Positions 1 to 64,000 of a DNA stretch of 64,000 nt are shown piece after piece. The position numbers and the translations under genes were made by a program. The DNA comes from Dehalococcoides mccartyi (lineage in GTDB: Bacteria; Chloroflexota; Dehalococcoidia; GIF9; DYGU01): contig DYGU01000005.1 in the NCBI GenBank assembly GCA_020724525.1, forward strand, positions 36,529 through 100,528, written 5' to 3'. Position 1 is the first letter of the stretch. The number at the start of each line of letters is the position of its first letter. A model generated the notes under the pieces. It saw only the letters and a list, made by a program, of their open reading frames with translations, searched no databases and was not told the DNA's origin.

Positions 1-28
1 GCTGTGAAGAATGTGCCAATGCTATAAC

Positions 29-253
29 TTAATGGCGCAATCGGGCAGTATGGGCTGCCCCACTAAAGATAGGCTCGTTTAGGTATACATCACCATTTCT
101 GATTTTGATATTGTAGCCGCAGTCGGGGTTGGTGCACACCCAGGCTTTATAATGAATTGCCGCCCCTTGACTACCAAAGTCAGATAGCGGTACCAGGTCA
201 CCAGCCCGGCACTTTTGGCATTTGGGAAACAGGAAATTTTCCACGGTTTCCAC
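29..253 (-). CDS. small zinc-ribbon-like hypothetical protein
   Basis: 74 aa ORF with CxxC...CxxxxC pattern (CQKCRAGDLVPL...CTNPDCGY). Confidence 0.5.
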   Translation of the reverse strand: METVENFLFPKCQKCRAGDLVPLSDFGSQGAAIHYKAWVCTNPDCGYNIKIRNGDVYLNEPIFSGAAHTARLRH

Positions 254-317
254 CTCCGATCAAGATTGGCATAGTATACACCAACAAAACACGGCTGGCA
301 AGCTTCTAAAAGTTTTG

Positions 318-947
318 TCAGGAGCTTTCTGCCTTCGTTGATTGCCTGAACGCTATCCAAGCTAACCGAGTATAAACCGCCCCTGCCGGGAAAAGCTGGC
401 TCCACATCAAGCTAATACTATCTACCTCTATCTCATATTTAGCTGTAAAAGGTGTCTTTTGTAGCAGCTCACCAAAACTTTGTCTGTCTCGTGGTAAAGC
501 ATTTTCACGCAAGCGAGCCAAAGTCAAATGCGGGCTAAAAGGTCGCTGTTCCGGGCTAAAGCCCTGGGGGATAAGAGCCTTATCAATAAGCTGCTGAAGA
601 CTAATTAGTTTCTCTGTTTGCCCTCCTACACCAACCCACAAGACCCTCGGCCGTTTCAGATTGGGAAAAGCCCCTAAACCTGAAATTTCCAGCCGAAAAG
701 CCGAAAACTCTGCGGCGACTCTTTCTAAGGCTCCTACTATGCCAGATATTTTCGTCGTAGATACATTGCCCAGAAACTTTAAAGTAAGATGGATGCCTTC
801 AGGAGCTACCCACTTAACAGCAGTATGTCCGGCAAGCTTAAGCTCCTTTTGCAAAGTCGCTAAACCCTCCTTGACCGCCTGAGGTAATTCGACAGCGATA
901 AAGGAGCGGACTTGCTCTTTATCGGCGGAATAATAATCTTTGGGCAT
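318..947 (-). CDS. thpR: RNA 2',3'-cyclic phosphodiesterase (2H family)
   Basis: Two HxTL motifs (HLTLKFLG, HLTLARLR); start RSFIAVELP typical of the family. Confidence 0.9.
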   Translation of the reverse strand: MPKDYYSADKEQVRSFIAVELPQAVKEGLATLQKELKLAGHTAVKWVAPEGIHLTLKFLGNVSTTKISGIVGALERVAAEFSAFRLEISGLGAFPNLKRPRVLWVGVGGQTEKLISLQQLIDKALIPQGFSPEQRPFSPHLTLARLRENALPRDRQSFGELLQKTPFTAKYEIEVDSISLMWSQLFPAGAVYTRLAWIAFRQSTKAESS

Positions 948-1045
948 TGGCTGCTGGCATTATAAATTACCGGGATTATTATTCTCAACAAGATTAGCCC
1001 TCGGGCATTATAGACTCAAATAGCCTGACCCTTTATAATTAAGTT

Positions 1046-1870
1046 ATGTTTGTAGGAGGACCATCAATAAGCGAACTGCAAAAGATAGTCAGGAAACTGC
1101 GCCGCCATGTAATTACAATGACAGCTATAGCAGGAAGTGGTCACCCGGGAGGTTCCCTGTCTGCCGCTGATATCATTACTGCCCTCTACTTCACAGTCCT
1201 ACGCCATGACCCCAAAAACCCTGACTGGCAGGACAGAGACCGCTTTGTCTTAAGTAAAGGTCATGCGGCTCCAATTCTTTATGCTGCCTTAGCCGAGTGT
1301 GATTATTTCCCAGTAGAGGAATTACTTACCTTGAGAAAGCTGGATAGTCGTCTTCAAGGGCATCCAGACCGGACTCTTACCCCGGGTGTAGAGATGTCAT
1401 CGGGTGCCCTGGGACAAGGCTTATCTTTTGGCATTGGCATTGCCTTAGCCGGAAAGCTTGACTCCAGAGATTACCGGGTATATGTTTTCCTTGGGGATGG
1501 GGAATGCGATGAGGGGCAAGTCTGGGAAGCAGCTATGGCAGCAGCCCATTTTAAAGTAGATAACCTGGTAGCTATAGTCGACCGCAACCAGCAACAACTT
1601 GATGGTTACTGCTACGACATAATGAATTTGGAGCCCTTAGCCGCTAAGTGGCGTGCTTTTGGCTGGGAAGTCTTAGAAATAGATGGGCATGACTTTCAGC
1701 AAATTCTAAAGGCTTTTGAAAAAGCTCAAGAGGTTAAAGGTAAACCTACCGTCATCATTGCTCATACCATTAAAGGTAAGGGGGTCAGCTTTATGGAAAA
1801 CAATATAGAATTTCATGGCAAAGCCCCAACTCCTGAGGAAGCTGAAAAAGCCTTAAAGGAATTAGAGTAA
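1046..1870 (+). CDS. transketolase, N-terminal subunit
   Basis: TPP-binding GDGECDEGQVWEAAMAAAH; GHPGGSLSAADI. Confidence 0.95.
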   Translation: MFVGGPSISELQKIVRKLRRHVITMTAIAGSGHPGGSLSAADIITALYFTVLRHDPKNPDWQDRDRFVLSKGHAAPILYAALAECDYFPVEELLTLRKLDSRLQGHPDRTLTPGVEMSSGALGQGLSFGIGIALAGKLDSRDYRVYVFLGDGECDEGQVWEAAMAAAHFKVDNLVAIVDRNQQQLDGYCYDIMNLEPLAAKWRAFGWEVLEIDGHDFQQILKAFEKAQEVKGKPTVIIAHTIKGKGVSFMENNIEFHGKAPTPEEAEKALKELE

Positions 1871-1873
1871 ATA

Positions 1874-2821
1874 ATGGTTACTGAGGTCTCGACCCGCGAA
1901 GCCTACGGTAAAGTATTGGTAGAATTAGGCAAGACCAACCCCAACATTGTAGTCCTTGACGCCGACCTCTCCCACTCGACCATGACTCGTCTCTTTGCTG
2001 AAACATTCCCGGAGCGTTTTTTCAACTGTGGCTTAGCTGAACAAAATATGATAGGCATTTCTGCCGGATTAGCTGCCTCAGGAAAGACTGTCTTTGCCAG
2101 TACCTTTGCCGTCTTTGCTTCCTGTCGTTGTTTCGACCAGCTCCGGATGTGTCTTTCCCAGCCAAAACTGAATGTTAAAATTGTAGCTACCCATGGTGGT
2201 ATCACTGTTGGTGAAGACGGTTTCTCTCACCACTCTATTGAAGACTTAGCTCTCTTCTGCTCCCTGCCTGGTTTTACCGTTGTTGTTCCTGCCGATGCTA
2301 TTGAGACTAAAGAAGCAGTGAAGATAGCTGCTGGTACATACGGACCTTTCTATATCCGCCTCAGCCGCCCCAGAACACCTTTAGTTTATGATGAAAACTA
2401 CACTTTCACTTTGGGCAAAGCCGTGACTATGAGACCGGGTAAAGATGCCACTATTATTGCGATAGGCATCATGGTAGCTAAAGCCCTGCAAGCAGCTCAG
2501 GCATTAGCTGCTGAGGGCATTGACTGTTGTGTTATTAATATGCCAACCCTAAAACCATTGGATGAGGAAGCTATTATAAAAGCTGCCTCGGAGACCGGAG
2601 CTATTATAGTTGCTGAAGAACACCTGAAGCATGGCGGCTTAGGTAGTCGAGTAGCTCGGGTAGTTGCTCGAGAAAAACCAGTGCCGATGGCTTTCCTCGG
2701 CATCAAAGATGCCTATGCCAAATCAGGTAAACCTGAGGAATTATTGCAAAGACATGGGCTAACCGTTAAAGACATTAGACAGGCAGTAAAATCGCTAATC
2801 CCGAAAAAAGTTTTTAGATAG
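1874..2821 (+). CDS. transketolase, C-terminal subunit
   Basis: Pyrimidine-binding domain RFFNCGLAEQNMIGISAGLA; directly follows the N-terminal subunit. Confidence 0.95.
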   Translation: MVTEVSTREAYGKVLVELGKTNPNIVVLDADLSHSTMTRLFAETFPERFFNCGLAEQNMIGISAGLAASGKTVFASTFAVFASCRCFDQLRMCLSQPKLNVKIVATHGGITVGEDGFSHHSIEDLALFCSLPGFTVVVPADAIETKEAVKIAAGTYGPFYIRLSRPRTPLVYDENYTFTLGKAVTMRPGKDATIIAIGIMVAKALQAAQALAAEGIDCCVINMPTLKPLDEEAIIKAASETGAIIVAEEHLKHGGLGSRVARVVAREKPVPMAFLGIKDAYAKSGKPEELLQRHGLTVKDIRQAVKSLIPKKVFR

Positions 2822-2827
2822 GAGGCT

Positions 2828-3094
2828 CTATTTATCCTCAAACCCCCGGTCACAGAGATAATCAACAGCATCCTGAATAGTAACAATCTTTCCAGCATCC
2901 TCATCGGGTATTTCTAACTTCGTTTCCGGAGTGCTAAATTCTTCTTCTATTGCCATAATAAGCTCAACAAGGTCTAAGGAATCGGCATTAAGGTCGTCAA
3001 CAAAAGACGCCGAAGGGATAACCTGTTCCTCACTAACACCTAATTGGTCTATAATTATCTTTTTTAACCGCTCGAAAATAATTGCCACCTTCAC
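2828..3094 (-). CDS. acpP: acyl carrier protein
   Basis: [20 protein letters not shown] phosphopantetheine site DSLD. Confidence 0.95.
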
Positions 3095-3525
3095 TCCTTT
3101 CTCTCAGATTTTTCTTTTTGCTTAGCAAGAGTAGTTACTACTGAACCTAAGACGCCATTAACAAACTTCGGTGAAGCCTCACTACCAAAAGTCTTAGCTA
3201 ATTCTACAGCTTCGTTAATAGCTGCCTTAAATGGGGTTTTATTAAGCATAATTTCAAAAATAGCAATCCGAAGAATATTTCTATCAATGTTAGCTAATTG
3301 CTCCACCGGAAAAGCCGGGGCAAATAGTCGAATTGTACTATCCAGTTTATCCTTGTTGTCAAGGATACCTCTAATCAGTTCCGAGGCAAAATCAACCGCT
3401 TTAGACGGTACATTCTTTTCAGAAGCAAGACGAGTCAAAATTTCTTCCAGCTCGTGCTCGGTACAGTCAAATTCATAAAGCACTCGCAGGGCAGCAATTC
3501 TTCCCTTTCGCCGGATACCAGTCAT
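3091..3525 (-). CDS. nusB: transcription antitermination factor NusB
   Basis: [12 protein letters not shown]...[25 protein letters not shown]. Confidence 0.95.
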
Positions 3526-3526
3526 C

Positions 3527-4663
3527 TCAGGAACTATTCCTTAATAAATGAACATTACCTATCCGTACCCTTAATAGTCCAGCAGACCGAGCTGCTTCAA
3601 GACACTCTTCAGCTTGGCGGAAAGATGTAGTTGGTAAATCAGTCATCAAGAAATCAGGGTGGAAAGCCAGAAGAGCGTAAGGGATGTTTCGGTCTAAAGA
3701 AGCAATAAAATGGGCAATGCGGAAAACCTCCTCTTTGTCTATATATCCAGGAATAAGCAGGGTACTGGCAACAAGGAAAGGTGGCTGAATGCGTTCTTTC
3801 ACATAATGAACCAGAAGCCGAAAGTTGTCTAAAGTGCGCTCATTACTCACACCACATAGCGCCAAATGCAATCCATTACTCCAGGCTTTGAGGTCAAATT
3901 TGATACAACCACCTGAATTAAAAGAAAGTTCAGCGGCTTGTCTGAGCAAAGCCGGATGCATGGAACCATTGGTCTCCCAGCAAATACGAAGAATACGTCC
4001 TTTGTTCTTTTCCAGAGCCAGGCGAGACACCCGAAGGGCATGAGGTAGTTGAGGTGTCGGGTCGCCACCAAAGTAACAAATGCAAGCCGTCTTCTCATCC
4101 ACGGCATCAGCTAACCTGGAAGCAGTTACCCAGTCTTGATGTCCAGTCCTCAGCCGGTAGTGCCAGTTTTGACAAAAAAGACAATCAAAAGAACAGGCTT
4201 GATAAAACACCGCCAAATTCTTGTAACCGCGTTCTGGTCCGGGACAGTAGGCATAATCAGGATAGCCAGCTCCAGTGCTACCAGGACACACCCAGTCAGC
4301 AACACAGTTGGTTGGCAGGGGGTCATAATACCAGTTCACATTACCTTTTTCTGCCGTGGCACCAATGAGTTTGCCATCCTTAACAGCACGCAAGCCACAA
4401 TAACTCCTTTCCCCCTCAAGGAGTTGACATTCATTAACACATAAATGGCAGGCAATCCCATTACTATTTTTAGGCGGTTGCCCGGGCAAATCAAAAGCTT
4501 TTCTTGTCTGGTAGTGGGCTTCTCTAATAATCATGTCTACTTCCTCACCACCCTGTCTGAGGCAGTCTAAACATAGACCAAGACATCGGGATATGAGAAA
4601 AAACCCCTTCCCACAATGTTTACAGTTAACAATAGTCTTAACATACATACTTCGCTTTAGCAT
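3527..4663 (-). CDS. radical SAM protein (PFL-activase-like), with N-terminal zinc-ribbon-like segment
   Basis: CSFDCLFCQNW (CxxxCxxC); CKHCGKGF...CLDC at N-terminus. Confidence 0.8.
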   Translation of the reverse strand: MLKRSMYVKTIVNCKHCGKGFFLISRCLGLCLDCLRQGGEEVDMIIREAHYQTRKAFDLPGQPPKNSNGIACHLCVNECQLLEGERSYCGLRAVKDGKLIGATAEKGNVNWYYDPLPTNCVADWVCPGSTGAGYPDYAYCPGPERGYKNLAVFYQACSFDCLFCQNWHYRLRTGHQDWVTASRLADAVDEKTACICYFGGDPTPQLPHALRVSRLALEKNKGRILRICWETNGSMHPALLRQAAELSFNSGGCIKFDLKAWSNGLHLALCGVSNERTLDNFRLLVHYVKERIQPPFLVASTLLIPGYIDKEEVFRIAHFIASLDRNIPYALLAFHPDFLMTDLPTTSFRQAEECLEAARSAGLLRVRIGNVHLLRNSS

Positions 4664-4707
4664 CTTTGGGTCTGTCCGGACAACAACTAAAGAATTCCCG
4701 CCAAACT

Positions 4708-5016
4708 TCAGCAGGTAAGATGGAAAGCTGCTGCCACTCTTTGGGAAGGATGAAGTTGATTAAAAGTCAAATAAGCCTTATCTGTTGTCTCAACAATAAC
4801 CTTTATTCCCCGTTCCTCCATATACCATTTTAGCTCAGGGGGTACTCTAAGTCCTCCACGACTCCCGGTACCAATTATCAATACCTCCACTCCCTCACGG
4901 AGCACTTCTACCAAGTCTTCAATACACAACTTATGACCCATCTTTTTCCACCAACCACTTCTGACTCCATCCGGGAAAATAATCACATCTGAAGTATACT
5001 TCTTACCATTAATCAT
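4708..5016 (-). CDS. Mth938-like (DUF498) domain protein; the real start may lie upstream near 5043
   Basis: YTSDVIIFPDGVRSGWWKKMGH...LIIGTGSRGGLRVPPE...RVAAAFHLTC. Confidence 0.75.
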   Translation of the reverse strand: MINGKKYTSDVIIFPDGVRSGWWKKMGHKLCIEDLVEVLREGVEVLIIGTGSRGGLRVPPELKWYMEERGIKVIVETTDKAYLTFNQLHPSQRVAAAFHLTC

Positions 5017-5045
5017 AATTTCACCAAACCGGTAAGAGTCAATGA

Positions 5046-5987
5046 CTATCCTCGCCAGCTTGCCACCTCCACTACACTTTTGACATTTCCGATATTAAAA
5101 GTCTGGACTCCTGGGCTAATTCGTCGAATCAATCCAGTAAGTACTTCCCCGGGTCCAATTTCAAAAAAGATAGTCACCCCTCTATCAATAATATTTTCTA
5201 TACAACGCTGCCATTGGACACAATGACGAACTTGCCTGACTAATTCTGTCTTTATTGCCTCGACATCAGTAAGCGGTTCGGCAGTGACATTAGCTATGAT
5301 AGGAACTGCTGGTGACTTAAAATTGAACGTAGAGATAGCATCTCTTAACCCCGGTAAAGCTGGTTCCATTAGGGAAGAATGGAAGGCACCACTCACTTTT
5401 AAGGGGATAATCCGGCGAGCACCTTTTAATTGCGCCAACCTTTTAGCCTTAGCTAAGTTATCCTCAGCTCCGCTAATCACGATCTGCCCTAGGGAATTAA
5501 TATTAGAAATTTCAGTCCCGGTGTATAAACAGACATCTTCTATAACTTGCTGATCAAGCCCAATCATAGCAACCATACCACCTGGTTTGCGCCGCCCAGC
5601 TTCATGCATCAAGCGTCCCCTCTCTCGAACTAAGCGAACCCCTTCAGCCAGGCTGAGGACATTAGCTGCTACCAGAGCCGTATATTCGCCCAAACTATGT
5701 CCAGCCACAAAAGTTGGGGGTGGCAAGATCTGTTTACTCGCCTCCTGGGCAGCTCTTAGTAAGGCGATACTCGCTGTTAATACCGCTGGCTGGACATTGA
5801 TAGTTTGGACAAGTTCCTCTTCAGGTCCCTCAAAACATAAACGGGACAGAGGGAAGCCCAATGTTTTATCTGCCTCATCAAAGACCTCCCTGGCTGAGTC
5901 AAAATGGACATAAACATCAAAGCCCATTCCCACTTCTTGAGAACCCTGACCTGGAAAAACATAGGCAACTCTTTCTCGTTCTATCAT
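5046..5987 (-). CDS. fabD: malonyl-CoA:ACP transacylase
   Basis: FPGQGSQ; GHSLGEYTAL; FHSSLMEPA. Confidence 0.95.
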   Translation of the reverse strand: MIERERVAYVFPGQGSQEVGMGFDVYVHFDSAREVFDEADKTLGFPLSRLCFEGPEEELVQTINVQPAVLTASIALLRAAQEASKQILPPPTFVAGHSLGEYTALVAANVLSLAEGVRLVRERGRLMHEAGRRKPGGMVAMIGLDQQVIEDVCLYTGTEISNINSLGQIVISGAEDNLAKAKRLAQLKGARRIIPLKVSGAFHSSLMEPALPGLRDAISTFNFKSPAVPIIANVTAEPLTDVEAIKTELVRQVRHCVQWQRCIENIIDRGVTIFFEIGPGEVLTGLIRRISPGVQTFNIGNVKSVVEVASWRG

Positions 5988-6053
5988 ATCTGCCCTCCGC
6001 TACAATTAGTCATTATTTCAACCAGTATTCTTCTTTAGTCTCAGCAAACAAGA

Positions 6054-6254
6054 CTAACTCGGCTTTTTCTTGGGTTGCTTGATCTCAATAACTTCCCTGC
6101 CGGCATAATTACCACAAGTCGGACAGGCATGATGGGGTAATTTGGGGCTATGACATTGTGGACATGTATCTAAAACTATTGGTTGCAAATGAAGATGACT
6201 GCGCCTTTTCCCCTGGCGGGCTTTAGCATACTTTCTCTTGGGTGGAGGTGACAT
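6054..6254 (-). CDS. rpmF: 50S ribosomal protein L32
   Basis: PPPKRKYAKARQGKRRSH...CPQCHSPKLPHHACPTCG. Confidence 0.93.
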   Translation of the reverse strand: MSPPPKRKYAKARQGKRRSHLHLQPIVLDTCPQCHSPKLPHHACPTCGNYAGREVIEIKQPKKKPS

Positions 6255-6290
6255 CTATTCTTTATCTTCTTTCCTTAAATCCAAGCTTCT

Positions 6291-6818
6291 TTAACTCTGA
6301 CCAGCGCGGTCACGAACTTGTTTGGAACAACTACAAGCCCCTAAGTTCAGATTGTAGCCACAAACAGGGCAAAGCCCAGAACAATCAGACCGACACAATG
6401 GTTTCATGGGTATCGCCAACAGAAGGTATTGACGCAATGCTTCGCTTAAGTCAAGAATATGATTCTCATCAATAGAAAGGTTACCAGATTCATCAGGTAA
6501 AGACAAGGGTAAACCACTAAACACATCTACTGTAGGGAAAAATTCCTCCTCGACATCAAAACTCACCTTAACATCGACAGCACTCAAGCAACGACTACAA
6601 ATCATTTCTATTTGAGTTGTAATAGCTGCCGCAACCAAAACGCCCCCCTGACTGCGAGTCAAAGTTATCTCACCCATCATCGTAGGGGATAGTACCTCTT
6701 CGGTAACTTCCTTTAGCTGATAATGACGACTTGATCCTGTCGCTTCCTTCAATAACTGGGCTACGTTTATGCAAACCGTAAATTCTCTTAAAGCTTTTGC
6801 TTCCTGTTCCATTAACAT
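6291..6818 (-). CDS. DUF177/YceD family protein
   Basis: C-terminal CRSDCSGLCPVCGYNLN; upstream of rpmF. Confidence 0.88.
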   Translation of the reverse strand: MLMEQEAKALREFTVCINVAQLLKEATGSSRHYQLKEVTEEVLSPTMMGEITLTRSQGGVLVAAAITTQIEMICSRCLSAVDVKVSFDVEEEFFPTVDVFSGLPLSLPDESGNLSIDENHILDLSEALRQYLLLAIPMKPLCRSDCSGLCPVCGYNLNLGACSCSKQVRDRAGQS

Positions 6819-6951
6819 CGGCTAACACCAAATCAAAAAGGTCGGCTTATTATATTTTGGGCTATTTCCAATGTCAAGGCACAGCTTTTAGTAGATGTCC
6901 TCTTGACGCATGGGGTATAATAAAAGCTTGTAAAGGAGGAGCTTCAAGGGG

Positions 6952-8130
6952 GTGGCAGGAATTTCGGGAAAGGACAAACTCAAAGCCGAGGTACAAAAAC
7001 AGGTAGAATCTTATCGTCAAGAGCTTATTGAGCTAAGCCTGTGGATTCACAACAATCCTGAAGTTGGCTTCCAAGAAACAAAAGCAGCAGCCTGGCTTTG
7101 TGAATTTCTTGAAAGGAATAATTTCCGTGTAGAAAGAGGTATAAGCAGTTTAGCTACTTCTTTTAGAGGGAATGTAGGAAAGGAGAAACCAGTAATTGCC
7201 CTCCTTGCTGAGTATGATGCTTTACCAAAAATTGGACACGGTTGTGGGCATAATATAATTGCCGCTTCTGCTGTAGGCGCTGCGGTAGCGAGTAAATTTA
7301 TTACTAATAGCTTACCAGGGACAATTCAGGTTTTGGGCACTCCTGGGGAGGAAATACTGGGGGGTAAGATAATTATGATAGAGAAAGGAGCCTTTGGCTC
7401 AGTAGATATAGCGATGCTGGTACATCCGGGAGTGCGTAATATGGTAGATACTCAAGCTTTGGCTTGTATCTCCTTAGAAGTCGAATTTTTTGGCAAAGCA
7501 GCCCATGCTGCTGCCCATCCTGAACAGGGTATTAATGCTTTAGAAGCTATGATATTATCCTTTAATAACCTAAATTCTCTCCGTCAGCATATCAAAGGAG
7601 ATGCTCGTATTCATGGAATTATCACCCATGGTGGTGAAGTAGCTAATATAGTGCCAGCTTACTCTGCTGCCAGATTCTTGGTCCGAGCCCAAGATAACAC
7701 TTACTTAGAAGAATTAAAAGAAAAAGTCTTGAACTGCTTCAATGGTGCTTCTCTGGCTACAGGAACTCGCTTAAAATATACCTGGGGAAAAAATACTTAT
7801 GCTCCGATGAAGACTAATTCAGCCTTAGCTCAGCTCTTTGCTCATAACCTTGAATCCTTAGGACGTAAGATAGAGTCTTTCGAGCCGCGTTTTGGTTTTG
7901 GTAGCACTGATATGGGTAACGTTAGTCAAGTGGTTCCAGCAATTCATCCTTTCATAGCTATTGCTCCTCCCGAGGTATCAACCCACTCACCAGAGTTCAC
8001 CCAAGCAGCTGTTTCTGAGGCTGGAAATAAGGGGCTTTTGGACGCAGCCAAGGCATTGGGTATGAGCGTTGTTGACCTCTTGTATGAACCAGAAATATTG
8101 GTTAAGCTTAAAAGAGAGTTCAGCCAATAA
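6952..8130 (+). CDS. M20 family amidohydrolase (GTG start)
   Basis: LLAEYDALPKIGHGCGHNIIAA; GTPGEEILGGK; HAAAHPEQGINALEA. Confidence 0.92.
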   Translation: MAGISGKDKLKAEVQKQVESYRQELIELSLWIHNNPEVGFQETKAAAWLCEFLERNNFRVERGISSLATSFRGNVGKEKPVIALLAEYDALPKIGHGCGHNIIAASAVGAAVASKFITNSLPGTIQVLGTPGEEILGGKIIMIEKGAFGSVDIAMLVHPGVRNMVDTQALACISLEVEFFGKAAHAAAHPEQGINALEAMILSFNNLNSLRQHIKGDARIHGIITHGGEVANIVPAYSAARFLVRAQDNTYLEELKEKVLNCFNGASLATGTRLKYTWGKNTYAPMKTNSALAQLFAHNLESLGRKIESFEPRFGFGSTDMGNVSQVVPAIHPFIAIAPPEVSTHSPEFTQAAVSEAGNKGLLDAAKALGMSVVDLLYEPEILVKLKREFSQ

Positions 8131-8169
8131 TCTGGAGCCAAAGACCGTGCGCAAATTAAATAAGAAAGG

Positions 8170-9243
8170 ATGGAAACAATGAAAATTGCTGTAGATGCCA
8201 TGGGGGGCGATTACGCACCCACAGAAATAGTGAAGGGAGCTATTGAAGCCGCCCAGGAGGCTAAAACTGAAATTGTCTTAGTAGGTAATAAAATTGTTGT
8301 CCAACCCCTACTCCAAGAGTACTCTCCGGCTAATTCCCAACTCTCCTTGGTGGATGCCCCTGAAGTCATCAGCCCAGAAGAACACCCGACTAAAGCCGTC
8401 AGAACTAAACGTTACTCTTCGATAATGGTTGGCATAAACATGCTTCGACCCGGTGAGGCTTCAGCCTTTGTTTCCGCAGGCAGTACCGGAGCCATTGTTA
8501 CTGCCTCAGCCCTCCTCTTAGGCAAAATAAAGGGGGTCGAGCGACCAGCCATTACCATTCTCCTACCGACTCCGACCAGTTTCTCTCTCCTTCTTGATGT
8601 TGGTGCTAACGTCGACTGCAAACCAGCTTTCTTAGTCAATTTTGCCCAATTAGGCAAAATCTATATGGAAAAAGTCTTCAATATTAAAAATCCCCGGGTT
8701 GGTTTGCTTACTACCGGAGAAGAAAAAATGAAAGGGAACCGTTTATGCCGGGAAAGCCATAAGCTACTTAAAGACAGTAACCTCAATTTTGTAGGTAATA
8801 TAGAAGGCAAAGACATCGCCAGAGGTTTGGTCGATGTGATTGTGACTGATGGTTTTACTGGAAATATGGTACTAAAAGTGATCGAAGGACTTGGTGAAAC
8901 CATCTTCGACTTCTTTGAGCAGATACTTACCAGTGACACTCGCTTCCAAGAGACTGCCCCTCTCTTTAAGCCCGTTTTAGGTGCTTTCGCTAAAAAACTG
9001 GACTACAGCGAGCAAGGGGGAGCACCTTTGTTAGGAGTAAATGGTAACGTTATTATTGCCCATGGTCGTAGCCGGTCTAAAGCCATTAAAAATGCTATTT
9101 ATTTAGCTCATCGAGCTGCTCAGCTTAAAGTAGCTGAGGCGATGGTCAATGGCTTTGCTGAACAAGTCAACACTTCGTTCCCATCAAGAAATAAACTTTC
9201 CCTAAAACCAAACCGCCTTCTAATTACCGAACGACCGGAATAA
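8170..9243 (+). CDS. plsX: phosphate acyltransferase PlsX
   Basis: MKIAVDAMGGDYAP...FVSAGSTGA...DGFTGNMVLK. Confidence 0.95.
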   Translation: METMKIAVDAMGGDYAPTEIVKGAIEAAQEAKTEIVLVGNKIVVQPLLQEYSPANSQLSLVDAPEVISPEEHPTKAVRTKRYSSIMVGINMLRPGEASAFVSAGSTGAIVTASALLLGKIKGVERPAITILLPTPTSFSLLLDVGANVDCKPAFLVNFAQLGKIYMEKVFNIKNPRVGLLTTGEEKMKGNRLCRESHKLLKDSNLNFVGNIEGKDIARGLVDVIVTDGFTGNMVLKVIEGLGETIFDFFEQILTSDTRFQETAPLFKPVLGAFAKKLDYSEQGGAPLLGVNGNVIIAHGRSRSKAIKNAIYLAHRAAQLKVAEAMVNGFAEQVNTSFPSRNKLSLKPNRLLITERPE

Positions 9244-9317
9244 ATAACTTACACACCATATTTATAAGCAACCCCGAAAGTGAAGTTTTAGGGGCGAATC
9301 CGGGGTAAGCTATAGCC

Positions 9318-9336
9318 TTTACCCAAAGTGGGTAAA
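9318..9336 (+). terminator. possible terminator or attenuator hairpin between plsX and trxB
   Basis: TTTACCC-AAAGT-GGGTAAA (7-bp arms) followed by ATCCTTTTC. Confidence 0.35.
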
Positions 9337-9356
9337 ATCCTTTTCAATAATCGAAA

Positions 9357-10280
9357 ATGAACAAGGAATATCAACTAATTATTATTGGCGGTGGTCCGGC
9401 TGGGCTCACTGCCGGACTCTATAGCTCAAGAGCCGGAATCAAAACTTTGCTCATTGAGAAGGGGGTGATTGGGGGACAAATAGTAAATGTGGAAAGAATT
9501 GAGAACTATCCCGGTTTACCTGAAGGTATTTCTGGTTTTGAATTAACTGAATTTATGCACCGGCAGGCACTAAAATACGGACTGGAAACGCTCATCAATG
9601 AAGTCACCACAATTCAAAACAACGGAAAACACAAAATAGTGGGAACAACCCAAAACAATTTTATTACCAGTGCTATAATTATTGCTGGGGGGTGTCAGCG
9701 CCGCAAATTAAGGATACCCGGAGAGGACAAGTTCACTGGCAGAGGGGTTTCCTACTGTGCTACCTGTGATGGTCCCTTGTTCAGAGATAAGAGGGTGTCC
9801 ATTGTCGGTGGAGGGAATGCCGCCCTTACTGAAGCTCTTAGCTTGACTAAATTTGCTTCGTCGGTGAAAGTCATCCATCGCCGTCACCAACTGCGGGCTA
9901 CCCAAATTCTCCAGAAGAAAGCCTTCAAGGAACCAAAAATAGAATTCATCTGGAATACCATAGTGACTGAGATAGAAGGTAACAGCATGGTGTCGCAGCT
10001 TAAGTTAAAAGAGGTAACAACCGACAAAATATCTACTTTAAAAGTTGCCGGGGTTTTTGTGGCTATTGGTTTAATACCTAATACTAATTATTTAAAGGGA
10101 ATTGTGCCTTTAGATAAAATGGGCTATATTATCACTAATGAGCTTATGGAAACAAGAATTCCTGGTATTTTTGCCGCGGGTGATATCAGGTATAATTCTT
10201 ATAGACAACTGATAACAGCTGCTGGCGATGGTGCCACTGCTGCCCTTTCTGCTGAGAGATTCTTAAAAGAATTAGGTTAA
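9357..10280 (+). CDS. trxB: thioredoxin reductase
   Basis: GGGPAGLTAGLYSSRAG; CATC redox motif; ATNETRIPGIFAAGD-like motif. Confidence 0.93.
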   Translation: MNKEYQLIIIGGGPAGLTAGLYSSRAGIKTLLIEKGVIGGQIVNVERIENYPGLPEGISGFELTEFMHRQALKYGLETLINEVTTIQNNGKHKIVGTTQNNFITSAIIIAGGCQRRKLRIPGEDKFTGRGVSYCATCDGPLFRDKRVSIVGGGNAALTEALSLTKFASSVKVIHRRHQLRATQILQKKAFKEPKIEFIWNTIVTEIEGNSMVSQLKLKEVTTDKISTLKVAGVFVAIGLIPNTNYLKGIVPLDKMGYIITNELMETRIPGIFAAGDIRYNSYRQLITAAGDGATAALSAERFLKELG

Positions 10281-10295
10281 GAAGGATTAAAACGG

Positions 10296-10748
10296 TTGAA
10301 AGTCATCTTTTTAGAGGACATATCCAATAAAGCTAAGAGAGGGGAAATCAAGGAAGTGGCTGATGGCTATGCCCGAAACTTCCTATTGCCCAGAGGGTTA
10401 GCCATGTTAGCCACTAAAAGAGCGCTTCAAACTGCCCAAATTCAACTTCAACAGCAGACTCAGCGCCAGGCTAAGGAAGAAGTCAAATTAGGCGAACTGA
10501 GGCATCAGATTGATGGAACTAAAGTCTATTTCTACGCCCGGGCAGGAGCTGAAGGACGCCTCTTTGGCTCCATCACTACCTCAGACATAGCCCAAGAACT
10601 CAGTAAAATAACTGGTTTTCCCATCGACAAGAGAAAAATCATGCTGGATAAGCCCTTGCGTGAACTTGGTAGCCATGAGGTGATAATCAAGCCGTCCAAA
10701 GATATCGACATCAAAATCGCTGTAGTCATTGAAGAACGGAAGGTCTAA
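10296..10748 (+). CDS. rplI: 50S ribosomal protein L9
   Basis: [36 protein letters not shown]. Confidence 0.95.
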
Positions 10749-10750
10749 AT

Positions 10751-12127
10751 ATGGTTAATGAAAAGCTGCCTCCCCATGACATTGAAGCCGAAGAGGCAGT
10801 AATTGGGTCTCTCCTCATAGATGGCGAAGCCATATTTAAAGTTGCCACTTTTCTCACTCCCCAAGATTTCTTTAGAGAAAATAACCAATGGATTTACGAG
10901 GCTTGTCTTTCTCTGTATCACCGTAATGAAGGTATCAACCAAATCACCGTGGCTCGCGAACTGGCGCACCGAGAAAGACTTGAAGAAGTTGGCGGCGCTG
11001 CCTATTTAAGCCACCTTATTTCTACGGTACCCACCCCTTTACACATTGAGTATTATGCCCGAATTGTTTCAAATCTGGCGGTGATGCGGCGTCTGATCAG
11101 TGCCGGGGGACAAATTGCCGCCATTGGCTATGAAGCTGAGCCGGATGTTGAAGTTGCCCTTAGTCGAGCTGAGGATATCCTCTTCAAAGTTCGCCAGAGA
11201 CAAAGGACTCGAGATTTCATTCCAATTCGGCAAGTTCTTGACCAGTATTTTGAAGAGACCAGACCGGTCATACACCGAGAGGGAGAGATTCCGCACGTTC
11301 TTGCTGGCTTTAACGCCTTAGACGATTTTCTGGGTGGGTTACAACGCTCAGACCTGATTATTCTGGCGGCAAGACCAAGTTTAGGTAAAACTGGCTTAGC
11401 TCTTGGTATTGCCAGAAACGCTGCCGTTAATCAGCGTGCCTGTGTCGCCTTCTTCAGCCTCGAGATGTCCCGGGAAGCTGTAGTGCAACGTCTTCTGGCA
11501 AGTGAATCTAATGTCGACTTAAGACGTCTTCGCCTTGGTCTCTATACTGAGGAAGAAGAAAGGAAAATCATGGACGGCAGTGGTGTACTTTCAGAAGCAC
11601 CTATTTATATTGATGACTCACCCCAGCCCAGAGCCATAGAAATGCGAAGCAAAGCTCGCCGTCTCCACTTTGAGAAAGGGATTGACTTGGTCGTCATTGA
11701 TTACCTTCAATTGATACGGGGAGATACCAGAACTGAAAACCGAGTACAGGAGATTAGCGAGATAACCCGTGCCTTAAAAGCCTTGGCTCGAGAGTTAGAT
11801 AGACCCGTACTTGTTGTATCTCAGTTGAGCCGCGCTGTAGAGTGGCGAGCTTCTCATATCCCCCAACTATCTGACCTCAGAGAGAGCGGCAGCATTGAAC
11901 AGGATGCTGATGTTGTCCTCTTTATCTACCGCCCCGAAGTATACTACCCTACACCAGAAGAGTGGTACAAAGACCACGACATTGACCGGGAACCCTATCC
12001 AAAGGGTATTGCTGACATTATTATAGCCAAGCATCGCAACGGACCCACTGGGACTGTTAAACTGCGTTTTTTGGCTCGAACCGCTAAATTCGATAATTTA
12101 GAAATTGAAACCATCCCAACCCCCTAA
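10751..12127 (+). CDS. dnaB: replicative DNA helicase
   Basis: LPPHDIEAEEAVIGSLL; AARPSLGKTGLALGIARN; DYLQLIRG; SDLRESGSIEQDADVV. Confidence 0.96.
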   Translation: MVNEKLPPHDIEAEEAVIGSLLIDGEAIFKVATFLTPQDFFRENNQWIYEACLSLYHRNEGINQITVARELAHRERLEEVGGAAYLSHLISTVPTPLHIEYYARIVSNLAVMRRLISAGGQIAAIGYEAEPDVEVALSRAEDILFKVRQRQRTRDFIPIRQVLDQYFEETRPVIHREGEIPHVLAGFNALDDFLGGLQRSDLIILAARPSLGKTGLALGIARNAAVNQRACVAFFSLEMSREAVVQRLLASESNVDLRRLRLGLYTEEEERKIMDGSGVLSEAPIYIDDSPQPRAIEMRSKARRLHFEKGIDLVVIDYLQLIRGDTRTENRVQEISEITRALKALARELDRPVLVVSQLSRAVEWRASHIPQLSDLRESGSIEQDADVVLFIYRPEVYYPTPEEWYKDHDIDREPYPKGIADIIIAKHRNGPTGTVKLRFLARTAKFDNLEIETIPTP

Positions 12128-12202
12128 ACAGAAAATCTAACACAAGATATAATAGAATTAATAATTGTGAACTCATTATAAAGAGCTTAAGGAAAAGGAA
12201 AC

Positions 12203-12922
12203 ATGAGCCCAACGTTTTCCGGTTTTCCAGCAAAAGCTGAATGCACTTCTGTTCCCAATATATTCTTTACCCAGATAATGCCCGAAATTGAAGATATGAA
12301 TGAACTTAAAACAACCTTACACATTTTTCGGGTAATCTACCTCAAGCGTGGCTATCCCCGCTTTGCAACTCTTAATGAGCTTTTGAGTGATTCAACACTA
12401 ATGTCAGGAATAAAAGATAAAGACAAATCCCCAACCCAATCTCTTCATCATGCCTTAAACTTGGCAGTTCAGCGGGGAACTATCTTACATCTGACCCTAA
12501 AGAAAGACAACCAATCTGAAGAAGTTTATTTCCTTAATACCCCAGCCGATAGAAAAGCTATGAACCAGATTCGGGAAGGCAAATTCCCTTTGGAGGGTCT
12601 AAAAGTAGCTAAAGAGTCCACCACAGCTATCACCCAACCCCCTGATATATTCACCCTCTATGAGCAAAATATTGGTATGTTGACTCCTATGATTGCTGAC
12701 GAACTTCGGGAAGCCGAAAAACTTTATCCTCCAGAATGGATCCAGGATGCTTTTAAGGAAGCAGTCACTCTGAATAAACGTAACTGGAAATATATTGCCC
12801 GTATTCTGGAACGGTGGGCAACCGAAGGTAAAGATGATGGAAAGACTCGGAGATATTCTGAAAAGGCGACTGACCCCAACAAATATATCAGGGGCAAATA
12901 CGGACACCTGGTCAAGCGCTGA
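12203..12922 (+). CDS. DnaD-domain protein (putative primosomal component)
   Basis: C-terminal FTLYEQNIGMLTPMIADELREAEKLYPPEWIQDAFKEAVTLNKRNWKYIARILERWATEG. Confidence 0.8.
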   Translation: MSPTFSGFPAKAECTSVPNIFFTQIMPEIEDMNELKTTLHIFRVIYLKRGYPRFATLNELLSDSTLMSGIKDKDKSPTQSLHHALNLAVQRGTILHLTLKKDNQSEEVYFLNTPADRKAMNQIREGKFPLEGLKVAKESTTAITQPPDIFTLYEQNIGMLTPMIADELREAEKLYPPEWIQDAFKEAVTLNKRNWKYIARILERWATEGKDDGKTRRYSEKATDPNKYIRGKYGHLVKR

Positions 12923-14258
12923 CCAAACTCAGGAACTACCAGCATCTCCAGATTGTCCTCAGTGCAAAGGTGCCGGTTTTGTCTATCCCCGACTGGCTTC
13001 CGGAAAGCCTGATTTTAGCCGAACCGTACCTTGCCATTGTATCCAGGGTAAACTCCAACAAGAAAAGCTCACTTACCTTGGACAATATAGTAATTTAGCT
13101 TCCCTTTCCCATCTTACCTTTGGAACTCTCCTGCCTACAGGAAGACAGGGGTATATCGTTTCCCAGCAATACTTTTCCCGCGCCTATGAAGCTGCCAAAA
13201 GCTTTGCTGCTAACCCTAAAGGCTGGCTCATACTCCTCGGTCCAAGCGGCTGTGGTAAAACCCATCTGGCTTGTGCTATCGCCAATTATCGCCTGAGTTT
13301 GGGACAGCCTGCTTTCTATATAGGGACAAGCGACCTTCTTGACCATTTGCGCTCCGCTTTCACCCCGACCGCAGACACCTCCTATGACGAACTCTTCGAA
13401 CAGGTCAAGAGCACCCCCCTTCTTATCCTGGACGACTTAAGCTTAACCGGAGCTACACCTTGGGCGAAAGAGAAATTAGAACAACTCCTTAACCATCGCT
13501 TTAATATCAGAATGCCTACGGTAATCACCACCGATGTGCCCCTGGAAAAATTGGAGGAGCGGGTACGCATGAAGTTAACTGACCCTGATTTATGTCAGGT
13601 TATTATAGTTGAGGAAAGACTCCAGCCAAGCTTGGAACTCTTAAGAAGCCAAGACCAGGAGCGACTCCGTAAAATGACTTTTAACAATTTCGACCACAAA
13701 CGGCTTAATTTGTTACCAGAGCAACGTCAGAATTTGGAGCAGGTTTTTCGTATTGCTCTCAATTTTGCCCAATCTCCTCAGGGTTGGCTGGTGCTTCAAG
13801 GTGTTAACGGCTGCGGCAAGACCCACTTAGCTGCCGCCATTGCCAACTACCAGCGTCAAGCTGGTAAGTCTGTTACCTTTGTAATTGTTCCTGAGCTTCT
13901 TGACCACCTTCGCTCAGCATTCAGTCCAGAAAGTAAAGTCTCCTATGATGAACTTTTCGAGAAAGTCAAGAAGGCTCCTCTTCTAATTCTGGACGATTTT
14001 GGAGAGCAAACAACCACAGCCTGGGTCCAAGAAAAACTCTATCAATTAATTAACTACCGGTATAATGCCCAGCTACCAACTGTAATTACTACCTGTTTTG
14101 CCTTGGAAGAAATTGAAAGTCGCATCAGCTCTCGGATGGCAGACCCAAGCCTTAGTCTTGTTTTCAACATCATTGCCCCTGATTATCGCAGCGACTTAAA
14201 AGCCAGCCGAACTGCCAAATTCTCCGAAAAAATCCGGAGACAAAGCCACCGAGGTTAG
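12834..14258 (+). CDS. tandem DnaC-like AAA+ ATPase (two ATPase domains, N-terminal zinc motif), putative helicase loader
   Basis: Two Walker A motifs (GPSGCGKTHLACAIANY, GVNGCGKTHLAAAIANY) and two Walker B motifs (LLILDDLS, LLILDDFG); CPQCKGAGF...CHC. Start set at MMERLGDILK rather than the ORF-track start. Confidence 0.85.
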   Translation: MMERLGDILKRRLTPTNISGANTDTWSSADQTQELPASPDCPQCKGAGFVYPRLASGKPDFSRTVPCHCIQGKLQQEKLTYLGQYSNLASLSHLTFGTLLPTGRQGYIVSQQYFSRAYEAAKSFAANPKGWLILLGPSGCGKTHLACAIANYRLSLGQPAFYIGTSDLLDHLRSAFTPTADTSYDELFEQVKSTPLLILDDLSLTGATPWAKEKLEQLLNHRFNIRMPTVITTDVPLEKLEERVRMKLTDPDLCQVIIVEERLQPSLELLRSQDQERLRKMTFNNFDHKRLNLLPEQRQNLEQVFRIALNFAQSPQGWLVLQGVNGCGKTHLAAAIANYQRQAGKSVTFVIVPELLDHLRSAFSPESKVSYDELFEKVKKAPLLILDDFGEQTTTAWVQEKLYQLINYRYNAQLPTVITTCFALEEIESRISSRMADPSLSLVFNIIAPDYRSDLKASRTAKFSEKIRRQSHRG

Positions 14259-14336
14259 AAATTTCCGCCTCTTCCACTCCTTGCAACCTAAAACCTTTCC
14301 TGTTAGAATTAGGAGGTTTTATTAGAGGATGCTGAA

Positions 14337-14840
14337 GTGGTAAATCTACCAGTATTAGTCCTTAATCAGAACTACCAACCTCTAAATATCTGTCGAGTCC
14401 GTCGGGCTGTAGTGCTCCTTTTTTGCGGAAAAGCCGAAGCCTTAGAAAACGGTTTAGGAGTGCTCCACACCATTGATGGCGCCTATCCCATACCCTCGGT
14501 AATTCGGCTCGCTTATCTCGTCAAGCGACCTCGACTCCAAAGAAAACTAACTAAGTTTGAGGTTTTTAATCGCGACCACTATGTCTGCCAGTATTGCGGG
14601 CGGGAAGCAAGGGAACTTACCTTAGACCATGTTATTCCCCGACGGCGTGGCGGTATGCATACTTGGGAAAATGTGATTAGTGCCTGTGTACCTTGCAATC
14701 GACGTAAGGCAGGACGCACTCCTCAAGAAGCCGGTATGAAACTCATCCGCCAACCTCAACCTCCCCGCGACGGTCATTTCTATGTACCTTATCACCAGCG
14801 CCATCTCAATAAAGAGTGGCAAAAATATTTAAACCAATGA
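14337..14840 (+). CDS. HNH endonuclease
   Basis: VCQYCGREARELTLDHVIPRRRGGMHTWENVISACVPCNRRKAGRTPQEAGM. Confidence 0.9.
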   Translation: MVNLPVLVLNQNYQPLNICRVRRAVVLLFCGKAEALENGLGVLHTIDGAYPIPSVIRLAYLVKRPRLQRKLTKFEVFNRDHYVCQYCGREARELTLDHVIPRRRGGMHTWENVISACVPCNRRKAGRTPQEAGMKLIRQPQPPRDGHFYVPYHQRHLNKEWQKYLNQ

Positions 14841-14854
14841 AGCTCTTTGCTCTT

Positions 14855-15667
14855 TTACCTCTTTTCTTCCCAGGCTACCTGACTAACGGGTAATTCTATC
14901 ATACCTTCACTTTCCAACTCTACCAGCACTGTCTCCTTTAATGGGTTAACACTAACTACCTTAGCTTTTCCAGAAGAGGTAACTACCCATTGTCCTACCT
15001 GGGGCAATTTCTCTTTCATCATCCGATATTGTTCACTTTCATACCCTAAACAGCATAATAAGCGCCCGCAAATACCAGAAATTTTCATCGGGGTAAGAGA
15101 CAACCCCTGTTCCTTTGCCATCCGGATGGAAACAGGGGTAAAATCATCAAGAAAGGTCAGGCAACACAAAGGACGACCACACCTGCCTATCCCCCCCACG
15201 AGTTTAGCTTCATCCCTTGCCCCTACCTGCTTCAATTCAACCCGCCCCTTAAGACTGCGCCTCAATCTTCGTACCAGTTCCCGGAAATCCACCCTTTCCT
15301 CAGCACTGAAAAAAATTGTTATATACGTACCATCAAAATTGGACTGAGCCGAAAGAACCTTCATGAGTATATTAAGCTGGCTGACTAACTCACGACATTT
15401 CTTTACTGCTTCTCTTTCCTTCTCTCGCGATTGTTGCAGTTGCTCTATGTCCTCGGTTTGAGCTTTGCGTAATACAGACTTTGTAGGTTGGCTTACTTTA
15501 CTAAACATCACCTGTTCGGGAATAAAAACAACCCTGCCTAATTCCAGACCATGGCTGGTCTCCACCACTACCAAATTATTTACTTCTAAGGATATATCAT
15601 CAGAATTAAAGTAATATACTTTGCCGGCTTGCCTAAAACGTACCCCAACGATTTTAAATTTAAACAT
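14855..15667 (-). CDS. PSP1-domain protein (YaaT-like)
   Basis: GIGRCGRPLCCLTFLDDFTPVSIRMAKEQGLSL...GICGRLLCCLGYE. Confidence 0.9.
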   Translation of the reverse strand: MFKFKIVGVRFRQAGKVYYFNSDDISLEVNNLVVVETSHGLELGRVVFIPEQVMFSKVSQPTKSVLRKAQTEDIEQLQQSREKEREAVKKCRELVSQLNILMKVLSAQSNFDGTYITIFFSAEERVDFRELVRRLRRSLKGRVELKQVGARDEAKLVGGIGRCGRPLCCLTFLDDFTPVSIRMAKEQGLSLTPMKISGICGRLLCCLGYESEQYRMMKEKLPQVGQWVVTSSGKAKVVSVNPLKETVLVELESEGMIELPVSQVAWEEKR

Positions 15668-15669
15668 GA

Positions 15670-16704
15670 CTAATTCCTACTCTTTCTGTCTTTTACCTTC
15701 ATAGGCATATCTAACATCATTGTCTCCAGAGCTAAACGGGGGTTGACATTGTGGTAAATTTGTTCCAATGTCTCTTGCAAACTAATTACAAAATCCTTAA
15801 TTTGAGTCAAAGGGAACTGCTTTGCCCATTCTTCAAGCGCTGCTCGGCAATCAATGTTTATAACGGCATCTTTAAGCCCACTTTTGACCAACATTAAATC
15901 TCGCCACCACATAAGCCAGAGCTCCATCACCCTAAAGCCAGATTTTCGTTCCTTCTCAAAACGGGTGGCTAATTCCGCTGCGCAATTGAACCGCTCCTCC
16001 CAATCACCCCCGAGCACCGAAATGAGCTCTTTTAATATCTGGTCTCGCTCCTCCAATTGAGTCTCGTTCTCCAAAGCACCCAAAGCCCAACCAAGACAAC
16101 CACGACTGAGACGAGCCAAAAGTTCAGCTTTATCCGGTAGAACATTATAAGACTCAAATAATGTCTTTCTTATTTCAGCCACAGTCATCGGCTTCAATTC
16201 AAGACGCTGACAGCGAGAAACAACTGTAGGCAAGAGTCGTCCCTCCTGGCTCGTCAACAGGAGGAAGACCACACGAGAGGGTGGCTCTTCCAGAAGTTTA
16301 AGGAGACAATTAGCTGCCTCAGTGGATAAGTTGTCAGCACCGTCAAAAATAAACACCTTATACTTACCCTCAAAGGGAGGCAAATTAGCTACATGCTGAA
16401 TCTCTTTAACTTCATTAATACCTATCTCAAACTGGGAGGGGCTCCCTGACAGGTTTTCGGCTGAGGCTAAACTTATTATCCGAACATCGGTGTGGTTGCC
16501 TTCGTCAATCCTGAGACAAGACCGACACTGACCACAGGGTGGGGTAGCACCTTGACAGTTCAGAGCTTGCGCCAGATTAAGAGCCAAAGTGCCTTTACCT
16601 ACTTGGGGTGGACCAACAATGAGATAGGCATGGGCTAAACTACCTTCGGTAAGACTGCACTTAAGCAAAGCTAAAGTCTTTTCTTGACCTATTACTCGCC
16701 ACAT
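15670..16704 (-). CDS. holB: DNA polymerase III subunit delta'
   Basis: HAYLIVGPPQVGKGTLALNLAQALNC...CGQCRSC...LLKLLEEPPSRVVFLLLTS. Confidence 0.93.
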   Translation of the reverse strand: MWRVIGQEKTLALLKCSLTEGSLAHAYLIVGPPQVGKGTLALNLAQALNCQGATPPCGQCRSCLRIDEGNHTDVRIISLASAENLSGSPSQFEIGINEVKEIQHVANLPPFEGKYKVFIFDGADNLSTEAANCLLKLLEEPPSRVVFLLLTSQEGRLLPTVVSRCQRLELKPMTVAEIRKTLFESYNVLPDKAELLARLSRGCLGWALGALENETQLEERDQILKELISVLGGDWEERFNCAAELATRFEKERKSGFRVMELWLMWWRDLMLVKSGLKDAVINIDCRAALEEWAKQFPLTQIKDFVISLQETLEQIYHNVNPRLALETMMLDMPMKVKDRKSRN

Positions 16705-18032
16705 TAAATAACATCCAATCTCATTAAATCCTGATAGGTCTCCCGTTTTCGAGTAAGACGGGACTTACCTTCTTTTACCATGACAACAGCCGGTCTTGGG
16801 ATAGCGTTGTAATTACTTGCCATAGCTAAACAGTAAGCACCTGACACTGGTATGGCAATGATATCCCCCGCATTCACTGATGGTAGAGGGACATCTCTGA
16901 CTAAAACGTCACCCGACTGGCAAAACTTACCGGCAATAGTAACTGTCTCTGAATCTCTTTCTTGAGCCCGATTAGCCACCACAGCTTCGTATCTGGCATC
17001 GTAGAGGGCTGGGCGGATATTATCACCTATACCACCATCAACACACACATATTTTCTTACTCCTGGAATGTCCTTTATAGCACCAATTCTGTATAAAGCC
17101 ACTCCAGCTTGCCCCACAATCCCCCTCCCCGGTTCCACAATCAGACGGAATTGAGGCAGTTCCAACTCATCCTGAAGACTAATCAGCCCCGAAGTAATAA
17201 CTTCAGCGTAATCACTTATAGCAGGCACTGGCGAATCTAAAGTATACTGACTGGCAAAACCACCCCCAGGACTGAACTCCTTGAGTTCGAAGCCATGTTT
17301 TTTTTCCGTATCAGCGGCAAAACGTAGAACAAGTTCAATAGCTTGCTGATATGGGAATACCTCAGCTATTGGTGAGCCTAAGTGAAAATGGAACCCGACA
17401 AGATTAAGATGGTGGGCTGACATAGCTCGAGCTACAGCCGTCTCAGCTTGCCCGGTAGCTAAAGGAAAACCAAATTTGCTATCTAGAACCCCAGTAGTAG
17501 TATAGCGATGCGTATGAACATCAACTCCCGGGTTAAGGCGAAGGAGAACATCTTGGGGTATCCCCTTCTTCCCGGCTAATTCATCCAAAAGCTCCATCTC
17601 ATAATCATTATCAACTACAATCCGCCCCACCCCCAACTCCAAAGCCAAGTTCAACTCGGCTGCTGTCTTATTATTCCCATGAAAGTAGACTTTGTCCATA
17701 GGGAAAGATACCGATTGAGCAATACTAAGCCCCCCACCTGAGACAACATCAAGCCCTAAACCTTCTTCCTTAAACAAGAGGGCTAAACTCCGGTTTAGGA
17801 AAGCTTTTGAGGCATAAATAACCAGTGTTTCCGAATAGCGGCTGGTAAATTCATATTTGAACTCACGACACTTGGCTTGTAAGGTAAATTCATCAAAAAC
17901 ATAAAGGGGGGTGCCGTATTCCTCAACTAATTCAGTGACATCACAGCCGCCAATACAAAGATGCCCCGTAGCATCTACTTTCGCCGTCAACGGAAACAGG
18001 CTAATTTTAGATAAATTACTACTAACCAACAT
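16704..18032 (-). CDS. lysA: diaminopimelate decarboxylase
   Basis: TPLYVFDE; YASKAFLNRSLALL; EPGRGIVGQAG; CQSGDVL. Confidence 0.95.
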   Translation of the reverse strand: MLVSSNLSKISLFPLTAKVDATGHLCIGGCDVTELVEEYGTPLYVFDEFTLQAKCREFKYEFTSRYSETLVIYASKAFLNRSLALLFKEEGLGLDVVSGGGLSIAQSVSFPMDKVYFHGNNKTAAELNLALELGVGRIVVDNDYEMELLDELAGKKGIPQDVLLRLNPGVDVHTHRYTTTGVLDSKFGFPLATGQAETAVARAMSAHHLNLVGFHFHLGSPIAEVFPYQQAIELVLRFAADTEKKHGFELKEFSPGGGFASQYTLDSPVPAISDYAEVITSGLISLQDELELPQFRLIVEPGRGIVGQAGVALYRIGAIKDIPGVRKYVCVDGGIGDNIRPALYDARYEAVVANRAQERDSETVTIAGKFCQSGDVLVRDVPLPSVNAGDIIAIPVSGAYCLAMASNYNAIPRPAVVMVKEGKSRLTRKRETYQDLMRLDVI

Positions 18033-18111
18033 TTTCTTGTAACAATGTTATCGTGCTAACTAGCCAGAGTCAAACGTTTCCTCACTGTCATTGCAAGCAA
18101 AGCGAGGAGTA

Positions 18112-19149
18112 TCATGGATAAATGGCTAAAGCCTCAAGGCCACTGGTCTCAGGAAATCCCAGCATCAGATTCATATTCTGAATTGCCTGCCCAGCAGCTC
18201 CCTTGACTAGATTGTCAAGGCAGCTAATTACAATAAGCCGGTTCGTTCTTAAATCAATGGTAGGGTAAACAAGACAAAAGTTATTTCCCCAGGTATGCTT
18301 GGTCTGAGGCGGGATATTTACAACCCTGACAAAAGGCTCATCTCTATAAAAATCGTAATAAAGTTGCCTTAATTTATCTTTACCCCTTTCTCCCCTATCT
18401 ATTTTTCCCTCTTTTAGTTTAGCATAGCAAGAAGTTAGTATACCTCGACTCATAGGTATCAGATGAGGCACAAAGGTTATAGAAAAAGAACTTCCTGGAC
18501 TCAAAGCTTCAAGCTCCTGAACTATCTCCGGGAGATGGCGATGCCCTTCCAGGGCATAAGCAGAAACATTGTCACTGGCTTCAGAAAAATGGGTGGCTAA
18601 ACTTAAAGTCCTACCTGCCCCAGAAATACCAGACTTGCTATCCACAATAATGTCCGGATAAATGAGTTGCTCCTTAACTACTGGGGCTAAAGCTAAGAGA
18701 ACAGCAACCGGATAACAGCCTGGATTAGCTACCAAATTGGCTGAAGCTATCTTATGCCGATAAAACTCAGGTAAGCCATAAACCGCTTCCTTGAGGAATT
18801 CCGGGGCTGGGTGACTAAAGTCATACCAGCCAGGATAGGCGGCAGCATCTTTCAGCCTGAAATCAGCACTAAGGTCGACCACTTTAATGCCTCGCTTAAG
18901 TAAAGGTAGTATGACTTCGGCACTGGCTTTATGGGGCATGGCTGAAAAAGCTAAGTTTACATCACCAAGTTCGGCACTAATAAATGAGTCAACATCCAGG
19001 TGAGGAAAGACATCCTTTAGCCTCTGCCCAATAGCGCTTCTGCCGGTAATTGAGTTAACCCTCACCCTGGGATGTCTATATAACAGCCGGGCTAATTCGG
19101 CACCAGTATAGCCAGTCACATTTATAATACCTACATTAAACTGTTTCAC
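18112..19149 (-). CDS. argC: N-acetyl-gamma-glutamyl-phosphate reductase
   Basis: GIINVTGYTGAELARLLYRHP; NPGCYPVAVLLAL. Confidence 0.95.
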   Translation of the reverse strand: MKQFNVGIINVTGYTGAELARLLYRHPRVRVNSITGRSAIGQRLKDVFPHLDVDSFISAELGDVNLAFSAMPHKASAEVILPLLKRGIKVVDLSADFRLKDAAAYPGWYDFSHPAPEFLKEAVYGLPEFYRHKIASANLVANPGCYPVAVLLALAPVVKEQLIYPDIIVDSKSGISGAGRTLSLATHFSEASDNVSAYALEGHRHLPEIVQELEALSPGSSFSITFVPHLIPMSRGILTSCYAKLKEGKIDRGERGKDKLRQLYYDFYRDEPFVRVVNIPPQTKHTWGNNFCLVYPTIDLRTNRLIVISCLDNLVKGAAGQAIQNMNLMLGFPETSGLEALAIYP

Positions 19150-19151
19150 AG

Positions 19152-20330
19152 CTATCTCTCCACAATCATAGATACGGCTTCACCACCACCAAGACAGGCA
19201 CTTGCCATTCCCTTCTTAGCTCCCGTCTCTTTCATGGCATAGAGAAGGGTTACCAGAATCCGAGCTCCACTACAACCAACAGGATGACCCAGAGCCACTG
19301 CGCCCCCCTTAATATTCACTTTCCCCTCATCAGTACCCAGTTTTCTCATAACAGCCACAGTAGACGAGGCAAAAGCTTCATTAATCTCATGGAGGTCTAT
19401 TTCTTTCTCCTCAAGTCCAGCTTTTTTAAGGACTTTAGGAATAGAATTTATTGGAGCGGCGACTACCAGACGCGTGTCTATTCCGTCTGAACCGTAGGCA
19501 ATAATCTTTGCTACAGGTTCAATGCCGAGTTGACGAGCTTTCTCCTTTGCCATTACCACCACTGCTGCTGCCCCATCCGATATCTTAGACGAATTCCCTG
19601 CCGTTACTGTGCCATCCTTTTTAAAGACAGGAGATAACTTACCCAAAGCCTCCAAACTGGTTTCCTGACGAGGTACTTCATCAGTGTCAAAAATTATCGG
19701 GGCACCTTTCTTTTGTGGAATTTCTACGGGCACTATTTCTTCCTTAAACTTGCCTTCGGCAATAGCCTTCTGTGCTTTCTGATAAGAGCTAAGAGCAAAC
19801 CGGTCTTGGTCCTCTCGACTAACCTTAAACTCCTCAGCTACATTCTCCGCCGTCATTCCCATATGCCAGTCATGGATTACATCCCACAAGCCATCACGAA
19901 CCATACCATCTATTAATTTCCCGTCCCAAAGCCGATAGCCATTCCGAGCTTGAGGCAAATAATAGGGGGCTTGATACATATTTTCCATTCCACCAGCAAC
20001 AACAATATCAGCAGCGTCTAAAGCAATAGCTTGAGCCGCTAACATCACTGCCTTGAGACCCGAGCCACAAACCTTATTTATGGTCAATGCTCCCACATCT
20101 ACTGGCAAACCGGCTAAAAGCATGGCTACTCGAGCTGGATTCTGTCCCAACCCGGTAGGGAGCACATTCCCCATTATCACCTCATCTACATATTCCTTCT
20201 TTATTCCAGCCCTTCTTATAGCTTCAAGAATAACAACCTTACCTAATTCCGTAGCTGAAACATCTTTAAAAGCACCACCAAAGTCATCAATCGCTGTCCT
20301 GACACCACTCACAATAACTACTTCTCTCAT
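19152..20330 (-). CDS. acetyl-CoA acetyltransferase (thiolase)
   Basis: [43 protein letters not shown]. Confidence 0.95.
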
Positions 20331-20953
20331 TTCCCTTCCTTTCCCAGTTTATCCAAGTGACAGCTGTCGTTGAGAAGTAAAGTAACCGGTGTACCATTTC
20401 TTATTTCAAAAAGATTAATAGCACTAACATCCTGGGCTACCTGCCAGAAACGGGGGTTGTCTAAACCAAGAAAATACAGGATAAGAATCTGACAGACTAC
20501 TTTATGAGAGACCAGCACCACACTCTTTTCCGGATAGTTCCGGAGCAAGTTATCAACACAAGCCACAGCTCTCTCCCTCACCTGACTCAGGCTTTCTCCA
20601 TCAGGAAATCTAACCAGATGAGGACTTTGGAGCTAGAGCCTGTATAAGGTGCTATCCCTGACAGCAGCTTCATCCGGAGATAATCCTTGCCATTGCCCAT
20701 AGTCTATATCAATGAGCCCGGGAAGCAGCTCAACTTCTAATCCCAGGCGTCGGGCTAAAATTTGGGCAGTAGTCTTTGCCCGGGGTAGCGGACTGGAGTA
20801 AATAGCTGCTACTGTCCACCGGGCAACTCTTTCCGCAGTAGCCTCAGCCTGCCTGATTCCCACTTCATTAAGGTCAAGGTTAGCCCGTCCCCGAAATCTC
20901 TCCACCCGGTTCCACTCCGTCTGCCCATGTCTAACCAGAATAATCTGCGTCAT
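20327..20953 (-). pseudogene. histidine phosphatase / phosphoglycerate mutase-like gene with one in-frame TAG
   Basis: Two collinear ORFs in the same frame (20633..20953, 20327..20581) joined by ...STLYRL*LQSPHLVRFPDGESLSQVRERA...; RHGQTEWN active site. Confidence 0.85.
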
Positions 20954-21037
20954 TTTGCCTCATAGTTGCTTCATTTTCTGAACTAAAGTATACTATTATG
21001 GTTACTCTTCTTTGTCAACGGAGTGCGGAGAAAAACT

Positions 21038-22264
21038 ATGCCTAAAATTCACTTTATTGATGTTACCAACCGCGATACGGTTCAGGCATCCCGCATCGGT
21101 TTAGCCAAATTGCAAAAGACCATGGTCAACTGGTACCTGGGACAGATGGGTATCTACCAGTCAGAATTCGCCTTCCCTTTCACCAAACATGAACATAACT
21201 ACATTAAAGCTAACCTTAGGCTTCGGGAGAAAGGAGCTTTTGGCTCTCTTATCTTAGAAGGTTGGTGCCGAGCCATTGTCCGCGATATTGAAGCTTCCCT
21301 ACCTACGGGTGTCAAGCATTTAAATCTTTCCATCTCTACCTCAGACCAGATGATCCGTCACAAATTCCAGGGAAAGTTAGACCGAAATAAAGTTATCCAG
21401 GAAATGGTGGGGGCAGTTACTTTTGCCCGGCAAAATAGTATAAAAAGTGTAGGCGTTAATGCTGAAGATGCTTCCCGTACCGACCTTAACTACTTAATAG
21501 AATTTGCCCAAGCCGCTAAAGAGGCTGGTGCTGACCGTTTTCGCTACTGCGATACTTTAGGCCATGATACCCCTATGACTATTTATGAGCGCATTAGAAC
21601 TATTGCTGAAAAGGTGAAAATCCCAATAGAGCCGCACTGTCATAACGACTTAGGTATGGCAGTGGCTAACTCTATTGCCGGCGCTATGGGGGCGTTAGAT
21701 GGTGATGCCGATGCTTACATTAACACCTCAGTGAATGGGCTTGGAGAACGAGCTGGACAAGCTGATTTATTGAGTTGTATCCTGACATTTAAGTTCGCTG
21801 CTGGGCTTAGCCGCTATGAAATCGGTGACCCTATTAATTTAAAAATATCAGCCAAACTAGCTAAATACGCTTCTTACGCCTTTAATGTGCCTCTACCTAT
21901 TAACCAGCCTGGTGTCGGTGCCAATGCTTTTGCCCACGAAGCCGGTATTCACGCTGATGGTGCCCTTAAAGACCGCTACAACTACGAACTTTATGACTAT
22001 GAACTTCTTGGTCTTGATGAAATAGATGAACCACCCATGCGGGGACGCATTATTACCACGGGAGAGTATGGTGGACTGGCTGGATTTAAATACGTCTACG
22101 GCAGATTGGGCATTACCTTCCCTGACGATGAAACCGCAGAGCACGTTCTTGAGCTGGTGCGCTACGCCAATGCCCATACCCAGCAGCCCCTTACCGACGA
22201 TGAACTGCGTTTTATAGCTACCTACCCTGAAGAAACTTGTCTTATCCTGACTATGACTCCCTGA
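21038..22264 (+). CDS. homocitrate/isopropylmalate synthase-family protein, likely Re-citrate synthase
   Basis: IHFIDVTNRDTVQASRIGLAKLQKTMVNWYLGQMGIYQSEF; HCHNDLGMAVANS; resembles the family that includes the characterised Clostridium kluyveri / Dehalococcoides Re-citrate synthases (from memory). Confidence 0.75.
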   Translation: MPKIHFIDVTNRDTVQASRIGLAKLQKTMVNWYLGQMGIYQSEFAFPFTKHEHNYIKANLRLREKGAFGSLILEGWCRAIVRDIEASLPTGVKHLNLSISTSDQMIRHKFQGKLDRNKVIQEMVGAVTFARQNSIKSVGVNAEDASRTDLNYLIEFAQAAKEAGADRFRYCDTLGHDTPMTIYERIRTIAEKVKIPIEPHCHNDLGMAVANSIAGAMGALDGDADAYINTSVNGLGERAGQADLLSCILTFKFAAGLSRYEIGDPINLKISAKLAKYASYAFNVPLPINQPGVGANAFAHEAGIHADGALKDRYNYELYDYELLGLDEIDEPPMRGRIITTGEYGGLAGFKYVYGRLGITFPDDETAEHVLELVRYANAHTQQPLTDDELRFIATYPEETCLILTMTP

Positions 22265-22301
22265 ACTTTAAGCTAACGGCTCCAAATAATGGCATAGTCC
22301 G

Positions 22302-22754
22302 GTGACAGCTAAGAAATTCAACATAAGTCTAAAGCCCATTGGTATTGTCAGAAATGACATCAAACAGCCAAGAAGAGAAGACTGGAATACAGTTATCTCT
22401 GAAATTGTTCTTGACCCTTCCTGCCAAAAAGCCTTAAACCGTATTGAAGAATTTTCTCACCTCATTGTCACTTACTGGATGCACAAAGTATTACTGGGAC
22501 AACGCCTGATAACCGAAGTCCATCCCCGCGGGGAAAAAGACTTGCCTCTGGTGGGCGTCTTCACCAGCCGCAGCCCTATGCGTCCTAACCCTGTCGGAAT
22601 CACCACAGTCAAACTATTAGCTCGCACCGGTAACATACTAAAGGTTGCTGGACTTGATGCTATAAATGGCACACCGGTGCTGGATATCAAACCCTATATC
22701 CCCGGTTACGATTCACCACCCAACGCCAGAACTCCAGACTGGGCAACAAAGTAA
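22302..22754 (+). CDS. TsaA/TrmO-like tRNA methyltransferase domain protein
   Basis: LKPIGIVRND; FTSRSPMRPNPVGITTVKLL; LDIKPYIPGYD. Confidence 0.88.
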   Translation: MTAKKFNISLKPIGIVRNDIKQPRREDWNTVISEIVLDPSCQKALNRIEEFSHLIVTYWMHKVLLGQRLITEVHPRGEKDLPLVGVFTSRSPMRPNPVGITTVKLLARTGNILKVAGLDAINGTPVLDIKPYIPGYDSPPNARTPDWATK

Positions 22755-22782
22755 CAGGACAATCTGAATTGCCACCAACTCC

Positions 22783-22866
22783 TATCCACCATCATGAACA
22801 AAGCGGAGAAACCCTCACCTAATCCCTCTCCCTTCAAGGGAGAGGGATTAGGTGAGGGTGGCAAAA
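22783..22866. repeat. intergenic palindromic repeat element, family A
   Basis: TATCCACCATCATGAACAAAGCGGAGAAACCCTCACCT... with a 24-bp perfect inverted repeat (22811-22834 / 22836-22859). Confidence 0.85.
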
Positions 22867-22917
22867 TCTTTGTCGCTTGACGCAACATTCAGTAAGCTGT
22901 TAATATTCTTGTGCAAT

Positions 22918-22992
22918 GCGGGTGTAATTCAGGGGCAGAATGCTTGCTTCCCAAGCAAGACGGCGTGGGTTCGAATCCCATCACCCGCTCCA
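22918..22992 (+). tRNA. tRNA-Gly (anticodon CCC), CCA appears encoded
   Basis: GCGGGTG/CACCCGC acceptor; CTTGC-TTCCCAA-GCAAG anticodon arm; GTGGGTTCGAATCCCAT T arm. Confidence 0.92.
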
Positions 22993-23012
22993 TAAACCTG
23001 TGGAGATTAGTA

Positions 23013-23282
23013 ATGCGGGTAAAACTAAAAAACGACCAGTTGCGTAAATTAGCCCAGCGGTTGGCTATTGAGGTAGTAATCCAGCAACCGAGAGATGTCA
23101 GAGGACTCCTCGAAATATTAGGTCGCAATATGCCCTGGGATGAAACCGGGCTGAGTAAATTCAGCGACCCGCCTAAGAGACCAGCCCGTGTCGCCTTCTC
23201 CGTGGAAATTACTAAAGATGGCTACATTTGCGATATACACCCAGCTTTAGCTCATTATCTCAATGACCTTCTCTCCGCCTGA
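23013..23282 (+). CDS. hypothetical protein (~89 aa)
   Basis: Start reassigned to ATG 23013 because the ORF-track start lies upstream of and overlaps the tRNA. Confidence 0.5.
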   Translation: MRVKLKNDQLRKLAQRLAIEVVIQQPRDVRGLLEILGRNMPWDETGLSKFSDPPKRPARVAFSVEITKDGYICDIHPALAHYLNDLLSA

Positions 23283-23327
23283 GTGACTCCCCCGCAAACT
23301 CCTTATTCCAGATTGTTTACCAATGCT

Positions 23328-23368
23328 TATCCACCGTGAACAAAGCGGAGAAACCCTCACCTTACTCC
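23328..23368. repeat. truncated copy of intergenic repeat family A
   Basis: TTATCCACCGTGAACAAAGCGGAGAAACCCTCACCTTA matches the left part of 22783-22822. Confidence 0.8.
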
Positions 23369-23413
23369 AAGATTGAAGATAACTTATAAGTGATATATAA
23401 TGTCCTCGTTTGC

Positions 23414-23487
23414 GGGCCGTTAGCTCAGCCCGGCAGAGCAGCGGACTTTTAATCCGTTGGTCGTAGGTTCGAATCCTACACGGCCTA
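23414..23487 (+). tRNA. tRNA-Lys (anticodon TTT)
   Basis: GGGCCGT/ACGGCCT acceptor; GCGGA-CTTTTAA-TCCGT anticodon arm; GTAGGTTCGAATCCTAC T arm. Confidence 0.93.
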
Positions 23488-23527
23488 CTTTGTGCCCGAA
23501 TAAAGATTTAGTTCAGGTGTGATTAAG

Positions 23528-23812
23528 ATGAAGTGCCCTTTCTGTAACAAAGACTACCTGACCCAGGAAGAAGTGATGAACTGCATCATCAACCATATAC
23601 ATGAGTCCCAGGAGGAACAAGCAAAACAATTACAAAGACTTTACCTTATGCTTATGTCAAGTCAACTTACCATGGCTTCTTTAGCCACCCACTCCTCAGC
23701 TCGCGATGTAGTCGAAAGATTCGGTGAAATTTACGAACTTCTGGAAAACCTCGTCCAAAAACCAGATGTAGTAACTGAAATTGAGAAGTGGCTAAAAGAT
23801 AAGGAAGCTTAA
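23528..23812 (+). CDS. hypothetical protein with N-terminal CPFC...C...H zinc-finger-like segment
   Basis: MKCPFCNKDYLTQEEVMNCIINHIHE. Confidence 0.5.
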   Translation: MKCPFCNKDYLTQEEVMNCIINHIHESQEEQAKQLQRLYLMLMSSQLTMASLATHSSARDVVERFGEIYELLENLVQKPDVVTEIEKWLKDKEA

Positions 23813-23834
23813 ACTCTTCTAAAGTGAAAACTCC

Positions 23835-24230
23835 ATGACTGAAGAGAAAAGATGGTTGAGGCAAGCTGAAAAGGACTTAGACACAGCCAAGGACAGCCTG
23901 ACTGATAAACACTACGAATGGGCATGCTTTCAAGCCCAGCAAAGTGCTGAAAAAGCCCCCAAAGGTTTTTTGTATACGAAAGGTCTCCGAGCCATATTAA
24001 CCCACTCCATAAGGGACTTAGTTTTTGAGGGTTCTAAATATGAAAGGGAATTAGGAAAATTAGTAGAAGGAGGCAAATTTCTTGACGCCTTTTATATCCC
24101 GACAAGATACCCCAACAGCCTGATAAGTGAGGCTATTCCCGCTGAGTATTACTCTGCCGAAGATGCTGAAAAATGTATAAGTTGTGCCGAATTAATCTTA
24201 AGCAGCGTGACCAAACTTATCAGGCAATAA
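23835..24230 (+). CDS. HEPN-domain protein
   Basis: WLRQAEKDLDTAKDSLTDKHYEWACFQAQQSAEKAPKGFLYTKGL. Confidence 0.88.
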   Translation: MTEEKRWLRQAEKDLDTAKDSLTDKHYEWACFQAQQSAEKAPKGFLYTKGLRAILTHSIRDLVFEGSKYERELGKLVEGGKFLDAFYIPTRYPNSLISEAIPAEYYSAEDAEKCISCAELILSSVTKLIRQ

Positions 24231-24508
24231 AGCAATTTGCCACTCTGCTAAAAGATAGATACGGGGTTAAAAAGGTCTACCTTTTTGGTTCCTTTGCTAC
24301 TGGACGTATTAATGAAGGGAGCGATATAGACTTGATTATAGTTGGGAAATTTCAGGGGAAAATGCCGCAAAGAATAAAACAGATACTAGACCTGACTTCC
24401 CTGCCCATAGAACCCCTGGTCTATACCGAAGCTGAATTTGACTAGATGAAATCAGGGGCTTTCCTCACTGAAGTTTTAAAACAAGCCGTAGAGTTATAGA
24501 TAAAAGAG
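24173..24508 (+). pseudogene. MNT-type nucleotidyltransferase (HEPN partner) interrupted by in-frame TAG at 24443
   Basis: VYLFGSFATGRINEGSDIDLIIV; reading continues as ...TEAEFD*MKSGAFLTEVLKQAVEL*. Exact start unclear. Confidence 0.7.
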
Positions 24509-24535
24509 GGCAACCCACCACTGGCGGGGCTGCCC
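24508..24535. terminator. possible terminator hairpin
   Basis: GGGCAACCC...GGGCTGCCC (one mismatch) after the HEPN/MNT pair. Confidence 0.35.
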
Positions 24536-24743
24536 CCTTATCGTCCGATTAGCCTTGCTTATTTAGGGAAAGCACCAGTGAAGCTTGAGGTAACATCACC
24601 GCCGGGACTGCTACTGACAAAATACTCCCGGAGCCCCCTCAACCGCTTTCTGCTTCCTACCCCACCCAATCGGTACTCCTTTAAAATAGAACTTCAGGCT
24701 ATCCAAAAAAGGGTGCTTCATTACAAATTTCACTGAGTCCTTC

Positions 24744-25379
24744 CTATTCTTCCCAGGCTCCCTCTCCAACAAGCGGTACGAACCGACAACCACCTAAATT
24801 CTCAATTCGGTTCTTTTTCTTAAGCCTGGTCACCTTCAAAAGTTCCTGCTGCCACCGAGAGCCCACTGGAATTACCAGACATCCACCAATGGCTAACTGC
24901 TCTAAAAGTGCCTCAGGAACACAAGGGGCAGCTGCAGTTACAATAATACCATCATAAGGAGCCTCACAGACCCAACCTAATGTCTTCCCAGCTATATGAA
25001 CTTCCACATTGCTATAGCCCAGTTTTTCCAGAACCTTTCGAGCTGATTCTGCCAGTTGGGGGATGCGCTCCACAGTGATTACGCGCTTCACCAGTTCAGC
25101 GAGTATCGCTGCCTGATAGCCACTGCCAGTCCCTAATTCCAATACTTTATCATCAGCCTTAAGTTCCAAAGCCTCAGTCATTAAAGCTACAATAAACGGT
25201 TGTGAGATGGTCTGACCAAAACCTATAGGTAAAGGCCTATCCTCATAAGCAGCGTAGTAATAGTCCTGGAGAACAAAAAGCTCACGAGGAATGCGTGCCA
25301 TTGCTTTCAGCACTCGCTTATCTTTAATTTCCTGACCAAGGTGCTCAATCAGCCGGGCACGAGCTGCCTCTAAATCCAC
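24744..25379 (-). CDS. pcm: protein-L-isoaspartate O-methyltransferase
   Basis: VLELGTGSGYQAAILAEL; PLPIGFGQTISQPFIVALM. Confidence 0.93.
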   Translation of the reverse strand: MDLEAARARLIEHLGQEIKDKRVLKAMARIPRELFVLQDYYYAAYEDRPLPIGFGQTISQPFIVALMTEALELKADDKVLELGTGSGYQAAILAELVKRVITVERIPQLAESARKVLEKLGYSNVEVHIAGKTLGWVCEAPYDGIIVTAAAPCVPEALLEQLAIGGCLVIPVGSRWQQELLKVTRLKKKNRIENLGGCRFVPLVGEGAWEE

Positions 25380-25397
25380 CCCTTACCACCTGTCGCA

Positions 25398-25519
25398 TCT
25401 CTCTATCTGAGAGTGTCTATCAATGATTTATTTTCAATGTAGGGCAACCCTTCAGGGTCGCTTTTCTGTAGCGAGGCTAAAGCCTCGCACTACATTAGTA
25501 AACGGTCTCTCTATCTGAG
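25398..25519. repeat. palindromic intergenic element bounded by 14-bp direct repeats
   Basis: TCTCTCTATCTGAG at 25398-25411 and 25506-25519; internal palindrome GCGAGGCTAAAGCCTCGC at 25471-25488. Confidence 0.7.
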
Positions 25520-25768
25520 GAAAAAAGACAAAGCAATAAGCAATAAGAACATAATCCCAGCAATAATGCCAATGCGTTTCAATTCAACTGCTACATATCC
25601 ATAGCGAACGCTGGTTTCGGTTACAACTGTAGACGGTTTTGATAACGCTACCGGCTGGGGCGAAACGGACGATGGCTTAGGCTGTCGTTCGTTTTCCTTC
25701 ACCGCCAATTGCCTTAGCTTAACGCGCCGTTTATGTTTGCCTTTGCCTCGTCGCGATTTCTTCGGCAT
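25511..25768 (-). CDS. small basic protein with C-terminal TM helix
   Basis: PKKSRRGKGKHKRRVKLRQ...IGIIAGIMFLLLIALSFFLR. Confidence 0.55.
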   Translation of the reverse strand: MPKKSRRGKGKHKRRVKLRQLAVKENERQPKPSSVSPQPVALSKPSTVVTETSVRYGYVAVELKRIGIIAGIMFLLLIALSFFLR

Positions 25769-25838
25769 ATTTTTGCTCCAGATTTCCTATTTTAGCCACA
25801 TTTTCGGCATCTTCGCCACAACCAAAAGGAGTTGAAAA

Positions 25839-26204
25839 CTAAGTATTCAGGATCTCCTTGGCTACCGGCTCAGAGGTGAGACGCAAGCTCATTACCAGCA
25901 CATTAGCATGATTCCACTCCCGGGCACCCCGAGCTTTAGCCGCATCACAACACAGGGCAGCCCTGATTCCAGGGACTTTATTAGCAATTATACTCACACC
26001 GGTACCTATCCAGCAAAAGATTATCCCTTCATCACAAGTGCCACCAGCTACCCTTTCTGCCACCTTCGGTCCAACTTCAACCCAGGTTAAATTTTCTTCA
26101 CCAAGAGCACCGAAAACCTCCACTTCAAATCCTTTAGCCTTAAGCCAGGAAAGCACAAAGTTAGTTACAGGATATCGTTCATCACTACCTACAGCTAACT
26201 TCAT
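25839..26204 (-). CDS. RpiB/LacA/LacB-family sugar-phosphate isomerase-like protein
   Basis: MKLAVGSDE...GIIFCWIGTGVSIIANKVPGIRAALC. Confidence 0.82.
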   Translation of the reverse strand: MKLAVGSDERYPVTNFVLSWLKAKGFEVEVFGALGEENLTWVEVGPKVAERVAGGTCDEGIIFCWIGTGVSIIANKVPGIRAALCCDAAKARGAREWNHANVLVMSLRLTSEPVAKEILNT

Positions 26205-26226
26205 CCCTGATAATCCAGCCAGTCAT

Positions 26227-27069
26227 TTATTTAATCTTCTCATATACTTTGGTAGTCGATAAGTAAGCATGCCCTAACATCTTCTGTACCGAAGATAGAG
26301 CAACACCACTTTTGAGCCGGTGAATGGCAAAACTATGACGGAGAATATTAGGGGTTACCTTGCCCCCAAGCCCAACTTTATTGCTATATTCCTTTACGAT
26401 TTGCCAGAAGCCCTGACGGGTAAGGCGCTCACCTCGCTGGTTGACAAAAAGAGCTGATTCTTCACCTTTTATCAACATGGGACGAGCAACCTCAAGATAG
26501 TCCTTGATTATTCGCAATACTGCTTTATCAACAACGATATCACGAACCCCAGAGCGTCGACCGGAGCAGCGAATAATACCGGTCTCAAAGTCAATATCAG
26601 TTATGTTTAAAGACATTAGCTCACTGGCTCGCAAACCAGTAGCGTAAAGTAACTCCAGCATAGCTTTATCCCGCTTAGCCTCCGGTGAAGATAACTTTGC
26701 TAGCTCAGCTAATAAGCGACGTACTTCAGATTCAGACAGAGGTCGTGGCAGAATTCTGCTGACGCGACCCAAAACTAAACTCCTTTCCATCTCCTCTGGC
26801 AACCTGTCAACTTTAAGTAAGAACTTGAGGAAGGACCGAATAGCGGCTATTTTGCGGGCTAAGGTTGTCGACCTGTATTTCTTTTCCCGGAGTCTCAGCA
26901 TATATTCCAAAAGTAGGCTACTCAAGCGTGAACGGCTTAAGTCAAAGCCTATTTCAGCACTTTCGGCAACAAACTGATTCAGGTCATTACCATAAGCAGC
27001 TACAGTGTTTGGCGAGAATCCTTTTTCCACGGCTAAGTAGTTAAGAAAATTATCTATTTCTGCCTTCAT
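26227..27069 (-). CDS. tyrosine recombinase (XerC/XerD-like)
   Basis: NFLNYLAVEKGFSPNTVAAYGNDL; LLYATGLRASELMSL; LRHSFAIHRLKSG; LGHAYLSTTKVYEKI. Confidence 0.92.
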   Translation of the reverse strand: MKAEIDNFLNYLAVEKGFSPNTVAAYGNDLNQFVAESAEIGFDLSRSRLSSLLLEYMLRLREKKYRSTTLARKIAAIRSFLKFLLKVDRLPEEMERSLVLGRVSRILPRPLSESEVRRLLAELAKLSSPEAKRDKAMLELLYATGLRASELMSLNITDIDFETGIIRCSGRRSGVRDIVVDKAVLRIIKDYLEVARPMLIKGEESALFVNQRGERLTRQGFWQIVKEYSNKVGLGGKVTPNILRHSFAIHRLKSGVALSSVQKMLGHAYLSTTKVYEKIK

Positions 27070-27206
27070 CACAATTCCTAATTTTAACATAACAAACACA
27101 AACTACAATCACCTAAAAGGGGGAATTTTTAAGAGCCGGTTCATATTCTAAACAAATAAACTTCTTTTGTCCTGTCTAAGTTTATCGTGCTACAATTAAA
27201 ATTGCA

Positions 27207-29015
27207 TTGCGACAACAAAATCTTCAGCCTAAAATAGTCCCTTCCAAACCTGGTATCTACCTCCTTAAAGACGGAGAGGGCACTATCCTTTATGTCGGCA
27301 AAGCAGCTAATCTCCATAACCGGGTCAGAGCTTATTTCACTTCACCTTATACCCTGTCACCAAAGCATCAGCGCCTGATAGCTCAAATAAAAGATATCGA
27401 GTTCATAGTAACTGATTCAGAGCCAGAAGCCCTGGTTTTAGAATGTAATCTCATTAAGAAGTATCGACCCCGCTATAACGTCCGCCTTAAAGATGATAAA
27501 ACTTTTCCTTACCTCAAAATAAACTTAGAGGAGGATTTTCCTCGGGGCTATATAACTCGCCGCTTTGCCAAAGACGGTAGCCGCTATTTCGGTCCCTTTG
27601 CCAGTGCCGGCTCAGTGCGCCAGACCCTTAGATTAATTAAGAAAATCTTCCCTTTCCGTTCCTGTAACAAAACAATTACCGGTAATGAATTTCGTCCCTG
27701 TCTTAATTATCATATCCAGCGCTGTCTCGGACCCTGTATCGGCGCTGTGCCCAAAGAAGAATACAGGGAGATAATAAACCAGGTCATCCTCTTCCTGGAA
27801 GGTAAACAGGAACTCGTTATTAAAGACCTTAAAAGTAAGTTGAAAGCAGCTTCCAAACAGCTTAAGTTTGAAAAAGCTGCCTGGCTCCGTGACCAGATCC
27901 GGGCTGTGGAAAAAGTGATTGAGGGGCAAAAAATTGCCGCGGCAATAAGTGGTGACCAGGATGTCATTGCCCTCGCCCAAGCTAAAGACCGGGCTTGTGT
28001 TCAGATTTTCTTAATTCGCAACGGCAAACTTATTGGTCGCGACTCCTTCGTCCTTGAAGGCACTCACGAGGAGGACCTGGGTCAAATAATGTCCAGTTTT
28101 ATTAAACAGTATTATGCATCAGCCACAACAATACCACCAGTGCTATTGCTTCAATACCCAACGGATGACAGAGCCCTCATTACTAAGTGGCTTGAAGTCC
28201 AGAGACAAGCCCCGTTAAAACTGATGGTGCCTCGTCGCGGAGCCAAGAAACAACTCGTGGACATGGTAGCTCAAAATGCCCGGCATCAACTCGAATTACT
28301 CAGGGCTGAAACCATAGCCGTCTCAGAAACCATGACTGCTCTGGAAGAATTAAAAGAAAGACTTAGTCTCCCTAAAGTGCCATTACGGATAGAAGGCTAC
28401 GACATATCTAATATCGGTGGCATCCTATCCACAGGCAGCATGACCGTTTTTGAAAAAGGGATACCCAAGCCAGCTTGCTACCGCCATTTCAGAATTAGAT
28501 CTGTCACCGGTATTGACGACTATGCTATGCTCCAGGAAGTATTAAAACGACGCTTTCATCGGTATGAAACAGGCGAAAATAGCTGGAAAAATTTACCTGA
28601 CCTCATCCTCGTTGATGGTGGCAAAGGGCAACTTAATGCCGCCCTTTCCATAATGAAAGAAACAGGTCTAAATTTGGTGTCTGTTATTAGCCTGGCTAAA
28701 GAAAGAGAAGAAGTTTTTATTCCCACTTCTTCAGAACCGGTTGTTTTGCCCACTAATTCCCCCGCCCTCTACTTACTCCAAAGAATCCGCGATGAATCTC
28801 ACCGCTTTGCCCTTGGCTACCACCAAAGGCTCCGGCATAAAGAGGGACTCGGCTCTATCCTTGATAGTATCCCAGGTATCGGCGCTAAGCGCGAAAGGTC
28901 ATTGCTTAAAAGATTCGGCTCCATTCAGGGTATAAAGGAAGCCCCAATAGCGGAAATAATTTCAGTCAGGGGTATGACAGAAAAATTAGCCAGGAAGTTA
29001 AAAGAATATCTGTAA
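27207..29015 (+). CDS. uvrC: excinuclease ABC subunit C
   Basis: PGIYLLKDGEGTILYVGKAANL; RCLGPCIG; EGYDISNIGG; DLILVDGGKGQL. Confidence 0.96.
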   Translation: MRQQNLQPKIVPSKPGIYLLKDGEGTILYVGKAANLHNRVRAYFTSPYTLSPKHQRLIAQIKDIEFIVTDSEPEALVLECNLIKKYRPRYNVRLKDDKTFPYLKINLEEDFPRGYITRRFAKDGSRYFGPFASAGSVRQTLRLIKKIFPFRSCNKTITGNEFRPCLNYHIQRCLGPCIGAVPKEEYREIINQVILFLEGKQELVIKDLKSKLKAASKQLKFEKAAWLRDQIRAVEKVIEGQKIAAAISGDQDVIALAQAKDRACVQIFLIRNGKLIGRDSFVLEGTHEEDLGQIMSSFIKQYYASATTIPPVLLLQYPTDDRALITKWLEVQRQAPLKLMVPRRGAKKQLVDMVAQNARHQLELLRAETIAVSETMTALEELKERLSLPKVPLRIEGYDISNIGGILSTGSMTVFEKGIPKPACYRHFRIRSVTGIDDYAMLQEVLKRRFHRYETGENSWKNLPDLILVDGGKGQLNAALSIMKETGLNLVSVISLAKEREEVFIPTSSEPVVLPTNSPALYLLQRIRDESHRFALGYHQRLRHKEGLGSILDSIPGIGAKRERSLLKRFGSIQGIKEAPIAEIISVRGMTEKLARKLKEYL

Positions 29016-29744
29016 TTATCCCCCCGTAAGCATCTCCTTCAACTTTTGGGCATTCATAACGGCATAAGCCTCGGCATCATTATTGAAGTAGATATAAACT
29101 GCTTTTAACTCTCGTCCTAACTCAATAATTTGGCGTGACCAACTAAACAACTCCTCATCAGTATAGCAGCTCCAATATAATCCGGTACTACCATGAAAAC
29201 GAATGTAGGCAAAATCGGCAGTAGCCACTAAAGGAGAGGTAAAACTAGGCATATCAAAAATACAAAAACCGGCACCGTATCGCCGCAAAAGGTCAAAAAT
29301 ATTATCACTTAGCCATGATTCATTGCGAAATTCAAAAACATGGCGGTGATAGTAAGGTAATATCGCCAAAAAATCCTCAAGGGCTTTGTCATTACGCTTC
29401 ATATTTGGCGGTAATTGATACAAAAGAGGACCTAACTTGTTCATTAGCAACTTGACTCGGGACATAAAGTTTTGTAACGGCACTTGGACATTCTTTAACC
29501 TCTTGATATGAGTGATGAACCGATTCACTTTGACAGCGTAAATAAAATTATTCGGTGACGATTTCTCCCAATTAACAAAGGCTCCCTCTGAAGGTAAGCG
29601 ATAAAAACTGTTGTTCAACTCCACTGTGTTAAAGTAAGCAGAATAAAACTGGAGCCATTTACCCTTAGGTAGCTCCGCAGGATAAAATAACCCACGCCAA
29701 TGTTCGTAGTGCCAGCCACTAGTTCCAATATAATACTCAGGCAT
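29016..29744 (-). CDS. DUF72 family protein
   Basis: YYIGTSGWHYEHWRGLFYPAELPKGKWLQFYSAYFNTVELNNSFYRLP; YIRFHGS. Confidence 0.92.
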   Translation of the reverse strand: MPEYYIGTSGWHYEHWRGLFYPAELPKGKWLQFYSAYFNTVELNNSFYRLPSEGAFVNWEKSSPNNFIYAVKVNRFITHIKRLKNVQVPLQNFMSRVKLLMNKLGPLLYQLPPNMKRNDKALEDFLAILPYYHRHVFEFRNESWLSDNIFDLLRRYGAGFCIFDMPSFTSPLVATADFAYIRFHGSTGLYWSCYTDEELFSWSRQIIELGRELKAVYIYFNNDAEAYAVMNAQKLKEMLTGG

Positions 29745-29755
29745 CCTCCTTCTCC

Positions 29756-30517
29756 TTAGAATTCAAATCTCATGCCATCGCGGGCAGCAATGACAGAAAC
29801 ACCCGTCTCCTCTGTTAATCTTTTAGCTAATTCCCAGGGTTTAGCTCGCCACATGGTCATACCAAAATGAGTCAGAATAGCCGTTTTTGGTTTTATCTTC
29901 TCAATTATCAGCCGTGCTTCAGGAAGAGACAGATGAGCCACAGGAGCCCCCGGTGCTAATCTAACCACATTAATGATTATCACTTCACCTCGATAATAAT
30001 CGGGCAATTTGTCAAAATACTGGCTATCTGTAATCCAGGAAAAGGTATGATTAGGAGTTTCAAAAACAAAACCGTAAGTCTCTACTGGATGCTGGTGTCT
30101 GACAGGCGTCTTAAAAGAAACACCATTAACAAAATAAGAACCGCCCTCCGTTAATATCTTTATATCCTCAGAAAAACTACGCAGATAAGAAAAAATAACC
30201 GAGCTATGAGTCAGAGCATCACCCGGAGCAAAAACTATACCCCGATGTTTTCGTCCTCCCTCTGTCATAGCCTCAATCATGATATTAATATCATTGGAAT
30301 GGTCGAGATGCTTATGTGAAAGGAGAATAGCTCTCAATTTTGTCGGGTCAAGCTTTCTCTTAACTGCCTGTATCAGACAACCAGGACCGGGATCAACAAG
30401 TATTTGAGTGCCTCCAAGATTAAGCCAGGCACCTCCCGAAGCCAGTATCTGATTAGTGACCATTACTCTGGCACCGGCAGTTCCCAAAAAAACTATTATA
30501 TCCGGAGTCTCAACCAT
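29756..30517 (-). CDS. MBL-fold metallohydrolase
   Basis: LLSHKHLDHSNDINIMIEA; ILTHFGMTM. Confidence 0.9.
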   Translation of the reverse strand: MVETPDIIVFLGTAGARVMVTNQILASGGAWLNLGGTQILVDPGPGCLIQAVKRKLDPTKLRAILLSHKHLDHSNDINIMIEAMTEGGRKHRGIVFAPGDALTHSSVIFSYLRSFSEDIKILTEGGSYFVNGVSFKTPVRHQHPVETYGFVFETPNHTFSWITDSQYFDKLPDYYRGEVIIINVVRLAPGAPVAHLSLPEARLIIEKIKPKTAILTHFGMTMWRAKPWELAKRLTEETGVSVIAARDGMRFEF

Positions 30518-30625
30518 AGTTACCTAAGGCTATTGAAGCACACACTAACTATAACGTCAAGAAAAAAAGGTTAGTCTTTGATTTCTGTTAAAATAAGGGC
30601 ATAACTTTAAGCAAAAAGGAGAACT

Positions 30626-31564
30626 ATGGCAAAACTTGAGGCAGAAATTGCCCAATTATTGCGTCAATACCAAGCCAAAACGGGAAAACTATTGACCATT
30701 GGTACAGCAGAATCAGCTACTGGCGGTAGAATAAGCGACAAAATTACCAACATACCTGGCAGCTCTGATTATTATAAGGGCTCCATAGTTGCCTACAGTA
30801 ACGAGGTGAAAATCAATATTCTGGGAGTGAACAGGGAAACTATTCAAAATTACGGAGCCGTTAGCCCCCAAACTGCCATAGAAATGGCAGAAGGTGGTCG
30901 AAAAGTGCTAAAGGTAGATATCTGTATTTCTGACACCGGAATCGCCGGGCCTTCTGGAGCCATACCCAGAAAACCGGTAGGACTTTTTTATATCGGTTTA
31001 TCGGCAACCAACCAGAACCTGAGCCAAGAATGCCACTTCAAAGCCAATCGGGAAGACAACAAACAAAGAGCTACAGAAGCAGCCTTAAGTCTCCTTAAAG
31101 AGTACCTCGCTGATACTTTAAGTCGAGCAACTCAAAAAAATCCGGATGAGAAACACATAGTTACCTGCTTTCTGGAGCACAATCACAAGATTCTAATTCT
31201 GAAACGTAGCCAAAAGGTCAGTACCTATCAGGGGCAATGGGCGGGCGTCAGCGGCTATATGGAAGCCATCGATGGTGAACAAGCTCTTATCGAAATTAAA
31301 GAGGAAACAAGACTGGATAAGGGAGATGTTCAGTTATTAAAAAAAGGAGAACCCTTAGAAGTTATAGATGAAGCCATGAACAGAAAATGGATAATCCACC
31401 CCTTCTTATTCCATGTTAAAGCACCAGAGAAAATCAAAATAGACTGGGAACACACCGAAGTAAAATGGGTTACCGCCTCGGAAATTACCGGCTATGAAAC
31501 TGTTCCGTGGTTAAAAGAAACCCTTTATAAAGTGATAGATGGCTTGATAGTGAAGTCAAAATGA
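30626..31564 (+). CDS. CinA C-terminal (nicotinamide-nucleotide amidase-like) domain fused to a NUDIX-like domain
   Basis: TIGTAESATGGRISDKITNIPGSSDYYKGSIVAYSNEVK; GIAGPSGAIPRKPVGLFYIGL; NUDIX-like GYMEAIDGEQALIEIKEETRLD. Confidence 0.85.
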   Translation: MAKLEAEIAQLLRQYQAKTGKLLTIGTAESATGGRISDKITNIPGSSDYYKGSIVAYSNEVKINILGVNRETIQNYGAVSPQTAIEMAEGGRKVLKVDICISDTGIAGPSGAIPRKPVGLFYIGLSATNQNLSQECHFKANREDNKQRATEAALSLLKEYLADTLSRATQKNPDEKHIVTCFLEHNHKILILKRSQKVSTYQGQWAGVSGYMEAIDGEQALIEIKEETRLDKGDVQLLKKGEPLEVIDEAMNRKWIIHPFLFHVKAPEKIKIDWEHTEVKWVTASEITGYETVPWLKETLYKVIDGLIVKSK

Positions 31565-31597
31565 ATTACAATCTACAAGATTTGTTAGCTCGTCCCA

Positions 31598-31939
31598 ATG
31601 CATGAATTAGCCATAACCCAAAGCCTTCTGGATATAGCTCTGGAACAGGCAAAAGCAGCTAAAGCCAAGAAGGTTAACAAAATTAATTTAGTCATTGGCG
31701 AATTATCGGGAGTCGTTGCCGATTGCGTTCAATTTTATTTCGATTTCCTGAAGAAGGGCAGCATTGTCGAGAAAGCGTCCCTCGCTTTTGAGTTGGTTCC
31801 AACACAATTGAAATGCCGTCAGTGCCTCATCACCTTCAGCCCTAAAGACTTCCTCTGGACCTGCCCTGATTGCCACAGCCAACAAGTTGAGCTTATAGCT
31901 GGACGTGAATTTTATATGGACAGCTTAGAAGTAGAGTGA
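31598..31939 (+). CDS. hypA: hydrogenase nickel incorporation protein HypA
   Basis: MHELAITQSLLDIA; CRQC...CPDC. Confidence 0.95.
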   Translation: MHELAITQSLLDIALEQAKAAKAKKVNKINLVIGELSGVVADCVQFYFDFLKKGSIVEKASLAFELVPTQLKCRQCLITFSPKDFLWTCPDCHSQQVELIAGREFYMDSLEVE

Positions 31940-32610
31940 TTAAAGAGGGACAATTAGTGAAAGTAAAAGTACTAAAAAATATCCTTGATGCCAATGAAGC
32001 TATAGCCAGCAAGAATAAAGGTCTTTTTAACAAATATAAAATTTTTTCTATTAACCTGATGTCAGCACCGGGAGCTGGCAAAACAAGCCTAATCCTCGAG
32101 ACCATAAGAAAGTTAAAAGACAAGGTAAGAATGGCTGTTATTGAGGGGGATGTTGCCTCCCAGTTGGATGCCAATAAAATTAAAGAAGAAGGAGTAGCCG
32201 TTGTCCAGATAAATACCGGGGGTGGCTGTTCCCTTGATGCTAATATGATCAGCCAAGCCCTCGACAACTTGCCTCTGCCACAGATTGATTTACTCCTCAT
32301 CGAAAACGTAGGCAACTTAGTTTGTCCAGCCCAATTTACCCTCGGAGAACACAAGCGAGTAGTAATCTCCAGTCTCCCCGAAGGTGATGATAAACCGGTA
32401 AAATATCCCATCATATTTACAGACGCCGATGCCGTGGTTATAAACAAGATTGACCTTCTTCCCTACCTCGACTTTAATCTAAATATGGTTCAAAGGGGAG
32501 TTGAAGGGCTAAATCCAAAAGCTAAAATTTTCCAAATTTCCAGCAAAACCGGTACCGGCATTGAAGAGTGGTGCTCCTGGATATTAGCTGAAATGAAAGG
32601 TAAATCGTAA
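31936..32610 (+). CDS. hypB: hydrogenase nickel incorporation protein HypB
   Basis: NLMSAPGAGKTSLILET; ENVGNLVCPAQFTLGEHKRVVISSLPEGDDKP. Confidence 0.95.
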   Translation: MIKEGQLVKVKVLKNILDANEAIASKNKGLFNKYKIFSINLMSAPGAGKTSLILETIRKLKDKVRMAVIEGDVASQLDANKIKEEGVAVVQINTGGGCSLDANMISQALDNLPLPQIDLLLIENVGNLVCPAQFTLGEHKRVVISSLPEGDDKPVKYPIIFTDADAVVINKIDLLPYLDFNLNMVQRGVEGLNPKAKIFQISSKTGTGIEEWCSWILAEMKGKS

Positions 32611-32612
32611 GA

Positions 32613-33188
32613 GTGCCTGGAGTCGATGTCATCACACCAAAACCCATAACTGAATTGCGTAGCTGGGTAGAAACTCTTAGCGGGCAAAAAGTTGCCCGTT
32701 GCTACCAGTGTGGCAAATGTACTGCCGGTTGCCCGGTAGCTTATGTTATGGACCCGACCCCTCGGCAAGTTATGCGAGCTTTACAACTCGGCTTAGAAGA
32801 TGAACTGCTAAGAAGTTCTACCATGTGGATTTGTTTCTATTGTATGACCTGCGCTGCCCGATGTCCCCGTGAAATTGATATTACCAAGGTAATGGAAGCG
32901 CTTCGCCTTGTTAGTGCCCAGAGAAAAGCTACACCAGCTCAGAAAGACTTCAAGCTTTTCCATAACCTTTTTATAAGCAACCTGAATCGCTTCGGGCGTA
33001 TTTATGAATTAGGATTAGGGCTAACTTATAATCTCCTCGGAAAACATCCTTTGTCTAAAGCTGAACTTATACCTGGGATGTTAGCCCGAGGGAAGCTATC
33101 CTTCATACCTCACCGGGTCAAAAATACTGACAGAATCAGAGATATCTTTAATAGGATAAAAGCTTTTGAAAAGCAAGGAAAGCCCTGA
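32613..33188 (+). CDS. hdrC: heterodisulfide reductase subunit C-like (HdrC), cluster 1
   Basis: CYQCGKCTAGCPVAYVMDPTPRQVMRALQLGLEDELLRSSTMWICFYCMTCAARCPREI. Confidence 0.92.
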   Translation: MPGVDVITPKPITELRSWVETLSGQKVARCYQCGKCTAGCPVAYVMDPTPRQVMRALQLGLEDELLRSSTMWICFYCMTCAARCPREIDITKVMEALRLVSAQRKATPAQKDFKLFHNLFISNLNRFGRIYELGLGLTYNLLGKHPLSKAELIPGMLARGKLSFIPHRVKNTDRIRDIFNRIKAFEKQGKP

Positions 33189-34057
33189 TGAAACAGTCTG
33201 CTTATCCTTACTACCCCGGTTGTACTCTTAAAGCAAGTGCTAAAGAATATGATATTTCGGCGCGTCTGGTGTGTGCCCAGATGGGGATTAAACTGGAAGA
33301 ATTAGATGACTGGGTCTGTTGTGGTGCGGCATCAGCCCATGGTATTGACCGTCTCCTAAGTATTGCCTTACCAGCTCGTGAACTTGTCACTGCTCAAAAA
33401 TTCAAAGCGCCTTTGGTTACAGCCTGTGCTTTATGTTTTTCTCGCTTCAAATTTGCTGCCTATGAACTTAGAAACGAAGCTATGCGCAATTTAATCAAAT
33501 ATATCATTGGGGAAGGAGAGATACAGCAAAATTCTGATGGAGTAATACACCTGATTCAGTTACTGGACAACAACAAAGATGATATCCGGGTTAAAAAGCT
33601 CCTTAACGGTTTAAGAGTTGCCTGTTATTATGGTTGTCTTCTGGTTCGCCCTAAAGAAGTAACTAACTTTGACGACGAGGAAGAGCCGCAGATTATGGAC
33701 AAGCTCATAAAGTTAGTGGAGGCAGAAACAGTTGACTGGAAGTTTAAAACGGAATGTTGTGGTGGCAGCCATATGCTGACCCGCCCTGATATTGTAATAA
33801 AACTCTCTCATCGTCTTCTCTATCAAGCCAAACAGGCTGGGGCTGACTGCCTGGCAGTAGCTTGCCCTGTTTGCCATTACAACCTCGATTCTAACCAAAA
33901 AAAGATTGAAGCCAATTATAAAGATAATATTGGTTTGCCTGTCTTCTACTTTACCCAACTTGTTGGGCTGGCTATGGAATTGTCACCAAAGCAATTACTG
34001 TTAAATAAGCATTTTGTTAATCCTATGCCACTACTACAAAGAAAAGGGCTGATATAG
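33188..34057 (+). CDS. hdrB: heterodisulfide reductase subunit B-like (HdrB), cluster 1
   Basis: YYPGCTLKASAKEYD...DWVCCGAAS; CYYGCLLVRP...ECCGGSHMLTRPD. Confidence 0.93.
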   Translation: MKQSAYPYYPGCTLKASAKEYDISARLVCAQMGIKLEELDDWVCCGAASAHGIDRLLSIALPARELVTAQKFKAPLVTACALCFSRFKFAAYELRNEAMRNLIKYIIGEGEIQQNSDGVIHLIQLLDNNKDDIRVKKLLNGLRVACYYGCLLVRPKEVTNFDDEEEPQIMDKLIKLVEAETVDWKFKTECCGGSHMLTRPDIVIKLSHRLLYQAKQAGADCLAVACPVCHYNLDSNQKKIEANYKDNIGLPVFYFTQLVGLAMELSPKQLLLNKHFVNPMPLLQRKGLI

Positions 34058-34060
34058 GAA

Positions 34061-36061
34061 ATGGCACGAGTTGGTGTTTTTGTCTGCCACTGTGGCACTA
34101 ACATTGCTGGCGTTGTAAATATCCCTGAGGTACTTGAGGCTGCTGAGAAAATGCCTATGGTAGTTTCAGCTACAGATAATAAATACAGCTGCAGCGAACC
34201 CGGGCAAGCTTCCATCAGAGAAGCAATTATTGAAAATAACCTTAACCGTGTTATTGTTGCTGCCTGCTCCCCCCGCATGCACGAGATTACTTTTCGCAGG
34301 GCTTTAGCCAGTGCCGGGCTGAACCCTTATCTATTGGAGATGGCTAACATTAGGGAGCAATGTAGCTGGGTCCATAGTGATAACAAAGAAATAGCTACCA
34401 ATAAAGCGATTGAAATTATAAAAATGGCAGTAGCCAAAGTCATTCGTCATGAGCCTCTCTATCCCAGACAAGTGGGAATTACCAAGCGGGCTCTGGTTAT
34501 TGGTGGTGGTATCACTGGTATTCAAACTGCCCTGGATATTGCTAACGCCGGCTATGGAGTGGTACTGGTAGAACGGGAACCGAGCATTGGTGGGCGGATG
34601 GCTCAACTGGACAAGACCTTCCCCACCTTAGACTGCTCTGCTTGCATCCTGACACCCAAAATGGTCGACCTATCTCAACATCCTAAAATCAAGCTGATGA
34701 CTTATGCTGAAGTCAAGAAAGTGACCGGATTCATCGGTAACTTTGAAGTGGAAATTTTACACAAGGCAAAAAAGGTTGACCATCTGAAATGTATCGGTTG
34801 CGGGATTTGCTGGCAGAAATGCCCGGAAAAAGTTCCCTCTGAATTTGATTTGGGATTGGGTAAACGCACCGCTATTTACATTCCATTTGCTCAGGCGGTG
34901 CCGCCAAAACCAGTTATTGACCTTAGCCATTGCCGCTACACTAAATACCTAACCTGGGTAGCCACCGGTCAAGAGGGCAAGAAACCGCCTGAATGCCGCA
35001 TTTGCGAGAAACTATGTCCCACGGCTGCTATTGCCTGGGACCAAGAAGAACAACTTTTTACCGAAAAATTTGGTACTATAGTAGTTGCTACTGGTTATCA
35101 AACCTATGACTATAGCCATTACAAGGAATATGGAAGTAGAGATTTCGCTGATGTAATTACTGGCTTGCAGCTGGAAAGACTAATGAGTGCTTCAGGTCCT
35201 ACAGGCGGTGAGGTTACCCGTCTCTCCGATGGTAGCCACCCAAAAACAGTGGCTTTTGTTTGCTGTGTCGGCTCCCGGGACCAGCAGAGAGGTAGACCCT
35301 ATTGCAGCAAGGTATGCTGTATGTATACAGCAAAGCAGGCTATTATGCTAAAAGAGCATGACCCTGAAGTCCAGTGCTACATATTTTACATTGATGTTCG
35401 GGCAGGAGGTAAAGATTTTGAAGAGTTTTATCTCAGAGCTATTGATGAGGCTGGTGTGATATACATTAAGGGCAGACCGTCTAAGATTTATCAGGATGGC
35501 AAGAAATTAATAGTCCTGGGAGAGGATACTCTTATGGGAAGACCAGTAGAGATACCCGTTGACCTGGTAGTTCTGGCTACCGGGATGGAGCCAAGTGCTG
35601 GTGCCGATGAACTGGCTCGAAACCTCAACATCAGTTATGACACCTATAATTTCATGGTAGAAGCCCATCCCAAATTGCGCCCGGTAGAAACCCACACTGA
35701 TGGTATCTTTGTGGCTGGGGCTTGTGTTGGACCGAGAGACATTCCTGAGTGCGTCGCCCAAGGGAGTGCCGCAGCCGCTAAAGTAGCCGCTTTATTCAGT
35801 CAGGACACTTTAACTACAGAACCTTTAATAGCAGTAGTAAACCAGGCCCGATGTATTGGCTGTCTTTTGTGTGTGACTATCTGCCCCTTTAAAGCTGTTG
35901 ATTACCAGACTACACAGGATGGGCGCCTTATCGCTGCCACCAATGAGAGTCTGTGTAAAGGATGCGGGTTATGCATAGCAGCTTGCCGACCTAAGGCTAT
36001 TGACTTGCGGGGTTTTACCAATCAGCAAATTTTAGATGAGGTGGCCGGCTTATGGCTGTAA
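34061..36061 (+). CDS. hdrA: heterodisulfide reductase subunit A-like (HdrA), cluster 1
   Basis: VFVCHCGTNIAGVVNIPEV; GGGITGIQTALDIANAGYGVVLVEREPSIGGRMAQLDKTFPTLDCSACILTPKMVD; several CxxCxxCxxxCP motifs. Confidence 0.95.
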   Translation: MARVGVFVCHCGTNIAGVVNIPEVLEAAEKMPMVVSATDNKYSCSEPGQASIREAIIENNLNRVIVAACSPRMHEITFRRALASAGLNPYLLEMANIREQCSWVHSDNKEIATNKAIEIIKMAVAKVIRHEPLYPRQVGITKRALVIGGGITGIQTALDIANAGYGVVLVEREPSIGGRMAQLDKTFPTLDCSACILTPKMVDLSQHPKIKLMTYAEVKKVTGFIGNFEVEILHKAKKVDHLKCIGCGICWQKCPEKVPSEFDLGLGKRTAIYIPFAQAVPPKPVIDLSHCRYTKYLTWVATGQEGKKPPECRICEKLCPTAAIAWDQEEQLFTEKFGTIVVATGYQTYDYSHYKEYGSRDFADVITGLQLERLMSASGPTGGEVTRLSDGSHPKTVAFVCCVGSRDQQRGRPYCSKVCCMYTAKQAIMLKEHDPEVQCYIFYIDVRAGGKDFEEFYLRAIDEAGVIYIKGRPSKIYQDGKKLIVLGEDTLMGRPVEIPVDLVVLATGMEPSAGADELARNLNISYDTYNFMVEAHPKLRPVETHTDGIFVAGACVGPRDIPECVAQGSAAAAKVAALFSQDTLTTEPLIAVVNQARCIGCLLCVTICPFKAVDYQTTQDGRLIAATNESLCKGCGLCIAACRPKAIDLRGFTNQQILDEVAGLWL

Positions 36062-36459
36062 GTCATGAACCCCGAATAGTTGGTTTCCTGTGCAATTGGT
36101 GCAGCTATGCCGGTGCCGACCTGGCTGGTACCAGTCGCATTACCTACCCAGCTAACATTCGTATTATTCGAGTTCCCTGCTCAGGGCGAGTCGACCCTCT
36201 ATTTGTGGTCAAATCATTTCAACTGGGGGCTGACGGAGTGTTGATTGCCGGGTGTCATCCCGGTGACTGCCACTATACTGAAGGCAATTACCATACTCGT
36301 CGCCGCTTTGCCCTGCTGCGCCCATTTCTGGATTATTTGGGCATTGACCAGGAACGCTTTAGGTTAGAATGGGTCTCTGCTTCAGAAGGCAAAAAATTTT
36401 CAGAAGTTGTTGCCGACTTCACCGAGACTCTAAAAAGAATAGGACCGAGAGAAATATGA
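36052..36459 (+). CDS. MvhD/FlxD-like iron-sulfur subunit, cluster 1
   Basis: GFLCNWCSYAGADLAGTSRITYPANIRIIRVPCSGRVDPLFVVKSFQLGADGVLIAGCHPGDCHY. Confidence 0.93.
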   Translation: MAVSHEPRIVGFLCNWCSYAGADLAGTSRITYPANIRIIRVPCSGRVDPLFVVKSFQLGADGVLIAGCHPGDCHYTEGNYHTRRRFALLRPFLDYLGIDQERFRLEWVSASEGKKFSEVVADFTETLKRIGPREI

Positions 36460-37307
36460 TTGAAGAAATTCGCAATAAAGCCAAAGAACTATTAGAAACC
36501 AAAACAGTAGACTGTGTTATAGGTTACGAACCGGCTACTGACAACTTAACCAGCCGTCCTGTCTTTATCTATGAGCCGTCCCAAGTAAATAGGTTAATTT
36601 TTGACGAAACCTGTGTTCACAATTTAAGTAAGTATTTAATTAACAGAAGGTATAAACCAACTGGTATTGTAGCTAAACCCTGCGATACCCGAGGTATAAA
36701 TTTACTCTTAAATGAAAAACAGCTCCGTCGGGAAAATCTCTTCATTATAGGTGTTGTCTGCTCTGGCATTAGAAAAGTGCGCTTCAACCAGATTGAAAAC
36801 TCAATGCCCACTAAGTGCCAGTATTGTTCCCAGCATACACCCGTCATTTATGACTTTTTGGTTGGTGAACCAGTCACAGAAGCACCCACTCACAACTATT
36901 CTGACATCACCGAAATTGAGAATATGTCCCCAGCACAGAGAAAAGCATTCTGGTCGGAACATTTTGACCGCTGTATTCGCTGTTACGGGTGTCGTCAGGT
37001 CTGTGCTGGCTGCTACTGCTATGAATGCTTTGGTGACGAACTCGACCCTCTCTGGGTAGGCATTAGAATTGCCCCGGGGGAAAACTGGGTATGGAATACG
37101 GTCCGGGCTTTTCATCTATCAGCCCGTTGCATCGCCTGTGGCGAATGCGAACACATTTGTCCAGTGAATATACCCCTCATGCTGGTTAATCGCAAATTAG
37201 AGAAAGACACCCTCCACCTCTTCGACTTTGAACCTGGAATTGACACTGAAATAGTACCGCCTTTTGCCACTTACAAAAAAGAAGACAAATTAGGAACTGG
37301 TGAATGA
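36456..37307 (+). CDS. 4Fe-4S dicluster / F420-hydrogenase-beta-like protein (FlxC-like)
   Basis: GIVAKPCDTRGINLLL; CIRCYGCRQVCAGCYCYECF; CIACGECEHICPVNIPL. Start moved to ATG 36456 overlapping the mvhD/flxD stop. Confidence 0.75.
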   Translation: MIEEIRNKAKELLETKTVDCVIGYEPATDNLTSRPVFIYEPSQVNRLIFDETCVHNLSKYLINRRYKPTGIVAKPCDTRGINLLLNEKQLRRENLFIIGVVCSGIRKVRFNQIENSMPTKCQYCSQHTPVIYDFLVGEPVTEAPTHNYSDITEIENMSPAQRKAFWSEHFDRCIRCYGCRQVCAGCYCYECFGDELDPLWVGIRIAPGENWVWNTVRAFHLSARCIACGECEHICPVNIPLMLVNRKLEKDTLHLFDFEPGIDTEIVPPFATYKKEDKLGTGE

Positions 37308-38293
37308 CCAAAGTTATCACTAAAGAGGACCTTTTGTCCTGGCTGAGGCAATTGGCGGAAAAATACGCCATTATTGCCCCAGTCACCTCTAATGGAGTCA
37401 CCCTTTATAAATCTGTTGGTAGTTCAGAAATAGACAAAATAAACCTGAACTTCTCCAAAACTGAACTTTCTCCCAAAAATTGGTTCTTCCCACCTTCAGA
37501 AACTTTGTTTACCATAGTCAAAGATGAACTTCCCCGGATTATCCCAGCCAGTGTAGACCGCGAAGCTATCCTTTTCGGTCTTCGCCCCTGTGATGCTAAA
37601 GGTATAGCCTTAATAGACAAAGCCTTTCTGGCTGAGCCTGCCGATGTCTTTTACCAAGAAAAACGGGACAAGACTACCTTGATAGGTTTAGCCTGTCTCA
37701 GCCCCTGTCTTGAATGTTTCTGTACCAGCGTTGGTGGAGGGCCGGCTGACCTAACTCATCTGGATATCTTGCTAACAGAGACAGCAGAAGGATATATTAC
37801 CCAGGCGACAACTGAAAAGGGCAAGCAGTTGCTGACAGGCGCACCCCGACAAGAAAAAGAGATAATACCCCCAGTCTTACCTTCTCTTAACTTAATTCTT
37901 GCAGAAGGTATTACTGAGCTAATGCCCCGGGTTTTCAATGATGCTTACTGGGACCGGGTAGCTGACCGCTGTATCCATTGCAACATCTGTGCCTATGTTT
38001 GTCCTTGCTGCTATTGCTTTGATATCCGGGATTATGTAAGTAAAGGTAAAATCGAACGAGTCCGTAGTTGGGAAAGCTGCCAATCACCTGGGTTCACCCG
38101 CCTCGCCGGTGGCTATGACCCTCGACCAACCAAGGGAGCCCACTTCCGCCAGCGCTGGTACCATAAACTGCTCTACTTCCCTCCAATTTTTGGTGACATC
38201 AAGTGCACCGGCTGTGGTCGGTGCGTCAGGAGCTGTCCAGTAAATATAGATATCAGAGAAATTATTACCGATGTTCAAAGGATGAAAGTTTGA
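37304..38293 (+). CDS. 4Fe-4S dicluster protein, sulfhydrogenase-beta/AsrA-like (FlxB-like)
   Basis: LFGLRPCDAKGIALID; CIHCNICAYVCPCCYCFDI; CTGCGRCVRSCPVNIDI. Confidence 0.8.
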   Translation: MTKVITKEDLLSWLRQLAEKYAIIAPVTSNGVTLYKSVGSSEIDKINLNFSKTELSPKNWFFPPSETLFTIVKDELPRIIPASVDREAILFGLRPCDAKGIALIDKAFLAEPADVFYQEKRDKTTLIGLACLSPCLECFCTSVGGGPADLTHLDILLTETAEGYITQATTEKGKQLLTGAPRQEKEIIPPVLPSLNLILAEGITELMPRVFNDAYWDRVADRCIHCNICAYVCPCCYCFDIRDYVSKGKIERVRSWESCQSPGFTRLAGGYDPRPTKGAHFRQRWYHKLLYFPPIFGDIKCTGCGRCVRSCPVNIDIREIITDVQRMKV

Positions 38294-38294
38294 A

Positions 38295-39128
38295 ATGATG
38301 TCAATTAATCCCTTTATCCCCTATCAAGCTACCTTAAAAGAAGTAATAAATCTGACACCAGATATTAAGCTCCTTAACTTAGAGCTAACTGTCCCGGAAC
38401 TTCAGAATAACTTTGACTATAAGCCGGGTCAATTTGCTTTCCTTTCTGCTTATGGAGTTGGCGAAGCACCTTTTGGCTTTGTTTCCTTAGCCTATCGTAA
38501 GTCTGGAATAGAATTTGCTGTAAGGCGCATCGGCACTGTGACTGCTGCTCTCCACGAACTTGAGCCGGGGGCAACGATAGGTTTAAGAGGACCTTTTGGT
38601 AATTATTTCCCTTTAGAGGACTACAAGGGCAAAAATATTTTCATTATTGGAGGTGGCATTGGGATGGCACCCTTGCGTCCTGTTATTAACTTCATTCTTG
38701 ACCATCGGGCTGAGTATGGTAACCTCCTTATCATAAACGGAGCCCGAACCCCAAAAGATTTAGTCTTCGCTAACGAATTTGATACTTGGGCAAAAGCACC
38801 GCGAACTCAATTAGAACTCACAGTAGATAAAGGCGACCAAAACTGGAAGGGGAGGGAAGCTTTAGTTCCAGCCGTGGTCACCGAACTCAAACCATCACCT
38901 GTAAATACCATTGCCATCACTTGCGGACCTCCGATTATGATCCGCTTCACCCTTGCTGCCCTTAAAGGATTAGGCTTTGCTAATAACCAAATAGTTACTA
39001 CTCTGGAACAAAAAATGAAATGTGGTATGGGCAAGTGCGCCCGATGTAATGTTGGCGATAAATATGTTTGCAAAGATGGACCGGTATTTACTTTTGAACA
39101 AATTTCTAAATTCCTCGAACAATATTAA
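38295..39128 (+). CDS. FAD/NAD(P)-binding sulfhydrogenase-gamma/AsrB-like protein (FlxA-like)
   Basis: KPGQFAFLSAYGVGEAPFG; GPFGNYFPLEDYKGKNIFIIGGGIGMAPLRP; CGPPIMI; C-terminal EQKMKCGMGKCARCNVGDKYVCKDGPVF. Confidence 0.88.
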   Translation: MMSINPFIPYQATLKEVINLTPDIKLLNLELTVPELQNNFDYKPGQFAFLSAYGVGEAPFGFVSLAYRKSGIEFAVRRIGTVTAALHELEPGATIGLRGPFGNYFPLEDYKGKNIFIIGGGIGMAPLRPVINFILDHRAEYGNLLIINGARTPKDLVFANEFDTWAKAPRTQLELTVDKGDQNWKGREALVPAVVTELKPSPVNTIAITCGPPIMIRFTLAALKGLGFANNQIVTTLEQKMKCGMGKCARCNVGDKYVCKDGPVFTFEQISKFLEQY

Positions 39129-39211
39129 ACAGTGTACAAGTCGTATTTTTGAGAAAATTGTCTTAAGATAAGAACAATTCTTAAAATATCTAAAGAAAAA
39201 AAAGCGAAATT

Positions 39212-41518
39212 ATGGCAAGGACAGGGACTTTAGAGATAGCTCGGATAAGTGTTCGGGGGGTAGTGCAAGGGGTTGGGTTTCGTCCCTTTGTCTATCAATT
39301 AGCAACTAAATATGGCTTGACCGGTTGGGTATGTAATACCTCAGAGGATGTGAAGATTGAAGTAGAAGGGGATAGAGATACCCTTGAGCAATTTCTGTGG
39401 GAACTCCAGGCTCAGGCACCACCTTTGTCCCGTATCGAAAGTATCACCACCACCTACCATCCTCCCATAGGTTACAAAAAATTCCAAATTCGCCATAGTA
39501 TTGCCCAGGGTGGCAAATATCAGCTCGTTTCTCCCGATATCGCCACCTGCCAGGTTTGTCTTAAAGAGCTTTTAGACACCAATGACCGGCGCTATCGTTA
39601 TCCCTTCACCAATTGCACCAGTTGTGGTCCCCGTTTCACCATAATCAAAGATATCCCCTACGACCGCCCAAAAACTACTATGCACTCCTTCCAAATGTGT
39701 CATGAATGCCAGCGAGAATATGATGACCCCAAAAACCGCCGTTTCCATGCCCAGCCTAATGCCTGTCCTGTCTGTGGTCCCCAGCTTTTCTTAACAGATA
39801 GTTCAGGGAATCCAGTAACTTGCTCTGATACTATCACCACCGCCTCCCACCTCCTGAAGTCAGGAAAAATAATAGCTGTCAAAGGGTTAGGCGGTTTTCT
39901 CTTAGCCTGCGATGCTACTAACGAAACAGCCGTCAACCTTCTTCGTCAACGAAAACGGCGACCTTTCAAACCTTTTGCTATAATGGTGAAGGATATTGAA
40001 GAAGTCCAAAAGCATTGCTTCGTCTCTGAAAAAGAGAAGGAACTGCTCCTTTCACCCAAGGCACCTATCGTCCTTATGCCCTGGAAACAAGAATCCTCAG
40101 TATGTCGAGAAGTAGCTCCAAACTTAAAATATCTTGGGGTAATGCTCCCTTATACCCCGCTCCACCATCTTTTGCTCACAGAGCTAAAACTACCCTTAGT
40201 TATGACCAGTGGCAACATTAGCGAAGAGCCCATTGCCAAAGACAATGAGGAAGCTTTAAGGCGCCTTTCCCAACTTGCCGACTATTTCCTTATCCATAAC
40301 CGTGATGTTTATGCCCGCTACGATGATAGTGTTGTTTTTGTAGAAAGGAATGCCCCCCAACTTATTAGACGAGCCCGGGGTTATGCTCCTTATCATATCC
40401 GCCTCCCCTTTAAAGCTAAACAAATCCTTGCCTGTGGGGCTGAACTCAAAAATACCTTCTGCTTAACCAGGGATGAATATGCTTTTGTAAGTCAACATAT
40501 TGGAGATATGGAAAATATGGAAACTCTGGAACATTTTACAAATACTATTGAACTATACCAGAAACTTTTCCGTATCAAGCCCCAAATCATAGCCCATGAC
40601 TCCCATCCCGAATACCTTTCAACCAAATATGCCTGGGAATTAGCAGCTAAAGACCCAAAAATAAAACTGGTTCCAGTACAGCATCATCATGCTCATGTTG
40701 TTAGCTGTATGGTAGATAATAACCTATCGCCACCAGCTATTGGAGTCGCTTTTGACGGCACGGGGTTTGGTTCCGACGGACATATCTGGGGCGGTGAATT
40801 CCTGGTAGTGGATTACACTCATTTTGAACGCCTGGGACATTTAGAATACCTGCCTTTGCCCGGTGGTACCGTTGCCATACAAAAACCCTACCGCACTGTT
40901 ATTAGCTATATAGCTACCTTGTTAGGCGAAAGGATTCTCACCTCAAATCTTACCTTTTTAAAAGACATTAATAGACTGGAAATGGAACTCATCCTGAGAC
41001 AAATAAAAACAAAACTTAATTCCCCCCTCACTTCAAGTATGGGACGCCTCTTTGATGCTGTTTCGGCATTAATAGGTATTAGAGGCAGAATAGACTACGA
41101 AGGTCAGGCTGCCATTGAATTAGAAATGGCAGTTCACGATGATAGGGATAGCAACAATATTGAGAGCTATCCTTATTCAATAGCGGGCAGAAATGGAGTT
41201 AACATTGTCCTTTTAAGAGAGCTTTTCTCAGCTATAATTGAAGACCTAACTCATAGCGTTTCACCAAGTAATATATCCACCAAATTTCACAATACCATAG
41301 CCCGGATAGTAACCGAAATGTGCCAATTAATAGCCAGGAAAACAGGGATTAACCAGGTAGTTTTGAGTGGGGGTGTCTTCCAGAACCGTCTTCTCCTTAG
41401 AAAAATCGCCACCTTTCTTGAAACTGCCGGGTTTAAAGTTTTTACTCATAGGCAAGTTCCGTCAAACGACGGAGGAATTTCTCTGGGTCAAGTGGTCATA
41501 GCCCACTTCGCTTCTTAG
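39212..41518 (+). CDS. hypF: carbamoyltransferase HypF
   Basis: Acylphosphatase domain VRGVVQGVGFRPFVYQLA; zinc-finger CxxC motifs; VLSGGVFQNRLLL. Confidence 0.96.
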   Translation: MARTGTLEIARISVRGVVQGVGFRPFVYQLATKYGLTGWVCNTSEDVKIEVEGDRDTLEQFLWELQAQAPPLSRIESITTTYHPPIGYKKFQIRHSIAQGGKYQLVSPDIATCQVCLKELLDTNDRRYRYPFTNCTSCGPRFTIIKDIPYDRPKTTMHSFQMCHECQREYDDPKNRRFHAQPNACPVCGPQLFLTDSSGNPVTCSDTITTASHLLKSGKIIAVKGLGGFLLACDATNETAVNLLRQRKRRPFKPFAIMVKDIEEVQKHCFVSEKEKELLLSPKAPIVLMPWKQESSVCREVAPNLKYLGVMLPYTPLHHLLLTELKLPLVMTSGNISEEPIAKDNEEALRRLSQLADYFLIHNRDVYARYDDSVVFVERNAPQLIRRARGYAPYHIRLPFKAKQILACGAELKNTFCLTRDEYAFVSQHIGDMENMETLEHFTNTIELYQKLFRIKPQIIAHDSHPEYLSTKYAWELAAKDPKIKLVPVQHHHAHVVSCMVDNNLSPPAIGVAFDGTGFGSDGHIWGGEFLVVDYTHFERLGHLEYLPLPGGTVAIQKPYRTVISYIATLLGERILTSNLTFLKDINRLEMELILRQIKTKLNSPLTSSMGRLFDAVSALIGIRGRIDYEGQAAIELEMAVHDDRDSNNIESYPYSIAGRNGVNIVLLRELFSAIIEDLTHSVSPSNISTKFHNTIARIVTEMCQLIARKTGINQVVLSGGVFQNRLLLRKIATFLETAGFKVFTHRQVPSNDGGISLGQVVIAHFAS

Positions 41519-41532
41519 AAAGGGGAAGAACT

Positions 41533-41760
41533 ATGTGCCTGGCAGTACCGGTCCGAATCGTATCTGTTGAAGGAACCAATGCTGAGGTGGAAATCGGTGG
41601 GTTAAAGCGTAAAATTAGTATCTGGCTAACTCCGGAAGCCAAAGTTGGCGATTATGTTCTGCTCCATACTGGCTATGCCATAAATGTTATTGACGAAGTA
41701 GAAGCTCAAAAAACTTTGGAGTTACTGCAAGAAATGATAAGTACAGATGAGGTTCATTGA
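41533..41760 (+). CDS. hypC: hydrogenase maturation chaperone HypC
   Basis: MCLAVPVRIVSVEG...VGDYVLLHTGYAINVIDEVEA. Confidence 0.96.
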   Translation: MCLAVPVRIVSVEGTNAEVEIGGLKRKISIWLTPEAKVGDYVLLHTGYAINVIDEVEAQKTLELLQEMISTDEVH

Positions 41761-42853
41761 CGAATACCGCAATGTCGATTTAGGACAAAAATTAGTCAGT
41801 CGAATTCACCGAGTGTGCACCCAACCAATAAAATTGATGGAATTTTGTGGTGGACATACCACAGCTATACTCAAATACGGTATCCGACAACTCCTTCCCC
41901 AAACAGTAGAAATGCTTTCTGGTCCTGGTTGTCCAGTATGTGTCACAACTAATGCCGACCTTGATAAAGCAATTGCCTTAGCTCACCTACCCAATGTTAT
42001 CATTACCACTTTCGGTGATATGATGAAAGTCCCCGGTAGTTATTCAAGTCTACAACAAGCTAAGGCTGACGGGGCTGATATCAGGATAGTTTATTCGGTG
42101 CGAGATGCTCTTGACATCACCCAGAATAACCCAAAAAAGTCAGTTATCTTCATCGGCATCGGTTTTGAAACTACCGCCCCGACTCTGGCGGCTTCTATTC
42201 TTGAAGCGGAGCAAAAGGAAATTAAAAACTTCTATGTCCTCTCGCTCCTTAAATTATGTCCACCAGCAATCAAACTTCTCTTGATGATAGCGCTCGTTGG
42301 ACTGAGTGAGGTTAAACTCGACGGGATTGTTTGCCCTGGGCATGTGAGTGCGATTATTGGTTCTTATCCGTGGGAATTTATTCCACGCCAGTATAACATC
42401 GCTTGCGTCATTTCTGGCTTTGAACCTTTAGATATCTTGCTTTCTTTAGTCATGCTAATTGACCAAATTGAGCTGGAAAAACCTAAAGTGGAAATAGCCT
42501 ATCGCCGCGGGGTAAAGCCTGAGGGAAACAGACAAGCCCAGGAACTCATGGCTCGGGTCTTTGAACCCACCACAGCCACCTGGAGAGGGATTGGCAAAGT
42601 CCCCCTCGGTGGCTTAAAACTCAAAAAAGAATATGAACGTTTTAACGCTGAAAGTACTTTCTCAATAACCCCACCACTACCAAGAGAACCAAAGGCATGC
42701 CTTTGTGGTGATATCCTCCGTGGTGCTAAAAGACCTCCTGAATGTAAACTCTTCGGTGAAAGTTGTACACCAGAAAATCCCATCGGTCCCTGCATGGTTT
42801 CCTCAGAAGGTGCTTGCGCTGCCTATTTCCATTACGGAGTCAGCTATGGCTAA
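41747..42853 (+). CDS. hypD: hydrogenase formation protein HypD
   Basis: KLMEFCGGHTTAILKYGIRQLLP; SGPGCPVCVT; GFETTAPT; CICGDILRGAKRPPECKLFG-type motif. Confidence 0.96.
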   Translation: MRFIDEYRNVDLGQKLVSRIHRVCTQPIKLMEFCGGHTTAILKYGIRQLLPQTVEMLSGPGCPVCVTTNADLDKAIALAHLPNVIITTFGDMMKVPGSYSSLQQAKADGADIRIVYSVRDALDITQNNPKKSVIFIGIGFETTAPTLAASILEAEQKEIKNFYVLSLLKLCPPAIKLLLMIALVGLSEVKLDGIVCPGHVSAIIGSYPWEFIPRQYNIACVISGFEPLDILLSLVMLIDQIELEKPKVEIAYRRGVKPEGNRQAQELMARVFEPTTATWRGIGKVPLGGLKLKKEYERFNAESTFSITPPLPREPKACLCGDILRGAKRPPECKLFGESCTPENPIGPCMVSSEGACAAYFHYGVSYG

Positions 42854-43850
42854 AACAATATTACTGGCTCACGGCAGTGGCGGAAAACTTAGCCATGATC
42901 TAATCGAAAACAACTTGGTGCCGCCTTTTAGCAATCCAATCCTTAATAAATTGGACGATTCGGCTATCTTCGAACTTAGTGGTCGGTTGGCATTTACTAC
43001 CGATAGTTATGTGGTCAGCCCTATCTTCTTTCCCGGCGGCGACATTGGCAGATTAGCTGTTTACGGCACCGTTAATGACTTAGCCATGTGTGGAGCAACA
43101 CCTTTTTACTTAAGTATCTCTCTAATCATCGAAGAAGGCTTCCCTATGGAAGAACTTAAAATTATAGTCAACTCCATAAAGGAGGCAGCCGAAAGGGCTA
43201 AAGTAAAAATAGTTACCGGGGATACTAAAGTAGTCAACCGAGGTAGCGCTGACAAATTATTTATCAATAGTTCTGGTTTGGGACTAATCTCTTCGGGAGT
43301 AAACATCTCCGGTTCTAACGCCCACCCTGGTGATAAGCTTATCCTGAGTGGCACTATTGGCGACCATGGCATTGCCGTTATGAGTCAGCGAGAAGGATTA
43401 AAGTTTTCCTCATCTATAGAAAGCGACTGTGCTCCTCTTCACGAACTTGTCACTGAAATGTTAGAAGTTTCCCAAAAAATTCACTGCTTGCGTGACCCTA
43501 CCAGAGGTGGGTTAGCCACTATCCTGAACGAACTTGCTAAACAATCTAATGTAGGTATTTGGATAGAAGAAGACAAGATACCCATTACCAACCCGGTCCG
43601 GGCAGCCTGTGAACTTTTGGGCTTCGATCCTCTCTATGTAGCCAATGAAGGTAAATTGGTAGCTGTAGTTGCCCCTGAGGATACTGAAGCTGTCCTAAAT
43701 AAAATAAAGCAAAATCAATTCGGTGTTAATGCCTCCATATTCGGAGAAGTAAGGGAAGAACCAAAGGGAAAAGTAATAATGAAAATGACGTTGGGCGCAT
43801 CACGACTTGTTGATATGCTCACCGGAGAATTATTACCCCGAATATGCTAA
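42846..43850 (+). CDS. hypE: carbamoyl-dehydratase HypE
   Basis: LLAHGSGGKLSHDLIE; DDSAIFELSGRLAFTTDSYVVSPIFFPGGDIG; ends LPRIC. Start trimmed to ATG 42846. Confidence 0.95.
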   Translation: MAKTILLAHGSGGKLSHDLIENNLVPPFSNPILNKLDDSAIFELSGRLAFTTDSYVVSPIFFPGGDIGRLAVYGTVNDLAMCGATPFYLSISLIIEEGFPMEELKIIVNSIKEAAERAKVKIVTGDTKVVNRGSADKLFINSSGLGLISSGVNISGSNAHPGDKLILSGTIGDHGIAVMSQREGLKFSSSIESDCAPLHELVTEMLEVSQKIHCLRDPTRGGLATILNELAKQSNVGIWIEEDKIPITNPVRAACELLGFDPLYVANEGKLVAVVAPEDTEAVLNKIKQNQFGVNASIFGEVREEPKGKVIMKMTLGASRLVDMLTGELLPRIC

Positions 43851-43959
43851 ACGTAACGGCTCTTTTGTTGTATGGCTATCCTCACCCAAGTCGGGCCGGA
43901 TCCTGGTTACCTTGTTGATTTGGCTCTCTCCTCAGCTATACGCCATTCATGCATTGAAG

Positions 43960-44454
43960 TCAGAAGTAGTTTTTTACTATATATTTGCAGACCTTGGGGA
44001 CAGCATCTTGAAGTTTTTTTGACAGTCCTGGCTTCACCGTTTCCGGTATGCATTCTGGCTGGACAGCAAGCAAGATCACCTCTACATGACACAAATCTCT
44101 CAGCTCTTTCAGTAGATTTGAGGTCGGCAGTTGGTGAACGGAGAAATCGTCAATTTTCCTCTCCGGGAGGTCTTCAACCGGCATAGTAAAAATCTCCCCA
44201 GGTGCCCTCTGGCAATCCAGGGCATCAACAACGATTATCCTCTTTGGCTTTTTTTCAGCAAGAGCAATGTTAACAAGTATTTCCCTTGCCCCTGTCCCTA
44301 CATCAAGAACACAGACGTCGTCGGGAATCTGAAAATGCTTTTCCAGATAGTTAATCACCGCCGGACCAAAGCCATCGTCACCGAAAAGTGTGTTGCCGCA
44401 GCCCAGTATAAGGGTAGACTTCTGATAGCATTCAGGGACATAATCCATAATCAA
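43960..44454 (-). CDS. NiFe-hydrogenase maturation protease
   Basis: LILGCGNTLFGDDGFGPAVINYLEKHF; VVDALDCQRAPGEIF. Confidence 0.9.
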   Translation of the reverse strand: MIMDYVPECYQKSTLILGCGNTLFGDDGFGPAVINYLEKHFQIPDDVCVLDVGTGAREILVNIALAEKKPKRIIVVDALDCQRAPGEIFTMPVEDLPERKIDDFSVHQLPTSNLLKELRDLCHVEVILLAVQPECIPETVKPGLSKKLQDAVPKVCKYIVKNYF

Positions 44455-45887
44455 TTCATCAAGGTATCAATTATTTCTCCTGCGGCATTCAAGATGTCAA
44501 TCTTTACCGCAATCCTGCCATCAAGCTCATGGGTAGCACAGGAAAAACAAGGGTCATAGGCACGGATTGACATTTCTATTTTGTTCAGCAATCCCTGGTC
44601 GTATACCCCATTTTTAATCAAATCAATAGCCGACCTTTTGACCGACATGTTTATCGGAGCATTATTGTGAGTTGTTCCCACGATAAGGTTACACTTGGTC
44701 ACGATGCCCCTGTCATCAGTCTCGTAGTCGTGGATGAGCGTCCCTCGAGGTGCCTCAACTGAGCCAACACCACGTGCCGCCCGGGGTGTAACCGCCTTCC
44801 ACGTATTGGGGTCTGTTATCTCCGGGTCATTCAAGAGCTCTATTGCCTTTTCGGCGGAATAAACTAATTCAATCAACCTTGCCCAGTGATAGAGCAAGGT
44901 TAGCTGGGCTGGACGACCGAAGTTGTTTCTGAATTCCTCCAGTTCCTTCTGGGCAAGTGGCGTAGGAATTCGGTCACAAACGTTAATCCTCGCCAGAGCG
45001 TTTACCCGATATATGCCCACCGGATTATCAAGAGTCATCGAGAACCGGCTCATTTTCTTGTAATACGGGAACTTAAGATAAGACCAGGGCTCCACATGCT
45101 CGCCAATATAATCCAGATAGTTCTCGGCAGGAAAATCCTCATATTTACCATCAGGCGTCATCAGGCGCAGATTTCCATCATAAAGGTTTAGCTCACCATC
45201 TTTAACTGTCCCCAAAAAACCAGTCTCAATAGTAGCCAATGACTTAACCACATCCAGATACTTTGGGAAAATTTCCTTCTTAGCAAAATCAATGGCAAAA
45301 GTGGCAAAATCAAGACATTCCTTTGCCATCTCCTTCAGTTGGTCTCGCTCCTTTTCGGTAAGGGGTTTACTCCAACCACCGGGGACGGAAACATCAGGGT
45401 GGATAGCTTTGCCACCAAGAGTCTGGGTCATCATCTGCCCCAGGTATCTTGCCCGGACTACCTGCTTGGCGATATTGGGAACTTTCTGGATTATGCCGAC
45501 TACATTTCTTATCGAATAGTCAGCCTCAGGTCCCATTACAAAGTCGGGTCCTGAAAGTATGAAGAAATGTAGTGTATGGCTGTGAATAAAATGAGCCATA
45601 TAGGCAAGTTCTCTGAGCTTTTTGGCGACTGGTGGAATGTCTACACCAAAAACAGCGTCGCATGCCTTAGCAGAAGCCAGATGATGTGCCCAGGGACATA
45701 CTCCACAAATACGGGGGACGATGCGAGGCAACTCCTCAACTGGTCTCCCAATAGCAAACTGCTCAAACCCCCTCAGTTCCGGAATATTTACCCTGGTATC
45801 GGCAACATTTCCCTGGTCATCAAGTTGAATAGTTATCTTGGCATGACCTTCAATCCGTGTAACCGGCTGAATAACAATCTGTTTCAT
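44451..45887 (-). CDS. mvhA: NiFe hydrogenase large subunit (MvhA-like, group 3)
   Basis: RICGVCPWAHHLASAKACDAVFG; C-terminal AYDPCFSCATHELDG with extension for protease processing. Confidence 0.95.
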   Translation of the reverse strand: MKQIVIQPVTRIEGHAKITIQLDDQGNVADTRVNIPELRGFEQFAIGRPVEELPRIVPRICGVCPWAHHLASAKACDAVFGVDIPPVAKKLRELAYMAHFIHSHTLHFFILSGPDFVMGPEADYSIRNVVGIIQKVPNIAKQVVRARYLGQMMTQTLGGKAIHPDVSVPGGWSKPLTEKERDQLKEMAKECLDFATFAIDFAKKEIFPKYLDVVKSLATIETGFLGTVKDGELNLYDGNLRLMTPDGKYEDFPAENYLDYIGEHVEPWSYLKFPYYKKMSRFSMTLDNPVGIYRVNALARINVCDRIPTPLAQKELEEFRNNFGRPAQLTLLYHWARLIELVYSAEKAIELLNDPEITDPNTWKAVTPRAARGVGSVEAPRGTLIHDYETDDRGIVTKCNLIVGTTHNNAPINMSVKRSAIDLIKNGVYDQGLLNKIEMSIRAYDPCFSCATHELDGRIAVKIDILNAAGEIIDTLMN

Positions 45888-45916
45888 CTTGTGCCTCCTT
45901 TTTTAACCTTAATTGT

Positions 45917-46840
45917 TTACCTTGCTGGCAGCGGTCTTAGGCGACCCACTACACCTATGAACCGGTTAAAAGTCGCCATCCTGTCTTCTATCTCTTTAGG
46001 GTCAAGCCCAATAGAAGACAGTGCGCCCATCATGTCGACCATGGGATTAGCGCCCTCTCGTATCGGACCAAAACAACCACGACAGGTCATATATGCCTTT
46101 ACACACCGAGGAATTTTTTCAGCGCCACCACAACCAGTCCTTGTCGCCGGTCCCTGACAGAGAAAACCTTGCTCCATAAAACAGCGTATCTCCTCAAACT
46201 TCTGCCCTGGGGTGAATTCAACCTTTTCTAAGGGTCTTTTTAATTTGGTGACTGCCTTTTTCTCCCTTTTCACCGGGCAGTCATCGCAAACACTGCGCTC
46301 AGCAAGAGAAAAGAGCTTACCTTCTAAGAGGCAGGTTAAAGCCTCAGCGACTAACTCAGGGGTAGTCGGGCAACCAGGCAAACCTACGTCAATCTTAACC
46401 ACTTCGCTCACTGAATACACACGGTCCTTAAGCGGTGGGATATCAACTGTGGGATTATCGGCAGGGTCGGTGCTTTTGGTTTGTCGATAGACCATGTCCA
46501 ATATTTGGCTGGTAGTATACATATTTGCCAGTGCCGGGACCCCACCAAAATTGGCACAGGAGCCAAGGGCGATTAATGTCTTGCATTTCTTTCTCATCTC
46601 CTCCGCTATATGCTTGTTCTCTTCGTTTCGTATACCCCCAGTTATTATCCCCACATCCGCCTCCGGGATTTCTAATGCTGTCTTTTCTCCGGTTTGCCCA
46701 TAGTATTTATGGTCCATCTGGACAGGCATATGCACAAATTCCAGTTTCGGCAGCAATTCCAGAAGCGCCTCTCCCAGGTCTAAGATTGCTACCTCACAAC
46801 CACCACATGTTGCTAACCACTCTTCAGCGACTCGTACCAT
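45917..46840 (-). CDS. mvhG: NiFe hydrogenase small subunit (MvhG-like)
   Basis: TCGGCEVAILDLGE; GSCANFGGVPALANM; GLPGCPTTPELVAEAL; CRGCFGP. Confidence 0.95.
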   Translation of the reverse strand: MVRVAEEWLATCGGCEVAILDLGEALLELLPKLEFVHMPVQMDHKYYGQTGEKTALEIPEADVGIITGGIRNEENKHIAEEMRKKCKTLIALGSCANFGGVPALANMYTTSQILDMVYRQTKSTDPADNPTVDIPPLKDRVYSVSEVVKIDVGLPGCPTTPELVAEALTCLLEGKLFSLAERSVCDDCPVKREKKAVTKLKRPLEKVEFTPGQKFEEIRCFMEQGFLCQGPATRTGCGGAEKIPRCVKAYMTCRGCFGPIREGANPMVDMMGALSSIGLDPKEIEDRMATFNRFIGVVGRLRPLPAR

Positions 46841-46868
46841 TTTTAACCTCCTTTTCTTAGCTTTGAAT

Positions 46869-47171
46869 TCAGGATTTTAACTTTTTAATCAGATCTAAAA
46901 CCTCTTCCAGTTTGTCTATAAGGCTTTTTAGTGGCCCCCAGGGAAGAGCAACAACCCTTTCCCTCGGGTTCTTGCCCTCCTTGGTTTCGCTCTCTTTCCG
47001 TTGAATAATCTCAGTAATAGCCATGGCATACAAAATTTGCTCCTCTTTATCTTCCTTATCAGCAAGACACTTTAGCAGTGGTAAAAGAGATTGTTCGTTT
47101 TTCAAGATTTGCTCAATATTCGGCTTTATTTTATTTACTTTATCCCGAAATTCTTTTATCTTTTCCTCCAT
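46869..47171 (-). CDS. hypothetical helical protein
   Basis: 100 aa, charge-rich helical composition, co-directional within the Mvh/Hdr cluster. Confidence 0.55.
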   Translation of the reverse strand: MEEKIKEFRDKVNKIKPNIEQILKNEQSLLPLLKCLADKEDKEEQILYAMAITEIIQRKESETKEGKNPRERVVALPWGPLKSLIDKLEEVLDLIKKLKS

Positions 47172-47191
47172 CTCCTTCCCTTCTTAAACTT

Positions 47192-47404
47192 TTACTTTTT
47201 TAATAAAGGGCATTCCCTTTTAAGAGCTTCTAAAGACTTTTCTACCTCCCCAAGCCTTTTCCCATGGTAACCTAAAGACTTCTCTGTCTCCTCGAGCCTT
47301 TTCTCATGATAATTTACAACCTTAGTTATGCCTCCCAAACGAAACGCAATCCATAACAGCACAGCTAAGTTCACAACTGCTAATCCTAAATTAGCCCATT
47401 CCAT
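47192..47404 (-). CDS. small protein: N-terminal TM helix plus coiled coil with internal repeat
   Basis: LGLAVVNLAVLLWIAFRLG; YHEKRLEETEKSLG / YHGKRLGEVEKSLE tandem 14-aa repeat. Confidence 0.6.
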   Translation of the reverse strand: MEWANLGLAVVNLAVLLWIAFRLGGITKVVNYHEKRLEETEKSLGYHGKRLGEVEKSLEALKRECPLLKK

Positions 47405-47416
47405 CTTTACCTTCCT

Positions 47417-47617
47417 TTAGACTGGCTTTCCTTCAACTACAACTTCTTTAACTACCCTTCGGGTGAACAGGAAAAATTGGTTCCCCTCTTCAACCAACTC
47501 AACCTCAAATCCGTCATCTTTATATTTTTGAGCGATTCCCCTCCATTCTATCTCATCAGTGTAGACCCTTCCGTCCCACATAAACTTTTTACCGCTAAAT
47601 ATTCGCGCTAACTCCAT
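47417..47617 (-). CDS. hypothetical small protein
   Basis: 66 aa ORF between co-directional genes. Confidence 0.5.
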   Translation of the reverse strand: MELARIFSGKKFMWDGRVYTDEIEWRGIAQKYKDDGFEVELVEEGNQFFLFTRRVVKEVVVEGKPV

Positions 47618-47631
47618 TTGAAATTTTCACC

Positions 47632-48048
47632 TCAGGTTTTATAAGGGCTAGGACCTAACTCCTTGATTTTCTCCGTCATTTCGGTTATTACCTGAGCGAA
47701 TCTACTCCCTTCTGAGGCAGAGACCCATTCCAACCTGAACCTTTCTTCCTCAATACCAAAGTCCTGTAGCATAAGTTTAATTGCCTCCGCTCGCTTCTCC
47801 GCTTTTAAGTTCCCCTCCAGGTAATGACAGTCCCCAGGGTGACATCCACACATCAATACACCGTCAGCCCCTTTAGTTAAGGCATCCATCACTAAATTGG
47901 GATGAACCATGCCGGAGCACATCACCCTGATTATACGTATATTGGGTGGATACTGCATTCTGGAGACACCAGCTAAATCCGCCCCAGCGTAGGAACACCA
48001 GTTGCAGCAGAAGCCTATGATTAGCGGTTCAAAAGTTTCCTTAGCCAT
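47632..48048 (-). CDS. mvhD: MvhD-like hydrogenase iron-sulfur subunit, cluster 2
   Basis: GFCCNWCSYAGADLAGVSRMQYPPNIRIIRVMCSGMVHPNLVMDALTKGADGVLMCGCHPGDCHY. Confidence 0.95.
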   Translation of the reverse strand: MAKETFEPLIIGFCCNWCSYAGADLAGVSRMQYPPNIRIIRVMCSGMVHPNLVMDALTKGADGVLMCGCHPGDCHYLEGNLKAEKRAEAIKLMLQDFGIEEERFRLEWVSASEGSRFAQVITEMTEKIKELGPSPYKT

Positions 48049-48053
48049 TTTTC

Positions 48054-51000
48054 TTATCCTATCCCAAGCGCAGCCTCAACCATTGCCGCTATTTGCTCAG
48101 GCTTGAATCCTTTAACAAATATGCCTTTCTTTGGGCAAGTGGCTTGACACACACCACACCCTTTGCAGGCGGTTTCATCAACTTCTACGGTCTTCTTTAC
48201 TACTCCATCTTTCATATATTCAATCAAGGTTATAGCTTTAAATGAGCAGGGGTCAACGCAGTAGGCGCAACCATCACAGTTTTCGTCAACCACGAAGGAA
48301 AGTGTAGCCCCAAGTCCAATTTCATCTCGGGAAATTATAGTGGTGGCGCGGGCGGCAGCAGCACACGCTTGAGCAATGCTCTCGCCTATTGTCTTTGGCG
48401 AGTGGGCAAGACCACAAAGGAAAATACCCTCGGTGGCAAAATCTACAGGTCGAAGTTTCAAATGAGCTTCGAGAAAGAACCCATTCTGGTTAAGGGGGAT
48501 TTTTAACATCTGAGCAAGGTCTTTATTATTCTTGTTAGCTACAATAGCCGGGGAAAGGACAAGCAGGTCGGTATTGATAAGTAAGTTCGCATCAAGGATA
48601 GGGTCCCTCACTTTTACTTTCAATCCTCTCCCGTCCTCGGAAACCTCGGGCTTTTGGTCCTCATCGTAGCGAATGAATATTATTCCCTTCTCTCGAGCCT
48701 TCTGATAATACTCTTCCTTAAATCCGTAAGTCCTTATGTCTCGAAAAAGGACATATACTTCGGTATTTGGGCTGCTCTCTTTGATTTTTAAAGCATTTTT
48801 AATTGCTTGAGAACAGCAAATTCGGCTGCAATAAGCTCTATCGCCCTCACGAGAACCAACACATTGAATCATCACCACCCTCTTGGCATTCGATACGCCA
48901 GAAGAAAGCCTTTCCTCAAACTCGCGCTGGGTGAGGACCTTCCCATTTTTACCATATAGATATTGGTCGGGCTTCCACTCCTCAGCTCCGGTTGCTACAA
49001 TTATAACCCCGTGGTTTATTGTTTTTACTGCGCCCTCCTTCCCATTTAAGGTAGAGGTGAAGTCCCCAAATGACCCCTCTACTTTGGAAAGCGTAGTATT
49101 AGTATAAACTTTGATTTTCCCGTTCTGATTTACCTTTTCAATAAGTTCAGCCAGTCTTTGCTGCGGGTCATCGCCGTCAAGCAAGTAGCGCACATGACGC
49201 AAGTTCCCACCGAGTTCTGGCTCTTTCTCGACTAAGTGGGTTTCGAACCCTTGCTCTGCAAGTTGGAGAGCTGCGGTCATTCCAGATAAGCCACCGCCAA
49301 TAACCAGAGCGGCTTTATTTACAGTTAGGGTTCTGCCGTAAAGGGGCTCAAGCAATCTCGATTTGGCAACTGCCATCCTGACTAAATCCTTTGCTTTTTT
49401 AGTGGCTTCTTTTGGTTGGGTCATATGAACCCAGGAGCACTGCTCCCTTATATTTGACATTTCAAAGAGATAGGGGTTCAAGCCCCCCTCTCGGATTGTA
49501 TCTCGAAATAGTGGTTCGTGAGTCCTTGGCGTACAAGAGGCGACAACAATTCTATTTAAGTTATGCTCCTTTATTTTGTCTACGATTATACGTTGGGTAT
49601 CTTCGGAGCAGGTATATAAATTCTCCTCAGCATAAATAACCCCCGGAAGAGTCTTGACATACTCTACAACTGAGGGAACATCCACAATACCACCTATATT
49701 TATCCCACAGCGGCATATAAAGGCGCCAATCCTTGGCTCCTGACCAGTTACATCGATCTCGGGAGGGTATTCTTTCTTTGTTACTAAACTGCCTCGTGAG
49801 GCTGCCAATAATTCGCCTGCCTTCCCGGCAGCCCCGGAAGCTTGCATTACAGTCTCCGGTATGTCCTTTGGTCCAGTAAAGGCACCACAGACAAATATGC
49901 CGGGCTTATTAGTCTCAATCGGGGAAAGTTCGGCTGTATTGCAGAAGCCATAATTGTTTAGCTCAATTCCGAGCTTGGCAGCCAGCTCTTTTACCCCTTC
50001 CTTGGGCACTAATCCGACTGAAAGCACAACCAGGTCAAATTCTTCGCTTCTAATTTTCCCCTTTTCATCCTCGTAGCGTACTCGCAGGTTCTGGGACTCT
50101 GGAACTTCCACTATTTCTGAAACCCGGCACCTTATAAACCTGACCCCGTATTCCTTTTTAGCTCGCTCATAATATTCCTCAAACCCCTTTCCATAAGTCC
50201 TCATGTCCATAAAAAATATGGCAGTCTCCAGCCCGTTTTGAGCATGCTCTTTGGCAACTATTGCCTCTTTAATGGCATAGGTGCAGCAGACTGATGAGCA
50301 ATAGTTATTTCCTAAAGGAATATCTCTTGAGCCAACGCACTGGATGAAGGCTATCTTTTTTGGTTCTTTGCCATCGGATAATCTGCATAAATGACCCTGG
50401 AATGGCCCGGAAGGTGAAAGGATCCTTTCAAATTGAACTGAAGTTACAACATTTTTATATCTGCCATATCCGTATTCACCTTTTATCCTGGGATCAAACT
50501 TATCATACCCGGGGGCTAAAATGATTGCCCCCACTTCAAGCTCAACTATCTCCTCCACCATATCATGATTGATTGCTTGAGCCTGGCAGTTCTTTAAACA
50601 CTCAAGGCACTCTGAGCACACGCCACAGTTTAAGCAGCGCTTGGCTTCTTCAATAGCTGTCTTCTCATCAAAGCCAAGCTCAACTTCGGCAAAGAAGCTT
50701 ACCCGTTTCTGAGTATCTAACAAAGGCATAGCGCCCCTTGCCTTCTTTTTGACCCCCTCCTTTGATACCTCCTTTACCTTTTTAGGCTGGGTTGGTCTCC
50801 CTTCCTTTAAGTCTACTCCTGTGAGGTAGCGATCTACAGAGATCGCTGCTTCCTTACCGGCAGCAATAGCAGCAATAACATCAGCCGGTCCAGAAACCAC
50901 ATCACCACCGGCAAAAACACCATCAATGTTGGTTTGGAGTGTAAGTGGGTCAACAGACAGAGTACCCCAGGCCGTATAGGCAAGCTCTTTAGGTAGTGCC

Positions 51001-52484
51001 TCTTTGTCTATACCCTGGCCGATGGCGATGATCAGGTTGTCGACATCCATCGTGAATTGTGAGCCTTCGATTGGTATTGGGCGACGCCGCCCAGAGGCAT
51101 CAGGCTCCCCCAATTTCATCTTGATGCATTCTATGCCGGTTAGTTGACCATCTCTCGCTAAGACCTGGACCGGTGCCGCCAGGAAATGTATCCTCACTCC
51201 CTCCCTCTCTGCCTCCTTGAGCTCGCTGGGGATAGCTGGCATCTCAGCTCGGGAGCGGCGATAGACGACGGTAACCTCCTTTGCCCCTAAGCGTAAAGCC
51301 ACCCTGGCACTATCAATAGCGGCATTGCCGCCCCCGATAACGGCTACGCGGTTCCCTAACTCTACTCTCTCTCCAGAGTTCACCTGCTTCAGGAAGCTGA
51401 GGGCGTGGATTACTCCTCTGGTGTCTTCACCGGGAATGCCCATCTTCAGGCTTGTCTGAGCACCGGAGGCTAAGAATATGGCTCTGTATCCCTGGTTGAA
51501 GATCTCTACAAGACTCTTTACCGGGGTACCTGTCTTTATCTCCACCCCTAATTCTTGTATGTATCCAATCTCATTATCTAACACTGCTTTAGGCAAGCGA
51601 TATTCGGGGATGCCATAACGCAAAAGCCCACCTGGTTCAGAGAGGGACTCAAAGACAGTTACTGGGTAGCCTTCCCTAACTAGGTCATAAGCACAAGCAA
51701 GCCCAGCCGGTCCGGAGCCGATGACGGCTACTTTTGCCTCGTTTGTCCTCTTGATGGCGGGTGCCTTCTCTCTCCCCACCTTCAGCTCATAGTCGGAGAT
51801 AAAGCGTTTTAGAGAGCGAATGGCTATGGGCTCATCAACTTTCCCCCTTTCACAGTCTATCTCACAGGGGTGAGTGCATACTCGCCCACAAACGGCGGCG
51901 AAAGACATGGCTCTTCTCACAACCTCTAACGCCTCCTTAAACTTGCCCTGGGAGATGAGGGCAATATAGCCTTGGGCATTCACACCAGCGGGACAAGCAA
52001 CCCGGCAGGGTGGGTAGCCTTTTTTGTCGACGGCAAAAGCATTGGGGACACCCTGGGGAAAGAGCCGATAAATTGCTTTTCTCTTACTCAATCCCTGGTC
52101 AAACTCAGAAGCTCTCTCTACAGGGCATACTTTGGCACATTCTCCACACGCGGTGCATTTATTAATATCGACATATCTGGACTTCTTCCTGTTTTCTACT
52201 TTGAAGTTCCCGGCAGAACCCTCTACTCCCTCCAGTTCAGAGTAAGGCAAAAGCTCAATATTAGGGTGTCTGGCACTGTCTATTAGTTTTGGAGCCATGA
52301 TGCACATGGCACAGTCATTGGTAGGGAAAGTTTTATCCAACTGAGCCATTACCCCACCAATACCTGGTTTCTCTTCTAATAGATAGACTTTATACCCGGA
52401 TTCGGCTAAATCTAAAGATGCCTGTATCCCACCAATGCCACCACCAACAACCAAAACGGCACCTACTTTTTTGTTATCAGACAT
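48054..52484 (-). CDS. giant HdrA - GltD-like (FAD/NAD(P)H oxidoreductase) - HdrA fusion protein
   Basis: HdrA FAD site VVGGGIGGIQASLDLAESGYKVYLLEEKPGIGGVMAQLDKTFPTNDCAMCIMAPK; GltD-like PPCRVACPAGVNAQGYIALI and VAVIGSGPAGLACAYDL, VAVIGGGNAAIDSARVA; second HdrA-like IGAFICRCGINIGGIVDVP and LVIGGGLSGMTAALQLAEQGF; C-terminal ferredoxin. Start placed at MSDNKKVGAV. Confidence 0.9.
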   Translation of the reverse strand: MSDNKKVGAVLVVGGGIGGIQASLDLAESGYKVYLLEEKPGIGGVMAQLDKTFPTNDCAMCIMAPKLIDSARHPNIELLPYSELEGVEGSAGNFKVENRKKSRYVDINKCTACGECAKVCPVERASEFDQGLSKRKAIYRLFPQGVPNAFAVDKKGYPPCRVACPAGVNAQGYIALISQGKFKEALEVVRRAMSFAAVCGRVCTHPCEIDCERGKVDEPIAIRSLKRFISDYELKVGREKAPAIKRTNEAKVAVIGSGPAGLACAYDLVREGYPVTVFESLSEPGGLLRYGIPEYRLPKAVLDNEIGYIQELGVEIKTGTPVKSLVEIFNQGYRAIFLASGAQTSLKMGIPGEDTRGVIHALSFLKQVNSGERVELGNRVAVIGGGNAAIDSARVALRLGAKEVTVVYRRSRAEMPAIPSELKEAEREGVRIHFLAAPVQVLARDGQLTGIECIKMKLGEPDASGRRRPIPIEGSQFTMDVDNLIIAIGQGIDKEALPKELAYTAWGTLSVDPLTLQTNIDGVFAGGDVVSGPADVIAAIAAGKEAAISVDRYLTGVDLKEGRPTQPKKVKEVSKEGVKKKARGAMPLLDTQKRVSFFAEVELGFDEKTAIEEAKRCLNCGVCSECLECLKNCQAQAINHDMVEEIVELEVGAIILAPGYDKFDPRIKGEYGYGRYKNVVTSVQFERILSPSGPFQGHLCRLSDGKEPKKIAFIQCVGSRDIPLGNNYCSSVCCTYAIKEAIVAKEHAQNGLETAIFFMDMRTYGKGFEEYYERAKKEYGVRFIRCRVSEIVEVPESQNLRVRYEDEKGKIRSEEFDLVVLSVGLVPKEGVKELAAKLGIELNNYGFCNTAELSPIETNKPGIFVCGAFTGPKDIPETVMQASGAAGKAGELLAASRGSLVTKKEYPPEIDVTGQEPRIGAFICRCGINIGGIVDVPSVVEYVKTLPGVIYAEENLYTCSEDTQRIIVDKIKEHNLNRIVVASCTPRTHEPLFRDTIREGGLNPYLFEMSNIREQCSWVHMTQPKEATKKAKDLVRMAVAKSRLLEPLYGRTLTVNKAALVIGGGLSGMTAALQLAEQGFETHLVEKEPELGGNLRHVRYLLDGDDPQQRLAELIEKVNQNGKIKVYTNTTLSKVEGSFGDFTSTLNGKEGAVKTINHGVIIVATGAEEWKPDQYLYGKNGKVLTQREFEERLSSGVSNAKRVVMIQCVGSREGDRAYCSRICCSQAIKNALKIKESSPNTEVYVLFRDIRTYGFKEEYYQKAREKGIIFIRYDEDQKPEVSEDGRGLKVKVRDPILDANLLINTDLLVLSPAIVANKNNKDLAQMLKIPLNQNGFFLEAHLKLRPVDFATEGIFLCGLAHSPKTIGESIAQACAAAARATTIISRDEIGLGATLSFVVDENCDGCAYCVDPCSFKAITLIEYMKDGVVKKTVEVDETACKGCGVCQATCPKKGIFVKGFKPEQIAAMVEAALGIG

Positions 52485-52504
52485 CCTTGCTTCAACCCCC
52501 CCTT

Positions 52505-52738
52505 TTAACCGGCTAATAGTATTGCCAAAATTATGGTAACCCACATAGTAATGATAATAGCTACAGTCCATCTAAAATTACTCTGGAGGCGGTCCTCAAG
52601 GCGACCTATTCTGTCCTCAAGGCGACCCATCCTGTGCTCAAAGCTGCTTTCGAGATGATTGAGTCGGCTCCTCATTTCCTCAAGGATTCCCTCTATTTTC
52701 GCCACCCTAGATTCTAAAGTGGGATGCTCTTCATTCAT
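52505..52738 (-). CDS. small coiled-coil protein with C-terminal TM anchor
   Basis: RVAKIEGILEEMRSRLNHLESSFEHRMGRLEDRIGRLEDRLQSNFRWTVAIIITMWVTIILAILLAG. Confidence 0.65.
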   Translation of the reverse strand: MNEEHPTLESRVAKIEGILEEMRSRLNHLESSFEHRMGRLEDRIGRLEDRLQSNFRWTVAIIITMWVTIILAILLAG

Positions 52739-52985
52739 GTCCTTTTTGTCCTGTACCTCCCAGTTTTGTGAAACTGCTTTTTAACCAGCTAATAGTATTG
52801 CCAAAATTATGGTAACCCACATAGTAAGGATAATAGCTATTGTCCATCTAAAATTACTTTGGAGGCGATCCTCGAGGCGACCCATCCTGTGCTCAAAGCT
52901 GCTTTCGAGATGATTGAGTCGGCTCCTCATTTCCTCAAGGATTCCTTCTATCCTGGCAACCCTCGGTTCCAAAACAGGTTGCTCT
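52508..52985. repeat. tandem direct duplication (~200 nt per copy) of the coiled-coil/TM coding segment
   Basis: 52508-~52730 and 52784-~52985 are near-identical (e.g. CTAATAGTATTGCCAAAATTATGGTAACCCACATAGTAA.GATAATAGCTA). Confidence 0.85.
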
Positions 52986-53359
52986 TTTTTAGCTTCCCAA
53001 TAAAAATAGGCAATTCCTTTCTGCCTGGTAGCTTCTATTTCACCCGTGATTGGATTAACCTTAAGTCCCAGGGATTCCAGTGTCTGGACGCCAATAACAG
53101 CTTTTGCCCCGTCAAAACTAGCAGCTATAGCTGGTCCGTCTCTATCACCTATTGCTGCCCTTATGGCATAAGTCTCCGCCTCAACCACTTTTCCATCAGC
53201 CAATTCTAACGGAACCGTCCCTGGAATCTTGATAGCACCGATTTCTTCCAGTATCTCCTTCGGCAAAGTGGTAAAGGTAGCGCCGGTATCAACCAGAAGG
53301 TCCTTTAGCACAGCTTCTTTAGTCCAACGAACGATTAAATCAACATGAACATGTCTCAT
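52781..53359 (-). CDS. retropepsin-like (clan AA) aspartic protease domain fused to coiled-coil/TM tail
   Basis: LLVDTGATFTTLP active-site motif; C-terminus nearly identical to the 52505..52738 protein. Confidence 0.8.
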   Translation of the reverse strand: MRHVHVDLIVRWTKEAVLKDLLVDTGATFTTLPKEILEEIGAIKIPGTVPLELADGKVVEAETYAIRAAIGDRDGPAIAASFDGAKAVIGVQTLESLGLKVNPITGEIEATRQKGIAYFYWEAKKEQPVLEPRVARIEGILEEMRSRLNHLESSFEHRMGRLEDRLQSNFRWTIAIILTMWVTIILAILLAG

Positions 53360-53377
53360 ACTATACCTTCCGACAGC

Positions 53378-53770
53378 TTAGTGGTGGCCTCCTGTCAATT
53401 TTACTATCTTTTCAATGTATAAGTTTAGGTCATCTAAAAGAGTGGCTACTTCATCAAAGTCTAAGGAGCCCTCGTAGTAACCTTCAATATGGAATTGGTC
53501 TCTGAGGAAGAAATAATACGGTCTAAGCTCTTTTTCAAAATATTTATTGACCATAAACCTTCTTCCCCTGTCACCACCTTTGGGCAACTCTTCTTCTTTG
53601 ACCCCCTTCTGAGCCAGATAGGCATAGGTAGCTTCGATAGCAGAAAGCCAGCCTTTGGCACAAGCATTTCTTAAAGCGTCGCCATCCTTTTTCTCTTGCG
53701 CCTTTTCAAATTCCTCTTTTGCTTTCTGGTAAAGCTCTTTAGATTGTGCTAAATGATTGAAAGTCGCCAT
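53378..53770 (-). CDS. PaREP1/HEPN-like helical protein
   Basis: AQSKELYQKAKEEFEKAQEKKDGDALRNACAKGWLSAIEATYAYLAQKG...GRRFMVNKYFEKELRPYYFFLRDQFHIEGYYEG. Confidence 0.55.
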   Translation of the reverse strand: MATFNHLAQSKELYQKAKEEFEKAQEKKDGDALRNACAKGWLSAIEATYAYLAQKGVKEEELPKGGDRGRRFMVNKYFEKELRPYYFFLRDQFHIEGYYEGSLDFDEVATLLDDLNLYIEKIVKLTGGHH

Positions 53771-53974
53771 TTATAACAAGCTCAAAATTGCCACTCCAAA
53801 CCCTACTATTAGCCCAATCATGCTCCCTGATATCAAGAGAAATAGTCCCCTTAAGTTCCTTAATTCGCTCACAATAAATAATGCATCATCACTTATGTTT
53901 AATCCCTGACTTTCTGCTCCTTTCCTCGTCTTCTCTGTTTTCTCTTTGCCCACTGTTTTCCCTCCTACAGGCAC
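53771..53974 (-). CDS. small protein with C-terminal TM anchor
   Basis: LRNLRGLFLLISGSMIGLIVGFGVAILSLL. Confidence 0.55.
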   Translation of the reverse strand: MPVGGKTVGKEKTEKTRKGAESQGLNISDDALFIVSELRNLRGLFLLISGSMIGLIVGFGVAILSLL

Positions 53975-54034
53975 TGCCTGGCTTTCTTATTCTACTTCTT
54001 CTAAATAAATAATTCATAGTTTTCCTTTGGGCAT

Positions 54035-55084
54035 TTAAATTGCCTCCAAAACTAATTCTGAAACGCCCTTAATTTCAATGACATCAGCTTTATCCACAGT
54101 CAGAAGACTATTGTCGAAATTAAGCAAACAATAAGGGCACGCTGTTGCCAATATTTCTGCTCCAGCTTCGACCGCTTGTTCTAATCTTAAGTCGGAAAAC
54201 CTCTCACCTTTCCTGGTCTCCATCCATATTCTCCCGTCGCCACCGCCACAACATAAGCTATTTTCCCGGTAATCGGGCAATTCAATAAGCTTTAAGCCAG
54301 GTATACTGGCAAGAACTTGGCGAGGCTCCTCGTATACACCATTATGACGCCCAAGATAGCAGGGGTCGTGGTAAGCTACTTTCTTCTTTAGTTCTTTGTC
54401 GAACTTTAGCCTCTCACCCCTACTAAGCTGGGCTAAATACTGGGTATAATGGATTATCTCAAAATTGCCCTCAAGATCAGCGTACTCGTTTTTGAAAGCG
54501 TGGTAGCAGTGTGGGAAGCTGACCACAACCCTACGCACTCCCTGCTCCTTGAAAGCACTAATATTGGCTTGAGCTAAATTCCGGAAGAGAGCCTCATTTC
54601 CAGCTTTACGAACGCTCTCGCCACAACACTTCTCTACTGAGCCTAAGATGCCAAAGTTTACCCTTGCCTTATTAAAAACGCCAACCAAACTTTGGGCTGC
54701 CCTTTTCACTTTGAGGTCATAAGCAGGAATACAGCAAGAAAAATATAACAACTCTTTATCTGCGGTAAAACTGTTCACATTTAAGTCTCTTGCCCAATCG
54801 CCTCTCCTTAAAGCCCTCATTATGTTTATTATGTCTACACCCTGAGGGCAACGTTGAACACAGGCACGACAAGTAGCGCAAAGCCACCAGGCTTCATCAC
54901 CAAAGTCAACTAACCCCAGTTGTGCTTGGCGCATCAGCCTGCGGATGTCAAATTGCCTAACTTTATTCCAGGGGCAGCTACTAATACAAACGCCGCATTG
55001 TTCGCAGAGACGGAACGTTTCACCACCGGCTTCTTCGAGGAAGGCAACTGTGTCCAAGTCAACTGTCAAAATCTCACTGCCCAT
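54035..55084 (-). CDS. HdrD-like protein: dicluster ferredoxin plus two CCG (cysteine-rich) domains
   Basis: CEQCGVCISSCPWNKVRQFDIRRLMRQAQLG; LCATCRACVQRCPQGV; YFSCCIPAYD...KCCGES; DPCYLGRHNGVYEEPR...LCCGGGDG. Confidence 0.88.
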   Translation of the reverse strand: MGSEILTVDLDTVAFLEEAGGETFRLCEQCGVCISSCPWNKVRQFDIRRLMRQAQLGLVDFGDEAWWLCATCRACVQRCPQGVDIINIMRALRRGDWARDLNVNSFTADKELLYFSCCIPAYDLKVKRAAQSLVGVFNKARVNFGILGSVEKCCGESVRKAGNEALFRNLAQANISAFKEQGVRRVVVSFPHCYHAFKNEYADLEGNFEIIHYTQYLAQLSRGERLKFDKELKKKVAYHDPCYLGRHNGVYEEPRQVLASIPGLKLIELPDYRENSLCCGGGDGRIWMETRKGERFSDLRLEQAVEAGAEILATACPYCLLNFDNSLLTVDKADVIEIKGVSELVLEAI

Positions 55085-55100
55085 AGTAACCCTTTCTCAT

Positions 55101-55970
55101 TTAGCTTCGTTGCAAAGAATGAACCAATTCCATCGGGGATATGAGGTTTCTTTCCAATCCCAACTCTTTCACCCTATATCCAAAGGCAAGCCCCATCAAT
55201 TGGGTAAAATAAAGGATGGGCATGTCCAAATTCACCTTGTATTTAGACTCTACTTTTGGATACAAAGTTTCCAAGGCCATATGACACATAGGACAGGCTA
55301 CAACAATACATTGAGCACCCCAATCTTTGGCTCCAATGAGGATGCTCTTTGTCATCTCTATGGTTAGTTCCTCATTGGGTAGTAATAGTGCCCCGCCACA
55401 GCACTTTGTCTTATATGGGAAAGGAACACTTTGACCCCCTAAAGCAGTAATTATTTCATCCAAAGACTGCGGGCAATCGGGGTTGTCGAAATGATAAAAC
55501 TGGGAAGGTCTAACAACTACACAGCCATAGTAGCAAGCGACTCGTAAACCATTGAGAGACCTCTTTAAGTTCCCTTTAATCTTTTCAATCCCAGCTTCAT
55601 TAACAAGCACATCCAAAAGATGTCTAACGTCTAAATCTACAACCGCCTGCTGTTCGATTATCTCACTGACCTCCCGCTTTAGCTTTTCATTGCCGTTTAA
55701 CTCTTTTTTAACCCTGACATGCGCAAGTAGGCAAGCACTGCAGGGCATAATGACTTTTTGGAACTCTTTGGCAGCAATAGATAAATTCCGGGCGGGAAGG
55801 GCGAGTGCCAAGAGGTGACTGAGAGAGGCTGCCTCAAAAGCACCACAACAATTCCAATCCTTTATTTCCTGTAACTCTATGCCAAGGCTACCCGAGATCA
55901 AATGGGCAGATAAATCATATTCTTTGGCTGATGAGTGGAGCGAACATCCTGGGTAATATCCGATTTTCAT
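55101..55970 (-). CDS. hdrB: heterodisulfide reductase subunit B-like (HdrB), cluster 2
   Basis: YYPGCSLHSSAKEYDLS...DWNCCGAFE; CYYGCVVVRP...TKCCGGALLLPNEE...CPMCHMALE. Confidence 0.93.
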   Translation of the reverse strand: MKIGYYPGCSLHSSAKEYDLSAHLISGSLGIELQEIKDWNCCGAFEAASLSHLLALALPARNLSIAAKEFQKVIMPCSACLLAHVRVKKELNGNEKLKREVSEIIEQQAVVDLDVRHLLDVLVNEAGIEKIKGNLKRSLNGLRVACYYGCVVVRPSQFYHFDNPDCPQSLDEIITALGGQSVPFPYKTKCCGGALLLPNEELTIEMTKSILIGAKDWGAQCIVVACPMCHMALETLYPKVESKYKVNLDMPILYFTQLMGLAFGYRVKELGLERNLISPMELVHSLQRS

Positions 55971-56560
55971 CTCTCTTCTCGTTCTTCTATCTTCTTGAAT
56001 ATGCGTTTAACCGCTGCTGTGCCACCTCTAGAGGGCGATATGGGCACTTTACCCTTTCTGTACAGCTTTATTCCTAAAGGGGCATAAGCCAAAATACCTT
56101 TAAAATCCTTTTTCCTAAGAAAGAACTTCAAACTTAATCCGGGTTCCCAAAGCCTGCCATAATCTTTGACTGTTTCAAGGAAGGAATGGGCAAACAAGAA
56201 ATTGGGGGCTCTTATCACGTTTTTCTTCTTCTTTAGCTCACGAATAGCAATATTTCTAATGGCGTGAATTATTGAGGTAAACCTGACATCCTGGGGGCAC
56301 CTTTCATAGCAGAGATAGCAATTGCAGCATATCCAAATAAAATCGGAAGAGAGCACTTCCGATTTTATACCGAGGAGTGCCATCCGAATTATCTTGCGAG
56401 GGTTGAATCTGTCGTCGATTTCGGTTATGGGGCAACTGGCGGAACAGGTTCCACAAGCAAAACATCTTTTTATGTTTTCACCCCCGGGTTGACAAGCAAT
56501 TTCCTCCCGAAAGTTAAAATCTAATTCGTTAAGAACTAGAATATCTGTTTTGGTTGTCAT
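55967..56560 (-). CDS. hdrC: heterodisulfide reductase subunit C-like (HdrC), cluster 2
   Basis: CFACGTCSASCPITEIDDRFNPRKIIRMALLGIKSEVLSSDFIWICCNCYLCYERCPQDVRF; start at MTTKTDIL. Confidence 0.9.
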   Translation of the reverse strand: MTTKTDILVLNELDFNFREEIACQPGGENIKRCFACGTCSASCPITEIDDRFNPRKIIRMALLGIKSEVLSSDFIWICCNCYLCYERCPQDVRFTSIIHAIRNIAIRELKKKKNVIRAPNFLFAHSFLETVKDYGRLWEPGLSLKFFLRKKDFKGILAYAPLGIKLYRKGKVPISPSRGGTAAVKRIFKKIEEREER

Positions 56561-56704
56561 GTTCCCTCCGGTGTTATCCCTTGCACATAGGTACCGCTGA
56601 ACAGTTACCTTTTTCTCTCCTCCCACATCATTATATTATATATACTATATAACAACTAAAACTTTTTGCCAAGAGGTAGATAATATGGTGATTAGCAATT
56701 CACC

Positions 56705-56776
56705 GTCTCCTGTGTGCCTAAAACAAATACAATTAACTTCTTTAAGTCTTTGAATTGGGCACCGATACAACCTATG
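56705..56776 (+). pseudogene. decayed fragment of an MvhD-like domain, paralogous to 58388-58458
   Basis: tcctgtgtgcctaaaacaaatacaattaacttctttaag.tctttgaattgggcaccgatacaacct vs ccctgtgtgtctaaaataaacataactaacttccttaaagcatttgagttgggcgctgatacagtcct. Confidence 0.7.
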
Positions 56777-57093
56777 TCATCTAAAGGAGTCTTGGCAAGA
56801 ACTTCGGCAAAGATTATAATATCTCTTGAAGGGAAAGGAAGACAGCAATGATTAAAGAGATACTCCTTATATCTGCCTTGCCGCAGCTATTGTCTGTTTT
56901 GTGACTATGTATTTAATACCTCGCTTAAATCGCCGTAAAAAGCCAAATAAGATTAAGAGTCAAGGAGAACTCTTGATACGGCTTGAGGAGTGCATGATAC
57001 TGATTGAGGAGCGCACTGGTCTGATGATACCGCTTCAGTTAACCCTCATCGGGGCGGTGCTCCTTACTTGAAAGGTCTGAGACGGTCTGGAGC

Positions 57094-58680
57094 GTGTCCC
57101 TAATAACCCAAATCGGGGAACACGGAGAAGTTCTCCCCCCGTGCCAGGCAGCTTGCCCGGCTGGGGTTAGAGCCCGAGATTATATAGCTTTAATTGCCCA
57201 AGGTTACTTTTTAGATGCCATAACCTTAATAAGGGAGCACATGCCTTTCCCCTCCGCCTGTGGGCGAATCTGTCAGCATCCCTGCGAAACAGAATGCAAC
57301 CGCCGCTTCCTCGATGATGCCGTAAACATAATGCACTTAAAGCGTTTCGCCTCTGACTACGAGTTCCAAGTTAAACCCCCTTTACCAAAACCACTACCAA
57401 AAACAAGAACTGAAAAAGCGGCTATTATCGGTGCCGGTCCCTGTGGATTGACTGCTGCCCAGGACCTTGTCAAATTAGGCTACCCGGTAACTATTTTTGA
57501 GGCACTGCCGTACGCTGGCGGTACTCTCAGAATTGCCCTGCCCGGTTATCGGCTCCCCCGCGAATTACTTGACTGGGATATTCAAAACATCCTCGCCTTA
57601 GGTATTGAACTACACACCAGCACTGCTTTAGGCAAAAACGTTTCTCTATCCGAACTAAAAGAAGATAACTATAAAAGCATCTTCTTTGCCACGGGAAGTG
57701 ACCGAAGTCACAAGATAACCAACATAGAAGCCAGGCTTATTGGAGAAGGTGATTTAATTTCAGGCACGGTGTTGACTGTTCATGCTGTTGGTGCCGGTCA
57801 TAAAGCAGCTACAATCATTGACCATTATCTGACAGGAAAGTCTCTTCCAACTAGCCAACCACCGCTTATAACCCGGTTGGAAATAAGCGAAATTGAAAAA
57901 AGAGTAAAAGAGAAGCAAGTTAATCTATACCCCCGTAGTCCTATGCCTGTTTGGGAAGGCAAAAAGACCAGTCTGGGTTTTCTGGAGATGGACTTGGGCT
58001 ATGACGAGGAGACAGCCCTTAAAGAAGCTAATCGGTGTCTAAGTTGTGGTGCTGCTGAGATAATAAAAGATAAATGTCCAACCTGTTTGACCTGCCTTCG
58101 ACTTTGCCCCTACCAAGCCCCAAGACTCACTTCCGCCAGTTTGGTAGAAATACAAAGCCATCTCTGCCGCTCTTGTGGATTGTGCGTTGGTGAGTGTCCG
58201 GCTAATGCTATAGCCTTTACCATGCCCGGTCTCAAAGACATAAACTGGCGGATAGAAAGAGCCTTAATCCCAATACTCAGAACCGAGCCAAAAATACTCA
58301 GCTTCTACTGTAGCTATCGGCTATGTTCGGTTGCTACTTACACCCAGCTCCTAAAAACAAAGCCAGATAATTTAGCCATGATTATTGTCCCCTGTGTGTC
58401 TAAAATAAACATAACTAACTTCCTTAAAGCATTTGAGTTGGGCGCTGATACAGTCCTGGTGACTGCCTGTCTTGAATCGGATTGCCCTTATCAGCATACT
58501 ATGTTTTGGCTACAACGCCGGATAGAGAGTGCTAAAAACATCCTCAAACAATTAGGCTTGGGTAACAAACAACTATTGATGTATAATTTAGCTGGTAATG
58601 AAATGATAGAATTTGACAAAATAAAGCAATTAGTCAACAAAGAACGTGAACTTCAAAGCGTCAAAGAGGAGACAGAGTAG
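57094..58680 (+). CDS. GltD-like flavoprotein lacking a recognisable NAD(P)H domain, fused to ferredoxin and MvhD-like domain (metVF-associated; GTG start)
   Basis: PPCQAACPAGVRARDYIALIAQG; AAIIGAGPCGLTAAQDLVKLGYPVTIFEALPYAGGTLR; CLTCLRLCPYQAP, CRSCGLCVGECPANAI; SFYCSYRLCSVATYTQ...ELGADTVLVTACLESDCPYQ. Confidence 0.87.
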   Translation: MSLITQIGEHGEVLPPCQAACPAGVRARDYIALIAQGYFLDAITLIREHMPFPSACGRICQHPCETECNRRFLDDAVNIMHLKRFASDYEFQVKPPLPKPLPKTRTEKAAIIGAGPCGLTAAQDLVKLGYPVTIFEALPYAGGTLRIALPGYRLPRELLDWDIQNILALGIELHTSTALGKNVSLSELKEDNYKSIFFATGSDRSHKITNIEARLIGEGDLISGTVLTVHAVGAGHKAATIIDHYLTGKSLPTSQPPLITRLEISEIEKRVKEKQVNLYPRSPMPVWEGKKTSLGFLEMDLGYDEETALKEANRCLSCGAAEIIKDKCPTCLTCLRLCPYQAPRLTSASLVEIQSHLCRSCGLCVGECPANAIAFTMPGLKDINWRIERALIPILRTEPKILSFYCSYRLCSVATYTQLLKTKPDNLAMIIVPCVSKINITNFLKAFELGADTVLVTACLESDCPYQHTMFWLQRRIESAKNILKQLGLGNKQLLMYNLAGNEMIEFDKIKQLVNKERELQSVKEETE

Positions 58681-58686
58681 AGTTCC

Positions 58687-59367
58687 ATGATTACCGGTAA
58701 ACAAAAACCATTAGAAGAAATACAAAGGTTAATTGAACCATACCGTAAAGTTCTAATTTTAGGTTGTGGAACCTGTGTTACTATCCGCTATTGTGGCGGT
58801 GAAAAAGAAGTCGCTACCCTTGCCTCAGCATTACGACTTTCAGAAGGGATGAGAAATAACCCCAGAACTTTTATTGAGTATACCATCAAGCGGCAATGCG
58901 AACAGGAATTTTTAGATGAGATAACTGACAAGGTCAAAAAAGTAGATGCCGTCCTATCTTTGGCTTGTGGTGTCGGTGTGCAAGCTTTGGCTGAACAGTT
59001 TCCCTTAGCTATTGCCTTACCCGGGATTAACACCACCTTTATAGGAAGACCTGAAGAGCTGGGAGTTTTGAGTGAAAGATGTCTGGCTTGTGGGGATTGT
59101 GTCATAGGTTTAACCGGAGGCATCTGCCCTATCACCCGATGTGCCAAGAGTCTATTCAATGGACCTTGTGGCGGCTCTGTAAATGGAAAGTGTGAAATTT
59201 CGCCGGATATTCCCTGCGCCTGGCAATTAATTTATGACCGAATGGCAAAACTTAATCTCCTTGATAAACTGGTTGAAATCCAACCACTCCGAAACTGGAG
59301 CAGCAGCCACTCCGGAGGACCACGAAGAATTGCCAGAGAGGACTTAAAGCTACCAGGTACGGGCTAA
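58687..59367 (+). CDS. metV: MetV, methylene-THF reductase-associated zinc/iron-sulfur subunit
   Basis: LILGCGTCVTIRYCGGEKEVATLASAL; CLACGDCVIGLTGGICPITRCAKSLFNGPCGGSVNGKCEI. Confidence 0.9.
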   Translation: MITGKQKPLEEIQRLIEPYRKVLILGCGTCVTIRYCGGEKEVATLASALRLSEGMRNNPRTFIEYTIKRQCEQEFLDEITDKVKKVDAVLSLACGVGVQALAEQFPLAIALPGINTTFIGRPEELGVLSERCLACGDCVIGLTGGICPITRCAKSLFNGPCGGSVNGKCEISPDIPCAWQLIYDRMAKLNLLDKLVEIQPLRNWSSSHSGGPRRIAREDLKLPGTG

Positions 59368-59428
59368 ATTAAGTCTATGGTAACAGCAGCCATGAAATCT
59401 AAGAAAATCAATTGCTTCTCAGCCGTTT

Positions 59429-60376
59429 ATGAAATTGCTAAAGGCAGAGGTGGTGGCAATGAAAGCCGGAACTAACTTGGAAAAAGTATTAGAAAGCGGC
59501 GCCTTCGCTGTGACCGCTGAAATCGGTCCCCCTAAAGGAACAGCAGCCCGAGTTGTGCAACGAAAAGGTGAGACCCTCAAGCCCTATGTGGATGCCGTAA
59601 ATGTAACCAATAATCAAACGGCTATTGTCCGGATGTGTAGCTTAGCCAGTTGTGTTATCCTCAAACAATTAGGATTAGACCCGGTAATGCAAATAGTGTG
59701 TCGGGATAGAAATAGAATTGCTATTCAAAGTGACATCCTCGGAGCTGTAGCTTTGGGCATCGGCAATATTTTATGCCTTAGTGGTGACCATCAAAAACTG
59801 GGCAATCAACCCGATGCTAAAGGTGTTTTTGACCTTGATTCTATCCAGCTAATTCAAGTAGTGAAAAAACTACGAGATGAGAAGAAGCTCATATGCGGAG
59901 AGGAGATTTCTGGTGAAGCTCCTCTATTTATTGGTGCTGCTGAAAACCCCTATGCCGACCCGTTCGAATATAGAGTGGTCAGATTATTGAAAAAGGTGAA
60001 GGCGGGGGCTGACTTTATTCAGACACAAGCTATTTACGATGTATCCAAATTTGCCCAGTGGATGGAATTGGTCAGGGACAAGGGGCTTGACCAGCAAGTC
60101 CATATTTTAGCTGGAGTAATACCTACGAGGTCAGCAGGTATGGCTCGCTATATGCGCGACTATGTTGCCGGGGTTTATGTACCAGATGAATTAGTTACCA
60201 GAATGGAAGTCGCCCGTGATGCCAAGGAGGAGGGAGTTAAAATATGCTTAGAAATCATTGAGCAGATTAAAGAAATCCCCGGAGTTCACGGAGTCCATAT
60301 TATGGCAGTAGGCTGGGAGGATATTGTCCCTGCTATTGCTGAGCGTGCCGGTCTATTACCAAGACCAATAGGATGA
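59429..60376 (+). CDS. metF: methylenetetrahydrofolate reductase MetF
   Basis: FAVTAEIGPPKGTAA; NVTNNQTAIVRMCSLA; LCLSGDHQ; ADFIQTQAIYDV; AGVIPTRSAGMARYM. Confidence 0.93.
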   Translation: MKLLKAEVVAMKAGTNLEKVLESGAFAVTAEIGPPKGTAARVVQRKGETLKPYVDAVNVTNNQTAIVRMCSLASCVILKQLGLDPVMQIVCRDRNRIAIQSDILGAVALGIGNILCLSGDHQKLGNQPDAKGVFDLDSIQLIQVVKKLRDEKKLICGEEISGEAPLFIGAAENPYADPFEYRVVRLLKKVKAGADFIQTQAIYDVSKFAQWMELVRDKGLDQQVHILAGVIPTRSAGMARYMRDYVAGVYVPDELVTRMEVARDAKEEGVKICLEIIEQIKEIPGVHGVHIMAVGWEDIVPAIAERAGLLPRPIG

Positions 60377-60400
60377 TAAGTCTACAAAACGGAGTATTCA

Positions 60401-60550
60401 ATGGAAGAACGAATAGCCCGCTTAGAAGGCTTAGTTGAAGGAATAAGAAACGAGGTTAACCATTTAAGGAACGATTTCAGGATGCTCCTGTGGATACAAA
60501 TAGGTAGCTGGGTAAGCCTAATGGCAGCAATCATCGTAACCAGATTTTAA
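60401..60550 (+). CDS. 49-aa coiled-coil protein with C-terminal TM anchor (below ORF-track length cutoff)
   Basis: MEERIARLEGLVEGIRNEVNHLRNDFRMLLWIQIGSWVSLMAAIIVTRF*; similar layout to 52505..52738. Confidence 0.6.
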   Translation: MEERIARLEGLVEGIRNEVNHLRNDFRMLLWIQIGSWVSLMAAIIVTRF

Positions 60551-60608
60551 CCTACCAAGCTGGACTTGGCGATCAAATGATAACCTTAACAGCTTCATTA
60601 ATCAAGGA

Positions 60609-60752
60609 TTCTCTGGTGAGACTGTTTAGTAATTCTTACCCATCATTGCGGGCGAAGCGTGGCAATCTCTCCGGATTGCTTCGGGGGACGCCCCCTCGCA
60701 ATAACAGAATGGGGTTGATAAACACTTTCCTCTGGTGAGACTGTTTAATAAT
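60609..60752. repeat. intergenic repeat element bounded by ~23-nt imperfect direct repeats
   Basis: TCTCTGGTGAGACTGTTTAGTAAT near 60611 and CCTCTGGTGAGACTGTTTAATAAT near 60729; core CATTGCGGGCGAAGCGTGGCAATCTC...CGCAATAACA. Confidence 0.65.
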
Positions 60753-60856
60753 GTAGGGCGAGGCTTTAGCCTCGATTACCCACCATCCTGAACAAAGCCG
60801 AGAAACCCTTGCCTACCCTCTCCCTTGAAGGGAGAGAAATAAGGTGAGGTGACAAA
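60752..60856. repeat. composite of the CGAGGCT/AGCCTCG palindrome and a copy of intergenic repeat family A
   Basis: CGAGGCTTTAGCCTCG (60759-60774) then CACCATCCTGAACAAAGCCGAGAAACCCTTGCC...CTCTCCCTTGAAGGGAGAG...AGGTGAGGTGACAAAAT. Confidence 0.8.
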
Positions 60857-60959
60857 ATAAACACTCTCTGTGCTGTGCCCAATCTTGTCAGTAAAAGAAA
60901 GCACTGCTATACTTGACAGGTGATGCCAAGAGCTTCCCTGGTTCGGCGGCTTAAGAATT

Positions 60960-61340
60960 ATGCTTCGTACTGGTATTGACATTATTGAGATAGCCCGTAT
61001 CAAAAGGCTTATATTATACTGGAAAGAAAAATTTATTCGGCGGATTTACACTGAAGCTGAACTTGAAGTTTGTACTAACCGAATTCCACCCTTAGCTACT
61101 CGCTTTGCCGCTAAAGAAGCAGTAATGAAAGCTTTAGGAACAGGCACCAGGGGGGTTAGCTGGAAAGAAATTGAGATCCTGAGTAACGCCGCCGGTGTGC
61201 CTCGAGTCCAGCTCCACGGAAAGGCTTGTCTTTGGGCTCAAGAACAGGGGATAGATGACTTCTGTATTAGCCTCTCTCATACCAAAGAATATGCTATTGC
61301 CTCCGTCATCGGCATAGTAAACAAACCTAAAATCTTTTAA
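60960..61340 (+). CDS. acpS: holo-ACP synthase
   Basis: GIDIIEIARIKRL; RFAAKEAVMKALGTGTRGVSWKEIEIL; ISLSHTKEYAIASV. Confidence 0.94.
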   Translation: MLRTGIDIIEIARIKRLILYWKEKFIRRIYTEAELEVCTNRIPPLATRFAAKEAVMKALGTGTRGVSWKEIEILSNAAGVPRVQLHGKACLWAQEQGIDDFCISLSHTKEYAIASVIGIVNKPKIF

Positions 61341-61349
61341 AAAACGGCT

Positions 61350-62867
61350 ATGCTCGCTAAAGTATTGACCTGTGCCACAATAGGTTTAGAAGGAGCCATT
61401 GTTGAGGTGGAAGTAGACATTTCTCCTGGTCTACCTTCTTTCACCATTGTGGGACTTCCTGACACTGCCGTTCAAGAGGCAAGAGAGCGAGTCAGAGCCG
61501 CCATTCGTAATTCGGGCTATCTTTTCCCGGCAAAACGAATTACAGTAAACCTGGCTCCCGCTGACCTAAAAAAAGCCGGACCAGCTTATGACTTGCCTAT
61601 CGCCGTAGGTATTCTTCTTAGCTCACAACAAGTCTATGCTGATGTTTCCAAAACTGTTTTCTTGGGGGAACTTTCCTTAGAGGGCACCCTGCGGCATACT
61701 CACGGTATCTTACCTATGGTTGCTTTAGCCCAAGAGAAAGGACTCTCTACCGTTTTTGTTCCCGCCGAAGATGCGCCTGAGGCTTCCTTAGTTAAAAGAG
61801 CCCGTGTCCTCCCTACTGTTTCCCTACCTCAGTTAATAAGCCATCTCCAGAGGGAAACCCCCATTGCCGAATACCAGCCTGAGCCTAATCAAACTCTCCT
61901 CCGCGACCTCACTGCAATAGACCTGTCACATATCAAGGGGCAAGAACACGCTAAAAGAGCTTTAGAGGTAGCTGCTGCCGGCGGCCACAATATCCTTATG
62001 TGCGGACCACCAGGGAGTGGCAAAACCATGTTGGCTCGGTCTCTTCCCTCAATATTGCCACCCTTAACATTTGAAGAAGCTTTAGAAGTAACTAAAATCT
62101 ACAGCGTCTGTGGACTCCTCCCTCAAGATACACCCTTCATCAGCCAACGCCCTTTTCGCTCACCTCATTACACTATCTCCCATGCTGGTCTGGTTGGAGG
62201 TGGACACTGGCCCCGACCTGGCGAAATAAGCCTGAGCCATCGTGGCGTCCTTTTTCTGGATGAATTCCCTGAATTCGGACACATGGCTTTGGAATCTTTG
62301 CGACAGCCCATGGAAGACAAGCTTGTCACTATCAGTCGAGCCCAGGGTAGTGTCACTTTCCCGGCCAACTTTATGCTGGTAGCTGCTATGAATCCATGCC
62401 CCTGCGGTTACTATGGTGACCCGGTCAAAGAATGTAAATGTACATCAGGGGAAATCTCTCGTTACCACAAAAGAATCAGCGGTCCCTTACTTGACCGTAT
62501 TGATATTTTTATTGAATTTCCCCGAGTCGATTACGAGAAGCTGACCGGAGAGATTACCGGCGAAAATTCCGAAAGAGTTCGTACCAGGATTGAAACTGGT
62601 CGCTTAGTCCAGCAGGAAAGATTTAAAGGAGGCAAGCTTACCTATAATGCTGAAATGACCCCAATGGAAGTAAGGCAATTCTGCCAGATAGAACCATCTG
62701 CCCAGAGTCTACTTCGTTCAGCTATGAAGCAACTCTATCTTACTGCCCGAGCTTTCCACCGTGTCCTCAAACTTTCCCGGACTATCGCCGATTTAGACGG
62801 AGCCGACATTATAAGGACTCACCATTTAGCCGAGGCAATACAATATCGACCCAGAAGCCTGATATAA
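61350..62867 (+). CDS. YifB-family Mg-chelatase-like AAA ATPase (ComM-like)
   Basis: GLPSFTIVGLPDTAVQEARERVRAAI; MCGPPGSGKTMLARSLPSILPPLT; RPFRSPHYTISHAGLVGGG. Confidence 0.95.
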   Translation: MLAKVLTCATIGLEGAIVEVEVDISPGLPSFTIVGLPDTAVQEARERVRAAIRNSGYLFPAKRITVNLAPADLKKAGPAYDLPIAVGILLSSQQVYADVSKTVFLGELSLEGTLRHTHGILPMVALAQEKGLSTVFVPAEDAPEASLVKRARVLPTVSLPQLISHLQRETPIAEYQPEPNQTLLRDLTAIDLSHIKGQEHAKRALEVAAAGGHNILMCGPPGSGKTMLARSLPSILPPLTFEEALEVTKIYSVCGLLPQDTPFISQRPFRSPHYTISHAGLVGGGHWPRPGEISLSHRGVLFLDEFPEFGHMALESLRQPMEDKLVTISRAQGSVTFPANFMLVAAMNPCPCGYYGDPVKECKCTSGEISRYHKRISGPLLDRIDIFIEFPRVDYEKLTGEITGENSERVRTRIETGRLVQQERFKGGKLTYNAEMTPMEVRQFCQIEPSAQSLLRSAMKQLYLTARAFHRVLKLSRTIADLDGADIIRTHHLAEAIQYRPRSLI

Positions 62868-62981
62868 GAGAACTTTTAACAATGCTAATACATCATCGTG
62901 AGCAAAAGGGTGGCAAAACAAACAACCTTAGGTTAAAGTTCTAAAATTTATGGATAGTTAGAAAAGGTAAAGGAGGGAAAG

Positions 62982-63230
62982 GTGAAAACCTATCTTTTCA
63001 CAGTAGTAGTTGAAGAAGATCCCTTCGAGGATGGCAGGATGGCTTACCATGCCTACTGCCCCGCCTTAAAGGGGGCAAGCACCTGGGGCTATACCAGAGA
63101 AGAGGCTCTAAAGAACATCAGGGAAGTAGTTGAGCTGACCATCGAAAGTATGAAAGAGCATGGAGAGCCGATTCCACAGGAGCCTGGGGTTGAAATCTTC
63201 ACTGAGCCGAGAGTAGCGGTAACCGTATGA
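62982..63230 (+). CDS. HicB-family antitoxin-like protein
   Basis: FTVVVEEDPFEDGRMAYHAYCPALKGASTWGYTREEALKNIREVVELTIESMKEHGEPIP. Confidence 0.9.
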   Translation: MKTYLFTVVVEEDPFEDGRMAYHAYCPALKGASTWGYTREEALKNIREVVELTIESMKEHGEPIPQEPGVEIFTEPRVAVTV

Positions 63231-63475
63231 GCATCGGCTACTCGAAGCTGAGGTCCCTAACAGCAAGGAGACTTATTAGTGCTTTGATCCAGGATGGGTT
63301 TATGCTTGAGCGGGAGAAGGGTTCTCATTGCCAGTATTTTCATCCCAAGAAAGGAAGGGTAACCGTTTCCTTCCATCACCCAAGTGATACCTTCCCTCCT
63401 AAGACTCTAAAGAGCATAATTCAGGATGCAGGTTGGGTAGAAGAAGATTTAAAAAGGTTAGGACTGTTAAAGTAA
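63227..63475 (+). CDS. HicA-family toxin-like mRNA interferase
   Basis: LTARRLISALIQDGFMLEREKGSHCQYFHPKKGRVTVSFHHPSDTFPPKTLKSIIQDAG. Confidence 0.9.
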   Translation: MSIGYSKLRSLTARRLISALIQDGFMLEREKGSHCQYFHPKKGRVTVSFHHPSDTFPPKTLKSIIQDAGWVEEDLKRLGLLK

Positions 63476-63533
63476 CTATTGAGACCGCATAGTGGTTATT
63501 ACAGTATCTCCCAGAAAGCATTTCTAAGAAAGA

Positions 63534-63872
63534 ATGAAGATGAAAATAGAATACGATAAGGAGGCAGATGCCCTTTACATTATGCTGCGTGATATTCCCG
63601 CCTCTGATTCCAGAGACCTTCAGGAAGGTGCCACCGTAGATTTAGACGATGATGAGCATATTGTAGGATTAGAAATCCTGGATGCATCGGAGCGGCTAGG
63701 ACTAGAAGCTTTACTAAATATAAGCATCGAAAATATACCCTTAGAAAAGATCCCCGGTTATCCTTCATTTAGATGGAGCCGATATTATAAGAACATACCA
63801 TTTAGCCGAGGCAATACAATATCGACCCAGAAGCCTGATATAAAGTTGTTCTATATAGAAAAGGATAGGTAA
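63534..63872 (+). CDS. DUF2283 protein with chimeric C-terminal extension
   Basis: MKIEYDKEADALYIMLRDIPASDSRDLQEGATVDLDDDEHIVGLEILDASERLG, then sequence derived from the yifB 3' end in another frame. Confidence 0.8.
   Translation: MKMKIEYDKEADALYIMLRDIPASDSRDLQEGATVDLDDDEHIVGLEILDASERLGLEALLNISIENIPLEKIPGYPSFRWSRYYKNIPFSRGNTISTQKPDIKLFYIEKDR
63766..63843 (+). repeat. duplicate of the yifB 3' end (source ~62790-62868)
   Basis: Shared ...CATTTAGCCGAGGCAATACAATATCGACCCAGAAGCCTGATATAA... Confidence 0.92.
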
Positions 63873-64000
63873 ATCTAAAATGAAATATTGGCGTTGTGGA
63901 TTAGATTTAGCTGGAGGCTTGCGCCATTTTATCATTTAAAAATCCATAAGGAGAATTAAATGAGCGCACAGTGCACCTGTAAAATAAGAAAAAAGGAGGT

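Follow-up and report, generated by a model that had tools for sequence, protein, structure and literature searches.

The window analyzed here, a stretch of 64,000 nucleotides covering positions 36529-100528 of its contig, belongs to a 1.34-Mb genome that is 98% complete in 25 contigs. Domain scans located three modules in it: an Hdr-Flx module on the forward strand, a Vhu/Mvh hydrogenase-Hdr operon on the reverse strand, and a GltD-MvhD fusion gene with metV and metF on the forward strand. The family matches of the genes were far above chance, mostly with E values of 1e-18 to 1e-146. The original prediction had described one contiguous three-module island at 43960-60376. The gene identities held, but the single region did not, as the NADH-type HdrCBA-FlxDBCA module lies at 32613-39128 (forward strand), beyond that interval. 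This module encodes HdrC, HdrB, HdrA (666 aa), FlxD, FlxB, FlxC and FlxA in that order, with FlxA-D thus encoded together with HdrABC as is typical of FlxABCD-HdrABC. It is preceded by hypA/B and followed by hypF/D/E. The Hdr-Mvh and MetVF genes are indeed neighbors, but rather than one operon they form two divergent operons about 467 bp apart. Promoter-like matches in the divergent gap were slightly above those in shuffled sequences and were given no weight, and no Rfam match was found at 40-64 kb of the window.

The hydrogenase-Hdr operon runs on the reverse strand from 56626 down to 43960, in the order HdrC, HdrB, HdrD-like, two small ORFs, HdrA, MvhD, further small ORFs, MvhG, MvhA and HycI. 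HdrC (55967-56626) is followed by HdrB (55101-55970), which has two canonical CCG motifs, and by the HdrD-like protein (54035-55084), which combines an Fe-S dicluster with two CCG domains, the canonical motif being present in the second only. The giant HdrA with an inserted GltD occupies 48054-52571 and MvhD 47632-48048 (PF02662, E 3e-58). The hydrogenase small subunit MvhG/VhuG (45917-46840) and the large subunit MvhA/VhuA (44451-45887), which carries the Ni-ligand motifs RICGVC and DPCFSC, precede a HycI-type maturation protease (43960-44454; PF01750). The predicted H2-type gene set of HdrC, HdrB, HdrD-like protein, giant HdrA, MvhD, MvhG and MvhA was verified by the domain scans, and the Ni ligands of MvhA, the presence of MvhG, MvhD and HdrA, and the two CCG motifs of HdrB identify an Mvh/Vhu-HdrABC system. 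The small ORFs inside the operon, which are unrelated to it, encode an aspartic-protease-like protein and products of 130 and 100 aa. MvhG/VhuG was 62-76% identical to its closest homologues in the class, and 70-76% identical to those of several small genomes of the class. The HdrD-like subunit had been named as part of an unusual combination, but HdrD beside Mvh/HdrA is common in the class, and HdrD-HdrA-GltD-MvhD-MvhG-MvhA clusters were found in other class genomes (L233, L237).

HdrA has 1505 aa when read from the first ATG; a start at the following ATG in frame would leave about 1476 aa. The GltD insertion covers approximately residues 181-660 (50592-52031, reverse strand; PF14691/PF07992/PF00070), with its NAD(P)H domain intact. 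It carries the motif GGGNAAIDSARVALRLGA...YRRSRAEMPA, and residues 186-659 align to the solved Nfn-ABC subunit 9bov_A. A 1477-aa HdrA had been named in the same unusual combination. However, the HdrA of the Moorella metVF cluster has 1487 aa, its first TrxR-like domain is interrupted by GltD, and MvhD-like, TrxR-like and Fd domains follow (PMC9430772), so the novelty of the giant HdrA was rejected, while the Moorella-type likeness in the original prediction was borne out by the same architecture. GltD-HdrA-MvhD-MetVF operons number in the dozens; Chloroflexota often carry operons with GltD-HdrA, MvhD, MetV, MetF and HdrCB, which also occur in Kiloniellales and Rhodospirillales MAGs. HdrL of Desulfobacterium autotrophicum likewise is an HdrA/glutamate-synthase fusion followed by MvhD, but the genes linked to it are those of sulfite reductase or formate dehydrogenase instead of MetVF (PMC2702500).

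In the third module, on the forward strand, the GltD-MvhD fusion of 528 aa (57094-58680) lies upstream of metV (58687-59367; PF12225, E 8e-36) and metF (59429-60376; PF02219, AEIGPPKG and LSGD motifs), with gaps of 6 bp and 61 bp, respectively. The MetV-MetF pair with its own GltD/MvhD-like fusion was thus confirmed by domain scans. The fusion, which we propose as the electron adaptor of MetVF, consists of an N-terminal Fe-S domain, an FAD fold, a ferredoxin-like domain and an FlpD/MvhD domain, in that order (Pfam Fer4_20, partial Pyr_redox_2, Fer4 and FlpD). The window MetV was 48-64% identical to the MetV of its relatives, the nearest of which (60-64%) were in Chloroflexota MAGs, Dehalococcoidia included. 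Taken with the VhuG identities, this suggests that the organism, a small CO2-fixing bacterium, belongs to Chloroflexota and probably to Dehalococcoidia. In the MetV tree it grouped with that of locus L118 (88/94), and the deeper nodes were too poorly resolved to date the adaptor swap. Among solved structures, a sequence search turned up no relative of MetV.

The 528-aa fusion is the sole unusual part of the region. Counterparts next to metVF in relatives have about 700 aa (690-740 aa), and alignment with them revealed one clean in-frame gap of about 165-170 residues in the window protein. The gap corresponds exactly to the NAD(P)H-binding Rossmann domain, and the FAD halves on either side of it are rejoined. 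In a phmmer comparison with 9bov_A, residues 7-206 of the fusion matched residues 93-291 of the target, and residues 209-369 matched 462-624, which places the junction between residues 206 and 209 (57709-57720, forward strand). The Rossmann domain that separates the FAD halves in GltD/NfnB-type proteins is therefore absent from the fusion, whereas it is present in the GltD of HdrA. The "reduced flavoprotein" of the original prediction can be specified as an FAD protein of the GltD type that lacks the NAD(P)H domain. The fusion retains both FAD motifs, GxGxxG (GAGPCG...) and GD (IGEGD), six N-terminal Cys and ten Cys in the ferredoxin region. Its FlpD/MvhD domain (58294-58629, forward strand) has the four conserved Cys that are invariant in 29 standalone MvhDs. 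An AF2 model built from a 31-row alignment had a pLDDT of 76 (51 with a 6-row alignment); the FAD fold was mostly above 90, the junction was weak, and residues 321-378 in the ferredoxin-like region fell below 50. With this model as query, Foldseek ranked NfnABC and StnC first.

The short adaptor was found over its whole length in one further genome (G169, locus L106) among 393 of the class, from a different family. No adaptor of this form other than the window's own was found among 400 genomes drawn from the phylum; G169 appeared only in the class draw. The two proteins are about 50% identical overall and 65% in the N part, and they were sisters in the tree with 100/100 support. Since the sisters belong to two families, the domain loss must be old and retained. 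The clean in-frame loss shared with a genome of another family also indicated that it is neither fresh decay nor an assembly error, and the latter was rejected. In L106, the GxGxxG motif for FAD and the Fe-S Cys of the N-terminal, ferredoxin-like and FlpD domains, including the four invariant ones, are all present. However, the second FAD motif has lost its Asp, so that FAD binding by L106 is not certain. In G169, metV adjoins the short adaptor, and metF genes are on other contigs. This genome carries HdrABC-like genes and Hdr complexes, but no match to the Vhu MvhG (VhuG) at E 1e-30. A donor other than the Vhu hydrogenase must therefore be workable for the short adaptor.

The original prediction had hinged on Wood-Ljungdahl genes elsewhere in the genome, and acs/cdh, fhs and folD were all present. 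These genes were located by targeted family searches and by inspecting single stretches of the genome. The only Fhs adjoins the sole convincing FolD (L200). A CODH/ACS operon on contig 2 encodes CdhA-, CdhB-, CdhC-, AcsC- and AcsD-type proteins, together with two NuoE/NuoF pairs and a NuoG-type molybdopterin enzyme. The Wood-Ljungdahl pathway is complete in this genome. Family searches of the genome returned a single [NiFe]-hydrogenase large subunit, the MvhA described above, and a single MetF, the window copy. The window MetVF is therefore the sole candidate for the methylene-THF reductase (MTHFR) step.

Comparison with known systems showed that a hydrogenase complex beside the reductase is a mostly known layout, and that the adaptor without an NAD(P)H domain is what stands out. 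The type IV MTHFRs, HdrCBA-MvhD-MetVF of Moorella thermoacetica and Sporomusa ovata, share with the window MetV, MetF, HdrCB, MvhD and an HdrA of about 1500 aa that has an NAD(P)H site and a first TrxR-like domain interrupted by GltD (PMC9430772, PMC8760232). In the type IV arrangement hdrCBA-mvhD clusters with metVF. Here the two sets are adjacent, but the window MetVF shares a divergent operon with the GltD-MvhD adaptor, and the Hdr operon additionally encodes an HdrD-like subunit and a Vhu hydrogenase. The type II arrangement, MetVF alone, does not apply, as the fusion gene ends just upstream of metV, nor does type III, as the partner gene of metVF is GltD-MvhD instead of RnfC2. The marine Chloroflexi genome DscP3 is also from Chloroflexota, with a Moorella-type hdrABC-mvhD-metVF cluster and the Wood-Ljungdahl pathway. 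It differs in that hydrogenase genes were not found, HdrC and HdrB form a single fusion protein, and the text of the study describes no short adaptor (PMC5736913). For related clusters, the legend of Fig. 2 in the same study lists domains of the Pyr_redox_2 and FlpD families. The full-length fusion with MetVF is a recurrent unit (L034-L038, L117, L119, L120, L122) with the same fusion-metV-metF order as the window. The fusions of these clusters are 33-40% identical to that of the window and the MetV proteins about 53-63%, but the clusters retain the NAD(P)H domain. A search of the text of open papers found no description of GltD-MvhD-MetVF, and no biochemical data on any such enzyme were found in the open literature. 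This arrangement, recurrent in Chloroflexota, is outside the four published MTHFR types.

Related hydrogenase operons of the class have no metVF beside them. Loci L223-L228 of the class match the window operon in the order HdrC-HdrB-HdrA-MvhD-MvhG-MvhA-HycI, and in L224-L228 VhuG was about 70-76% identical to that of the window. However, the HdrA of L223-L228 has about 1009 aa; in L224-L228 it contains no GltD, and metVF is not adjacent. The genomes of L224-L228 are mostly of 1.7-2.1 Mb in single contigs and are probably Dehalogenimonas, in which Vhu hydrogenases have been reported (PMC13390414). In the HdrA backbone tree, the window protein grouped (100/99) with these Vhu-hydrogenase-linked HdrAs from operons without metVF, and not with MetVF-linked HdrAs. 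The hydrogenase operon thus need not be dedicated to MetVF, and the idea of its strict dedication was weakened. Since GltD-containing HdrAs surround the Vhu-linked group in the tree, loss of GltD in the lineage with about 1009 aa would be the simpler reading.

From the observed gene content, domain loss, conserved ligands, phylogeny and complete pathway, we infer the electron routes, partners and direction considered below. MetVF itself lacks a binding site for NAD(P)H; in vitro these enzymes can draw on reduced ferredoxin, and in type III and IV MTHFRs extra subunits make NADH usable (PMC8760232). In relatives, NAD(P)H would be the donor for the full-length fusion, whose FAD and Fe-S clusters would relay the electrons to MetV and on to MetF. 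The window adaptor can no longer take electrons from NAD(P)H by the canonical site, which makes a change of electron source probable. We tentatively favor, at somewhat less than even confidence, as the most economical reading a MetVF reductase whose adaptor has given up NAD(P)H and draws on ferredoxin or an Hdr complex instead, with the hydrogenase operon as an indirect supplier. The FlpD [2Fe-2S] and the ferredoxin-like clusters would most likely receive the electrons of reduced ferredoxin or of an Hdr complex, and the retained FAD and N-terminal Fe-S domain would then lead to MetV and MetF. The Vhu-type hydrogenase-HdrABC may bifurcate electrons from H2 (and NAD(P)H) to yield reduced ferredoxin, feeding the reductase indirectly. 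Several points count against this ferredoxin/Hdr relay. The use of ferredoxin by MetVF has been deemed energetically wasteful on H2 + CO2 (PMC8760232), the adjacency of the hydrogenase operon could mean direct coupling, L106 is not beside metF, and the model is of low quality in the ferredoxin-like region.

Direct bifurcation with the neighboring Vhu-Hdr complex is possible but less favored. In line with the original prediction, by which H2, NADH and ferredoxin could be coupled to methylene-THF reduction, the Vhu-Hdr complex with its GltD-HdrA might form one bifurcating super-complex with MetVF, similar to type IV, in which the short adaptor docks via FlpD, the donors are H2 and NAD(P)H, and the acceptors are methylene-THF and ferredoxin. 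The divergent operons are neighbors, HdrA has the Moorella architecture, and GltD-HdrA accompanies MetVF in many operons. The MvhD, HdrA and HdrB of S. ovata interact with MetF in pull-downs (PMC9430772), and HdrA retained an NAD(P)H site where the adaptor lost its own. We nevertheless consider this arrangement unlikely, given that the window HdrA groups with those from operons without metVF, that G169 has the short adaptor with no Vhu MvhG match, and that the operons are separate, with an MvhD already present in the hydrogenase operon. More doubtful still is the stronger proposal of a fifth MTHFR type, in which the adaptor would dock by FlpD on the Vhu-HdrA(GltD), the pyridine nucleotide site would have been handed to HdrA, and H2 would drive a cytosolic bifurcating super-complex with ferredoxin as one acceptor and methylene-THF as the high-potential one.

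An oxidative direction in vivo, in which the adaptor and MetVF would pass electrons of methyl-THF via Hdr to an acceptor such as quinone, seems improbable. With viologen, MetVF enzymes work in both directions in vitro (PMC9430772), and the Kiloniellales and Rhodospirillales with GltD-HdrA-MetVF operons are groups not known for acetogenesis, but the complete pathway and the Vhu-type hydrogenase favor reduction, and oxidation of methyl-THF onto ferredoxin is strongly uphill. Least probable is that the fusion is a decaying remnant beside a type II MetVF working alone with ferredoxin, as, despite the lost catalytic domain and the missing FAD Asp in L106, the loss is older than the divergence of two families and the cluster ligands and open frame persist at about 50% identity.

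The electron donor of MetVF and the partner of Hdr-type enzymes are an open question in the energetics of acetogens (PMC8760232, PMC13040438). MetVF adaptors with and without the NAD(P)H domain constitute a natural matched pair, and comparing both forms would show which donor supplies MetV-MetF: pyridine nucleotide, ferredoxin or an Hdr complex.

The Hdr-Mvh operon in the window was interrupted by additional ORFs (52781-53770 and 46869-47631). One of them encodes an aspartic-protease-like protein with a hydrophobic helix at its C-terminal end, and the other two are a 130-aa ORF without a family and a 100-aa ORF. No relatives of these three were found among the neighbouring operons examined.

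The full-length GltD-MvhD fusions of related loci (L034-L038 versus L117-L122) carry YRR in the NAD(P)H domain in one clade, versus CLE at the same position in the other. The residues at this position often decide between NADPH and NADH preference. In relatives, the genes flanking the GltD-MvhD-MetVF clusters encode a histidine kinase with a LuxR-type response regulator, as well as a receiver-domain protein (L034, and L035-L038 by gene order). One metF of G169, a genome from another family in the class, was likewise placed between histidine kinase and receiver-like proteins. These flanking genes (loci L034-L038 and L218) suggest that methylene-THF reductase is under dedicated regulation.

Operons combining GltD-HdrA, MvhD, MetVF and HdrCB were also present in Rhodospirillales and Kiloniellales MAGs (L167, L171, L172 and L176), for which the obvious guess would be an oxidative role in C1 metabolism.

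Elsewhere in the window's own genome (L201, G000:C2:74001-94000), a CODH/ACS operon includes a CdhB-type epsilon subunit, and also encodes two NuoE/NuoF pairs and a NuoG-type molybdopterin enzyme. This gene content points to NADH-linked formate or CO metabolism.
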